Shown piece after piece: positions 1-64,000 of a stretch of 64,000 nt of DNA. A program made the position numbers and the translations under genes. The notes beneath the pieces are model-generated. The model worked only from the letters and a program-made list of their open reading frames with translations. It ran no database searches and was not told where the DNA came from. This DNA is from Lunularia cruciata. Lineage: Eukaryota > Streptophyta > Marchantiopsida > Lunulariales > Lunulariaceae. The first letter of the stretch is position 1; every line of letters starts with the position of its first letter. The DNA lies in the NCBI GenBank assembly GCA_948567375.1, contig OX419760.1, positions 6,696,001 to 6,760,000 of the forward strand. The letters run 5' to 3'.

Positions 1-126
1 ATGTTCTCTATAAATACCAAAGCCCAAGATCATGCTAGGCATTCATAGTTTCCTTCATTTAAGAGTCCCAATGTGATCTCTCACTCCAATCTTCTATTCT
101 CCTATTTCTCTCCTTGGTCTTTTACA
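1..126 (+). repeat. End of an LTR of the CV2 family, cut by the window edge
   Basis: The sequence matches the TATA-to-3'-end part of the CV2 LTRs (13902-14324 and 17553-17978), here in the plus orientation. It opens with a TATAAATA box at about 9-16, followed by the shared leader, and ends in TTTTACA at 126, as expected for an LTR end. No primer-binding site follows, so it is a 3' LTR or a solo LTR. The upstream half, which in this family carries heat-shock elements, would lie left of the window. The 230 bp between this end and CV1 show nothing recognisable. Confidence 0.7.
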
Positions 127-364
127 AGTTAAGCAATGAAGATATACTCTTGGTCAAAGAGAGTGGTTGGCTTGACTTGGAAGTCAATCAAATAGATATT
201 TTTTCATGCAAGTAGGCACATAGCAGTTCTTTGTTGAATTCATCTAACTCCTTATAGCCAAAAAGGAAGAGAAGATATCCACCAAATTGATTTTTTAATA
301 AGGAACTTAAGTTGCTTGCAAAGAGTAGATGCAAAGAAAGGAAGGATAAATCTCAAAGTGAAGT

Positions 365-1103
365 TGTAATACTCCGAGGACAAGAGAAGAGAGAAACACA
401 AATTGCACACTCAAACAATCGATGCCCCAAGGGAGCACCTTCTCTTTATTATATAGACAAGGAGGATCTCCTCCAAGGAAGCTCCACCATAGGATTAGGG
501 ACACAGATAGGTGACATGTCAGCAAACTCCACCCTTGGATTACTTACTTGGATGGGTGACATGTCTAGTCTAGGTCCTATCTGGTTGGTCAAACAAGCTT
601 TGACCGGAGGGAATCTTTTAGGGAATCTTCTTGTAGGAATCTCAAAATCACATGAGTAAGGTACCATTGGAAAGCTCTCGATGAGACAAAGCAGGGAGGA
701 GGGAAGGAAAATCTTCCTTTGTTGAGAGAGGGGAATCTGCACATTTTCGAGGCCTAATTCATCCGTTTAGGCCTCCAAAATTGCCTTCAAAGATTTCAGG
801 CATATTTCGATTCCTACTCTATTAGTAGAAGTCCCCTTTTGGTGATACCTCTTTCTGATCTGTTTAGTCCATCATGTGTAACATCTTTCTAGATGTTACC
901 AAACCAATTCTCACCTTTAAATCATATGTCTAGCTATTGATTCTAAGGTTCTCAAGTCTATTTTGGTTTTTGCCCTATTAGTAGAAGTACTCTTTTGGTG
1001 ATACTTCTATCTTATCTATTTTGAACATCATGTATAACATCATTCTAGATGTTACCAAACCAAATTTCACATCTAGATCATATGGCTAGCTCTTGGTATT
1101 ATA
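365..1103 (-). repeat. CV1 3' LTR
   Basis: This 739-bp LTR is nearly identical to 6264-7001. On the minus strand it begins TATAATACC, where the partner LTR has TGTAATACC. It contains an internal duplication of about 155 bp: the segment around 790-945 and the segment around 950-1103 repeat the same order of motifs (TATTAGTAGAAGT, CTTTTGGTGATAC, CTAGATGTTACCAAACCA). Confidence 0.93.
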
Positions 1104-1118
1104 GACCTCTCTCCTTTT
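1104..1118 (-). other. CV1 polypurine tract
   Basis: Directly upstream of the 3' LTR the minus strand reads AAAAGGAGAGAGGTC. This is a purine-rich run in the position where plus-strand priming occurs in LTR elements. Confidence 0.8.
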
Positions 1119-2460
1119 AAGACACAACGTCCTCGTTGTGCAATTGTTGCTCAAAGGCTTGCACCAACACCGGTGCATGTGCCAAATTGGCAGCGGGCTC
1201 CCAAGTTGCTTCATAAAGGGGGTAACTTTTCCATTGTACTAGATAGTCCACCCACGGGTGGCAAGTACCATGCATGTGTGTTTGAAGAATCCGCTCCACT
1301 TCATATTCCTCTGTGCCATCAATGAGTGTCGGACAAGGTTGAATGTTTGGTGTGGAATGACCTTGGCCTGATCGGGGAGCATATTGCGTAGTAGGGAGAC
1401 ATGGAACACTGGATGGCTCTTCATGTGTGGTGGTAGCTTATGGTGATAGGCCACAGCGCCGATATGACAAAGAATCGAGAAAGGCTCAATAAAATGAGGT
1501 CTGAGCTTACGAGGTCCAACTAATGTGAGGTTGGTTGTCAATAGCCACACTTGATCCTCAACATTGAACTCCATCTGCTGACGGTGTGCATCAGCATATT
1601 GCTTCTGTCAATTTTGTGCAATCTGTAATCTGTGCTTGGCGCTCTCCACACCTTGTTGGATTCTAGAAACGAATATGTTGACTGCATCGACCTTGGTAGC
1701 CATTGGACGGATCTTCATCAAGCTAGAAGGTGTGAAAGGATGTTCACCATACATGAGGAAGAACGGAGTGACCTGGGTTGATGCATTCACTAAATTGTTG
1801 TAAGCAAATTCCACCAACGGGAGTAGGGTGTCCCACCTCTCTTGCTCTTCTAAGGTGAAGCCGTGTAACATGTCTTCAATCGTGCAATTAGCCCGCTTTG
1901 TTTGGCCATCTGTTTGTGGGTGGTAAGCTGTGGACATGGCCAACTTGGTTTTGAAGAAACTAAAGAGTGTTCACCAAAACAAACTGGTGAATTGGGTGCC
2001 TCTATCGGTGATGAGTACTCTAGACAAGCCATGTGAGCAAGGACTGCATCTAAGTATAATTGAGCTAGTTGTGGAGCGGTCACTTCCTTGGTGGTAGGGC
2101 GTACATGAATCATTTTGCTGAGCCGGTCCACAAAGACCACAATGGAGTCAAACCCTGAGGTGGTCTTGGGTAATTCACAGACAAGATCCATACTCACTTG
2201 TTCTCAATGTTGGGTAGGAGTGGGGAGAGGTTGAAGGAGCCCTACAGGAGCTTGATTAGAGGCTTTGTTTTGTTGACAAAGTAGGTAGCTACGCACATAG
2301 TCCATCACGTTGTTGCTCATCTTGGGCCAATAGTAATGGCACTTGACTGCATCCAAGGTCTTGTCCACTCCGACATGAGCTGCAATGGCCGAATCATGAC
2401 ATTCCGCTAGAATGGTGGTGCGTAATTCTGGGACATTTGGGATCCATAATCTGCCATCCC
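1117..2460 (-). pseudogene. CV1 integrase and chromodomain region
   Basis: The upstream part shows the integrase catalytic core: residues such as FVDRLSKMIHVRPT and the downstream AYHPQTDGQT motif typical of gypsy integrases. The region then carries the PVFHVSLL segment of the integrase C-terminus and ends in a chromodomain with YLVQWKSYP and ATWEP. Chromodomains guide integration toward particular chromatin in this clade. The region is decayed and is read in several pieces, so it should be treated as a fossil. Confidence 0.9.
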
Positions 2461-2514
2461 AAAAGTGAGTCCTTGGGTGCTAGTAACACCTTTGGATGAT
2501 TGTGCTTCTACAAT

Positions 2515-4473
2515 CTATGGATCAGTTTTTGTAGCAGCCAGAATCTCTTGCCAGAATTCAGGGTTAATCTTAACCTCTGCCACCAAGTTGTTGGCCATTG
2601 GCATGCGGGTGAATGCATCTGCAAGTTGCTTCTTACCTTCTTTGTAGGTGATTGTCATGTTGAAGTGTTGTCGCCACTTTGCCCACCGAATTTGGCAATG
2701 AGATAGATCCTTCTGCATCTCGAGGTAGACTAGAGGTTTGTGGTCTGTCTCTACTACAAATGCCTTCTCACCTAGGTAGTGCTTCCAATGCTTGGTTGCT
2801 AGAACGATGGCCAGCTCTTCTCGTTTTGTGGTGTGGTAGTTGTGCTCTGCCGGTAACAACTTTCAAGAGAAATATGCAATTGGATGTCATCCCTCCTGCC
2901 ACTCTTGTTGTAAGACTGCTCCTATTGCTACGCTTGATGCATCTGTAGCCAACTTGAATGGACGTTTTGGGTCATACCACTTCAAGATTAGTGTATGTAG
3001 CAAGGCGGCCTTCAATTCTTGAAAGGCCAACTCTTGTGCAGTTCCCCATGTCCACTTCTTCCCCTTGCCAAGTAGTGCCGTTAAAGGTTGTGCAACCTTG
3101 GAGAAGTCCTTGACAAATCTACTATAGAATCTTGTCAACCCCAAGAAGCTCTTAAGTTGAGTCTGATCTTCTAAGGCACTCCATTTTTGAATGACCTCTT
3201 TTTTATCTATCAATACTTGAATGCCCTTTGCACTTACTCTATGCCCCAAGTAGTCTACTTCAGACTAGCCAAACTCACACTTTGAGATTTTGGCGTACAA
3301 CTGATTTTGTATTAGAATCTAGAGGACCTCCCGTAGATGTTGTTTGTGTTCTGTCATTGTGCTACTGTATACTAAGATATCATCCAAGAAGATGATAATA
3401 GACTTATCCAATTATGGACAAAATATGTCATTCATTAGACTCATGAAAGTGGCATGTGCATTGGTGAGGCCAAAAGGCATCAAAAGATACTCAAAGTGGC
3501 CATACCTGGTTCGAAAGGCAATTTTATACACATCCTCCTCTACAATTTGGATTTGATTGTAACCGCTCCGCAAGTCCAGTTTGGTGAAGTATCTCGCTCC
3601 ATGGAGTTGATCAAACAGGTCATCCATGCAAGGTAAGGGGTATTTTTTCTTCACTGTTTGTTGATTGAGACCCCGATAGTCAATGCACATGCGCATTGTA
3701 CCATCCTTCTTCTTCACAAACAAGATAGGAGCCCCATATGGTGATATGCTAGGTTGGATGAACCCTTTCTGTAGCATCTCCTCAATTTGAGTCTTACACT
3801 CCTCCAACTCATGAGGTGATAGGCAATATGGGGCCTTACAAGGAGGCGTCTTCTCCGGAAGTGTCTCAATTTTGTGATCTACTTGCCTTTTTGGTGGTAA
3901 TCCTGAGGGTAGATCATCAAGAAAGACATCTTGAAACTCATCCACCACATCCTTCAATTTCTTAGGAATTTGTCCATCGAGTTGTGCACTCTGGACTTCT
4001 CTTATTAGACCCATAAAACATCTATTGGTCTTATAGACAGTTGCCGTCCCTACGACATATAAAGGCAGTTTTTGCCTATGTGATTTTTCTTTAACCCCAA
4101 TGATTGACCATTGGTGGGTTCTCACTACTTTCTTCCTCCAATCCACCATAGGGTTGTACTGCTCCATCCATGGCATGCCTAAAATTGCATCATAACGAGC
4201 TAATTGTATCACTCGCCACTCAATTGCTTCCTGATATTCTCCTATAGAGAGGGTTACCCGTCTAGGTAATGATTCAATCCTCTCTGTTTGCCCATTTGGT
4301 AACTCTACTTCTTCACTTCCATCTCTCTCTAGATCTATTCCCAATCTTATTGCAATAGAGCGAGACAAGAAATTCTCTATTGCTCCCGGATCTATTAATA
4401 CTCTCACTTGGTTACCTTCTAGGATTCCATCCACGACAATCAATTGTGAGGTTGCCTTTTGGGATCTTTGCAC
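2515..4473 (-). pseudogene. CV1 protease, reverse transcriptase and RNase H region
   Basis: The protease comes first (about 4150-4450), with the active-site-like VLIDPGA and the ILGMPWM loop. Reverse transcriptase follows, with PYRLSP-type, [18 protein letters not shown] and [10 protein letters not shown] motifs. RNase H follows, with ATDAS and TDHKPLVYL. This order and spacing are standard for gypsy pol. The region is decayed. Confidence 0.92.
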
Positions 4474-5700
4474 ATTATTCTTCTTCCTTCCCTCGCTTCT
4501 CTACTTCCTTATTGAGCTAGTAAGGCCACGAGGTACATTTATTGGCAATCTTTGTTTTCCAAAGTGACTTCCACCTCCTCCTCTTCAATGTGCCTCTCCA
4601 TGTTGTTCAAAGATCGCCTCAAAGAAGGCCAAGGACCTCTAGGGAAACAAGTGCGACAGTTGGTAGATATGTGCCCAATACGGCCACAATTGTAACAACG
4701 GCGTTGTTCTCCTCGAGTCTCTTCTCCTTGTGGGACTCCATCTCTTTGTTCTTCTACTCGTCCCCGCTCCTCTTGAAGCGGTCGTGCTCCTCAATCCCAG
4801 AATTGAAGGTTGCCCAATTCCATCGGTACTGGTCCACCCATGTGTGGCATTTCTGCCTGATTTTCTGCCCGCATGTTGAGGTGGAGCTACTCCTTCACCT
4901 CCACCTAATGCTCTTGCTATTCTCTACGCACAAGCAATGGCTTCAAATACCATGCGAGGATTTTGCACCATGACGTCTTGGCAAATCCGCTCTTTCAACC
5001 CTCATTTGAAATTATCGAGAGCCTCTGCTGGACTCATGTCGGTAATTGCAACTTGTAGATCCAGAAATGCCTCCACATCCTCTTGTACGCTATTCTTTTG
5101 TCTCAATCTCCATAGTCGGGTTTGAGCCATTCGCATAGAATCCACCAATTGGAAATTCTTCAGCAGTCCTTCTTGCATTGCTGTCCATGTGACCTCACTT
5201 TTCTCTGCCAGTATGGATCGCTCCCAAGCATCATACCATGTGAGGGCTTTATCGATCAAGTACCTACATGCAAACACGCATGTAGCATGCTTTGTGATCT
5301 CTATTGAGAACAATCGGAAATATCAATTCATTCTCGAGATCCAATTTTCCACTACTCCCATCGAACGCTGCCCCTTGTAAGGCTCAATGTTGTAGGTCTT
5401 CTTCATCCGAAGTAGCAATGTGGCTTCATCATTGATAGGGTTCATAGGCATGGGTGCCTCTCCAAGTGCTTCAGTCGCAGGTACTGGGTTTTGAGACGGC
5501 TCTTCTTCTTGCATGGCTTGATTGTTCCTGAGGATCTACACTTGACTTTGTAATGTCTCCATGGTCATCTTAATCTCTCGAAATTCATTCAACATCCCTT
5601 GCATTCCTTGCACCAACTCTTGCAATTGCAGATCCATGGTTCCTGCAACACTCAATTGCTAATGTCTACTTCAATACAGAGTCAATATAATCACTCTAGA
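4474..5700 (-). pseudogene. CV1 gag region
   Basis: The segment upstream of pol has gag-like features, including the capsid segment ALTWYDAWERS and the C-terminal LRQKNSVQEDVEAF. A CCHC zinc knuckle lies at about 4655-4697 (C-x2-C-x4-H-x4-C, reading CYNCGRIGHISTNC). The zinc knuckle would bind the packaged RNA. The start of gag is not clear. The region is decayed. Confidence 0.82.
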
Positions 5701-6247
5701 AGGCGCACGAACTATCGGAACTACCATTGGGACCTCAAAAGCTATCACTTGTTGATAATACTCCTCACCAAAATTCCTAACCACAAAATCTCTAAACATC
5801 ACTTTCGGCCTCACTACATAACGGATTTCTACAACTTGAGTGTTGAATGTACAACTTGAGTGTTGAAAGGGAGAGGATTTGGGACATTCATATCCATATT
5901 ATCATAATAGAATGTAGATTGTCAAATCCCACTCTCTGTCATATATCACCACAGGTAGAATCACCGGGTTTGGTGAGTTCATCACTATGTCCATGAATTC
6001 TGCACCAAAGTGATAAACTAGCGATACCCTCATCTGCTCATGTTGGATGTACATAACCTTGATATGGAATGGGTTTGAGAATGGATAGCTAGGTGCGGGA
6101 AATTGGCCTCCCGGTGCATCCATCCCATCCGCTCTCTAAAGTCCTTCCTAAGTCTAGCAACTACTCTATGTTCTCCACCTCAAATTACTCAGTTTCAGTA
6201 GTTTGTGCTATTCCAAGAAGGGTGATCCACTCTCTTGGACTAAAACA

Positions 6248-6262
6248 CTCGCTCTAATACCA
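6248..6262 (-). other. CV1 primer-binding site, initiator tRNA-Met
   Basis: One base inside the 5' LTR the minus strand reads TGGTATTAGAGCGAG, complementary to the 3' end of plant initiator tRNA-Met including its CCA tail. Bases 13-15 (GAG after TGGTATTAGAGC) fit the variant T stem of the tRNA gene at 25162-25233 better than the usual plant sequence. Confidence 0.88.
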
Positions 6263-6263
6263 T

Positions 6264-7001
6264 TGTAATACTCCGAGGACAAGAGAAGAGAGAAAACACA
6301 GATTGCACACTCAAACAATTGATGCCCCAAGGGAGCACCTTCTCTTTATTATATAGACAAGGAGGATCTCTTCCAAGGAAGCTCCACCATAGGATTAGGG
6401 ACACAGATAGGTGACATGTCAGCAAGCTCCACCCTTGGATTACTTACTTGGATGGGTGACATATCTAGCCTAGGTCCTATCTGGTTGGTCAAACAAGCTT
6501 TGACCAGAGGGAATCTTTTAGGGAATCTTCTTGTAGGAATCTCAAAATCACGTAAGGTACCATTAGAAAGCTCTTGATGAGACAAAGCAAGGAGGAGGGA
6601 AGGACAACCTTTCCTCTATTGGGGGGGGGGGGAATCTGTACATTTTTGAGGCCTAATTCATCCATTTAGGCCTCCAAAATTGCCTTCAAAGATTTCAGGC
6701 ATATTTCGATTCCTACTCTATTAGTAGAAGTCCCCTTTTGGTGATACCTCTTTCTGATTTGTTTAGTCCATCATGTGTAACATCTTTCTAGATGTTACCA
6801 AACCAATTCTCACCTTTAAATCATATGTCTAGCTATTGATTCTAAGGTTCTCAAGTCTATTCGGTTTCTGCCCTATTAGAAGAAGTACTCTTTTGGTGAT
6901 ACTTCTATCTTATCTATTTTGACCATCATGTATAACATCATTCTAGATGTTACCAAACCAAATTTCACATCTAGATCATATGGCTAGCTCTTGGTATTAC
7001 A
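6264..7001 (-). repeat. CV1 5' LTR
   Basis: This 738-bp LTR pairs with 365-1103. It runs TGTAAT...ATTACA and is followed outside by the target duplication GAAGT (7002-7006). It has the same internal near-duplication as its partner. A run of twelve Gs near 6621-6632 falls where the partner has a mixed purine stretch. Confidence 0.93.
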
Positions 7002-7189
7002 GAAGTGCACACAACTCCAAATGAAGGTACTCCCACTCCATGTGCTATCACTCCAAGTGCATAGCTTGAAAACTCTGAATTCTTGGCCAATATTTGGAAG
7101 GAAGCGCAAGAATTATTGTAATAGGAGATTAGCAAATGTATACTGACTTAAACACCATAGAAGACATTGAGAAGCAACCACCAATGGTT

Positions 7190-7420
7190 ACTATACTTTG
7201 GAAAGGATGAAATTTTGTTTTGAAGCAAAATGGAGTGGATGATGCAACTCCAATTTTTACTAACTACTTGTAGAAGTTGATGAAAATTTTCATTGATGAT
7301 TTTTTGTGTTTTTGGCCAAAGAGAGGATCATCTTTCATTCCTTTGGAAAATGTTTGAGAGGTGCAAAACTACAAGATTTTCCTTTCACTCAAACAAGTCA
7401 TCTACACTTAATCATATTCT
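7190..7420 (+). pseudogene. Short reverse-transcriptase remnant of a gypsy element
   Basis: A plus-strand frame around 7280-7330 reads KIFIDDFLCF followed by a degraded copy of the segment that in element L (49420-49500) reads VFIDNFCVFGQRDVHLDD. It is the core of a gypsy reverse transcriptase with no recognisable flanks. CV1 inserted just to the left of it, so the remnant is older than CV1. Confidence 0.65.
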
Positions 7421-7429
7421 AGCTACATA

Positions 7430-9690
7430 ATACCTTTATTATCTATATTGAATTTCTCTTATTAAGGTATACTTTAAATATTAATAGCCAGGTGATAGTT
7501 TAAAATGATTAATATTCTAGAGGAAATGAAATACATTTAATGAAATTTTTGCTATAATATTTATTTGAATATTTTCATATCACAATTATATATAATTACT
7601 TCCATTTAATTTAAATTTTATTAAAGATCATATTTATAATATATAAAAATACTCATTTTTTATATTTGAATTTCATAATCTAATTTAATGAAATTTCATG
7701 TAATATTGATATGATAAGGTTAATAAGAGTTAATTAATCTTATTTATCTATGTATTTTATTGTGTTTCTAAGATTTCAGAATACCCTATTTTGATTGGAT
7801 ATTTCTTATATAATTCTAAAAAAGTTTAAAAATATGTTTAGTCTATTAAGAAGGCTATGGTTAAAAGGCTATGTTTATAGAACAAATATGATCTTATCTA
7901 AGTATTTATTATATGCATTATCATCAATTTTTTATCATTAGCTACGATCTTGAAAATGGAAAATATGATGTTTAATGACCTTTATTTTGAAATTTACTAT
8001 TGAGCAAGCTTAAATGATACTCATATAATATAAGTAGGATAGAGTATACATTACCATATTAATATAGCAGAAAATGAATAGAACTTTATCACTAGTTCCC
8101 AAATGGAAAGTATGGTAAAACGAGAATATTCTATAAGTATTTAACACATCAATACCATATAGCTAGATATCCCAGGCTGTTACTTATTCTTGCTTATGAA
8201 AATTTAATTTATTTTTTGCTAATGTTTGCTTACAAAAAGTTACTTTTTGAAAGGTATAACATAATCAAAATGAATTAAGTCATATTTAAGTAAGGTGATA
8301 AGTAATATTTGACTCATGAATTAAGTAAGCTTAGTATTAAATAAATACTCCAAAAGCTATCACTTTTTCCTTACCCGTCACTAGTTATCACTTGGATTGG
8401 ATTGAGAGTTTATACAAAAACGAGGTAAGGTTTGTTAGAAATGTAGAACTCATGTGGTGACCTTGATTAGGTCTAGCATTACATATCAAATCTCAAGGTA
8501 TAGCTTTTTTCTCACCTCATTTACCATTTTATAGGGCTGTACAAGATCAAAATTTAAAGATCATATAGACTAAAGTAGATTTTATTCTCAACTCTAAATT
8601 CATATAATAGTAAAAAGAATAAATTTATTAAATTTTAGATTGATAATAAATTGATAAATTATTATATTTGACTAAAATTTTACTAACATAAGTAACTCTC
8701 TTGGCTAAAAATATGATAATGATTGTAATAATCACATTCTAATGGCTTTTTAGTTCATATTGAAGGGTAAATTAAAATTGATCACACTCAACCATACATG
8801 TAGTCTATCACTAGCAATTGAGATTACTCTTTGATTAGACTTTGGTTTCTCAATAATATCCTTTGATTAACTCTCAGTGTGGTAACTTCTTTATGAGCAA
8901 AATGCAATAGACTTTGAAATTAAAACTTGATATTATTATGGTCACATGGATTATCCTTTCATATAGTATCTTAAATTGATTGTACTTGTTAAATCAAGTT
9001 GAGTTATAAGTTTTTCTTGATTATCAATGTAATAACTTGATAAGCAAGGAGAAGTTGTAACTCCACTTAATATCACATGCTATAATCAGTTCCTTCAAGG
9101 TCATATTAGTTGTCTTTTCTTATAGTCTTCTAACATTGAAATACTCTTTATACATTATTTCAAGTAGAGCTAGTTTTTCTCCTCTGCAATCACAGGTTAA
9201 TATAAATAAGACTTCAAGAGAAGGTTTAGACTCTAAGAGTTGATATATGACTTTAGAACTAGCAATTCTAAGGTCTTCAATTGTCCTATCATATGTTTTT
9301 AAATTTTGTATCATCCTTTAAAGTACTTCTTATGTATGTATGTATGTAACTCAAGCAAGAAGAAGTGAAAGCCATACAAAGTTTATACTTGATACAAGAA
9401 ATAACTATTTCAAGGCCATATGAGCTATAATATCTAGTGATTTCTTAAATTTTTTAAAAAATCCTATTTGATAACCTATAAAAAGCAAGGAAAATTTCAA
9501 ACCAAGAGAGCTAGTATCCAATGATTGAATTGACAAGTTAAAGATTATGTGGATGACTACTTTAGTGGTGTTTGAATTTGGTGGTAGATGGAGTTTACAA
9601 TTAGTATTGGTGAGTATCTACTAAAATTAAGGAATAGTAAGGGACTAAAATTAGACCTTGATATTGTTATTAGATCTAATGTTGAGGTAT
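7430..9690. other. AT-rich spacer, no gene seen
   Basis: About 2.3 kb of strongly AT-rich DNA with only short random open frames, and no repeat ends, domain motifs or RNA genes that I can recognise. It ends in GATCT at 9691-9695, the left target duplication of element E. It is therefore the left half of E's insertion site and continues at 21299. Confidence 0.6.
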
Positions 9691-9695
9691 GATCT

Positions 9696-11925
9696 TGTGA
9701 CAACCCAACAAGTATCACTTTTACATAATCAGCAAGTAACACTTTGGTCTCATAGACATATAATTCAAAAATGGTCAAATATGACATAAGCAATAACCAA
9801 ATAGTTCTTTTTGATTTCATCTTTAGTCTCTTAGGTAGAAACCACACCCAGAAGAGAGAAACAAGTATTGAATCACAGTCTCATCATAATAACATGTCAC
9901 CCATAATCACAATTCATCCATATCTTTCCAAACAAATCTTGATTGTGACAATTTAGTTATTCCCAAAGAAGGCTACTTCACTACAAAATTACTTTGCCTA
10001 AGAATTGTGTTCCACCCTTCCATTGAAGGCACAACTTCCAAAATCAAAATTGCTTTGTAGGAATCTAGTGTTTACTCACAATTACGATTAGAAAATACTA
10101 CAAACACTACAATTCCTCTTAGATCTGTCAAGGCACTGCCTTGATTGTTATCCACTTAGGATCAAACACAAAGAATCAAATTAGCATTGTAGAATCCAAC
10201 ATCCAACAAGCTCACTAACTTGCACTTCAAATTTCTCCCAACACTCACAAACACGCACACAAGAGTGATACTTGGAATTAAGCTGAAACAACGAGCACTA
10301 AGTTACATCACTTTGCTTTACTCAACTCCAAAATAACATTACTGAATAACAAAACATTGTGAATGCTTTCTTTAAATAGGCAAAGCGCTTGATAGTTACT
10401 TAACAACATATAGCTCTATAACAACTTTACCAACTTGTCTAAAGCAACTTGTCTTTACAAATTTGATCCAAAATGACAAACCACCTCTTCATATCTACCC
10501 CTTCAAATCTCCAAAGGGTTACTCATCCAATCCAATGTCTACCTTGACTTTGGCTTCTAAACCCAAAGTTCCTACAATTACTTCTCCTTCTTTGGCTCCA
10601 TCTACTACTACTACAAGTTCCTCTACTATTTCTATTATTCCTTCAGTCTCAATTGAAATTGGAGTTATGGCTAATCTATTTACATTCTTATTCTCTAACC
10701 CAATCTCTTCTAATGTCTCAAGTAACCCACCCTCTTCTAAATGTCAAGTAATCCACCCAAAGACACTTGTGTTCCTACTTCTATGACTTTGCATTGGGTT
10801 TCATTTCTCACATCACTACAAAGTTTATCTAAGTCTGATCTCACTAAATCTAGTTTGAGATAGAACTTGTCTCCAACTTCTAACATCTTTATATCTATAC
10901 AATTTCTCAAGCAAATTAAAAGATTTTTCAATTCTAAATCCTTTGCCTTCCTCTTCCTTGTCTCCTACACCAACAACATCAATTTGTGCAATCTCACCTC
11001 CTCCAACTTAGCTTTCGTGTTAGTACTCAACATTGCCTATTGAATTTGGCTCACTCCTTGGAATTATCTTCTCCTCACTTCTCTCTTCTTCTAACTTGTT
11101 CCGGTACATCTTCAACTTGTCCTTGAATTCCACCTTTAGTTCTTCCTTCTCTTCCACATATTGGACCAATTGACCTTCTACACCTTTGATTCCACCCTAC
11201 AATCTTTCTTCCTCTTAATATCTACCCGTCAGCTCTCATTGCCATGCTTGATCCTTCTCCATTGCACTCTTTCTCAAACTCTCTAGCTCTTGCTCCATCA
11301 CTATAGCAATTGCCTTTGATGTATAATTTCTAACCTTGCATCAACAATTTCATCCTTCATCTTCTTGAATGACACCTTCTACTCCTTCAACTCTAATGCT
11401 TGTTGTTCAAGCTCTTCACCGCACTTCAAGAAATTCTCCTACAAGTTATCAAAATGCTTCTTCTAAAGAAATTGCATCAACCCAAAGTTCTTTGGCTTCC
11501 TTCTCTCCTTGGGTTAACTTACTCCTCAACTTCAAGTTCTCTTGACTCAAGTACCTTGCCACTTGCAATTCATCCTTCAATTTAGGATGCTCTTTCTTCA
11601 ACTCCTCTTTCCTTTTCTACAATTGCACCAACAAAGGGAAGACAACCTTGATAGATATTTGACTCTAGCATATCCTCCTCCATCATCTTCTCTATCTTCA
11701 TCTTTGGTTGACACTTTTTCAGCTGGTGCTTTACCCCAAAGACGCAATCTTCATACCTTCAAAGTTACTCGTTCCAAGCTTTCTCCCTCCTCTTTGGCTT
11801 TGCTTGGCCTTGCAACTATGACTTGCACACTTCTCTTTGACCTTGCTGCCCTTGGGAATGCCAAGGTTGTCTCTCTTGCATGTTTGTCTTCTAACTCTAC
11901 TACAAGTAACTCCTAACAAGGCTTG
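9696..11925 (-). repeat. E 3' LTR, terminal part, with coiled-coil reading-frame remnants
   Basis: From 9696 upward the sequence matches the end of the L-family LTR (compare 20298-21060 and, inverted, 43950-44751). Beyond about 10560 it matches the coiled-coil part of the L 5' LTR: minus-strand remnants such as LEVGDKFYLKLDLVRSDLDK parallel LEVEDNITIRLDLVKLEIDK at 43630-43690. The LTR stops abruptly at 11925, where another LTR fragment abuts. Confidence 0.75.
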
Positions 11926-13901
11926 TGTGAGAACCCAACAAATATCACTTTTTAAATAATCAATAAGTAAAGTTTATTCCCAAAGAAATATGATTCAAAA
12001 ATGTTCAAATACAAAGTCAAACAGTAACAATGTAGTTCTTCTTGAGTTTGTCTTTAGCCTCTCAATTAGAAACCACACCCCAAAAGAGAGTAACAAGCAC
12101 TGAAATGCAGTCTCGTCACAACAATTTGTCACCCATAATCACAAATCTTTCAATTCTATCCAAACAAACTCAATTGTGATGATTTAGTCCCTCTTGAAAA
12201 TGGCTACTTCACTGTAAAATGATTTCACCTTGGAATTGTGCTCCATCTCTCTATTGAAGGCACAACTTCCTCGATCAAAATTGCTTCACATCAACTCAGC
12301 ACAACACTCACAACTACAAAATACTACCAACACTACAATTCCTCTTAGATCTATCAATACATTGCTTCAATTGCTATCCACTCAAGATCAAACACACAAA
12401 ATGGAATCAAAGATGTATAATTCAACATCTAACACTCAAAATTGCACTTTGAATTTCTCCCAACACTCACAAGCACACACATAGAGTTGATACTCGGAAT
12501 TAAGCTCAAGCGATGAGCATTGAGAAACAACACTTTGCTTTATCTATTCTCAAGAATATGAAAACTAAAATAGCACACTGCAAATGCACCCTTTAAATAA
12601 GAAAAGCCCTTCAATAGTTATCTTACTCCCTAAATTGTTTCCTAACAACTCTACCAACCTGAAGATCCAAAATGACAATGCACCTCTTCATATCTGCCTC
12701 CTCAAACCTCAAAATTGTTTCTACTCCGATCCGATGTCAACTTCTACTTTGGCTTCTAAACTCAAGGAAAATCCCTTCACCTCATGTCCTTCGGGTTCTA
12801 CAACTACTAATTCTTCTACCAATTCTAACATGTCTTCACTCTAATCTGCAATTAAAGACATGAGTAATCTATCTATATCCTTATCTCGCAATCCACTCTT
12901 CTCTAAAGTCTCAATTGACAAATCCTAAGTCACTTGAGCTTCTACCTCTCTTACTTTGGATCTGACATATCCAATATTCCAAAGATTATCTAGTTCCAAT
13001 TTAACCAAACCTAACCTGATAGAAATATTATTCTCTACATCTAACATCTTTCTATTCATCCAAGTTTTGAGACTGATTAACAAGGCATTCAAGTCTTCAT
13101 CGCTTTCATTCTTACGCCTTGTCTCTTGCACGCAATCTTAACTCATGTAGCCTTGATTCCTCTATTCTTACTTTGGCTTCAGTGGTTAATCTTGCCTTCA
13201 TCTCTATAAGTGCTTCCTTGATAGATTATGTTGATTGCTTCTTCTATCTTTCCTCTTCCATCATAGCTCTACTCACTTTCAATTCCTCTTCATACTCTGC
13301 TGTGCAATTCTCCAACTCCTTCACATACTGGTCAATCTATATCTTTACAAGATCTTGCAACCTCCATTCTTCTTGATGGTGCTTGGTTAATTCACATTGC
13401 TAGGCTGCTATCTTTGCTTCTATCTTTTGTTGGAATGCTTCAAGCTCCTCTTCCTTAGCTTCAACCAATTCCCTTCCATTTTTTTTCTCTAACTTTACTC
13501 TGGCTTTAACTTTTCTACCCAAAGTCTCTCCTGCGTAACTTCCTTCACTTTCACTACCATATCTCTTCCTTGCTTTTCAAACTTCTCTTGCAGATTTTCA
13601 TTTGTCTTCTTCTGCATCTACCCGCAATACTTTTCTATCTTCCTCCTCTCTGGTCATACTCTCTCTCAACTTCAAATTTTCAGATTCTAATCTCTCCAAC
13701 ACCTGCAATACATTCGTTACCTCGGAATGCTTACTTTGTATCTCCTTTTTCTTCTCCATCTGCAACCACAATGGACATACAACATCTCTACTCCAAAGTT
13801 ACTCTACATCTTCACACCCTTCCTCCTTGTCTACCTTTTCTTCAAGGATTTTATCAATCTTGCTCTTCTCTTTTGAATGTAATGCTTTACTACAAAGTCG
13901 G
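11926..13901 (-). repeat. Second L-family LTR fragment nested next to the E 3' LTR
   Basis: A new LTR end (TGTGAGAACCC) starts at 11926. It is followed by the same terminal block and the same coiled-coil block as the copy at 9696. A minus-strand stretch near 12925-13131 starts QETRRKNESDEDLNALLISL, matching QETRRKFVKEKDLNSLLISL at 43550-43610. The fragment is cut at 13901 by the CV2 LTR. It is more diverged from the E LTRs than they are from each other, so it probably came from a different L-family insertion. Confidence 0.7.
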
Positions 13902-14324
13902 TGTAAACCGACCAAAGACCGAGACCGAGACCGAGGAGAGAAATAAGAGAATGGAAACTCACATTGGGACACTTGAATGAGGGAAAAATCCAAATGCCTC
14001 CCATGAGCTTTGGCTTTGGTATTTATAGGTAGCATACAAGGCCCTTGAGAAGCTTCTTCAAGCCGCTTTCTTAAAGTGCAAGCCAAGTTAACTAGTAAGC
14101 TTCTCAAGAAGCTTCCTTATAGAAGCCGCTTAATTGGCGTGCAAGCTAGTTGGAAGCTTCTAGAAGCTTCCTTCTAGAAGCTACTTACTTGAGGTGCAAG
14201 CTAAGATAGCCGGGAAGCTTCCCAAGAAGCTTCCTAGATACTTCAAGAATATTCTAGGCTAATTTGTCTTATGTGCTACTTTTTAATCCCAACTAACTTT
14301 GTTGCTAAACTCCATATTGTTACA
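13902..14324 (-). repeat. CV2 3' LTR
   Basis: This LTR has TG...CA ends: TGTAACAATATGG at the minus-strand start (14324) and GGTTTACA at the end (13902). A TATA box (TATAAATA on the minus strand) is at 14020-14027. The U3 part above it is packed with GAAGCTTC units. Confidence 0.9.
14040..14260 (-). promoter_or_regulatory. Heat-shock-element array in the CV2 3' LTR
   Basis: The U3 region contains a run that fits the heat-shock element rule (alternating GAA and TTC every five bases). GAAGCTTCTAGAAGCTTC lies at 14153-14170, extended by TTCTAGAA to 14180. A second, three-unit element TTCAAGAATATTC is at 14242-14254. Further GAAGCTTC pairs lie near 14045, 14095 and 14215. All lie upstream of the TATA box at 14020-14027 in the element's reading direction. 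This is the arrangement expected for heat-shock-factor control. Activity is an inference. Confidence 0.7.
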
Positions 14325-14329
14325 TATTC

Positions 14330-17300
14330 CCCCGTTGCTAGTTGGTGACGTCCTCATTGCCAATGAAGTTTCAAATTCCTGGATGGCCATCTGTGCATTC
14401 TAGAGGTGAGAAAGAGGTTCCCATGTGGCATCATGAAGGGGATACCCTTTCCAAAGGACCTTGTACTCCATATGTTGGCGACGGCCTTGTTGAATATAGC
14501 GACGTGCAAGGATACGATCAACTTTGTACTCTTCATGATCATTGATAGGGACAGGAAGAGGGGAAGTTGGACTTGAGAGGAAAAGGAAGAGAGGTTAGGA
14601 ACAAAGGGTTTCAACTTGGAAATATGAAAGATAGGACGGATATGCATGTGACAAGGCAAGGCAAGTCAATAAGCAACAAGAGAGACAATTTGGGTGATAT
14701 CAAAGGGTCCTATCCAATTAGGGGCAAGTTTAAAAACTTGGGTATCAAGTGGGAGAAGGAGGTTACTAGAGGATAGCATGACTTTATCACCAACTTCAAA
14801 GGTGAGATCACGTCGATGGTGGTCCGCATATTGTTTTTGGCAATTTTGAGCAACAAGGAGGTGAGACTTGGCTTGTTGGAGAGATTGGGATGACTTGCCT
14901 TGATTTTCTCTTCTTCCATCTTGATCCCCTCTAATGAGATCTTATGACCCAAGAAGGTAACCTCCTTTGCAAAAAGATGCACTTTGACTTCTTGCAATAC
15001 AATTTCCATTGTTGTAGTCATCTAAGGACTTCTCGCACATGGCTCACGTGTCCTACCTCTATCTTACTTTAAATTAAGATATCATCCAAGAACACCACCA
15101 CAGACCGATCCAATAGTCCATCCAACAACCGATGCATCTGATCCATGAAGACTACTGGAGCATTAGTGAGTCCTAAAGGTAGAACTCTCCACACAAAATG
15201 CCCATACCTTGTACGAGAGGCATTCTTTTGCACATCCTCTCTATCAATAGGAATTTGCCAATAGCCGCTGCAAAGATCCAACTTGGAAAAGTAGCGTGCT
15301 CCACTTAGTTGATCAAGCAAGTCATCAATCCAAGGCAAGGGATATGCATTCTTCACAATTTGCTTATTGAGCCCACGGTAATCAATACAAAAACAAAGTC
15401 CTCTATCCTTCTTTGGAACAAATAGTACCGGTGCTCCCCAAGGAGAGATACTATGTTGTATGAAGTCCTTCTCCAACAACTCTGTAAGTGTTGTTTGCAA
15501 CTCCTCCAAATCCTTTGGTGAGAGCCGGTAGATCGGTCTACTCACTGGAGTACTCCCTGGCAATAGCTCGATCTTGAAGGGCATACCTCGATCGGAGGGT
15601 AATCCCTTTGGCAGATCATCCGGAAACACATATGAAAACTCCTTAACTATCCGATCAACCATTGCTTGATGAGGCTCTTGGCACTCCACAGATTGTTCTT
15701 GTGCAATCAGCTTGATCCACACCGCAAATACATACTTATCTTCTTCCAAAGCTTGCTGTATGGTTGCTTTACTAACAAACTTCCCTTCTAGGGACTCATC
15801 TTTCTTCCAAGCTTGCTCCCTGGTTGCCTTCTTGGCAAACTTCCCATCTTGGGACTCATCTCCCTACCAGGTTTGCTCTATGGCTACCTTCTCAACAAAC
15901 TTCCCATCTTGGGACTGATGATTCTTAGGTGTCTTACTCAGAGGTGCCAAACAACCTAATTAGAAATTCCTACCTTAGTGTTGTACTTGAATTTTTTGTC
16001 GGGTCCAATCAAATTGAACCTTATGATATTCAAGCCAAGGTAGACCCAAAATGATATCATAGTGTAGAGGTACCACTACAAACCTCATACACTCCAAATA
16101 CTCCTTCCCAATCTTGAAGGTAACATGATGCAAGGTGCGGAATGTAGAACCCTTTCTACCATCAGCCATCATCAAACTACTTCCAATCACTGGCTTGATA
16201 GGAATACCCAATTCCTTTGCTACTTGCATAGACATGCAATTCTCTAAACTTCCAAAATCAACCAAAATCCTACAACCCCGATTAGATATCATACTTTGCA
16301 AGTGAAGCAAACTTGCATAGGTCAAGCCTTCAATCCCATTGGAACTAATCAAGCTCCCAATAGGCAGCTTGAAATCTCCTACTGGGATTCTTCATTTCCC
16401 TGATCATTCTGCTCCACAACCTCCACCTAGGCAACTTGTTGAGGTCGTCTATTCTTGAGTGTACATTCCGCAATGGGATGCCCCAATTGGCAACAATAAA
16501 AACAACCACCATTTTGTCACAATTTCTCTATATCTGCCGTGCAAAGTGGTCTTCATTGAATGGCATCAATCTCCATTGGTGCTGGCTCCTCCACTTGTGT
16601 GTAGTGTATTGGTAGGCTTTGTGGAGGTCAAGGTCGAGACCAAGTTGTTGCCACCAAGGAATCAAAATGTTTGGCCAACCGCATGGCTTCCTCCAAGTGT
16701 TGTGGCTCTTGCATAGTTACCTCTAATTTGGTTCTTGCCTTCAAGTCCCTCATGAATCAATCCAGAGCTTCACTTTCCAATATATCTAGAATCTTGATGG
16801 TGTTTTGGAATTGCGTGATGTAACTTCTTACAGAGCCAATTTGTTTCAACTCTGCCAACTTATCCCGTGCAGCTCGTGTGGCATTTATAGCATGGAACCA
16901 ACTAATTATTGCATGCTTGAATTCTGCCCATGTCAATATTGGTGCAACCATTTGTCATTCAGCTTGCTCCACTTGGAATCTCCACCATAGCTTTGCTACT
17001 CCATCCAATTGGCTAGAAGCCAAGAGAATCTATTTTTGCTTGTCTTGTAGATTGGTAGCTTCAAAATAACGTTCACAATCAAACACAAAATTCTCCACTA
17101 CACCCAGAAGATTCTTGCCTTCAAATACCTTGGGTTTAGGGAATCTGATCCAATCTTCTCCTTCTCGAATTGGTACTCTCTCCACCTACTATTGTCGTCG
17201 AAGATCTTGTTCATCCAACAATTGAGTAAGGTGCTCGATTTGTTGTTGCATAGCAAGGATAACATCGGGTATTGCCGCCATGGTTGCTACTCTATCACAC
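14330..17300 (-). pseudogene. CV2 gag-pol region with terminal chromodomain
   Basis: Parts in order on the minus strand are as follows. A gag remnant lies at about 16380-17280. An aspartic-protease-like stretch is at about 15975-16352, with ILVDFGSLENCM and IILGLPWLEYH. Three imperfect 23-residue repeats lie at about 15740-15925. Reverse transcriptase is at about 15069-15700, with [19 protein letters not shown] and VVFLDDILI. After the internal deletion there is an integrase C-terminal scrap, then a chromodomain (about 14350-14560) with YKVLWKGYP and DATWEPLSHL. Broken; treat as a fossil. Confidence 0.85.
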
Positions 17301-17536
17301 CACCCCTAATCTATCTAATTTACTAACACATAGAAACAACACATCCACCGTTCTCCATAAGTTACAACCGGAAGCACCAAGGGTTCCTCAGATATGGTGA
17401 TCATATGCAGAAACTCTTGTCCAAAGTACGAGGTGATGAATTGTGTGAAATGATGCTTAGGTATTCTTTGGACACAAAAATCCCAATGGTTTGGTGGAAG
17501 TAGATTTGGTGGTCCATAAATTCCATCCATCCCATT

Positions 17537-17551
17537 CCTGCTCTGATGCCA
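17537..17551 (-). other. CV2 primer-binding site
   Basis: The minus strand reads TGGCATCAGAGCAGG beside the 5' LTR. This matches the complement of the 3' end of initiator tRNA-Met over twelve positions with one difference. Confidence 0.8.
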
Positions 17552-17552
17552 A

Positions 17553-17978
17553 AGTAAAAGACCGAATCTGAGGAGAGAAATAAGAGAATGGAAACTCACA
17601 TTGGGACACTTGAATGAGGGAAAAATCTGAATGTCTAGCATGAGCCTTGGCTTTGGTATATATAGGTAGCATACAAGGTCCTTGAGAAGCTTCTCAAGAA
17701 GCTTCCTCAAGCCGCTTTCTTAGAGTGCAAGCCAAATTAACTAGGAAGCTTCTCAAGAAGCTTCCTTCTAGAAGCCGCCTACTTGGCGTGCAAGCTAAGC
17801 TAGTTGGAAGCTTCTAGAAGCTTCCTTCTAGAAGCTACTTACTTGAGGTGCAAGCTAAGCTAGCCAGGAAGCTTCCCAAGAAGCTTCCTAGGTACTTCAA
17901 GAATATTCTAGGCTAATTTTTCTTATGTGCTACTTTGTAATCCCGACTAACTTTGTCACTAAACTCCATATTGTTACA
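17553..17978 (-). repeat. CV2 5' LTR
   Basis: This is the partner of 13902-14324, with about 94% identity. The TATA box (TATATATA) is near 17656-17664 and the GAAGCTTC-rich U3 is at 17690-17910. Its outer edge at 17978 abuts gag sequence of element E. Confidence 0.9.
17690..17910 (-). promoter_or_regulatory. Heat-shock-element array in the CV2 5' LTR
   Basis: The same elements are kept in the promoter-bearing LTR. GAAGCTTCTAGAAGCTTC is at 17807-17824, with its TTCTAGAA extension to 17834, and TTCAAGAATATTC is at 17896-17908. Both are unchanged from the partner LTR although the LTRs differ by about 6% elsewhere. Confidence 0.72.
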
Positions 17979-20297
17979 CATGACTTGACTTGCCACACGC
18001 ATTGCACTATACATTTGGCCTGCCAAATGAAGGGGGTTTTTCTTTGGTCTTTCACCCCAATCATCTGGATTTTGAAATCCACAAACTCTTTGATAAGAGT
18101 CTCCAACTTAGTGTCAATCTTCTTTACAACTTTAGTTGTGGGTGTTGATACTTTCTTTCCTCCTTGCTTTCTAATTCTTCTTGGCTTTGAGTTTGGATTC
18201 AAAAGAAGAATTGGAAGATGTTGTAATACTCTGAGGATAGGAGACCTAAAGAGAAACACAAAATAAGAAACACATAGTTTCACACTCAAACCTCTGATGC
18301 CTCAAAGCAACACCTTGATTGTATTATATAGCAAAGAGGACTACCTTGAAGGAAGCTCAACCCTTGGATTAGATACATGAATGGGTGACATGTCAATGAT
18401 CTCTACTCTTAGATTAGTTGCATGATGGATGGCATGTTGGTTTTGATCTTATCTGGTTGGTCAAACCACCTCTGGTTGGAGGAATCTTTAGGGAATCTTT
18501 TTTTTTGGAATCTCCAAATTGCATGGATGAGGTACAATTGGAAACCTCTTGATGAGACAAACCAAGGGAAGAGAAGGCCAACATTTTCTTCATTCTTGAA
18601 AAGGGAAGGGGGAGAGGGGGGGAGGAATCTGCACATTTTTTAAGCTTAATTCATTCGTTTAGGCTTTTAAAATTGACTCTAAAGTTTCTAGGCTATTTTT
18701 AGCTCCCACTCTATTAATAGAAATCATCTTTTCGTGACACCTCTATCTTATATACCTAGCCTATCATACATGACATCTTTTTAGATGTTACCAAGCCACT
18801 TTTCACCTCTAGCTAATATGTCTAGCTATTGGTATTACAACTTTAGGCTATTTTTGGCTTCTACTCAATTAGTAGAAGCACTATTTTTATGACACCTCTA
18901 TCTGATCTACCTAGCCTTTCATACATAATATCCTTCCAGATTTTACCACGCCAATTTTCACCTCTATTGGTATTACAAATCTGGATGATTCTTCCAAAGA
19001 AAGTGGAGGTACTGTGAGAAGCTCTTCATATTGGCTTCTAAACTTTCTTCTCTTGATTTCTTCTATTCTCAAATAAATGAGATTGGGCTGCCTTGTATTT
19101 GGAAAAATTTTTGAATACTTTGTCTAGGGAAGTGATATTCCTCTCCTTTGCAAATATTTTGATCTGTGGTGACAATCCATTGAAAAACTAGGTGATGGCT
19201 TGGACATTGGATTAACCCACCACACTAGGTTTCTTTGGCGCTTGATTCAATAAGGCCATGAACCACTCCAAGTAGTCTCTCAACTTCTCCTTCTTTCTCC
19301 AATTCAAATCATTGAGTGCCGCAAAGACACTCGTATCATAATCAACTTCCCGGAATCATTCCAGGAAGTTGTTTTGCAAGTCTGTACAATCAGCTGGTAT
19401 GAACCCCTTTTGGGTTACATTGGTGTACCAGCTCCTTGCCTTCTTTTGGAGCAGACTTCGGAAATCCGCAGCCGATCAGCAGAGTCATGCTCCTTGTTGG
19501 CAAAGGAGATGACTTTGAATTCCTTGATGAATTCATCAAGATCTTCATCTTGTTCCATCCCCTTATACTTTTGGTATGCATGTTAGGTGATGGGTAATGA
19601 AGTCATTTTGTAACTCCAAGGAGTTGGCTAAGGTGGTGTAGAACTTGATGGACCAGAGGTACTAGCTGGTGATTGTGTGTCTTGTTCAGCCTAGGGTTTC
19701 CAATTTACCAAGTTCAAAGTTGGGTCTTCCACGACAAGTTGTTCTTTGGTGGGTACATTGACTTCAATCCGAGTTTAAGAAAGAGGCTCACTATCTTCAA
19801 TTTGCTCTTTAGAATCCCCTTAAACTAGTTGAGGAATCATATGTAAGAGGTATTGACACTCTTCTTTGGTTAGTATTTGTGTTGTCTTCTCACAATTGAA
19901 TTCCTTTATGAAACCAGCTCCCTTGATAACTTTAGAGGAAGTTAGGGTATTGGGTTGCAAAAAATATGTTTGTCTGCTTGAGTCTTTCTTCTTTTTGGGA
20001 TTTGGAGATGCAAAGTAGCCTTGCCAGTCGATTTCACATTTCTTTTGTTTGAGGTCTTTCAGGCTTCTTGAACTTCATGAAGAAGCTATAAATCCAATGC
20101 TTCCTTCTCAAATTCTTCATTGGTGAATTTGTTCTTCTTGCAATCTTCTTCTTCATGTTGCAAAGTTCATTTATGAGCCCTCTCTTCCCATTATTCTCTT
20201 GATGCAGACATTCATATTTGTTGGACACTCAGTTTAAGATTTGTCTTTGTATGTTTCACTCCCAAGATTTGTATCCTTGGAAATAGTTCCAAAATCA
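17979..20297 (-). pseudogene. Gag region of element E
   Basis: The minus strand shows the same gag as element L. For example, KKIDTKLETLIKEFVDFKIQMIG at 18050-18120 parallels the stretch near 46170-46230. Sequence just inside the LTR at 20297 (TGATTTTGGAACTATTTCC) matches the primer-site region of L (44752-44776). The gag region is split by a solo LTR at 18222-18977 and ends where CV2 begins. Heavily decayed. Confidence 0.75.
18222..18977 (-). repeat. Solo LTR of the CV1 family inside the gag of element E
   Basis: This 756-bp sequence starts TGTAATACTC and ends GGTATTACA on the plus strand. It is clearly related to the CV1 LTRs, including the internal duplication. Gag sequence continues on both sides: the flanks match a continuous stretch of element L near 46050-46100. 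This is therefore an insertion that has lost its internal part by LTR-LTR recombination. The flanking pentamers are only weakly alike (GATGT and AATCT), as expected for an old copy. Confidence 0.85.
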
Positions 20298-21293
20298 TGT
20301 GACAACCTAACAAGTATCACTTTTGCGTAATCAACAAGTAACAATTTGTTCACACAAAGATATGTTTAAAAAATGGTCAGATATAAAGTAATAGTAACCA
20401 AAAAATTTCTTCTTGATTGCATCTTTAGTCTCTCAGGTAGAAACCACACCCAAAAGAGAGTAACAAGTATTGAATCACAATCTTGTTATAATAACATGTC
20501 CCCCATAATCACAATTCATCCATATCTTTCCAAAAAAATCTTCATTGTGATGCTTCAATTCTTCTTGAAGAAGGCTACTTTGCTACAAATTGACTTTGCC
20601 TTGAAATTGTGTTCCACTCTTCCACTAAAGGCACAACTTCATCAATCAAAATTGCTTTGCATCAATCCAATGTTTACTCACAATTATAATTTCAGAATAC
20701 TACCAACAATACAATTCCTCTCAGATCTGTCAAGGCACTACCTCAATTGCTATCCACTTAGGATCAAACATAGAATGAAATCAGCACTACATAATCCAAC
20801 ATCCAACAAGCCACTTACTTGCACTTTGAATTTCTTCCAACACTCACAAACACACACACAAGATTGATACTTGGAATTAAGCTAAAATGACAAGCACTGA
20901 ACTACAACACTTTGCTTTACTCAACTTCAAGATGATAATATTACTAAATAACAAAACACTGCAAATGCATTTGTTAATTAGGCAGAGCACTTGATAGTTA
21001 CTTAACAACATACCGTTCTACAACAAGTTTACCAACCTGAAGATCCAAAATGACAAACCAACTCTTCATATATGCTTCTTCAAATCTCAAAACCGTTACT
21101 AAGTCCTCTTACTTTGGGTCCATACTTCCATAAGTCTGACCCTAGTCCTTCTGACTTTGACCCGATGTTGGCTTCTTTGGGTTCATACCAAACACATGAT
21201 TCTTCTCTTTTCTTCTTCATTAAACATCAACCCGGCTTCAACAATTCACTTCTTCTTTAAAACTTGTCAAAATAAAAGAATGTGGGTACCACA
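20298..21293 (-). repeat. E 5' LTR, short form
   Basis: The minus strand starts TGTGGTACCCACATTC and ends GGTTGTCACA. It is only 996 bp, whereas the L-family LTR at 40030-44751 is about 4.7 kb. The two ends match the long form, and the coiled-coil block between them is absent. It is followed outside by GATCT (21294-21298), the target duplication of E. Confidence 0.85.
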
Positions 21294-21298
21294 GATCT

Positions 21299-24081
21299 CT
21301 TTGTGATTATTCTTGATCTATGAGTTACCAATGATAAGTCTTAGCAATATGTTAAGCAAAATGTGTGCTTGATTCTACGACAAAGTGAGAGTTAAATGAG
21401 AAAGCCATCATACAAAGGATAAAACTACATTAAAAACTTGTTCCAAGTTGAGATTGCAATAATTTGAAGACTCTCAAGTCAAAGTGGACTTTTTTGTTGC
21501 TTTGGTTGAATCTTCAATGGCTCAAAATCTAGAAAATAATGAACTAAGAAAGGCAAGAAATCAAACTCATGACACTATTCCAAGCCTAAAATTCCAAAGC
21601 ATCTTTAAGCTGAAGATATTGTTCAATAGAGAACTCAATAAGAGAGAGATAGTTACAAATAAAAGAATGATGATGAACTCCTTACCACTTGTTTATATAC
21701 TCATGAATTCTCAATATATAAAAATCATTTAATTTCCAGATTATCTGAAGTTAATCCAATAACTAATGACTTTAAATTTATTAAGAAATTTATTAAGTCA
21801 AACTCTAAGAGAATATCCAAATGTATAATAGTAATATCCAAAAACATATATCATTATTTAACTCAACAACTAGGTCAAGGATTTATTTGCCTTGCTTTAG
21901 AAAATATATACCAACAAAGCTTGTGTACCCAAGAGTTATAATGTATTTCTTAAAGCAAAATTCATAAAAAAAAAAAAAGGTTAAGACACTCAAATTGAAA
22001 TGAATGCTTCTTAATCTTGCAAGCTCTTACTAAATAGTACCACCTCTATCTTGACTATAACTAATCTAGAAAATATGATTAATTTAGAAGCTTAGTTGTA
22101 CTTTATAAGAATTATATTTTTTACTCACAATACCAAATTTGATACTACACTTGGAGCATATATGTACTTATGGGAGTTACAAAGCTACATTTAAAGTTTA
22201 GCAAGAGTCTTCTTAACTCGATCATGCCATTAGCAAGCAATTGGATTAAACTCTACTAAAACATAAGAATGATTGAGCTTGAAGTGCAAAATCTGAATTA
22301 AATCAAATTACTCATATTGGACTAAAACATACCAAGATTCAGATCATATAAATACTACATGAATTACATAACAAGCTTATCTCAAGTCTTAGTTTACTTG
22401 CTCATTTTAGGAGTAACAAATTGAGCAAAAATCCATTAGAATATAAGGAGAGGTATGATTTAAAGGTAAATTGTGCCTACATTAGATAGAGTAATATTGG
22501 TTTGGGATGAGCTTATTAATATTAAGTTTGTTTTATGCAATGTAATATTAAGATTATGAAACTAATTAAGAAATACTTGTGTTTTAGGGGATAAGGATAC
22601 AATCTAATGACTTCAAGTAGCCTAGAGGTTGACATCCTATAACTAGAAGAGATGCTTGTACAAGTGGAAGAGCTAGTATTAAGATGAGTAAGGAGTTAGA
22701 TATTTCTTCATATATTATATAAATACCTTGATCAAAATTATACTTCTTATCAAATCTACATTTATTTGCTAGATTTAGTAGTTGTTTATGATAAGAATAG
22801 TTATGTATGTAGTGCCTTTTACCTTTTATAATTTTTAGTTTGAATAATAAACTTTCAAACTAAAAATTGATGTTTTATCTAAAGGTTATAGATATATGAT
22901 TATCAACCTCTTATTAATTTTTTTAATAGCAAACCAGGTAATAAACAGGATACCTATATTCAATCAGAAAATTGAGCCAAAATTGGATAGCTAAAAACAA
23001 TTGCAGGGAGTACATATCTGTGGTATATTGCTTAAAATCCATTTATATAATAATAATTTGTGTTTTACAACTTAATAATGGCTAGCAAGTTTGAGGTTCT
23101 CATAAGAAATTATTAATATTAGATTATTTTCAAAATTTTAATTAAAAGATATAATAAGTTCAATGTATGCTATTTCTATAATCATAAAATCATATAAATC
23201 TGTTGAATATTTCACATATATCTTGATATAATTGCATCATCTTAATTATTCAAACCTCTGTTTTTTCTAGTGCTTTCATTATTTTGAATACATCTATTTC
23301 CTGAAAATAAATATATGAAATTTGATAAATCTTTTCCTTAAGAGATTCCAAGGAGCATAATATATACCAATTGAACAACACACTCAGAAATTTAGTTGAT
23401 TTTTAAATGAATATTTGAGCTTTAAAGTCAGAAATGGACTATTTGAACTTTAAAGTCAGATTTATGAATTAAAAATCAATTGAGAGCTTGATTTTTCTAA
23501 TAGATTTGAATTTGAGAAGCAACATAGGAAAGATAAATAATTCAAGTCTGTAAATCTAACTAAGACTATTATATTTAATGGCCATTTTCATTGAAACTTA
23601 TATCTTGCCACTTTTTTACATTCTTATTTTCTTGTAGTGATATTGGATATTGAGGATTGAGAGTAGAGTATCGAGATAATATAGTTCTTTCATAAGAATA
23701 TGGAAGAGCTGTTCAAAAACTCGTAGATAATATAAAGACAAGCATCTTGATAAATCATTGAGATTAAATTTCAATGTATCATGGGATAGGAGTGATTGTG
23801 CTTATTGACTTATTTGACTATTTTTACAATTCATTGCACACTTTCATCTCACAACAAAAAAGAAATAAAATGAATTCAATATATGAAATAACAATATGTA
23901 ATAGTTAGAAATCTTACAATAGCTATATCCAATTCTCATGGGCAAGGAATGATACTGCAGAAAGCGGCTTGTCAAAGGAACTTGACTCCATCAAACCTGA
24001 CTATTATGGTTGTCTACATCAAACCGGACTATAATGGTAATGCCATACCAGAACATACACATATAGATGCTAAAAGTAATT
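21299..24081. other. AT-rich DNA, right side of E's target, with one degraded LTR
   Basis: This is similar in composition to 7430-9690. The only recognisable item is a strongly degraded G-family LTR at about 21500-22080. No coding domain or RNA gene is seen in the remainder, including about 2 kb from 22081. Confidence 0.55.
21500..22080 (-). repeat. Strongly degraded G-family LTR
   Basis: Blocks such as GAACTCAATAAGAGAGAGATAGTT, GGTCAAGGATTTATTTGCC and CCCAAGAGTTATAATG occur in the order and spacing seen in the G-family LTRs (for example 46467-47158), but identity is low and the ends are lost. It is the oldest copy of this LTR in the window. Confidence 0.6.
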
Positions 24082-24504
24082 TTATTTGATATCTTTATTC
24101 CAGTTTAGCTCTTCAAACCCACGAGCATTGGCTGGGAGGTTTACTGGTGGGATCCATGGGCAAACAGCAAAATCCAGGATTTCCGCAATTATAGTCTCCA
24201 GCATAGATTGCAATCGATTTAGATTGCTGAAGTCATCATCAACTTTGTACATCGCGGAGTTCGATCTTCGGCAAAGATAAACAGTGTTGTCTTTGCGCAG
24301 TGTACGGACTTCGAGTTTTCTCAACGTGTAAGCTTCAACAAGAAGGCCCGATTCCCCCTTGTACCTACCAGCTTCAATCCATGGAGAGGACGTTGGTCGA
24401 AGGAAATCCAGGACTCTGCGGTTGCCCGTGGAAATATGTAGAGAGTCCCCGAAACCGGAAAAAGGAATCTCGCAGTATCGAGAGCTAAGGGTCTCGATGA
24501 GATT
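24082..24504 (-). other. Possible terminal exon of an unrecognised host gene
   Basis: This minus-strand frame stays open for about 140 codons and ends in TAA. A splice-acceptor-like TGACAG lies directly upstream of the open stretch. Residues include RVLDFLRPTSSPWIEAG, then AYTLRKLEVRTLRKDNTVYL and the end GFEELNWNKDIK. The composition is protein-like (mixed aliphatic, charged and aromatic residues) and the flanking DNA is not repetitive. I do not recognise a family. A second open stretch further upstream on the same strand (about 24860-24985, with AVDAVLQRIDDMVIQIRS) could be an earlier exon. It may also be a chance frame, as the opposite frame is open for a comparable distance. Confidence 0.3.
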
Positions 24505-25125
24505 CTGTCATGGAGGACCGACGAGTGAGCCCCGCTTCCTGCACTTTTAGTGAGACTCGAAGTAGCCTTTAATGTTCGGTAGCAGTCTTGTTTGGCTCAA
24601 ATGAAGACGGTTCATGCTCAACGGAACGCCGAAGCCAAAAATCTCTGGGCAACGTAAATGTAGACAGTAAACCTATCTTTCCAGGATAGTTAAATTTTTT
24701 GAAGCCAGTGACCAGTTCACTATTGTCCCACACTAGTGTTGTCCAAAGTCAACCGCTGTGGAGAAATGAGATTCCATTTTCTGATATGCAATATGGAACA
24801 TGAACACGGTAGCAGAAAGAAAACTGAAGTGTAGTTTGGGAACCCGTACGCAGAGCTACTTGGAACTGCAGTTCTGTATGAATTTCTTTCTAAGCCGGCG
24901 CTGCCGTGGTGATCGTATCTGAATAACCATGTCATCAATTCTCTGGAGTACAGCATCCACGGCATAGATTACCGAAGTTGGTCATGGAACAGAGCGTGAA
25001 AAGGAATTGCTCTGATAGGAACTTTCTTGATCATATGTAGTTCCTATATATCTCTCGACCGTTAAGTCTCTCGAAGGTCTTCCTAATGTTAAGTCGAGTG
25101 GTGAGATCTGTGTTAAAAATAGAAT

Positions 25126-25136
25126 TTTATAATAAG
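25126..25136 (+). promoter_or_regulatory. TATA-like element upstream of the tRNA gene
   Basis: TTTATAATAAG lies about 30 bases before the mature tRNA start. A CAA trinucleotide sits at 25160-25162. Both are typical upstream features of plant tRNA genes. Confidence 0.6.
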
Positions 25137-25161
25137 AAGAAAGTGCGCTCGAGGGTCATCA

Positions 25162-25233
25162 ATCAGAGTGGCGCAGCGGAAGCGTGGTGGGCCCATAACC
25201 CACAGGTCCGAGGATCGAAACCTCGCTCTGATA
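25162..25233 (+). tRNA. Initiator tRNA-Met (CAT)
   Basis: This 72-nt sequence folds into a full cloverleaf. The acceptor stem is ATCAGAG/CTCTGAT with discriminator A. The anticodon stem GTGGG/CCCAC carries the three G:C pairs typical of initiators, and the loop is CCCATAA. The T loop is ATCGAAA, which is initiator-specific. Internal promoter boxes A (TGGCGCAGCGG) and B (GGATCGAAACC) are intact, and there is no intron. Compared with the usual plant initiator, the second T-stem pair is swapped: the stem reads CGAGG/CCTCG rather than CCAGG/CCTGG. Pairing is therefore preserved. It lies in a non-repetitive stretch and is probably a working gene. Confidence 0.95.
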
Positions 25234-25253
25234 TCAGAGATCAAGCTTCGCCG

Positions 25254-25257
25254 TTTT
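25254..25257 (+). terminator. RNA polymerase III terminator of the tRNA gene
   Basis: A TTTT run begins about 20 bases after the tRNA 3' end, a normal distance for polymerase III termination. Confidence 0.65.
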
Positions 25258-25566
25258 ACTCATCTCTCGGTTCTCCCGTAGGTTGCCCAAACTCGGCTTT
25301 TCTGTCAATCGATGAGGTATGGATTTCCGCTCGAACTGGAAGAGTGTAAAAGGGAATGATGAGTTCAGTCAAAGCATACTCTACATATGCATTATTGCTT
25401 GCTCACTTGCTTTAGGTTAGAGCAACCTATTCTATCTCAAAGGCTCCCGCTATTGGGACGAAAATGCGAAGGATCCGTAGCTCCTTTGCAATGGAGGCAA
25501 GAGTGTTCTTATCTGGAGGATAATTATGGACGTAATCCAATTTGTGTAGCGGAACGGACACCACCC

Positions 25567-25608
25567 AAGAAACCAAAGATTTGCACTTTTGTGAAGCTTT
25601 GGTTTCTT
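25567..25608. repeat. Perfect 12-bp inverted repeat (hairpin)
   Basis: AAGAAACCAAAG (25567-25578) is the exact reverse complement of CTTTGGTTTCTT (25597-25608), with an 18-base loop. No flanking target duplication or T-run was seen, so its role is unknown. Confidence 0.6.
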
Positions 25609-27395
25609 AAGCGGCATCGATTCCACTTCCCAATAGCAGAGCACTTCACCTCGTTTTGACCAGCTCTAATTCTGCTAGTATAACATGTTGTGTCCGAAGC
25701 TCAGTTGTTGAAAGGGTTGGGAGACAAATGTGGACAAGGCAATGAGATTTGGAGCCTGTGCTTTACTGTAGATCATAGTATCGATTCACAGTGATTAATG
25801 AAGGTCGATTCTGGTAGTGCAGGAGATGGACAGCTGATGATAGATTATACACGAAGTCTGCTATATGAAGAGGGGACAAACAATGGAAGGGCGGTCTAGG
25901 TCAGAAATTTTGAGAAGAAAATATCAAAGGAGTTACAAAAGCTGAATTCGTATACTTGACTCAAGCTTAAGCTCTTCACAACAGAGTAGCATGTACATAA
26001 CCAAAGTGTGTGGTCACAACCACTTACAGCAATCAGGTTTCGCGTTGATACAATGTACTTTACAGTAAGTAAAGACCAGAAGAATAGGGCCATGAGTATT
26101 GATCACTTCCCTTGCGCAGCCTTCTCCCCCCTGAGTTCAGCAGTCGATGTCACCCTTGACCTGTAGATCTGAATCTTTGACTGGTGAATGTGTTTGTGAG
26201 AGGCTATCCGGGTTTCTGAAGTATATACGACGTAATTGTATAGCGAGCGATCCCATTAGCCGAAATCATCCCGTTCCAGACCCTGAATCAGATCGTTCCA
26301 CCTGCCCCAATCCAAGGTTCTAGCCGTTCACTCTGCTCAGCACCTCGACCCTTTCCGAGTATATTCTCAACCCATGCGCGGGGTCTTCTTCCATGGCCAC
26401 GCAACTGAGTAAATATCTTTCCCCGCTCATTCCGTACTATGAGCTGGCCAATTATCAGTGGATAACAATCAGTGAAGACGAGTCACAAACGGAGAAACAA
26501 TGTAACAGAATACTCGCGATGAAGCCAGTTACGATGAGCTTCACACAACGAGTTACCAAATTGTGTTGGTAAATAAACTATGTTAATCTTTGAATTGCTG
26601 GCACTGAATTGCACTTAGACTGCACATTTGCTTCAGAAAGGCCATCCCTAGTCGGATACGCGAGTTTGGGTGATAGCCAGCAGAAGTAACTGATTTGAAC
26701 TCGAATATAGGTATATGAAACAGAGATGATCAACTTTGTTGCTCTCCAATCAGCCCAAACCTTTCAAAGCGGTCCAGAATTCGAGCAGAGCTTATTAACG
26801 AGACTTCTGTCTCTGGTTATGACATACTTAGAACCTATCTGAGTTTACCATTATCTACATTCTTCTTTGACTCTGGATTTGGTACGTGTCTTTCATAAGT
26901 CAATGTTTTGCACTCCTTTTAATCTCAAAGTCTCTTCATAGATGAGCAATAAGAGCTACCCATCACGTTTAGGACACTCCCTCCCCATTTACCATATATA
27001 CCATCGGAGGATCTATTCGATTCAGTTCAGCAGTAATAGATTACTTTGTCCTTTCCCCGTGTTTTGCTTTGGGACCGTTGGTCAGCATCGGGATGTAGCC
27101 TTTTTCATTGAGCTTCGTGCTCATTTTCCCCTTTGCAATTCTTGGTGACTTGCGTTCTTCGGGGTGTACTACTTGGTCTCTTTTCTTTCTCTGTTTAGAT
27201 ATGTATCGACCGCGAGTATGAATTCTCGGCTCTCGCTAATATCTTATCTCAGACACGCAAGCTATAAAAGCTGTTTGAGCATGAAATTGTGAGAATACAA
27301 TATGTTCCTGTGGTGACAAACTCTGAAACTATTTTATTCGATGTCAAGATGAGATTAAGTGTTTAGCGTGGAAGTCCACCGGAAGAATACCAGAT

Positions 27396-27725
27396 CTAGC
27401 TATCTTTTCGATTGTGTCCTCTGCTATCGTAGAAGATAGCTTCACCATCATGGTCTAGATCATGGATTATCTCCACATCGTCCTGGTGTAATATCCTACC
27501 AACCATCGGAAAATGCGTTCGAAAGATGAAGAGGTCTTCTAATAAAGTATTCCTGGCAAAGCTCGGGATAAGACATCTACCTGTGAGTTGTCTGATCTGT
27601 CTCACTATGAGTGAGTCGTTGTAACCAACACCCACATATCGAACTTTAAGTACTTCTGGCCAACTTGTAGCAATGCTAATCACGGAGCAGCCATCTGCCT
27701 CTAGAATTCCCCGATGTGTCCAGCT
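27396..27725 (-). other. Possible exon of an unrecognised host gene
   Basis: This minus-strand frame is open for about 110 codons and ends in TAG. A CCCCCAG acceptor-like site lies just upstream. Residues include SIATSWPEVLKVRYVGVGYN and ILHQDDVEIIHDLDHDGEAI. The first part faintly recalls a leucine-rich repeat of the F-box type (IATSWPEVLKVRYVG), but one repeat is not enough to assign it. Chance remains possible. Confidence 0.25.
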
Positions 27726-28582
27726 CTGGGGGAGTGGGTGCTAACTAACGGTAATCGGGAAAGGGGTCTTCGTACTGTGGCTAACTGGGCTAATAGTTGA
27801 ATCCAACTGTTATATCCTATTGGATTTTCCAACTCTGATAATCCAAATAATTGTGAATCTCTAGTACTAGATGGTCTTTAATCTATCCTGACATAGCACA
27901 CATTTGTACTTTGAAATTTAATACTTCTCTAGAGTCCAGTGCTACAGTAGATTCTGGAATCTTGAAATATCTAGTATCTAGTGTGTAAACTTGTCAAGTT
28001 TCCATACACTTCAAGTAGGTGTGTCTCTCGGCATGGCATTTCTATTCTGAGCAAATTGAGGACACCCTTTGGCAATATACTTGTTTAAGACGATACTCTA
28101 TGAGCTGTATAGATTACTATAAAGTATATAATATACAAAATTCTTGGTATCTGTCCTATGGATTGAGAGGTCTGCCCAAGTTTGAAGAGTCAAGCCGGAC
28201 TGAGTCTCCTGTATATGAACGAACCTCACAACTGACTGCCCAGATCGACGATTTAAAGAAGGCCTTTGCTCTGTTCAGAACTAAGTAATTACGGAACTCT
28301 CAACATCTCGCATTGCAGCGTCCGCATTGGTGTATCGATTCCAACATCTTGTGGTTTTACCCAGTTCTTCTCAAGGCAAATCATTACAGGTAATATTCGT
28401 TCTTCATTCCTCTGTTTCGCGATATTCTGTGAAGAAATTTTATCCCATGGAGACTTCATTTGTTGATTTCCTGAACTGTATTTCCAGCTGCAGCGTTTAC
28501 TTTAGTAGATTCTGAATTTCTAGGTGTAATATACCACCGGTCTAGTCCACTGTGTGGATATATCTTGCAACTCTCTATAATC

Positions 28583-28590
28583 TATATAAG
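28583..28590 (+). promoter_or_regulatory. TATA box for the secreted-protein gene
   Basis: TATATAAG is a strong plant TATA consensus about 195 bases upstream of the chosen start codon. It would place transcription start near 28615 and give a 5' leader of about 170 bases. Confidence 0.55.
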
Positions 28591-28783
28591 ATATTCTTAT
28601 CATGTACAGACTTAGTGTGTATGCCAGATGACGATGATCATCATTTCTTGTTGAAATCTGTCCCAAGACTTTTACTCTTGTTGCTTTTGTGGATTCAGGA
28701 ATTACATCTAAAGTTCAAGAAGTCCGGAGAATTTTGTTCTCGGTGCAGCGCGTTGAGTCAGCCTCCAGAAATTGTTCAAAAAC

Positions 28784-29338
28784 ATGAAGAAGTATACGAC
28801 TATTCTTGCATTCTTTCTGGTGTTTCAGGCTGTCAGTTCGTCGGTACTTGCAGCTGACATCATTGGCTATCCAAGCAGCGACGATTTTTGTGTGGGCCCA
28901 GGATTCGTGTGCTTAAACATTACGGCTGATGTATGTTGTGAGTGGATTACTAATTTAGGAATCAATTATGTTCGATGGACTGGTATTGGGACGACCAATT
29001 TAGGCCAGGAGTACAACGGAGGAAAATGTTCGAATAGAATCGGTTTTGGTTGTGGTCTTAACAATAGGTGTTTGAGGGGAACCGGTGCCACAGGTGCCAA
29101 TTGGAAGAAAGGCTGCACGGTTGATTCAGCAGCCGAATCATCTGAATGCACTTCCAGGAAGACTCCTGACGCTGTGTCATTCTCTGATTCTGCTTCCAAA
29201 ATTACCTACACTTTGACGACCCCAGATGTGGTGACTGTTTTCAGCCAGCTTCATGCTCTAGCAACAGATAGCCAGAAGGTCACATTTCTGAAGCGCCGTG
29301 GAGCATCTGAGACTAATATAGAAGGAAACGAGGCATAA
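28784..29338 (+). CDS. Small secreted cysteine-rich protein, family not recognised
   Basis: This is an intact 184-codon frame. The first ATG is chosen because it gives a clean signal peptide: MKKYTT, a hydrophobic core ILAFFLVFQAV, then SSSVLAA as a likely cleavage site around residue 22-24. The mature part starts DIIGYPSSDDFC. It holds nine cysteines in about the first 105 mature residues: C-x5-C, a CC pair, then C, C, C, C and C at wider spacing. It is glycine- and asparagine-rich around GKCSNRIGFGCGLNNRC. The last 50 residues lack cysteine. No membrane anchor, GPI signal or known domain is visible. It would be exported to the apoplast or vacuole and stabilised by disulfides. A defence role is possible but not shown. 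A TATA box at 28583 and the absence of stops favour a real single-exon gene. An intron extending the C-terminus cannot be excluded. Confidence 0.7.
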   Translation: MKKYTTILAFFLVFQAVSSSVLAADIIGYPSSDDFCVGPGFVCLNITADVCCEWITNLGINYVRWTGIGTTNLGQEYNGGKCSNRIGFGCGLNNRCLRGTGATGANWKKGCTVDSAAESSECTSRKTPDAVSFSDSASKITYTLTTPDVVTVFSQLHALATDSQKVTFLKRRGASETNIEGNEA

Positions 29339-30921
29339 GTATATTACAAGTGAAACACATTTACAGTAGAGCATGTAGCTGGCGAACAATCTTAATCAAC
29401 AACAGGACATCTAGGAAATATATAATGTAGATTATTCTGGGACGCTGAAGACACACGGCCTTTCTTAGAGTGATCTGTTTCGGCTCGCAAAATCTACTTA
29501 AGCGAAATTAGGGCCCAATAGAATTGAATAATGGCCAAGGTTTTCCAATTTTTCTACGTTAGTCCCTTGGATATCTGCTCTTTGCTTCAATAATGTGACG
29601 TTACAGTACAATTTGTTTCAGTTTTGCTGAACTGGGCTGAATAGATTTGAGTTTCGGAATTTTGAGGATGAATAGGGTTTTCATTTCGGAATTTACAGAC
29701 GTTTACGGATGTGGGCCATGATCCATAATAGTTTTTCGGGACCCGTTAATAAATCCTGTTCTATATATGAACAATTCGTCAAATAATACCTTATGCCCGG
29801 ACCCCTGAAGAAAGCCGGTTCTATCTGTGTACAGTCCGATAGCCGGTCCTATTTGTGAACAGACGGTCTAGATGGGTTACGGGCACGCATTTATGGGTAG
29901 TATTAGAAAGGGGAAGAGCGAAGAGGAACACGGGGTTTAAATCTTGGTGAATTCAATTAAGACTCTTGAAGTAAAGTTCGGGTTATAAACTAGATTCTTG
30001 AAGGTAGATGTGTCACCATGTCACGAACTAAAGTCAGATTCTTTTCGAAGACCAAAGTCATTAAAATTTGATTTAGCGGGATAGAAAGAGGTAGCCAAAA
30101 AGAGGGAGTCAACTCTCGTGCAGAAGCAAAGCCCGGGGCACTCCGAATATACTTGTAATTCAAAGGGCAAATCCGACTTGAGTCATTGGGTGCAAATTGT
30201 CAATGATTTTTGGCGCAAGGAGCAAAGAGTTGTGAGTGCAGATTGAATGTTGTGAGCAAAGTTCCAGGGCTGCCTTGGAGAATTAGGTTGTACTTCTATT
30301 TGGAAAATTTATTAGAAATTTATTTATTTGGAAGCACAATTTGAAATTGAAGTTGAAGGGATTACAATAGCACACCCATTGAGATGGTAAATTTGGACCC
30401 TCTTCCTAATTCTGACATAGTAGAGGTTGATACTGAGAACTGATACTTCAGTATATATACAATATTGAGAACTGATACTTCAGTTCTCAATATTGAGTTT
30501 ACTGGTTCAAAGTCCGCTCCCACATGTAGGTTTGGATTCAATAACTCTTGAAAATGGTTAGTTCTGCTGCTGCTGTGCCTTCTACTACTACGAGTGATGG
30601 TAAAGCAAAACCTAATAATCTTAGACAAAAAGGTGAGAAAGATAGATTCAGAATGATTTCATATTATTACGGTCAAATCGTTGATTATGTAGAGGATCCA
30701 AAGTATTTTAATTAAATCCATGGTGACTGCAGTAAGAAACCCATTGACAAGAATACTTCTTTTAGTTCCATGGCCACCTTCTTTGTGAAATTTGGTATTG
30801 AGTTTCCAATGTCTAGAAAGGGGGGAAATTGAAAAAGAAATAGCCTTGTTTTTTGAAGTCCTACAAATAAGTTTGACATTGGAAAAACAAATCTACCGCT
30901 GAGTCCCCTAATAAGGACATC
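29339..30921. other. Spacer after the secreted-protein gene
   Basis: No complete gene is seen. Three loose repeats of a CCGGTTCTAT...GAACAG type lie at about 29755-29862. A perfect 16-bp hairpin lies at 30460-30495. A plus-strand start at about 30551 opens a frame of about 54 codons (VSSAAAVPSTTTSDGKAKPN, then EKDRFRMISYYYGQIVDYVE). Similar-looking residues continue past its stop, so this could be the 5' end of a decayed mobile-element gene. I could not assign it. Confidence 0.45.
30460..30495. repeat. Perfect 16-bp inverted repeat with 4-base loop
   Basis: CAATATTGAGAACTGA (30460-30475) and its exact reverse complement (30480-30495) surround the loop TACT. A direct copy of TGAGAACTGATACTTCAG also lies just upstream at about 30434-30452, next to a TATATATA run. 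It could form a strong hairpin in RNA or a cruciform in DNA. Confidence 0.7.
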
Positions 30922-31489
30922 TATGAGCCGCCCTGTCTCTCACTCAAGATGAATCTATGATGGCTATTATGGTAGCGGATCATGGACTAAGAAGGCAAAG
31001 AACCCCAACTCCCTCATACTCATCCAAGGCTAACACTCCAAGACTCAAGACATTGCTCACTAAAGAACTCAATGAGAGAGAGATAGTTGCAAATGAAAGG
31101 ATGATGAGTACCTCCTCACCCCTAGTTTATATACTTGTGAAATAGTTGCACACCAAAGTTATTAATTACTAGAGTAACTCAAGTCACTAGGCTAAAAGTC
31201 AAAAAAATAAAAAAGCTAAAGGAATATCCATACTCATGGGAATATTCTCCTAAGCTTGTGATCTTATCTTGACCCAACCACTAAGTCAAGGATTCCTTCA
31301 CATGGGCTATCCTTGAACTATAGAAGAATCCAAAATAAAAATGCTTGTAGGTCCAAGAGTTCTCAACTCTTTCCTCAAAGCCAAACACCTAGGAATAATA
31401 CCAAGTGAACACACTAGAATCTAAAATAATGGTGCTCATCTTTTCCACTTCCTCTAAAGTAAGGTCCACTCTATCTTAGCTATGACTAA
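30922..31489 (-). repeat. Partial G-family LTR, cut by an M-family LTR
   Basis: From TATGAGCCG at 30922 the sequence follows the G-family LTR (sense strand minus, TGTAACACCC...GGCTCACA) until CTATGACTAA at 31489. There TGTCATGCC of the M-family LTR begins. The remaining 5' part of this LTR is missing. Confidence 0.8.
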
Positions 31490-33392
31490 TGTCATGCCAT
31501 TTGTAGTGTTGCATCTAGATTGCTCGGACATTGGAGTTGCAGTGATAGTAGTTAGAGGTATCTTAGCAATCACTCATAGATTTCTTTCAAACGGTCAGAT
31601 TTTGTGTTTGGGGTATTGTGAGCCGGCCTGTCTCTCACTCAGGATGAACCTCTGATGACTATTATGGTAGCGCACCATAGACTAAGAAGGCAAGGAACCC
31701 CAACTCTATCATACTACTCCAAGGCTAACACTCCAAGACTCAAGACATTGCTCACTAAAGAACTCAATGAGAGAGAGATAATTGCAAATGAAAGGATGAT
31801 GAGTACCTCCTCACCCCTAGTTTATATACTTATGAAATAGTTACACATCAAAGTTACTAATTACTGGAGTAACTCAAGTTACTAGGCTAAAAGTCAAGTA
31901 AAGTCAAAAAGTAGAAAGGAATATCCATCCACATGAGCATATTCCACTAAGCATGTGATCTTTTCTTGACCCAACCATTAAGTTAAGGATTCCTTCACAT
32001 GGACTATCCTTGGACTATAGAAGAATCCAAAACAAAAAGGCTTGCGGACACAAAAGTTCTCAACTCTTTCCTCAAAGTGAAAACCTAGGAGTAATACCAA
32101 GTCAACACACTAGAATTTAAAATAGTGGTGCTCATCTTTTCCACTTCCTCTAAAGTAAGGTCCCCACCATCTTAGCTATGACTAACTTTAGCTAATCATG
32201 ACTAATGTGGAACTATCCCTTATCTCTATATAAATAATATCTCTCAAGTATTTGTAATACCAAGCTAAATATCATAATACCACACACATGTACAAATGGG
32301 TGCTACAATACTGACTTCATGGTGGAGCCCACCATCACTTTGCACCATTTGCACAATTGGTGAGCCGTCAACAGGATGGTTAGGGTTTCAGACCTAGCTC
32401 AAGTTCAGGAGTATACTTTCAAAGTGCGGAGCTCACTTCTTTGGTGTTGAGCCTTCAAGTTCCTAACTATAGTGGACAGAGGCCAACGAGCATCATCTGG
32501 ATTCTCTTACCTAAAGTGGGTGTGGCTTGACTTTAATCAATGCCCAATTGTTGGTAGTTTATAGAGTGATAGATCAAGTATTGATCCGAGTTGAGTTGAT
32601 CTAAGTGATGTAAATAAACTAATTACATCAAAGAAGTCAAGTCAAGGGGAAATTGGGTGCAAGAACTATGAGTGTTGGTGGATCATTGGTAGCTTGATCA
32701 AAGTTCAAGTTTTCCTTGGTGTGCAGAAGCTCATTGATTGATGCAAATTTGGTAGTGAGGTAGACGGTGTGTGGAAGTGCTGGCCAAATTTTGAGCAAAG
32801 AGAAGCAATTTTCAAGCAATGGTTGTGATTTTGAGCTCAAGAGGTGAAAGCAAGACCAATTTGTTGCAAGTTAGGCTCAAAAAGTGAAATTGAAGGTGGA
32901 GTTGGGAACTTATCTTTGTGAATTAGTGATTTGGAAAAACTCATCATTTCAGTTTGGCTCGAGTGGAGAGTTAATGGAGGATTTGGTGGTCAGCCAACTT
33001 TAGGGTTTATGTCAGATTTTTGCTAGAGTTTAAGTCAGATTTTGGCCAGATTTGGAGGAGTTTTGAAGTGGCAGATTTTTAGCCTGAGTTGGAGGAGTTT
33101 TGAAGCGGCAGATTTTTAGCCCGAGTTGGAGGAGTTTTGCCGGATTTGGAGAGGGTTTGAAGTGACAAGAAAAAAGGCCTCATTTGGCATTTAGAGGCTT
33201 CAAGGCATAAGGCTGTGGGGTATGAGAGGCTACAAAGGCCTAGAAGGGCTAGCTTGTTGGCGTGAGGATAGCTAATTTAGAGTAGATTTTGGTCATCGGT
33301 TGGCAAAATCTGCCCATATTGCTAGATTGTGTGCAATAGGGTTTAACCCCTACATCTTTGGTTCCTAGAATGGTGCCCTAGTCAATTAATCA
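31490..33392 (+). repeat. M-family LTR fragment carrying an inserted G-family LTR
   Basis: 31490-31616 and 32308-33392 match, in opposite orientation, the 5' part of element M (60311-60185 and 59494 to about 58385). The G-family LTR at 31617-32307 sits at exactly the same position and relative orientation as in element M. The fragment ends at 33392 against the LTR of element G. A tRNA-like stretch lies at 33335-33388. Confidence 0.75.
31617..32307 (-). repeat. Solo G-family LTR inserted in the M-family LTR fragment
   Basis: This is a 691-bp LTR with sense strand minus (TGTAGCACCC...GGCTCACA). It is flanked by GTAT (31613-31616) and ATAC (32308-32311), each one base from the GTAC pair that flanks the equivalent copy at 59495-60184. 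Confidence 0.85.
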
Positions 33393-34084
33393 TGTGAGCC
33401 GGCCTATCTCTCACTCATGATGAACCTCTGATGGCTATTATGGTAGCACACCATGGACTAAGAAGGCAAGGAACCTCAACTCCATCATACTCCTCCAAGG
33501 CTAATGCTCCAAGACTTAAGACATTACTCACTAGAGAAATCAATAAAAGAGAGATAGTTGCAAATGAAAGGATGATGAGTACCTCCTCATCCTTTGTTTA
33601 TATACTTGTGAAATAGTTATGCACTAAAGTTACTATTTACCACAATAACTCAAGTTATTAGGCTAAAAGTAAAGTAAAGTCAAAAATTATAAAGGAATAT
33701 CCATTCACATGAGCATATTCCACTAAGCATGTGATCTTATCTTCACCCAACCACTAAGTTAAGGATTCCTTCACATAGGCTATCCTTGGACTATAGAAGA
33801 ATTCAAAACAAAAAAGCTTGTGGACCCAAGAGTTCTCAACTCTTTCCTCAAAGCCAAATACCTAGGAATAATACCAAGTCAACACACTAGAATCCAATAT
33901 AGTGATTCTCATCTTTTCCACTTCCTCTAGAGTAAGGTCCCCACTATCTTAGCTATGACTAACTTTAGCTAATCATGACTAATGTGGAACCATCCTTTAT
34001 CTCTTTATAAATAATATCTCTCAAGTATTTGTAATACCAAGCTAAATATCACAATACCACACGTAGGTACAAATGGGTGTTACA
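33393..34084 (-). repeat. G 3' LTR
   Basis: This 692-bp LTR is full length with perfect ends TGTAACACCC (34084) and GGCTCACA (33393). It defines the LTR family also seen at 30922, 31617, 46467, 59495, 61640 and, degraded, 21500. Confidence 0.88.
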
Positions 34085-35666
34085 TTTATCCCCGGACTAA
34101 GTTTTCACTTTGTCCTCAAAGTGAAGGTCTCTTTACCTAACTTATCATGGTTAATCCTATCAAATTGTCTTCCTCCCGACTCCTTGAGATCATAGTTATA
34201 ATTACTCCACACCTTCCCCACTTTGAAAGGTCCAAAGTACTTAGGCAAAAACTTCTTTTGCACTCTCTTCAATCAAATGGAATCAAACAACATTACCCAA
34301 TCATCTTCTTTGAAAGGATCCACCTTCTTCTTGCCTTGCCTCTTGTCATAACTCTCCTTTTTTTTTCCTTTGGTCTTGCTCCACTTGAACCATAGCAACT
34401 GCTCTTGCCTCTTCCAAATCCATGAGTTGATCCTTCCTTGACTTCTCTGCATCACCTCCTTGTGCTTTTTTCAATCTCTTATGAATGCTTTGGAAGGTAG
34501 GAAGATCAAAGTGAATAGTGAAGATAGACTCAATACCATATACCAATGGAAATGTAAAATATCCGGTGGAAGTCTTCATGGTTGTCCTATACTCCCACAA
34601 AACTACATGAATCCTCTTGTCTCATTGATGTTTATCTCCCTCTATTTCTGCATCTTTGGCCAACATCATGCACAAGGTCTGATTGGTTCTCTTTGCCAAG
34701 CCATTAGAATTTGGCTTATAGGATGTAGTTACTCTATGTGTGATAGAGAAATGACATAGCATGGCTGTAGTGATGCTTCTTGTAAACTCTCCTTCTCTAT
34801 CAAAAACCAACTCCAAAGGGCATCTAAAACTAGTTCATAAAGAAATCTACCCACTTCATCTTCATTCTTGTCCCTCAATGGTCTAGCCTCAACCCACTTG
34901 GTAAGGTAATGAGTAACTACCACAATGTACCAATTGTCCCTTGGGGTTCTATTGAGAGGACCTACAAAACAATTCCCCATTTTCCAAAAGGTCTTAGCAA
35001 TGGAATTGATCTAAGTGGTGGAGTGGATGTAGACTTTCTAGCAAAAGCTTGAAAAACATGACAAGTTTTGCAATAATCAAGACAATCCTTGAAAATCCCT
35101 CTCCAATGGTAACCTACATCTAGAATCTTGAAAGTAGTCAACTTTCTTGCAAAGTGTTCTCCACACACTAAACCTTAATGAAACTTCTTTATGAGTAGGA
35201 TAGACTCTTCCTTACCCACTACTCTTCAAAGTAGACCATCTGCTCCTTGGTGAAAAAGAATACCCTCCACCATTGTGTAAGGTCTAGATCTTGGTGCAAA
35301 GGCCTTCCTCTCCCTAGCATGCATCCCTTCTAGATAGTTACCTCTTGTCACAAAATCCACAATCTCCTTGTACTCCATTGGAACCTTTTGAGTGACTGAG
35401 ATTGTCATGAGCTTCTTGTCCGGGAAGGAATCATCCATTGGCTCATCTCCATCATGATCATAGGCCATAGATAAAAAGTCTGCATTTGCATGTTTCTTCC
35501 CTGGCATATCCTAAATGGTGTAGTAATACTCAGACAAGAGTATCATCTATCTTGCTAGTCTTCTTTCCACATTAGGCTTGTTGAAGATGTACTTCAAAGC
35601 CTTGTGATTTGCAACAATGGTGGCTTTCCCTTGAATCAAGTAGAATAGAAACTGTCTAAAGTGATA

Positions 35667-37699
35667 CTGTCTAAACTAATAACCTCCATAAACAAATATT
35701 TGACACCGGTCCAGAAAATGCCCCCTACTTGAACTAATAACCCTCTATTGGTTGACATTCAATATTTTTTATTGGTGCAACAACTTTTGTAAACTAATAT
35801 ACACTACATAAAAAAAAAAAAATTTGGAATTGCAGTTGGAAAATATTTCCTAATTGAATTGGAAATAATCCTTAATGCCCCTCTGGACCATCTAGTGCGT
35901 CCTCAGAGTGCCCACGCTCTCCTTCATCTTCTGCAATGCCAAGATGAACTTGCCATTGTTGCCTGCTTGCTGGAGCCAGAATGTCTCCAATGATTGGATC
36001 ATTGCCTGAGCTTCCTTGGCTGACACAAGAATGACTTCCTTGCTATCAGCATCATTGGCCTCGCCTTTGTCATCATCTTGGAGAAGATGATCTTTGATGT
36101 TAGGAGTGTAGGTAACCACATCTTCATGTGGGTAGTTGAGTCAATTACAGATGTCCATCAGATTGCGGTATCAAAGCCTTGTGATCAGAGACTCAAACTC
36201 AACAATGACTTCTTGATCAACAATTTCCTCTTTTTTATGTTGTTCCTATTGTGTGCTAGGAACAATGTGGATTTTGTAGTGACCAAAGTAGTTGCGGATG
36301 GTCTCAGGCTTGATGTCATTATTCTAGGCGGGAACAACCATCCTCATGGCTTCAAGGATTGTCAAATTTTTCCGGCTCGGTGACTCCATCTTCAAGATGT
36401 TGCAAAAGGACACACTTAAATTGGTGATGGTTGTAGGCCTTCAGATTGTGGATGATTCTAGTGTTGCAGGTCTGCAACTTTGAAGTTGTGTTTAGGGGAA
36501 GGTAGAAAACCACGGTGTTTTGCAGTTGAATGAGGCTTGGAAGCTTGTGAAGAGGGATGTGGGCGCTACAATTGTTAAGAATGAGCAGAACTTTCCTATT
36601 AGCCATGCGGCAATCAAACGCTTTGAGCCACTCCAAAAAAACTGTCTGTGTCATCCAAGCCTTGGAATTATTATGATAAGTGCAGCCAAGGCTGGCCATG
36701 TTGATGTTCTTGAAGCATTGCAGGATTTTGGATTTGCCAATGGCCAAAAGGGGAAGTTTGTCAAAACCGTCTCCATTGCAACAGATGGCAAGGGTCAGGC
36801 GCTCTTTGTGCTACTTTTAGCTCTTGAGCTGCTTAGTTGCCAAGGAATTGTCTGCCTAAATGAAATAATAAGTGTTTGTGTTAGCTTGCCGTGCTAACCA
36901 CACACCAAAACAACCCAAACCAAAATGTGACCAACTTGCATTTTGTAAAAAGGTCCCATCTCATCCATGTTGTAAATGTCATGCCTCTCAAACTTATCCA
37001 ATATCTCCCTAATTTTGGGTCGCTCATCCTCAATGAGATTGACGTCAACATATCCACTCTTGCCAAAGCGGCGGAATGAGCGGATTCCATGGTGAGCCTT
37101 GAAGGCTTCTAGCCATCTATTGGAAAACTCAAAGTGGGCATGATCTGCATAAAGGCAATCTAAGATTTTTACGCTGCTCTCCTTGATCAGGTTGCCACTC
37201 ATGTTGATGCGCTCTTGGTTTGCTATGAACCATTCCATCAAAGTAGATTCCATCAACAAATATTTCACCATCCGCTGATGCTTTGCAAAAAGGTTGGACA
37301 AGTGAGCCTTCTTGAGCACATCAGCCCATTGCTTCAATGTGGTCAAGATCATAGCCTGGCTGACCTTGACACTATGCTCAATTTCAAGCCAAGACTTGAG
37401 TTGATTTTGTGTGAGGGTAGGGTTCTTCTGTTTGTGCTCACAGAGAGCAATGCGTGCTTTATGCAACATTGTGGTGTGTTGTGCTCCAAGGCGAGGCATG
37501 GTGGTGATGGTGTGTTTGTGGTGTGTTGTTGGGATGGGTTTAGACTGATTTTGGGGTGGTCTCAAGTTGCAAAATTATCCCCTTGATAAAAAGAATCAAT
37601 TAAGTTAATCATATGGGTCACCTTGTCTAATGTAATAACCTCTATAAACTAATACTCAACCCCTGGTCCCATCAATATTAGTTTAAACAAGTTCTACTA
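35667..37699 (-). mobile_element. Tigger/pogo-type DNA transposon inserted in element G
   Basis: About 2.0 kb of Tc1/mariner-superfamily DNA lies within the RNase H region of G. The ends resemble each other as inverted repeats: the left end reads CTGTCTAAACTAATAACC and the right end, inverted, reads GTAGAACTTGTTTAAACTAAT. The shared core TNTAAACTAATA is typical of plant pogo-like termini. A TA flanks each end (about 35665-35666 and 37698-37701), as expected for this superfamily. TTTAGACA also occurs on both sides, but I take it as partly fortuitous because the terminus itself contains TCTAAA. Inner copies of TAATAACCTCTATAAAC lie near both ends in direct orientation. Confidence 0.75.
35892..37499 (-). 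pseudogene. Tigger-like transposase with CENP-B-type DNA-binding domain, inactive
   Basis: The frame starts at an ATG giving MPRLGAQHTTMLHKARI. The first ~70 residues hold the helix-turn-helix (NQLKSWLEIEHSVKVSQAMI), and a CENP-B/Tc5-type helix-turn-helix follows (YLLMESTLMEWFIANQERIN, then FSNRWLEAFKAHHGI). The DDE domain begins with the first acidic motif IYNMDEMGPFY. The frame then closes after about 200 codons, at 36894. Downstream pieces carry the second motif LLILNNCSAH (family DNCSAH) and the third PLNTTSKLQTCNTRII (family QPCDAGII). The second and third catalytic aspartates are thus both replaced by asparagine. The C-terminal tail (35892-36119, KEAQAMIQSLETFWLQQAGN) is recognisable. 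With frame breaks and two lost aspartates this copy cannot transpose itself. Confidence 0.85.
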
Positions 37700-40029
37700 T
37701 AGTGTCTAAACTTCTTGAGACCAAAGCTCACTGCCAACCCTTCTATCTTTATGACAAAGTAGTTCTTTTCTATTGGAACCATTTGCCTACTAGCATAAGC
37801 TATTGGAGGATCATGCACATCTTGGTCTAATTGACTAAGAGTGCATCCTATAGCTACATTAGAAGCATTAGTGTAGAGGATGAAAGGCTTACTCCAATCA
37901 GGTTTAGCAAGAATTAGAGCTACAACAAAGGATTGCTTGAGCTCCTCAAAAGCTTTGAGAGGCTGCTTGTCCTCCAAAATCACCATGTAATCAACACCCT
38001 TCTTCATGTAGATGATCAATGCATAAGACTTCTTGGAAAATGAGAAGATGAACCTCCTATAGTACCCAACAATCCCCAAGAATTGATGTAACTTTGTCAA
38101 GCTTGAAGGGAATGGAAGGTCTAAGATTTTCCTCACCTTCTCAAGATCAACTGCTATTCCATCCTTGGAGATGATGTGCCCCAAAAGTTAACCTTCTTCA
38201 TATCCAAAAGTGCACTTCTCTAGGTTGAGTGATGCATTTGCCTCATCCAAGCATTGCAAGACCTTGATTAGGTGCTCAAAGTGCTCCTCCTTGCTCCCAT
38301 AGACACAAAATTCATCAAGGAAGTCTCTCACAAATTTCCCAATGAAAGGTTCAAATACCTTGTTCATGAACTGTTGGAATGTCGTTGGAGCATTGTAGAG
38401 CCCAAAAGGCATGACCTTGAAAGCGTAAGTTCCCCAAGGTGTGGTGAATGTGATGAGTTTTTTATGCTTTGGTGCAATCTTGATTTGGTTATACCCATAT
38501 AACCATCTCCAAAATTGTACTTCTCATGACTGCAACCTCCTCCAAGATCTCATCCATGAATGACAAAGGGTAACAGTTCTTCTTAGTAACAACAATGAGC
38601 TTCTTGTAATCCACCCATACCCAAAGCTTACCATTCTTTTTCTTCACAATCACAATGGAAGATACCCATTTTGAATTCTCCACCTCAAAGATAAATCCGG
38701 TCTCCTTGAGCTTATCAATCTCCTCCTTCACCACCAAAGATATTGGTGGGCTAATGCGACATTGCTTTAAGCAGACTAGTCTTGCATGTGACTCCATCTA
38801 AATCTTGTGCTCCTCCAAGGTAACTTCCTTGAGATCCTTGTAACTGAAAGCAAACACATGGATGAACGTGCAAAAACTCTCCTCAAATCTCACCTTCTCC
38901 TCCTTGATAACATTTGGACCATACTTGAGAGTAGATAACCTCCTTTCTATCTCTTCAAGTGTCAATGGTAATTTATTTGGGTCCTTCAAAACCTCTAGCT
39001 TAGGTGCCAAATCCATAGCACACAAGGGATACTCATTTGAATCAAATTTAGATTCATCCTCCTCCATGGAAGTCTCCTCCTCCATGTGTCCACATCTGAG
39101 GCTCCTTCTTTAGAATTTGATTCCCAATAATCAAAAGATGATTTATCTGAATGTGAAGTGTGGTGGTGTTAATGATTGGAATTGTGACTCTATGGTTTGA
39201 TGGCCCAATCCACAAGTACCCTTTGTGCCATCAATCAGTTGTGCATGCTGCTCTCAACCATGGCCTCCCTAGAAGCAAATCATAACTTGAATCCATCAAG
39301 ACTTGAAAAGTCATGAGATTTTGAACTCCCATAACTGAAACTACCACCTTATCCATCACCCCTATTGGTCAAACTTGTTGCTTGGTTGCCATGCTCACCA
39401 CAAATGTTGAAGGTCTAGAAGTTATCATACCCAACTTCTTCATCAAGCTTTCTAACATGGCATTCACTATTGATCCTCCATCAACCAATGCATCCTTGAT
39501 GTTGTGACCATTCACTCTCACATCAATCTTGGAGTCATATTCACAAGCCTCCCATGGTGCTAGGTTGGCATCCACCACCCCCATTCATACTAGAGCTTTT
39601 GTCTTCTTCTTCTTCTTGCTCTTTGTATAACTAAACTCACTTCTAAGCTCCTTTCTCAAAGTAGGATTCAAAGCAATCAGTTTGCCCACTATGATGTTAG
39701 CCTTGTGACTACTAACATCCTCCAAGACATTGTAGTTCCATTGTTGCTTTGAGATCAAGAAGTCCTCCATCTCCAACTTCTTCCTTGGAGTCTTTGTTGT
39801 TTATGGTGTTGAAGTGCTTGTGCGGGTGCTCCTAGTAGTCATAGGAGTATCTTGGCTAGGAGTAAATCCTTGAGAAGAGTGCAGATCCTATGCAAAACAA
39901 GCTCTCTTCTTCTCTTGTGCCAAAAGATCCAAATGAAGGCCTTTGGAGTTTGAGCACTCTCCCTTCTCATACTTTTTGTCAACCACATCTATGGATGCTA
40001 TCCCCTTACCTTTGTTTGGATTAGGAGCT

Positions 40030-43000
40030 TATGGTGCACACATTTTTTGTTTTCTTCTGTTTTGTTAGTGTTTTGAGAAAGAAGTGAGTAAGAAAGCCAA
40101 ATTACCAAAGAAAAGAATGGAAGGGTGTGTCTTTGGAGTAAACTTAAAGAAGTCAACTTTGGGTCAAAAAATGGAAGTACTTGGAAAGGGAGTATGAAGA
40201 AACAAGTCCAAAGAAGATCATCTTTGGATTGGGCAGCAAAGGCCAATACAAAGACCGGTCTAACAACCTCTCTACAACGGAGGCAAAAGAAGCATGTCTT
40301 GACAGTGATAGGACATCAACACGCAAAAGAAGGGGGAGTTGATTTTAAAATTGATTGAAGAATGACTACACTTTGGGGTAATATAAATTTGCAATTGCAT
40401 AGGGGAAATTGAATATATCAAGAAGATATCTTGTTCTTTTGAGTAGTTGTCCTGCAATGATGCGTGTCAAGAAGCCAATTGAAAGTGAAATTTCCAAAAT
40501 CCAAAAGGGGTTAGAGTGTCGCATCCAAGAGAGGGAATAGTTTTCTAGTGCCAAAGAATGAGAGAGCAAATCATGTTGAAGAAGGTCAAGAACACCCTCA
40601 CAATAAGGAGCTTTGCAATTTGGAGGTTAGATGTCGTGGCAAGGATCGAGGTCTTGAATAGACTTTGTATTACCTTGTTAGCATGGAACTAGAATTTCAG
40701 TTTCCCAAGAGTCATGGCAAAGATAGCTACCAGTAATTGTGGAACGCCCTGAAGTTGAGGGGAAGAGAGGAAATCCAGCTCGATGGACTGAGTTGGAGTG
40801 GAGGTTAGTGTTGGGAATGGAAGCAAGAGAGCCAACGGGGATCACCTTTATCAAAAGTGTGATGCTGCAAAAGAGACTACAAAAATTTACAATTCATTCT
40901 TCACTCCATGTACAACTAATGGTTACAAGGTGGAGTCCTATCAGGACCCGATTAAACAAAGTATCATAGGAGCAATAATGGCAATGTTCAAACCCAAATG
41001 AATGACATACATGAACATGCAACAATTGGTCTTCTTCCACCAAATGTTGAATTGGGCGAAGTGTTTCCACCAGCAAATGAGGTAGATGGTCTTCAATTGG
41101 AGAACAAATTCACCTCCACATTATTTTGCACCGTTTGCAGCACATTTCTAATTCACGTTGAATTTGCTGACAGAGGAAGAGAGGCGTCTCATGGTGTCAC
41201 ATTTTCATCCTAATTTGAGATGAGAAGCAGATGAAGAAGAACAACACTACATGGCACACTTGCAAGCCAATGATGATCATTTCTTTAGAATGGAACAACG
41301 TGAGATAGAAGAAGTCATAAGCTTGAAGAAGAAGAAGCGGACTCAACCCAAAGAAGCAGAGATACCTCTAGCACAAAGGAAGATCCAAAGACTCACTGTG
41401 CGGGTTAAGAAGGTGGTAAAAGAAGAACCTACGGAAATTGAGTATGAAGAGGAGACAGAGTCTAGAAGAGAAGATTTAGAAAAAACAGAGCTCACATTAC
41501 AAAGTGGGGAATCCAGAAGTGAGAGTGAGGGTGAAGACAAAGTTCAGCAATCAGCTAAAGCAGAAGAAGATGAAGATTTTCATTCAACGATTGACTATAT
41601 GGAGGGAAATACTAATCCTTGTGTAGCCCTATTCATGGAAGAGATGGAGGCCAAGCGATAGTAGGAGTACCTTCTGGGCCCAAGTTCAGCGTGGAAGGAA
41701 GAAGGAAGCTCGGATGCAGTATCATTGAAAGTACAAAGGTCAAGACTTTGGAAGAAGGAGCCGGCGGAAGAGGCAAAGTACAAAGATGTGGCCAAAGACA
41801 AAGAGAACTTTGGAGGAATACAATATTTAGTGCAGGTTGTAACTCCACTGTTGGAGCTATTGAAAGAGCAACATAAGGTAATTCCAAAGTCTAGGATGAT
41901 GGCAAAGAACAAGTTGTAGGTGGTGAAGTATATGCTGGCTGAAGTGAAGGGATTGCAAGAACAAGTAACCCAAAGAGATGAGGAAGTTGAAGAGCTTCTG
42001 GTGGATACAGTCTTGAAGAAGAAGAATTTCCAGAAGTTGCAAGAGAGTTTTGAGTCAAGAGGGAGAGAAATGCAACATCAAGCCAAAGAGTTGAAGGAGC
42101 AGACGATGTTGCTGACCAAGATAAAAGAGGAGGTCAGTGACGTGCGCATCAAGAGTATCCATGTGAAAGTGATGGTGGTAGTGATGGAGCAGGAATTAGA
42201 CGGCTTGAGGAAGAGTGCAGCCAAGAAGGATCAATCCAAGGAGGAGCAGCAATACATTTTGCAGATTAGAAGTAGTGACAAGTAGTACGCGTAGACGAGG
42301 CAGAATGTGCAGTTGAAGGTAAATACTCCAAAGTCAAAGAAGAGGAGTCAATGAGAAGAAGAAGAAGTAGAGGTGATGAGACCTCGGAAGACCAGGAAGG
42401 TAAACCCGAGAAAAGACCTGGTGGTAACCACATTATCAGGTGAAGCATCAGAAGGCAAAGTTGAGTACAAGTCAAAAGATTTGGAGAAGGAGAATGAACT
42501 GGAACTCACGTTGCAAAGTGGTGAAGCAAGCAGTAGGAGTGAAGATGGCATGAAGACAAAGCCGATACCAGAGGAGGAAGAAGAAAAGCTAGAAATAGCA
42601 GAAGAATGTAACCCGAGACAAGAAGACAAAGTTCTAGAGAAGGAGGAGAAGAGGGTGACCATTAAGAGAGGAGTCCGTTCCAGAAGGAAGATGACGTATG
42701 AGGCGGGGCCAAGTAGAAGAAGATAAGTGGAGAGTGGAAGTTTGGGGAGCAAATAATCCATCCCCATAAGGCAACTACGGCTGAGAAGAAGAGTGTCCAA
42801 TGAAGAAGAAGCAAAGAAGGAGAAAAGCCTGCAAGTCGAGGTAAAACATAGCAAAGGAGTAGAGTACCCGCAGGATGTTGTATGCCCTTTGTTAGTGAAG
42901 TTAGAGGAGAAGAAGAAAGAAATGAAGTTGCAATGTCTAGAGGTGAAGATTGTGTTGCAGGTGTTGGCAAGATTAGAGAAAGAGAACTCGGAGTTGAAGG

Positions 43001-44751
43001 AGAGCATAACCCAAGGTGAGGAGCAAAGGGAAGTACTACGAGTAGACGAAGTAGTACAAAACCAAGTAATTGAAAATTTAAAGAAGGAAGTGGGAAGTAA
43101 AGAGTGAGTAATAGAGCAGAATGTCATAGCAAGAGAGGGACAAATAGCTGAGTATGAAATCTTGAAAACATCAATTTGTTGATTCACGATTAGAAATCAT
43201 CCATGCTATGGGAATAGTAGCAAAGAAGGAGCAAGAGCTTGATAGAGTGATGGAGAATGTAGAAGAGAAGAAGCAGCTTTGGCATAGAGAGTTGTCAATG
43301 AGATATAGAGAAGAAGAGATATTGCGAGGTTACTTCATAATCTAGAAGAGAAGATTGTTCAGAAAGAGAAGGAGAAGGAGACGGTGAAAGCTGAATTCAA
43401 GGTAGAAATGGCAATGTATAGGAAACGTGAGAGAAGGATGAGACTTGAGCCATTGGAGGAGATCATAACAAAGATGAATGCGATGTTGAGTACAAAAGCT
43501 AGTGACCGGATTGAGGAAACAAGATTGCATGAGTTGAAGTTGTTGGTGCAAGAGACGAGGAGGAAATTTGTGAAGGAGAAAGATTTGAATTCATTATTAA
43601 TCAGCCTCAGAGCTCGTGTGGATAGGAAGATATTGGAAGTGGAAGACAATATCACGATCAGATTAGATTTGGTTAAGTTAGAGATAGATAAACTTTGGAA
43701 AGATGTAAGAGCAAAGCTCGAAGTAGATGAGATAGGAGTACATATATCTTTGGAGTTACCATTGGAGATATTAGAGAAGAGTGGATCAAGAGATAAATAA
43801 GTAGAAGGGTTAACTATGACAAGAATTGTAGATCAGGAGGAAGAAGTGTTAGAATTGGTAGAAGAAGAAGTAGTTGTGAAACCCAAGGATAGAGTAGTAT
43901 GTGAGGTTACTTTGGGATTGGAAGCCGATGAAGAAGTTGACATCGGATCAGAGTAGTAACAATTTTGAGATTTGAAGAGGCAAATATGAAGAGGTGCATT
44001 GTCATTTTGGATCTATAGGTAGGAAGAGTTGTTAGGAAATGATATGGTTGTTAGTAATTGTCAAGTGCTTTGCCTATTTAAAGGGAACATTCGTAGTATG
44101 TTGTTGTTTAATATTTATAATTTTTGAAGATAGATAAATCGAAGTGCTAATTTCAGTGCTCGTCGCTTCAGTTTGATTGTGAGTATCAACATTGTGATTG
44201 TGTTTGTGAGTGTGTGGAGAATTTTGAAGTGCAAGTCAATGTGTTTATTGGATGTTGGATTCCACAACCTTGATCTTCATTTTGTGTGTTTGATCTTGAG
44301 TGAAGTGCAATTGGAGCAATGCCTTGACAAATCTGAGAGGAATAATAGTTGGTAGTATTCTACAATTGTGAGTGCAGTGCAAAGTTGATGTGAAGCAATT
44401 TTGATCAAGGAAGTTGTGCCTTCAGTGAAGGGGTGGAACACAATTATGAGGCAAAGTCGTTTTGCAGCGAAGTGTCATTTTCAAGAGAATCTGAATCATC
44501 ACAATCAAGATTGTTTGGAAAGATTTGATGAAGTTGTGATTATGGGTGACAAATTGTTGTGATGAGACTTCAAGTCAGTGCTTGTTACTCTCTTTTCGAT
44601 GTAGTTGCTACCTAAGAGATTAAAGGCAAAATCAAGAAGGACTACATTATGACATTTGACTTTGTATTTGGACATTTCTGAATTGTATCTCTACGGGAAC
44701 AAACTTTACTTACCTAATTACCACAAAAGTGATATTTGCCGGGTTGTCACA
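40030..44751 (+). repeat. L 5' LTR, long form with coiled-coil reading frame
   Basis: The start TATGGTGCACACATTTTTT corresponds to TGTGGTACCCACATTTTTT at the 3' LTR (51610). The end GGGTTGTCACA at 44751 matches the ends of the E LTRs and is followed by the primer site. Shared blocks with the 3' LTR include CAATTTGGAGGTTAGATGT (about 40617 and 52222) and the coiled-coil region. The last ~750 bp match 20298-21060 inverted. At about 4.7 kb it is exceptionally long for a gypsy LTR. Confidence 0.78.
41251..43955 (+). pseudogene. Charged coiled-coil reading frame inside the L-family LTR
   Basis: Several open stretches in the sense direction encode Lys/Glu-rich coiled-coil protein. Examples are VRVKKVVKEEPTEIEYEEE, VKGLQEQVTQRDEEVEELLV, QVLARLEKENSELKESITQ and ITIRLDLVKLEIDKLWKDVR, ending in DRVVCEVTLGLEADEE near 43950. 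A DLEK-ELTLQSGE motif occurs twice (about 41475 and 42480), pointing to an internal duplication. Related coding lies in the 3' LTR (52440-52965) and in both minus-strand LTR copies (9696-13901). It is not gag, pol or envelope. The function is unknown; a structural or RNA-binding accessory protein is one possibility. It is decayed in every copy here. Confidence 0.65.
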
Positions 44752-44758
44752 TGATTTT

Positions 44759-44776
44759 TGGCACTGCTACCGGGGA
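44759..44776 (+). other. L primer-binding site
   Basis: TGGCACTGCTACCGGGGA follows the 5' LTR by seven bases. It resembles the TGGCGCCGTTGCCGGGGA site of Athila-like elements, complementary to tRNA-Asp. Confidence 0.7.
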
Positions 44777-44869
44777 TACAAATCTTGGAAGTAGAAGAAT
44801 ACGAAGCCAATTTTGAAATTGGGTGTCAAAGCAATATGAATGCATGCATTGAGAGAACAATGAGAAGAG

Positions 44870-47600
44870 AGAGTTTGAAGATGAACATTGCATCATGAAG
44901 AAGAAAAACACCTAAAGATCCAATCCACTTTTGACAAAACTAAATAGGAGGCGTTGGACTTTCAACTTCTTCACAAAGTTCAAGAAGCCTTGCAAGAACT
45001 TGAACAAAAGAAACATGAAGGTGGTTGGCAAGGCAATTTCTTGTCTCCCTTTGCCAAGAAGAAGAAAGACTCGAGCAGGTAGATATATTCATTACGACCC
45101 AATACATTGACTTCCACTAAAGCTATAAAAGAAGTCAAATTTATCAAGAAATGTGTTTGGGAAAAGATAGCACAAACACTAACGGAGGAAGAGTGTCAAC
45201 ACTTCTATACACAATTCCTTGATTGTCTCAAAGGAATTTTGAAGAACATTTCAAAGGTGTTGAGCCTTTTTGTTCTACTCATGTTGAAGTCAACATAATC
45301 AGAGAGGAAGTAATTGTCAAAGAAGAACCAATGTTGAACTTGACTAATTGGAATCCTTGGGCTGTCAACACGGTGTCCATACCAGCCAGCTCCTTGGCTC
45401 CCTCAAGTTCAACGTTACCACAGCTAAATCCCCCAAGTTGAATAATGACTTTGCTACTTGTCATCCGACACACGTATCAAAACTACAAGAGGACAACAAG
45501 ACAAATATCCCAATGAATTCATCGACAAATTCAAAGTCATTTCCTGTGCAAATAAGGAACATGACTTGGCGGATTGCTTGAGAATTTTCCCAAGTCTGCT
45601 CCAAAAGAAGGCTCAGAGTTGGTTCACTCATGTAACCTAGAAGGGGTTCATACCGGCGGACAAGGTAGACTTGAGAAACAATTTCTTGGAGCGCTTTTGG
45701 GAGGTTGATTATAAGATGAGTGTCTTTGTGGTGCTCAACAATTTAGACAAAGGCAAGAAAGTGAAGTTGAGAGACTACTCTAAGTGGTTCAAGTGGCTCT
45801 TGAACCAAGTCCCAAAGCAATCGGGTGTGGTGGGTTACTCCAATGCCCAAGCCATCATTTGGTTCTTGGGAGGACTTTAACCAAAGATTCGGATATTTGC
45901 TAGGGAGAGGAATGTAACTTCCTTGGATAAGGTACTCAAACATGTCGCCCGCTATGAGGTGACTCACTCTCACTTTATTGGTAATCAATGACATCAAGAG
46001 AAGAAAGGCAAGAAGCCTAGAAGAAGAGCTCCTTGCAATACATCCATTTCTTCAAAGGAATCCTCCACATCTTCAAGTTCTACTTTAGAATCCAAAGAAG
46101 AATCAAAGCTAAGAAGAATACAAAGATGTGGAAGTAAGAAACCATTGACACCCCCAGCTAAGAGTGTACATAAGGTAGATACCAAGCTGGATGCTCTTAT
46201 AAAAGAGTTTTTGGATTTTAAGATCTAGATGATTGGGGCAAAGGGCCGAAGGAAGCCTCCATCATTCGGCAGATCCAATGTATGGTGCACCATGTATGGC
46301 AAGTCAGGCCATGCAAACACAAAATGCAATACTCATAATGCATTTTTGGTGCAGCAGATTGGTTGGGTTCCGGGATTGAACCAAGAAGAGGAAGAGTAGA
46401 TGATGTACCAAAATCAAGAGGTACCACCTCAGGCAAGCACATTGTACCAAGGTCCGAGTTTTGGACTGTAAGCCGGCCTGTCTCTCACTCAGGATGAACC
46501 TCTGATGGCTATTATGGTAGTGCACCATGGACTAAGAAGGCAAGGAACCCGAACTCCATCATACTCCTCCAAGGCTAACACTCCAAGGCTCAAGATATTG
46601 CTCACTAGAGAACTCAATGAGAGAGAGATAGTTGCAAATGAAAGGATGATGAGTACCTCCTCACCCCTTGTTTATATACTTGTGAAATAGTTACGTACCA
46701 AAGTTACTAATTACCGTTGTAACTCAAGTTACTAGACTAAAAGTCAAGTAAAGTCAAAAAGTAGAAAGGAATATCCATTCACATGGGCATATTCCCCTAA
46801 GCATGTGGTCTTATCTTGACCCAACCACTAAAGCAAGGATTCCTTCACATGGGCTATCCTTGGACTAAAGAAGAATCCAAAACAAAAAGGCTTACGGGCC
46901 CAAGAGTTCTCAACTCTTTCCCCAAAGCCAAACACCTAGGAATAATACCAAGTCAACACACTAAAATCCAAAATAGTGGTGCTCATCTTTTCTACTTCCT
47001 CTAAAGTAAGGTCCCATCTATCTTAGCTATGACTAACTTTAGCTAACCATGACTAATATAGAACCATCCTTTATCTCTATATAAATAATATCTCTTAAGT
47101 ACTTGTAATACCAAGCTAAATATCACAATACCACACACATACACAAATGGGTGTTACAGGACCAAGGTAGTAAAATCTCAATGCTCCCCCACAAAGACCA
47201 CCGATGAGCAACCAAAACCAACCTCAGAATGTTGCACCCAGAGCATGTTACAATTGTGGCTCGATGGGACATTGGTCTCCAAACTGTCTGGAGCCAAGAT
47301 AGAAAATTGGGTATATTCCCTTGTGTAGGAATTGTAAAGGATTGGGTCATCTGGGCAACCAGTGCCCTCATCCACCAAACTCAAAGCTGCTTGTAAAATA
47401 TGTACAAACCCCTGTTGAGCGTGCTGCACTTCAAGTGAAAGGGGATACAAATATAAATTTTATAACACTTGAGGAGGAGAGACCTCAAGAAGGAAGCCCG
47501 CCTCTGAAGATGAATGGCTAGACCTCAAAATTTTGAAGGTTGAGACGTGCACAAGTAAGAAGAAGCATGATCTTGAGGATTTGAGTATGACCTCTTTGTC
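44870..47600 (+). pseudogene. Gag region of element L
   Basis: The capsid part lies at about 45500-45880, with KKAQSWFTHV, LRNNFLERFWEVDYKM and NQVPKQSGVVGYSNAQAIIW. It is followed by a basic linker (46000-46240) and zinc-knuckle sequence (46270-46330, then 47230-47370 with CYNCGSMGHWSPNC and CRNCKGLGHLGNQC). The G-family LTR at 46467-47158 interrupts the stretch between the knuckles. Decayed. Confidence 0.8.
46467..47158 (-). repeat. Solo G-family LTR in the gag of element L
   Basis: This 692-bp LTR has sense strand minus (TGTAACACCC...GGCTTACA). The four bases GGAC occur on both sides (46463-46466 and 47159-47162), a clean 4-bp target duplication. No internal sequence remains, so it is a solo LTR formed by recombination. 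It is later than the insertion of L. Confidence 0.9.
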
Positions 47601-48119
47601 CTTACAAAAGGCAAAGAGACTATGCCCAAAGTCAATCCTTTTTTCCAAGGAGGAAAATATTCTAGCAAAAGCTAAAGCTAAAGCTTTGTAGAAAGAACTC
47701 AAAGAAGCAGTACTCAGAACTTGGGAGATGAGTTTGGAGGAGGAGACAAAGACGAAGCCTCTAGTTTTTCCGGCGGACATCAGATCCAAAGTAAGGAATC
47801 TGATCCAAGCTGAGGTGGGCCAACCCAAGGAACCTTGGTCCAAGACCACTAGTACTCCCATCACCATCATAAAGCACCCCAAAGTCAAATTTGAATAGGG
47901 CGAGACTTCGAACCCAAAGATGAAGGCAAAGAAGGTGAAATTGGGAGGAGTACTTCAATACGGTATTGTAGCAAATTTGGCATCCACAAGTGCAAATTTT
48001 ACATTCAAGCAACTATGGGAAGACAATAAGCTGTATAAGAAGCAGCTAAATTCCGCCCTCAAGAAAGTACAGGCAATGTCTAAAAAGACCTGCTTGCTAT
48101 TTATCAAATTGAATAGGAA

Positions 48120-51100
48120 AATTTGGGATCTCCCAAAGTTGATGCGGAGATCAAAGAGTGCATGATCACATTGATACCCATTGATTTAGGTTCCAATATG
48201 AACTTCATGACCAAAGATACTACAAATAGGATGGGGTATCATACGTTTGAGCCAACACCCCAAGTTTTGAAATTTGTAGACCAAACTAGGAGATGGCCAT
48301 TGGGCATGCTGTCAAACATTACCACAATCATTGGAGGGGTGCCCTTCAAGTTGAATTACATTGTGTTGCAACCAATGGCCAAAATTGGTTACCCACTATT
48401 GATCGGAAGACCTTGGTTGTACAATGCCCAAGTTGTGCATGATTGGCACCAATAGAAGTTGCGGTTTAAGGACATTTTGTCCAAGGACCAGAAGTTGGTG
48501 ACCATGAGTTGGACAAAGGTTCCCCATCTCAGGGAAACAAGTTTGTAAGAAGATGATGACAAATCCAAAGACTCATTATCTTCATCCTCAGAAGATTCCA
48601 AAGACAAAGTCCAAGTCAATTACTTGGAATGTTACAAGGTGGACGTGGAAGACAAAGATCCATATGATCTCACCTCGGGTGAACATGACTTGGAGGAAGG
48701 AGGTTTGATGGTAGCTCGACTTAGACTGAGCCAAGTGAGTCATGCCAAAGGAGTCATCAACCCCAATGACTATCAGATGTTGTCATGACTGAAGGAAAAA
48801 ATTTAAAAATTTTGAAGACAATCACTTCGGAGGAGTTGGCAGGATACACAACCCTAATTATAGAATTCCAAGATGTATTTGTCTGGTCTATTGATCAAAT
48901 GTCATGTATTCCAAGCAAATTTGGAGAACACTAGATTGATTTGGTTGAAGGTGCAGTTATGGTTTGGCAAAGACAATACCGCCTAAACCCAAAGTACTCA
49001 CTCTTGGTGAAGGATGAAATTGACAAGTACTTGGAGGCCAGAATAATCTTTCCTATCTTGAGCAGTGAGTGGGTCTCGCACATTGTCATTGTCCCAAAGA
49101 AGAAAACGTGGAAGATTTGAGTGTGCCAAGATTTCTACAAACTGAATGCAATCACAAGGAAGGATCATCATCCCTTGCTTTTTACCAATACGATTTTGGA
49201 CCAAGTAGCTGGTCATCCTTGTTATAGTTTTCTTGATGGATTTTCAAGGTAGAATCAAGTATCCATCCAAGAAGAGGACAAGGATAAAACTACATTCACT
49301 ACCAATTGGGGCACTTTTGCCCTTTGGGTTGTGTAAATTGTCCTTTGGGTTGTGTAATGCTCCCGCTACTTTCCAATGGATGATGAATGCAATCTTCAAG
49401 GATTTCAAGCGCAAATTTGTGGAAGTCTTCATTGATAATTTTTGTGTGTTTGGGCAAAGAGATGTACATTTGGATGACCTTTGCCAAACTTTTGAAAGGT
49501 TCTATTTTGCCAGTTTGTCATTACACCCAAAGAAATGCTTCTTTGCAATGATAGAGGGAATTCTTCTGGAGCATCAGGTGTCAAGCCAAGGTATTGAACT
49601 CGATGTTGAGAAGGTAAAATTTATCTCAGCTTTGGAATCCTTGAAAAGCATCCAAGAGTTGAGAGCCTTCTTAGGACATGTTGGATACTACAAACACTTT
49701 GTTTCAAACTACGTGGTGCTTGCTACACCCTTACAAAGCTTCTGAAGAAGTCCAAAGACTACCTATGGGAAGGAAGTCAAGAAGAAGCTTTCTAGGTATT
49801 GAAGATGAAATTGGTTGAAGCACCAATCACAAGGGCTCCAAATTAGGAATGCCTTTTTCATGTATATGTGGATACTTTGTCCATGGCAATTGGAGTAGTC
49901 TTGAGTCAAAAGGACGACAAGAAGAAGGATCACCCAATCTATTACGCCAGCCGACAACTTTCAGTTTCAGAGAAGAACTATTTGATGACTAAAAGAGAAG
50001 CATTTGGAATGGTGTATGCCTGCAAAAAGTTTCACCACTACTTGTTGGGATACGAGTTTGTCTTCTATGTTGACCATTACGCGTTGCAACATTTGGTCAA
50101 GAAGGCAGATTTGTATGAGCAAATTGCCATATGGATCTTGTTATTACAAGAATTCACATATATTTTACAAATAAGGAAAGGAACTTCACATTATAATGCG
50201 GACTTCTTATCTAGGTTGGAAACTCAAGACCAAGAATGGGAGATCAACAATTGGTACCCTGACAAAGAGCTATATTTTTTGATAGCAATGCGAAGTATGA
50301 GGTATGCAGCCAAATATCACTATTTTCATACTCTCTAGTGTCTTGCTGGGCTCAACTTGGAGCAAAGGGCAGTCTTTCTCAGGAAAATGGGACCATATCA
50401 CCTGAAACACAACATTTTATTCAAGATGGGCAAAGATGAAATACTTTGGCGATGCTTGGAGTCATACAAAGTAGGAGGAGTAATTGAGTCTTTACACTTT
50501 GAAGGAGGACACTATGCCCTGAAGAATATTGTAAGAAGATTCTTTCATTGGGGTACTGGTGGCCTACAATGTATAAAGACACACATGCCCATATTCAAAG
50601 CTATGACACTTGTCTGAGAACAAGAAAGCCAACAACTACTTCCCAATGGCCTTTGAGACCAATTTTACCATTGGTCCTATTTGAGAAATGGGGAATTGAT
50701 TTTGTGGGATAGATACAACCAATCACCCGTGTCACGAGAAAAAAATACATTTTGGTTTGCATGACTATGCTACCAAGATGGTCAAAGCTGAAGCAACTTG
50801 CAGAGATGATGCAAAAATAGTGGCATAATTTTTCTTTTGAAATATCATCTCCCAATACGGATGTCCTTTGGAATTGGTCAGTGACAAAAGGACACATTTC
50901 TTGAATTGTGTGATAGAGCCATTAACCAAATACTTTCAAATTAAACATCGGAAGACGACTCCTTATAATCCAAAAGCAAATGCCCTAATGGAAAAGGCAA
51001 ATGGGTTACTCTGTAAAATTCTGAATAAGGTGATTGTCAATTATGCCTATGATTAGGATACAAAGTTACCAGCCACATTGTGGGCATATTGCACAAGAGA

Positions 51101-51590
51101 AAAGATTACAACCAAGTAAACTCCATACTTCTTGAGATACGGCTTGCACCCCATCCTACTAGTTGAATTTGAGGTATTGACATACCAGATTTTGTGTGAG
51201 GAATGGTTGTGAGAAGAAGAAAGTCAAGATCTTTGGATCCAGCGATTGATGTGGTTAGAAGAGAGAAGAGACAATGCAATGCAAACCACAAAAGAAGTAC
51301 AAGAACAAGGAAATTCAGGCACAATAAGTACATCAAGCCTATGACTGTTTGCAAGGGAGACTTGGTTTTGTTATACAACAATCACCAAACATTTTTTCCA
51401 GGCAAACTGCATTTGAGATGGATGGGTCCTTATCAAGCCCTTCATCTTTATGACAATGGGTCCATTCAACTTGCAGACTTGGAGGGGCAACCATTTGCCA
51501 CTTGAGTGAACAGGTGGAGAATTTGGAAATATTGGACGATAGACTTGGAGATCTCTAAGACACCCAAGGTATATGTTCACAAGGATGCTC
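48120..51590 (+). pseudogene. Pol region of element L (protease, RT, RNase H, integrase)
   Basis: The protease-like part is at 48150-48430 (LIPIDLGSNMNFM, GYPLLIGRPWL). Reverse transcriptase is at 48950-49750, with LCNAPATFQWMMNAIF, VEVFIDNFCVFGQRDVH and the joint to RNase H at ELRAFLGHVGYYKHFV. RNase H is at 49860-50240 (YYASRQLSVSEKNY, FYVDHYALQHLVKKAD, HYNADFLSRLE). Integrase is at 50350-51060 (HFEGGHYALKNIVRRFFHWG, then TTPYNPKANALMEKANG), with a C-terminal tail to 51590 including WMGPYQALHLYDNGSIQLAD. Domain order is standard for Tat/Athila-like gypsy. Broken in multiple places. Confidence 0.88.
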
Positions 51591-51596
51591 ACATTT

Positions 51597-51609
51597 GAAG
51601 AAGGGGGTA
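51597..51609 (+). other. L polypurine tract
   Basis: GAAGAAGGGGGTA lies immediately before the 3' LTR start TGTGGTACCC. It is the expected plus-strand primer site. Confidence 0.75.
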
Positions 51610-53455
51610 TGTGGTACCCACATTTTTTTTTTTTTTTAATTTTTGAAGAAGTGTACAGATAAAGTCATATTATGCTTGTATGACATCAGAAGGCAAAGAA
51701 TGGTGTCTTTGAGTTGTAACCCAAGGAAAAGTTACTCAGAAGATGAAGTACTCGGATTGGCCTTGTCAACATTCAACCTAAAGTAAGGAGACTTCGGCTC
51801 GGGGGTGCTCAGCCCGAGGTGAGGACAATGTAACAACTTTCCTTTGGGGTTGGACATTCAAGAAGGTACTGCACACAAAAACAGCTGGCCTATGAGCTGG
51901 AGAAAATTGATAATGATAGGAGCATGAAGGAGGTGTGATTTCTTGATAGAAACTCAAAGTGAAGAAAGACGGAGGCAGCATGCCACTATAAGAATCGGGA
52001 TAGAGACAAAGAGATGACAAGTTATTTTCCATTGCCATTAAGGATTCATCTTGAAAGAGATCATGGAAAAGGAAGTGTAGTAAGAGACACCGTGGTATGC
52101 AAGAGAAAGTTAGGAGAGTTAGTTGGAGAATCAGTCGGAAGAGTAGCCAACAACCTAGAGTGGAAGAGAGTAAGATGGGAGGTGGGAAGAAGAACTCAAA
52201 ATTCATAGTGAGAAATCATGCAATTTGGAGGTTAGATGTGATCGCAAGAATTGAAGTCTTGAGCAGGCTTCAGATCATGGCATGGAGCTAGAAACACAAA
52301 GGCCAATGGGGAATACGATGAGTCCGAGTCTAGAAGTTGCTCCAATTGAACGGGAGGTGAGAAGAAGGAAGAAGAAGTCGTGGCACGACCACAAACTGTA
52401 GTGTGCACGCAGCCGAGGTAGGGCCCAGTAAAGTTGTCATGGAAGAGGAGGAAAGCTTGGATGGTGAAACCTTGAAAGTACAAAGATCACAACTTTGGAG
52501 TAAGGTGCAAGAAGTAGAGTTGCTAGAAGATGAAGGCCGAGCCAATGACAAGAAATGCGAAGGGGTGGAGTATCTATCAAAGGTAGTATATCCAATGTTA
52601 GTGTTTTTGCAGCAAATGAAAGTAGAGATGGTAAGTGCCAATCTCAATGTGCATGATGAGTTGGCAGTAGTGAAGACGTGGAGTACAAAAATCTTGTTGT
52701 TGCAAAGTAAGTTAGCGAGGGTGGAGATGGAAGCCAAAGAACTTTGGGTTGAGGAGATTCTTTGGAGTAAGCACTTTGAAGTGATGAAGGAGGATTTAGT
52801 AGAGTGTCAAGAGGAGGAAAAGGAGATGATGGCCTCGGTTGCGGTGTTGAAGGGAGAAATCACAAATGCCCAAGTAGAGTTAATACACCCAAAGGCAAGT
52901 ACAGTAGTGATGGAGCAAGAATTGGAAAGTCTCAAGAAGAACGATGTTGAGAAAGATCAAGCCTAGCAATGAGAGTTAGCAGAGCATGGTAGAGAAGAAG
53001 ATTGATTGCAAGGATTGGTGCGGGTAGCAAAGGAGCAAATCTCTATGAATCAGAGGTTTTAGGAGGCATTGAAGGCTGAATTTGAAGACGAGCTCTAGAT
53101 GTATAGTAATGAATTGGAGGAAGAAAGGAAGAAGGAGAAGCTCAAGATCGTAGGAGAAGCTGATGAGGTAGTCGAGGAAGTAAATGAAATCAAGGCAATG
53201 TTGAGCACTGAAGTTGAAGGTAAATTGAGGAAGCAAGATTGCATGAGCTGAAATTATTGGTAAAGGAGATGCACAAGCAACAGGTGAAGGACACGGAGTT
53301 GAACAAGTTGTTAATTCATCTACAAGAACTTGTAGAGAGGAAGATAGTAGAGGTAGGAGACAAACAAATAGTATTGCCAGAGGTTGACATCTTCTCCTAT
53401 TTGGAGGAGATTGATCAGAAGACAACCATTTCAAGTTCATACTGATTGGAGTATG
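51610..53455 (+). repeat. L 3' LTR, truncated by element M
   Basis: This starts TGTGGTACCCACATT plus a T-run, as in the E 5' LTR. It shares blocks with 40030-43800, including the coiled-coil reading frame (52440-52965, and about 53239-53445 with the HELKLLVKEMHKQQVKD stretch). It stops at about 53455, where M-family sequence begins. The terminal ~1 kb of the LTR is not found further right in the window. Confidence 0.75.
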
Positions 53456-53924
53456 TTGGGGCTTGGAGCGGTGCTCACCTAACATTATGATGAGGGGAAG
53501 GAGTTTGTGGTCACCAGTTTGTACAAAGGGTATTGTCCCAAGTACCCTTTGTAATTGTCGTAGGCATGGAATACTTATTGACTGGCTGCTACATTGGGCC
53601 CTTGAGAGTAGTAGTGTCATGCTCCCGACCACTAGAGGTTCCAACCTCTGAGTGAAAAACTCCCTCCACTCTGGCTGCAAGCTCCACACGTCCTCTAGCT
53701 GCATCCCAAGTGGACCAAGGGTGTAACTCAAGTCGCCCACGCTCACCTAGACGCTCCAAGTATACCACTCTCCCTAGTAGCTATTCATTGTGTCCCAAGA
53801 ATACCATGTCCACTCAGTCCATCGCCCCCAACATGTGCTTGAATTGTCTCGATGGGCACAGGGCTCACAAGTGTCCGAGTGGTGATGCCTATCAAGTGCA
53901 TCCTATGCTGCTATGCCAAACCAA

Positions 53925-54905
53925 GGCTCACAATCCAAGTCAAACAATTCAAGTCCATAGCCTGACCTAATACTTGACGCTTGGATTCCTTTGATATTGT
54001 TAGAACAACGGTAATACTAGTGCAAAAACCCATCACCCACTCTCTCACATCGACATTGGGCTCCACTAACTATTGTAATTGTGAGTCCCAAACAAGTCCA
54101 AGTCCTCCCTCTCAAAAAGCAAAAGAGCCTGGGAAACCCATAAGTGTGGGAAAAGCGGGTCTAGGCTATCCAACTAGGTTCACCATTGCCATAGATGACT
54201 TATCAACCACTACCACCATTTGAGACTAATGCCCCATATCCAAGATGTCATCAACAAGGACGTGGTCTAGTCGCTTAATCCCATCATATGCACGTTGTAG
54301 AACCTCTCTGGGTAAGAGGTTCATCCACCAAAGACAAAGACGATGAGCCCGTGATCCCACTTTGATTGCATCTAACAATACAATAGGTCCCATCCAAGAA
54401 TGGACTTGATGTGTACTCACCACCACTTTGGTGCAAGAATTACCCATCAAAGGAACATTCTCCAAAAGGTAAGCTGGAGAAACGGACTGATTAACTTGGA
54501 GATGTTGTAGTATTTGTAACATCTCCCAAAATACACAAGAACAAGGAATCTAAAGACCCAAACCTTGACCAACACATGTATGTCCTTGAAATGGCCATCC
54601 AAAAATCACCAATTGAATAGGCTCATGTCTCTCCAGATCATGCGCCCCAAGTAAGGAAATGTTTGTTAGTAGGGTCTTTTGGTAACCTTTGATTGCTAAC
54701 ATTGGTAAAAACTCCGGATACCAATAGGCCAAGCGTGCCACATGATGTAGAGAGACTCACCTAGCAGTCCCATCTCTCTCCACATACAAGTACCTCTGTA
54801 TTCATATACCCGCCTATAGGACCATAGCTAGTCTGGTGCTAATCCCACCGAACAACTCCAATAGACATACTCCCTCTATTGGATATTGGCAAGCAATGAG
54901 TGTGG
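53925..54905 (-). pseudogene. Cytosine-5 DNA methyltransferase domain of element M
   Basis: The conserved C5-methyltransferase motifs appear in the canonical, unrearranged order. Motif I (SAM binding, LLELFGGIS) is at about 54826-54864. Motif II (YLYVERD) is at about 54772-54792. A motif IV-like loop of the GWPxQGH type is at about 54578-54608. Motif VI (YLLENVPL) is at about 54445-54471. Motif VIII-like SRAHRLRLWW is at about 54322-54352. A motif IX-like stretch (EPNVDVREWVMGF) is at about 54020-54065, and a motif X-like stretch (VLGQAMDLNCLTW) is at about 53930-53975. Motif order and spacing fit a whole catalytic domain of about 320 residues. Which host methyltransferase class it derives from cannot be told by eye. 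The copy is decayed and not functional. Confidence 0.8.
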
Positions 54906-55249
54906 TATCCAAAAGTGTCAAGGTAATCAACTTTGAAGGCTCACCCTCACACTCATCTCCTGGTGGTACAAAGGCTCCACTCCAAGCCTATTGCACCAAC
55001 CAATCTACATGTTACCGCAATGCCTCCTCTAAACTCCACAAAGGAACATCCAAGGTGGATGAAACAATCCCACTTGTACTCCAAATCAGAGTGATCTCCT
55101 ATGGTACTAGAGTATCTTCTGCATGGGAGTTCCTCTCCAATAAATCACCAAGCCAAGTAATGGCACCATTGAAAGCTGAAACTAAAGTTGCCATGGTCCC
55201 GTACTATAGTGAGCCAAGACTGCCACTACTAAAGCGTACTAGTAGGTGA

Positions 55250-55940
55250 CATACTCGTCCCTCACAAGACTATCAACCTGGTCTATAGGAGGCTATCTCC
55301 TCCTAATAATCAATACTAAAATGCATGGGATACAACATTGCTCTCCCAACTAGCACATCATATGACTCAGCTATTGTTGCAATAGCTTGAGCTCTCACCA
55401 ATGAGCTATCAATAGGATGACCAAGTTGAACTTGGACAACAAGCTCACCACATGTGATGTATTGTGTCAAACCATCACCTAGAGATGTCTAGATCTGAAA
55501 TGGACACCTTTTCACATTGGTCTTCCGTAACTCCAGACCAACTATTGCAACCTTCTCCAACATACAAGGCTGCTCACCAGAGTCTAATAAGACTCTCTAT
55601 GGTGTATAGACCTTCCCTAAAGGTCCCACCAAGCGGAAAATCCCCCTTTGGTTATCCAATAGGACAAGACCAGGTGTGAATTGCACTCTCTCAAAGGCTG
55701 GTCTAGCTGGCAACTCCTCTTGTCTAGCCGTTGTTGCCTACCATAAACCACTGGATGCTGAACGGATCCCATGCTCGTCAACCAAGTTAGCTCCACTATC
55801 AACCACCTCTACTCTAGTAGTAGGAATTGCATCATCCCTACTCTCACAAAGCATGGTAGCCAACCGGAACACTAGGGCTGGGTCAACTCCCAATGTAAAC
55901 ATGTCACTGGCTGAAAACAAAGGGCACCGCATAATCAACT
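55250..55940 (-). pseudogene. Protease-like region of element M
   Basis: Between gag and the methyltransferase the minus strand reads VLLDSGEQPCML (about 55570-55605), the retropepsin D-S-G signature. It is followed by SYDVLVGRAMLYPM (about 55330-55370), the hydrophobic-glycine loop near the end of such proteases. An upstream stretch ends in RVEVVDSGANLVDEHG. This places the element among retrotransposons with a gag-protease block. Decayed. Confidence 0.7.
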
Positions 55941-56059
55941 AAGTTGCCCCAAACATCATGCTTGACTTAGTCTATGTAGTAGTAGGTGGTTGACTAGTAG
56001 GTAGTCCATCATGCACCCCATCACCACCTACCACACCTTCACTGGGACATCTAGGAGCC

Positions 56060-57290
56060 ATGGATGTTGTCTGCAATGCCTCATATAGCATGAAAGATTA
56101 AAGAAGTTTGACCTGCCTCCCAACCTCTCTTCTTTGTAGGTCCAACTCCACTAAAGCTCCTCTAGGCTCTAGAGCATGTACTGCACTCCTAGTCACAATT
56201 GTAGATGCATCCACCTGTGCTGCTCTGCACATGAAGTCCAAAGCATCTCTGTCACCAGCATATGAGGTGGAAGCCTCAAACACCCGAATCTGATTTCCTT
56301 TGAGCAATGGCCATACTAGCCAATCTCTGTTCCAACTGCTCAATCTGAGTAGCCATAGTTGTATCAAAAGTAAGGGTAGGTACTGCACTCCTACTAGGTG
56401 TAGATCCTTTATCACCACCTCTACTACCTTGTCCTCTATGAACTAGAGCTCCTCTACTACCTGCCATAACAACCCTACCACTCCTTAACTCCGGGTGTAG
56501 GTCAAAGTACTAATCACTAGTGTGACCAAATTTGTGGCAATGCTCACACTACCTCTATGCTAGCTGTGATGCACCAGAGGTATCAAGTCCATTGCCCAAA
56601 GTACACTCTCTCCTATGATGAGGTCTACCACAAGTCCAACAAGCAACACTACCACTCATTGGTGACTGTTGCTGACCTGAAAAGGAAGGTAAGGGTCTAA
56701 CTACAATAGGCCCTCCACTTGCTCCATAGGATATGGGCTATCTACCCTATCCTTGAAAACCAATTGGACGTGGTGCACTTTGCTGCACTCTAGAAGAAGT
56801 AACAATTGTGGATGAAGTCTCCCTACCAAATCTAGATGTCACCACCCTCTCCTCTACCATGTTGAGCTCAATACGCTCAGCCAAACCAAAGATCAATACC
56901 AAAGTAGGCAAAGTAGCATGTAACAACATAGCGTCACAAACTCTACGTTGTAACTCTTTGTCTAGTATCCCATACCAAAACTAGACTGCTTGGGCCTCAA
57001 TAACTCCTTGATTGAAACTGATCAGCCGCCTCATACGAGTGTATGCCTTGCATAAGCTCTCTCCAGCCTTCCATTGGAACTCATGTAAGCTCCTCAGCTT
57101 GTCAATCCGTACTCCTTGGTAGTTCTGCCTCAAACAATGAAAGAACTCCACCATGGGGTTAAACCCCGATACCACACCACCTCTTCCAATGGTACCTCCA
57201 CTTGTGGTAGCACTATCTCCAGCTAGTGCACCTCCACTAGCTCCACTAACACTACTTGAGCTAGAACTCATGGGTATAGCCGATCTACTC
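56060..57290 (-). pseudogene. Gag of element M with two zinc knuckles
   Basis: The region starts Ser/Gly-rich (SSSSSSVSGASGGALAGDSA). A capsid-like helical part follows with FNPMVEFFHCLRQNYQGVRI and WKAGESLCKAYTRMRRLISF (56981-57271), then LAERIELNMVEERVV. Two cysteine-histidine knuckles lie at about 56517-56650: CWTCGRPHHRREC and CEHCHKFGH. The C-terminal part is coiled-coil-like (TQIEQLEQRLASMAIAQ). Role: capsid assembly and RNA binding. Decayed. Confidence 0.78.
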
Positions 57291-58384
57291 CTGGCAACTG
57301 AGCATGAATTGATGATAGAGACATAGTTTGGAGACCAATACTATCTCCATAACTCAATCTCCTCCAAATGAGCTCTCTTGAACTCATGGTAGTCATCCAT
57401 TAGCAAAACCTCCAAGTGTTGAAACAACCCCTTTCATGCCATGAAAGGTGTAAACAAAGTTGGGTTCCACATCTACTGCAAATCACACCAACTATCAAAC
57501 TCTTGGATGAAGTCATCCAACTCAATGGTACCCACTATACCAGATTAATGCCTAGGGCCTTTGGAGGCCCCATAAATCTTGTCCATATCTCACAACAACA
57601 GTGCGGACATGCCAAGTGCACTCTCAGCTGAATCAACTCCTGTGTCAAACTCCAACTCAGAGTCAATCTCCTCCCTCATTGGGACTTGAGATACAAGCTG
57701 ATACCGAGTGCCACTTTGAGTAAACCCATTGCATACTATAGGGCTAACTCTTTTGGAATCCCCAAAGAACTCTATCGTGACAAAGTAACCACAAACCGGA
57801 ACCACCAACTACAACTGCAACCACAAGTACTCCACCAAGTGTCAACACTACCAAGTGCCAGCACTACCAAGTGCCAGCACCAACTAGGCACCACCAAGTG
57901 CCAATACCCATGGAACACCACCAGCTAATGTAACTCTAACTCAGATAACTACACTAGGAGAAAAGGTGACCTGTAACCTGCCATCACAACACACGCTCTC
58001 ATGGTCTGCAAGTCATCACTTTTTGCCTCACTGGAGAGAAACAAAGGTAGTCTGACTAGTCATCACTCTATCCTCACTACCAAGAGCACACCATAGCACC
58101 AATGCTCTAAATTCAGGGCACCTCACACAAACATGGTGCACAAACAAGAAGTAGAGAATGGAGGAGGTCCAATCACAAGAAATCTAAATGAAAACCCTCC
58201 ATCTCATAAAGCAACATGGGATTGACTCTGCATTGACCATTTGGCATTTGACATAAGAGAAGTTTGTATCTACGTCCTAAGCTACTAGGATCACCAAGAA
58301 TGAGATCAAACTACCTCTCCTAGCCAAAGCTACAAGTGTAGAGATAACAATGGCATAGTCACTAGGATAACAAGTGAGGGTGGA

Positions 58385-58440
58385 CCAGTTGGCTAGGGCA
58401 CTAGTCTAGGAACAAGAGATCTAGGAGTCAAACCCTATTA
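58385..58440 (+). repeat. tRNA-like sequence in the leader of element M
   Basis: CAGTTGGCTAGGGCAC resembles a tRNA D arm with A box, and GGAGTCAAACCC lies at B-box position about 40 bases further on. The equivalent stretch at 61434-61490 has a better B box (GGGTTCAAACC). A third copy lies on the minus strand at 33335-33388. It is antisense to element M. It may be a captured tRNA-derived (SINE-like) piece. Confidence 0.5.
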
Positions 58441-59494
58441 CGCACAATCTAGCAGGATGGGCAGATTTTGCCAAACAATGACCAAGATGTACTCTAAACT
58501 AGCTAGCCTCACACCAACAAGCTAGCTTGCTGGCCTTTTTGGCCCTTTTAGGCCTTTGTAGTCTCCCATAGCCCACAGCCTTATGCCTCAAAGTGTCAAC
58601 CAAATGAGGCCATTCTTCTTGACACTTCAAACCCTCTCCAAATCTGGCAAAACTCCTCCCAAATTTGCAAAACTCCTCCAAAATTACAAAATGCCTCTAG
58701 ATCTGGCCAACCAGCAAAACTCCTCCAAATCTGGCCAAAATCTGACATAAACTCCAGCAAAATCTTGACATAAACCCTAAAGTTGGCTAACTGCCAAAAC
58801 CTCTACTAACTGTTCACTCAAGCCAAATTGGAAAAAAATAGGTTTCTCTAAATCACAATTTCACGAGGGTAGGTTCCTAACTCCACCTTCAATTTCACTT
58901 TCTAAGCTCAACTCATAACAAATTGGTCCTATCTTCACCTCTTGAGCTCAAAATCACAACCATTGCTCAAAATTTACTTCTTCTTTGCTTGAAAATTAGC
59001 CAACGTTTCCGCACACCGTCTATCTCACTGCCAAATCTGGATCAATTGAACAAGCTTCTACACACTATGGAAAACCTGAGCTCCAATCAAGCTACCAACG
59101 ATCAGCAAGTCTTGGAGATACCACCAACACTTTCAATTCTTGCACCCAATTTCCCCATGACTTCACTTCTCTGATATAATCAGATTGTTTACAACACTTG
59201 AATCAACTCAACTCAGATCAGTACTTGATCTATCACTCTATAAATTGCCAAAAATTGAGCACTGATCATAGTCAAGTCACACCCACTCTAGCTAAGAGAA
59301 TCAAGGTGATGCTCACCGGCCTCTGTCCCCCATACCCAAGAAGTCGAAGGCTAAACATCAAAGAAGTGAGCTCTCTGGAGCTGCACTCTGAAAGTATACC
59401 CTTGGACTTGAATTAGATCTGGAACCCTAATGGTCCCCTTGATAGCACACTTGATGGTGCAAAATGATGGTGGGCCCTACCATGAAGTCAGTAC

Positions 59495-60184
59495 TATAAC
59501 ACCCATTTGTACATGTGTGTGGTATTGTGATATTTAGCTTGATATTACAAGTACTTGAGAGATATTATTTATATAGAGATAAAGGATGGTTCTACATTAG
59601 TTATGATTAGCTAAATTTAGTCATAGCTAAGATAGAGAGGACCTTACTTTAGAGGAAGTGGAAAAAATGAGCACCACTATTTTGGATTTTAGTGTGTTGA
59701 CTTGGTATTATTCTTAGGTGTTTGGCTTTGAGGAAAGAGTTGAGAACTCTTGGCCCGCAAGCCTTTTTGTTTTGGATTCTTCTATAGTCCAAGGATAGCC
59801 CATGTGAAGGAATCCTTGACTTAGTGGTTGGGTCAAGATAAAATCACATGCTAGTGGAATATGCCCAAGTGAATGGATATTCTTTTATACTTTTTGACTT
59901 TACTTGACTTTTAGTCTAGTAACTTGAGTTACTACAGTAATTAGTAACTTTGGTGCATAACTATTTCACAAGTATATAAGCAAAGGGTGAGGAGGTACTC
60001 ATCATCCTTTCATTTGCAATTATCTCTCTCTCTTTGAGTTCTCTAGTGAGCAATGTCTTGAGTCTTGGAGTGTTAGCCTTGGAGGAGTGTGATGGAGTTG
60101 GGGTTCCTTGCCTTCTTAGTCCATGGTGCGCTACCATAATAGCCATCAAAGGTTTATCTTGAATGAGAGACAGGCCGGCTCATA
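59495..60184 (+). repeat. Solo G-family LTR in the leader of element M
   Basis: This is a 690-bp LTR with sense strand plus (TATAACACCC...GGCTCATA). It is flanked by GTAC on both sides (59491-59494 and 60185-60188), a 4-bp target duplication. It is inserted at the same site and relative orientation as in the fragment at 31490-33392. Confidence 0.88.
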
Positions 60185-60311
60185 GTACCTTGAACATGAA
60201 ATCTGACCGTTGGAAAGTAATCTATGGGAAACTACTAAAATACCTTTAACTACTATCACTGCAACTCCAGTGTCCGAGCAATCTAGATGCAACACTACAA
60301 ATGGCATGACA

Positions 60312-61620
60312 TACCCCCATTGGTAGTAGCACCATCTCTCCAAGTAATGCACCTCCACTAGGTACACCAATGCTACTAGAGCTAGAACCTCATGGGTACT
60401 ACCGATGTACCCTTACCAATCAAGCTTGAAGTGATGAAGATTTAGTTTGAAGACCAATATTGTCTCCATAGCTTGATCTCTTCTGAGTAAACTCTCTTGA
60501 ACTCATGATAGTCATCCATTGATGTACCTTCTAATTGCTAAAAATCCCTTTCAGCCATGAAGGATGTGAACAAAGTTGGGCTTTGCATCTATTGCAAATC
60601 ACACCAACTATCAAACTCTTGGATGAAGTCATTTAACTCAATGGTACCCATTGTGCCAAAGTAGCACTTGGGGCTTTTGGAGATCCCATAAATCTCATCT
60701 AATCCCATAGCAATGATGCAAACACACCAAGTGCACTCTCAATTGAATTAGTTTATGTATCAAACTCCAAATCAAAGTCAATCTCCTCCCTCACTTAGAC
60801 CTGAGATAAAAGCTGAAACCAAGTGCAACTCCATGTTAACCCATTGTGCATTATAACAATACTTCTTCTAGAACTCCCAAAGAACTTCATCATGACAATG
60901 TAACTCAAACCGCAATTGTAACCCCCACAAGTACCCCATCAAAGATCATCACCAAGTGCTACCACCAATTGAACACCACTCACTGATGTAGCTCTAACTA
61001 TGACAACTACACTAGGGGAAAGAGAAACCTACAGCCTACCATCACAACAGGTACCCTCAAGGTCTGCAAGTCATCACTTCTTGCCTCATCAAAGAGAAAC
61101 ATAGGTAGTTTGAATGATCATCACCCTAGCCTCACTACCGTGAGTGCACCAAAGTACCAATGCTCTAAAGTTAGTGCACTACATACAAACATGGTGTACA
61201 AATAAGAAGAAGCAAATGGAGGAAGTCCAATCACAAGAATCTAAATGCAACCTCCATCTCATAAATCAACACTAGACTAACTCTACCACCATTTGGCATT
61301 TGATATAAGAGGATTTTTTACCTATTCCTAAGCTAAAAAGATCACCAAAGATAGGATCAAATTGCCTTTCTTAGCCAAAGTTACATGTGTATAAGTATCA
61401 ATCAACCAATCACTAAGACAAAAAGTGAAGATGGACTAATTGGCTAGGGCACCAATCTAAGAATAAGAGATCTGGGTTCAAACCTTATTGCATACAATCT
61501 AGAAGAAGAGTGGGTAGATATTGCCAAATAGTGACCAGAAACTATCAAAAACTCATCTCAACTAGCTAGCCTTATGTTCGCAAGTTGGCATGCTAGCCCT
61601 TCATCCAAGCAAACTAGCTT
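60312..61620 (-). pseudogene. Second fragment of an M-family element (leader to start of gag)
   Basis: Blocks such as GCACCTCCACTAG, CTCTCTTGAACTCATG, ACACCAACTATCAAACTCTTGG and TTGGCTAGGGCAC follow the same order as in 57190-58500. Similarity is moderate with many small gaps, so the copy is older than element M. It is cut at 60312 by M and ends at about 61620. No further domains remain. Confidence 0.72.
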
Positions 61621-61639
61621 TGGTGCTACAAATTTCATG

Positions 61640-61839
61640 ACATAGAAAACAAAATAATGATGTTCACTCTTTTCTCTTCCTTTAGAATAGGGTCATTTAA
61701 TCTTAGCTAGGACTAACTTTAGCTAATCATGACTAATATAGAAGCTAAGCTTAATTCCATATATGTAATATTCCTTTACTTCTTGGAATACCAAACTTAA
61801 TATCAATATAGACCATACATGCACCAATAGGTGTTATAG
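61640..61839 (-). repeat. Partial G-family LTR (5' portion)
   Basis: On the minus strand from 61839, TATAACACCTATTGGTGCATG follows the G-family LTR start and continues to about 61640 (AAAGGAAGAGAAAAG). AAGATGGGGAC, a plausible polypurine tract, lies immediately upstream, so this is the truncated 3' LTR of a minus-strand element to its right. Confidence 0.65.
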
Positions 61840-64000
61840 TCCCCATCTTGGGTTTCTTGAACATGGTCATGTGAATGATCCTTCTCAACTATTGTGAGCC
61901 ACTCTTGGAGTTGCATGAGCTCTTCCTGACTCAAACATTGTTCTTGATACTTGCATTTCTTTTGAGCTACAACAAGATGAGCCTCCAACCATGCAATACT
62001 ACCCTTCACTTGGCTCAAATCCTTCAACATTGGGCCCAACTTGAACGACCCACAACAACAAGGTTGGCTAAATTAAAACAGTTCATGTATGTTCCTCCAA
62101 ACTTTGTCTTGATTGAGTTTCCTCTCTTTGTGGGACTTGTGCTTCTTCCCTTCTAGGTGGGTGATCTCAAATTTTTGTTGGGACTTCTAGGATATTCTCC
62201 ATTGCTAGCATCACGCATGAGCTTGATGTTTCTTCTTTTCCTCCCTCTACTCATACTTTAGTTGCTACTTAAGTTTTGGTAACAACAACTAGTATTGCAA
62301 AAAAGCTGTCCAAATCCAAGGACACTCTCCTTCTTGTGTATTTACCTTTTTCTTCACTTAAGAATTGCCTCCTTTCAATCAATTCCCCTCCACCTGATTG
62401 AGATGATATTACTCAAGTCTCTTTGGTCACAGGTTCTTGGAGTGGAGTTGCAACCCTTTGTTATTCAAGTGGTGCAATAGAACTTACATTGTCTCCACTT
62501 CCAAATCTTGTATCAAAGGAGCGGTCTTTTGCAATTACAATATTAGGATGCCCTCCTCTTCATCCACTTGAATCCTTCTTTCTTTTGGAGTGCACTCATT
62601 TTTTTATTTCCGGCTCCACTATTGCTACAAGGGCAGATTGCACTTCCATGCCTAGCTCTGCATCACCTCCCTCTAAATTGGAAGACAATTCAATTTTCTC
62701 AAAAGAGGTCACCTACTTTGAGTGCAATTGTCCCATGGTTGGAGATGGTTATTTCTCCTTGTTGTCTAGTTTGGATGTCCAATTTAGAGTACACTCTGAA
62801 TCATAGTCATCTTTTTCTTGACTTCCCAATCCAAATTTTGACTCAAATTTTCATCCAAAGAATCCACAACCTAGGGATTAGGCTTATGTCTCTCCATAGT
62901 TTGAACAGGCACCATGTCTCTTGTTGGTACTCCCTCCAGCAATCCTGGTGATCTTAACTCATTTTTTCTATCAGGCTATATTTGATCAATGCCTCCTTGT
63001 ACTTCTTTGTTTCATTTGAGTACTTGGGTTGAGCTTGGTGATACCTTGATGGATAATAATGTGTTAGGAAGAGCTTCTTCTTTTCCTTCCATAGTAATTA
63101 CATCTTGATGTAAAAGTGCATGACAAACAAGGAGAGAAAAGTATTTCCACTAATCATTTGTAATTGCTCAATCAATTAGTGTGTTTGATAGTAAAACATA
63201 TGCACAATCCATGGGTTTCCCTTAATGTAATAGTTGGAAAAAGGTGGTCTGCCCAATATTGACATAAATAGTTTGTGTTGAATTTAAGATCTTCATGAGA
63301 AAAGTAACCATGGTGTATTTGATGGGATTTTTTTACCCATTCACCTTCCAACCATTCCTTGTCTTCTTCAATTTGAATGAGGCCTCAAACTTCTTTGCTA
63401 TTTCTTTTGTTGCTTGGGGCCACTCCTAGTTGAGGTACATAACTCTAAGCATCAGATTTGACCCAAGAACCTTCTACCAATGCTCTATAGTTTGTGCAAA
63501 CACATTGCCTTGCAAGTTAGTGAAATTTAGATTCTTGTTCTCCTTGATCTCCCAAATCATCAAGAGATAAGTGAAATCCCACATCCACAACTAGAACTAC
63601 AAATAACTTGAGTTGACATATTTGGCATAGCAGTAATGTGCACATTTCCCCACTCCTAGGGAGCATAAGGTGATTCCAATTGGCTTCATCTTTTGCAAAG
63701 ATATTGTGTTGCTCAACATTGCCAATGCAAATTTATGTCACCAATTTATGTTTATGCTCTTGATCCCAACACCTTCTCACACAATCTCTTGTGTTGAATT
63801 CAAAATGCTACTTCACTATTAGGCAAGTTTTTCTAATGCACTTCTATTGATATTGAATTCTTGGTAAGAGCACAATTACAATTTGATTGGAGGATGCCAA
63901 AGGTAGGGTTTGTGATTGGAGTGAAGTTTTAGGAGCATCTAAAAATGATCAGGTCAAAACATGGCCTTTTAACTTAGCTAAGAATTCATTGACACAACAA
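61840..64000 (-). pseudogene. Unassigned decayed retroelement interior
   Basis: Just upstream of the LTR at 61839 the minus strand encodes a coiled-coil-like C-terminus (WLEAHLVVAQKKCKYQEQ, then EELMQLQEWLTIVEKDHSHD). Further right, minus-strand pieces such as IQIEEDKEWLEGEWVKKSHQ occur in decayed frames. No polymerase, integrase or zinc-knuckle motif was found. Position next to a polypurine tract and LTR suggests the 3' interior of a G-like or accessory-protein-bearing element. The right end lies beyond the window. Confidence 0.4.

Follow-up and report, generated by a model that had tools for sequence, protein, structure and literature searches.

In the open-licence literature, as far as titles and abstract openings tell, retroelements with a de novo DNA methyltransferase (DNMT) are reported only from a charophyte alga and from dinoflagellates, and none bearing a DNMT is reported from land plants. 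The algal element, KnitGypsy-Dnmt3 of Klebsormidium nitens, is held by de Mendoza et al. (2018; PMC5890265) to have been acquired in the lineage of K. nitens. By the published description, its DNMT lies in the Pol open reading frame (ORF) and shows a Ka/Ks below 0.2, its copies are fewer than in Symbiodinium, and the legend of Fig. 4 states an A-coding-B-A-B layout (PMC5890265). The same paper attributes de novo CG methylation to the DNMT of a Symbiodinium DIRS element and reports that the LINE DNMT tested was inactive on DNA in yeast; its main text contains no mention of "PHD" or "readthrough" (PMC5890265).

Here, we describe a stretch of 64,000 nucleotides from the Lunularia cruciata genome (the window), in which a preliminary description had recognized an LTR-type plant retroelement with a full C5-DNA methyltransferase domain. 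On the grounds of identity and anatomy, we consider it very likely that the window copy is a decayed member of a Ty3/Gypsy-type family in which a Dnmt3-type DNMT is a constant part of the Gag-side ORF. This kind of retroelement is one already described from a charophyte alga as KnitGypsy-Dnmt3, with which it shares, going by the published description, the Gypsy domains, an unrearranged Dnmt3-type domain, DIRS-like repeats and the retention of key residues; it differs in the position of the DNMT, which here lies before a stop together with Gag, in its bryophyte hosts and in its thousands of sites (PMC5890265). What appears to be new from the sequences is therefore limited to the bryophyte hosts, including Marchantia, the great abundance, and the location of the DNMT in the Gag-side ORF, ahead of a stop that is probably read through. 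With SymbioDIRS-Dnmt3 and SymbioLINE-Dnmt the family has in common a retroelement-borne DNMT, which is of Dnmt3 type in one of the two, but those elements are described as a DIRS element with a tyrosine recombinase and a LINE, whereas here we find an rve integrase and 4-bp target duplications (PMC5890265).

Identity and decay of the window copy

The DNMT domain lies on the minus strand (54873-53929, frame -2), where it matches the DNMT segment of P0093, a Marchantia polymorpha protein, with 58.4% identity (8e-117, 362 bits), as against 25.4 bits for the best of 20 shuffled queries; the C5-methyltransferase domain that had been proposed for this strand is thus confirmed. Used as a protein query, the read-through of the domain gave 91 protein matches at E<=1e-3, the strongest of them at 3.4e-125 with 60% identity and 100% coverage; where a species is named, it is a liverwort or a moss (Calypogeia, Marchantia, Riccia, Sphagnum). 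A search for relatives in gymnosperms, ferns and mosses had been proposed; moss proteins are named among the matches, whereas none of the named ones comes from a gymnosperm or a fern. The motifs LFGGI, GWP(F)QG, ENVP, SRAHR and LGQAMDLN can be read in this sequence on the minus strand, in the canonical order that had been claimed. This is the unrearranged order of Dnmt3, as opposed to DRM, and the C5-methyltransferase motif numbers given to the motifs are presumed ones. In a comparison of the family profile with PDB, the best match was DNMT3A (8.4e-21); DRM2 matched at 2.5e-8, M.HhaI at 2.4e-5 and DNMT2 at 5e-4. A plant chain labelled "DNA methyltransferase" (4onj), which we take to be a DRM, matched at 2.6e-10, and the DRM chains align to profile positions 34-160 only, at the DRM C-terminal end. 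Judged by these matches, 53929-54873 (minus strand) is a Dnmt3-type cytosine-5 methyltransferase domain of a retroelement.

Pfam scans of pieces of the decayed window copy gave no methylase, gag or protease match at E<=10, and PF00145 gave none at E<=1 in a second scan, whereas PF00145 matches 13/13 other members of alignment A1 (all but the window copy). The profile search suggested for the methyltransferase therefore succeeds on the relatives and fails on the window copy, and the one suggested for the protease came out negative on the window pieces. The zinc-knuckle piece showed only a weak RING-like match (0.035), below its cut-off. That a gag with zinc knuckles and a protease-like region precede the domain on the same strand is nevertheless borne out by the collinearity of 57586-53619 (minus strand) with residues 1-1271 of P0093 (1278 aa), along which the frame is -1 in gag, -2 in the middle, protease region and DNMT, and -3 in the tail. 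The features recognized are the following:

53536..60311, minus strand: main element copy, decayed, with its 5' end TGTC at 60311 and its 3' half lost after 53536
59176..60311, minus strand: repeat arm A1 of the main copy (A-arm matches 60311-60184 and 59494-59176, split by a nested repeat)
59497..60182, no strand given: nested unrelated repeat of ~690 bp in arm A1, found by sequence comparison
56303..57586, minus strand: gag with two zinc knuckles (CWTCG... and CEHCHKFGHTSD), matching P0093 aa 1-415 with 53% identity in frame -1
55300..55680 (approximate), minus strand: aspartic-protease-like region (LLDSGEQP ... YDVLVGRAMLYPM), inside the P0093 match 56274-53821, motif identified by eye
53929..54873, minus strand: Dnmt3-type DNMT domain with 8 stops and the catalytic Cys changed to Phe (protein matches, codon alignment)
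53619..53723, minus strand: ORF1 tail (HPWSTWDAARG...) after a frameshift, matching P0093 aa 1236-1271
53583..53591, minus strand: ORF1 stop TAG CAG CCA, retained, in a readthrough-like context (same nine bases in 15/15 fetched copies)
53379..53511, plus strand: RNase H fragment from this family, in inverted orientation (89.5% DNA identity to L012 6385-6517; P0097 aa 983-1047, 57%)
60312..61602, minus strand: older copy (leader and gag start), broken off at 60312 next to the start of the main copy, ~76% identical to fetched copies, with gag aa 1-97 at 60702-60415
31490..33385, plus strand: third remnant, made up of arm A1 and leader and interrupted by a nested repeat (31617-32308)

Read in the frame of the genomic copy L009, the window copy contains 34 stops, a total that should include the stop between ORF1 and ORF2, and 8 of them fall in the DNMT; against P0093 there are 32 (24 TAG, 5 TGA and 3 TAA), with 7 TAG opposite Gln. 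Its catalytic codon is TTT (Phe), compared with TGT (Cys) in all 15 copies fetched from the genome. The domain called "full" is thus complete in extent but broken by stops and by the loss of its catalytic Cys, and on this reading of its codons the window copy is a dead fossil that makes no enzyme. The main copy aligns over ~5.4 kb with three fetched family copies (blastn, 85.6-86.2% identity); no RT of the DNMT family was found in it, and only arm A1 of the repeat set remains. As its 5' end abuts the older copy at 60312, it looks inserted into that copy. The older copy (61602-60312) and the third remnant (31490-33385, plus strand) agree with the earlier suggestion, made from a second fragment at 60312-61620, that the family was active here more than once.

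Several candidate features were rejected. The region 58389-60312, considered as a foreign repeat, is mostly the A1 arm and leader of the main element itself, and an antisense zinc-knuckle-like ORF (53656-53970, plus strand) was attributed to chance, as on the minus strand this interval encodes the ORF1 tail. The tRNA-like look of the element leader was likewise dismissed (no tRNA in 18 loci, no Rfam match in L012). The plant iMet primer site TGGTATCA is absent from both strands of the window.

Elsewhere in the window, a ~690-bp repeat family (30922-31489, 31617-32308, 33392-34084, 46467-47158 and 59497-60182; about 88-96% alike) interrupts two DNMT-element remnants by insertion, and a decayed pogo/Tigger-like DNA transposon lies at 36355-37574 on the minus strand (DDE_1 1e-35, HTH_Tnp_Tc5 2e-8). 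Other Gypsy-type RT/RNase H remnants are located at 3415-4500, 15072-15863 and 37681-38187 (minus strand) and at 49209-50335 (plus strand), and no DNMT match was found in the window beside these four. The CpG observed/expected ratio is 0.77 and 0.54 in 24001-32000, compared with 0.30 for the whole window, and this interval, which includes a tRNA-Met (25162-25233), is perhaps a less methylated, gene-bearing island. An open frame at 28757-29335 (plus strand), in a CpG-richer stretch, encodes a secreted-looking Cys-rich protein, for which no homolog was found at E<=1e-3 among 123 candidates from a search of 5.8 billion proteins.

The family and its relatives

In the 566-Mb assembly of L. cruciata (74 contigs), a 25-base pattern of the catalytic motif has 4,028 sites with <=2 mismatches (control, 0), and a 107-aa piece of the DNMT gave 8,065 first-look candidates. 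Of these, 150 were scored. Each has E<=2.5e-55, and the identity is 81-88% for all except the window itself; by a hand count, stops are present in some 46 of them. Fifteen copies were fetched from the 150 for their long open frames, and the sample is thus not random. All of them are collinear, with gag, protease (PR) and DNMT followed by a TAG and by RT, RNaseH and integrase (INT), and most carry further damage. Gag to DNMT is free of frameshifts in 11 and split in L015, L018, L019 and L020, and the largest ORF1 spans 1433 codons from stop to stop. The claim of a plant retroelement family that carries a C5-methyltransferase is upheld, the domain being a regular part of 15/15 fetched copies; to treat it as an oddity is not quite right for this lineage, where the family counts 4,028 catalytic-motif sites in the L. 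cruciata genome and has relatives among liverworts, mosses and Closterium. Taken by itself, the window might suggest a host methyltransferase gene that adjoins, or was once caught by, an unrelated retroelement, but the DNMT is collinear between the protease region and RT in all 15 copies, which refutes this reading and leaves it with next to no probability. In P0097 (Marchantia), P0105 (Sphagnum) and P0110 (Closterium), moreover, the DNMT shares one polyprotein with RT or integrase.

Five selected ORFs from the family coding regions were scanned with Pfam. ORF1 of L009 matches DNA_methylase (1.7e-5), with a sub-threshold gag match and no protease match, so that the protease rests on the LLDSG motif and the alignment; ORF2 of L013 matches RVT_1, RT_RNaseH, Integrase_H2C2 and rve. 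A PHD finger is present at the end of L010 ORF2 (1.3e-10), that is, in one of the two family ORF2s scanned, in a stretch missing from the shorter L013 ORF2. None of the five ORFs has a phage-integrase (tyrosine recombinase) match. With Ty3/Gypsy elements the family shares the order PR-RT-RNaseH-INT, the TG..CA ends and a short target duplication, while RT and INT are lost from the window copy.

A search for long proteins gave 20 matches (12 from Marchantia polymorpha, 1 each from Sphagnum fallax and Closterium, and 6 without a species name), and no protein named as K. nitens occurs among these and the 91 matches to the DNMT. The domain order varies: gag-PR-DNMT and then RT is found in the bryophyte elements and in L051, DNMT-RT-RNaseH-INT in the Closterium protein, RT-RNaseH-DNMT-INT in both P0106 and P0107, the latter having a PHD finger as well, and RNaseH-DNMT-INT-PHD in P0109, of which the RT end is missing. 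L051 (CADCWO010000201.1), a 9.2-kb contig whose ends overlap, is a DNMT-bearing Gypsy-type element; it is assigned to a cyanobacterial MAG, in which it is probably an algal or plant contaminant. Its DNMT is about 50% identical to that of the family (50% to P0001), its RT-RNaseH 54% to P0097 and its whole gag-PR-DNMT 33% to P0093. Five metagenomic proteins (P0010, P0012, P0017, P0018 and P0020) constitute a second, well separated DNMT group, 41-45% identical to the window read-through, and in P0012 the DNMT is preceded by a protease-like stretch.

Marchantia groups with the Lunularia-genome sequences in both the DNMT and the RT tree, but the two trees differ in where they place L051 and P0110. 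As the DNMT tree comprises 34 element-type sequences, with only DNMT3A and a phage enzyme as outgroups and neither plant host DNMT3 nor K. nitens, and as several of its deep supports are weak (0.13-0.49), it has no power to show a single origin of the DNMT. In viral contigs, 1 relative was found among 46 matching stretches, at 27% identity, which indicates no close viral source there.

For the 15 copies, which had been pre-selected for long frames, dN/dS is 0.40 in gag, 0.39 in the PR region, 0.42 in the DNMT, 0.80 in the ORF1 tail and 0.25 in RT-RNaseH; the value of 0.75 for INT comes from a stretch that may run past the coding end. Within the DNMT, dN/dS is 0.37 for variants in at least 2 copies (15 synonymous, 17 nonsynonymous), 0.68 for private variants, and 0.47 outside the query piece. 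These values modestly favour constraint on the DNMT; over longer times, the ENV Glu is kept in 72 of 83 database proteins. A moderate dN/dS could also fit a structural or passenger domain without enzyme activity, as could the fact that the catalytic Cys is missing in 6 of 58 relatives. However, the Cys is present in the other 52 of the 58 database proteins with a letter at that position, and the codon is TGT in 15/15 fetched copies. In addition, the 50% identity of the DNMT to that of the distant L051 is near that of RT-RNaseH and above that of the whole gag-PR-DNMT, and we regard an inactive domain as very unlikely.

The internal stop and the element ends

In all 15 fetched copies, ORF1 and ORF2 share one frame and are parted by a single TAG followed by CAG CCA. 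The sequence UAG-CAR-YYA is the readthrough consensus of the tobamovirus type. The UAG CAG CCA of the family and the UAG CAA UCA of L051 both fit this consensus, and as at the viral stops the frame continues; the difference is that here the putative readthrough stop occurs in a Gypsy-type plant retroelement. Deamination of CAG to TAG was considered as the source of the stop and rejected: among the 880 sites that have the exact 18-base stop context genome-wide, 874 carry T at the first position of the stop and only 6 any other base (C in 3), which implies that the stop has not arisen copy by copy in this way. In L009 the first ATG of ORF2 lies at codon 48 past the stop, while similarity to the Marchantia protein begins ~29 codons past it, and in L051 the in-frame TAG CAA TCA is followed by 109 codons without Met. 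Because the stop is fixed, the frame is shared and distant similarity is found before any ATG, the stop is probably read through. The first 46 codons past the stop have a dN/dS of 0.76 with few differences, which by itself does not support coding there. If the stop is read through, the DNMT is on the abundant Gag side.

The ends of the elements do not correspond to the "LTR-type" of the preliminary description. Instead of an identical LTR at both ends, there is A at the 5' end and B-A-B at the 3' end, and 14 of the 15 fetched copies (the exception is L019) show split repeats in the order A1 - coding - B1 - A2 - B2. A1 is about 449 bp (540 in L013) and B1 95-118 bp as aligned, the outer ends read TGTC...GACA, and in most fetched copies the inner junction is GACA-GC-TGTC, that is, the element's own ends joined. 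Genome-wide, the B-GC-A junction has 1,863 sites with <=2 mismatches over 25 bases, and 16 junction bases, CACGACAGCTGTCACG, also occur in the non-coding part of L051. Target duplications of 4 bp are exact in 12 of 14 copies, with a C/T difference in L021 and no match in L009; in L022 the duplication was read at the true end, as the automatic end call had fallen on the inner junction.

DIRS/PAT elements have split direct repeats, a tyrosine recombinase and no target duplication. The A-coding-B-A-B repeats and the internal end-to-end junction are similar to theirs, but in the present family a DDE integrase takes the place of the tyrosine recombinase and target duplications are present. As far as domain matches and ends indicate, a DIRS-like repeat layout is here combined with an rve integrase and target duplication.

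Methylation footprint and possible roles of the enzyme

Within one copy, A1 and A2 differ by 0.67-3.8%, which would mean a recent spread, provided that the two arms were the same when the copy inserted. Over 14 arm pairs there are 125 differences, of which 109 are C>T or G>A and 16 other; of the 109, 52 are in CG, 46 in CHG and 10 in CHH context, and 1 is unclassed. This excess at CG and CHG points to methylation of the copies after insertion, although the host enzymes MET and CMT alone, without the element enzyme, can explain it. The footprint also bears on self-restraint, in which the DNMT would mark new insertions for silencing, limiting the damage and allowing survival of the host, an idea also raised in the published account of the algal and dinoflagellate elements (PMC5890265). 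The near-confinement of the arm changes to CG and CHG (98/109) and the very high number of sites would agree with it. However, CG and CHG marks are expected from MET and CMT anyway, and, as copies compete, reduced transposition is not a trait that is easily maintained, so that we consider self-restraint unlikely.

The Gag-side position of the DNMT predicts that it is packaged with the replication intermediate. Most ribosomes would stop at the TAG and produce Gag-PR-DNMT, and a few would read through to give the full polyprotein, such that the DNMT would be packed in Gag-like amounts. Newly made cDNA of the element could then be methylated by it, probably at CG, ahead of insertion by the integrase; the insertion would arrive already marked, and maintenance enzymes of the host would preserve the mark. 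To rebuild the element ends, the internal B-GC-A junction might serve as a template. It is plausible, as had been proposed, that the element alters how its own DNA is methylated, and methylation of its cDNA by its own DNMT is quite possible, if somewhat short of probable.

Packaging with the intermediate would also fit a DNMT that shields the RNA or cDNA from host attack, such as deaminases or recognition as foreign, and has no lasting role at the insertion; such shielding has been discussed for the described elements (PMC5890265). Other Gypsy remnants in the window lack a DNMT match, which speaks against a need for protection of this kind. Moreover, we know of no bryophyte host deaminase or restriction of unmethylated cDNA, and this alternative seems doubtful to us.

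Returning to methylation of the element's own cDNA, we tentatively propose, as a whole less secure than its parts, one old streptophyte Gypsy lineage, instead of several captures, that would package a Dnmt3 at Gag level by readthrough, methylate its own cDNA, rebuild its ends from an internal circle junction and integrate by a DDE integrase, and that, with thousands of copies in L. cruciata, may shape the host methylome. Cytosine methylation is a weapon of the host against transposons, and an element with a de novo methyltransferase is hence a puzzle. The probable readthrough stop, the Gag-side DNMT, the split repeats and the DDE integrase together yield clear predictions on packaging and end formation, and as family members are present in Marchantia polymorpha, with its strong genetics, the puzzle is open to experiment.
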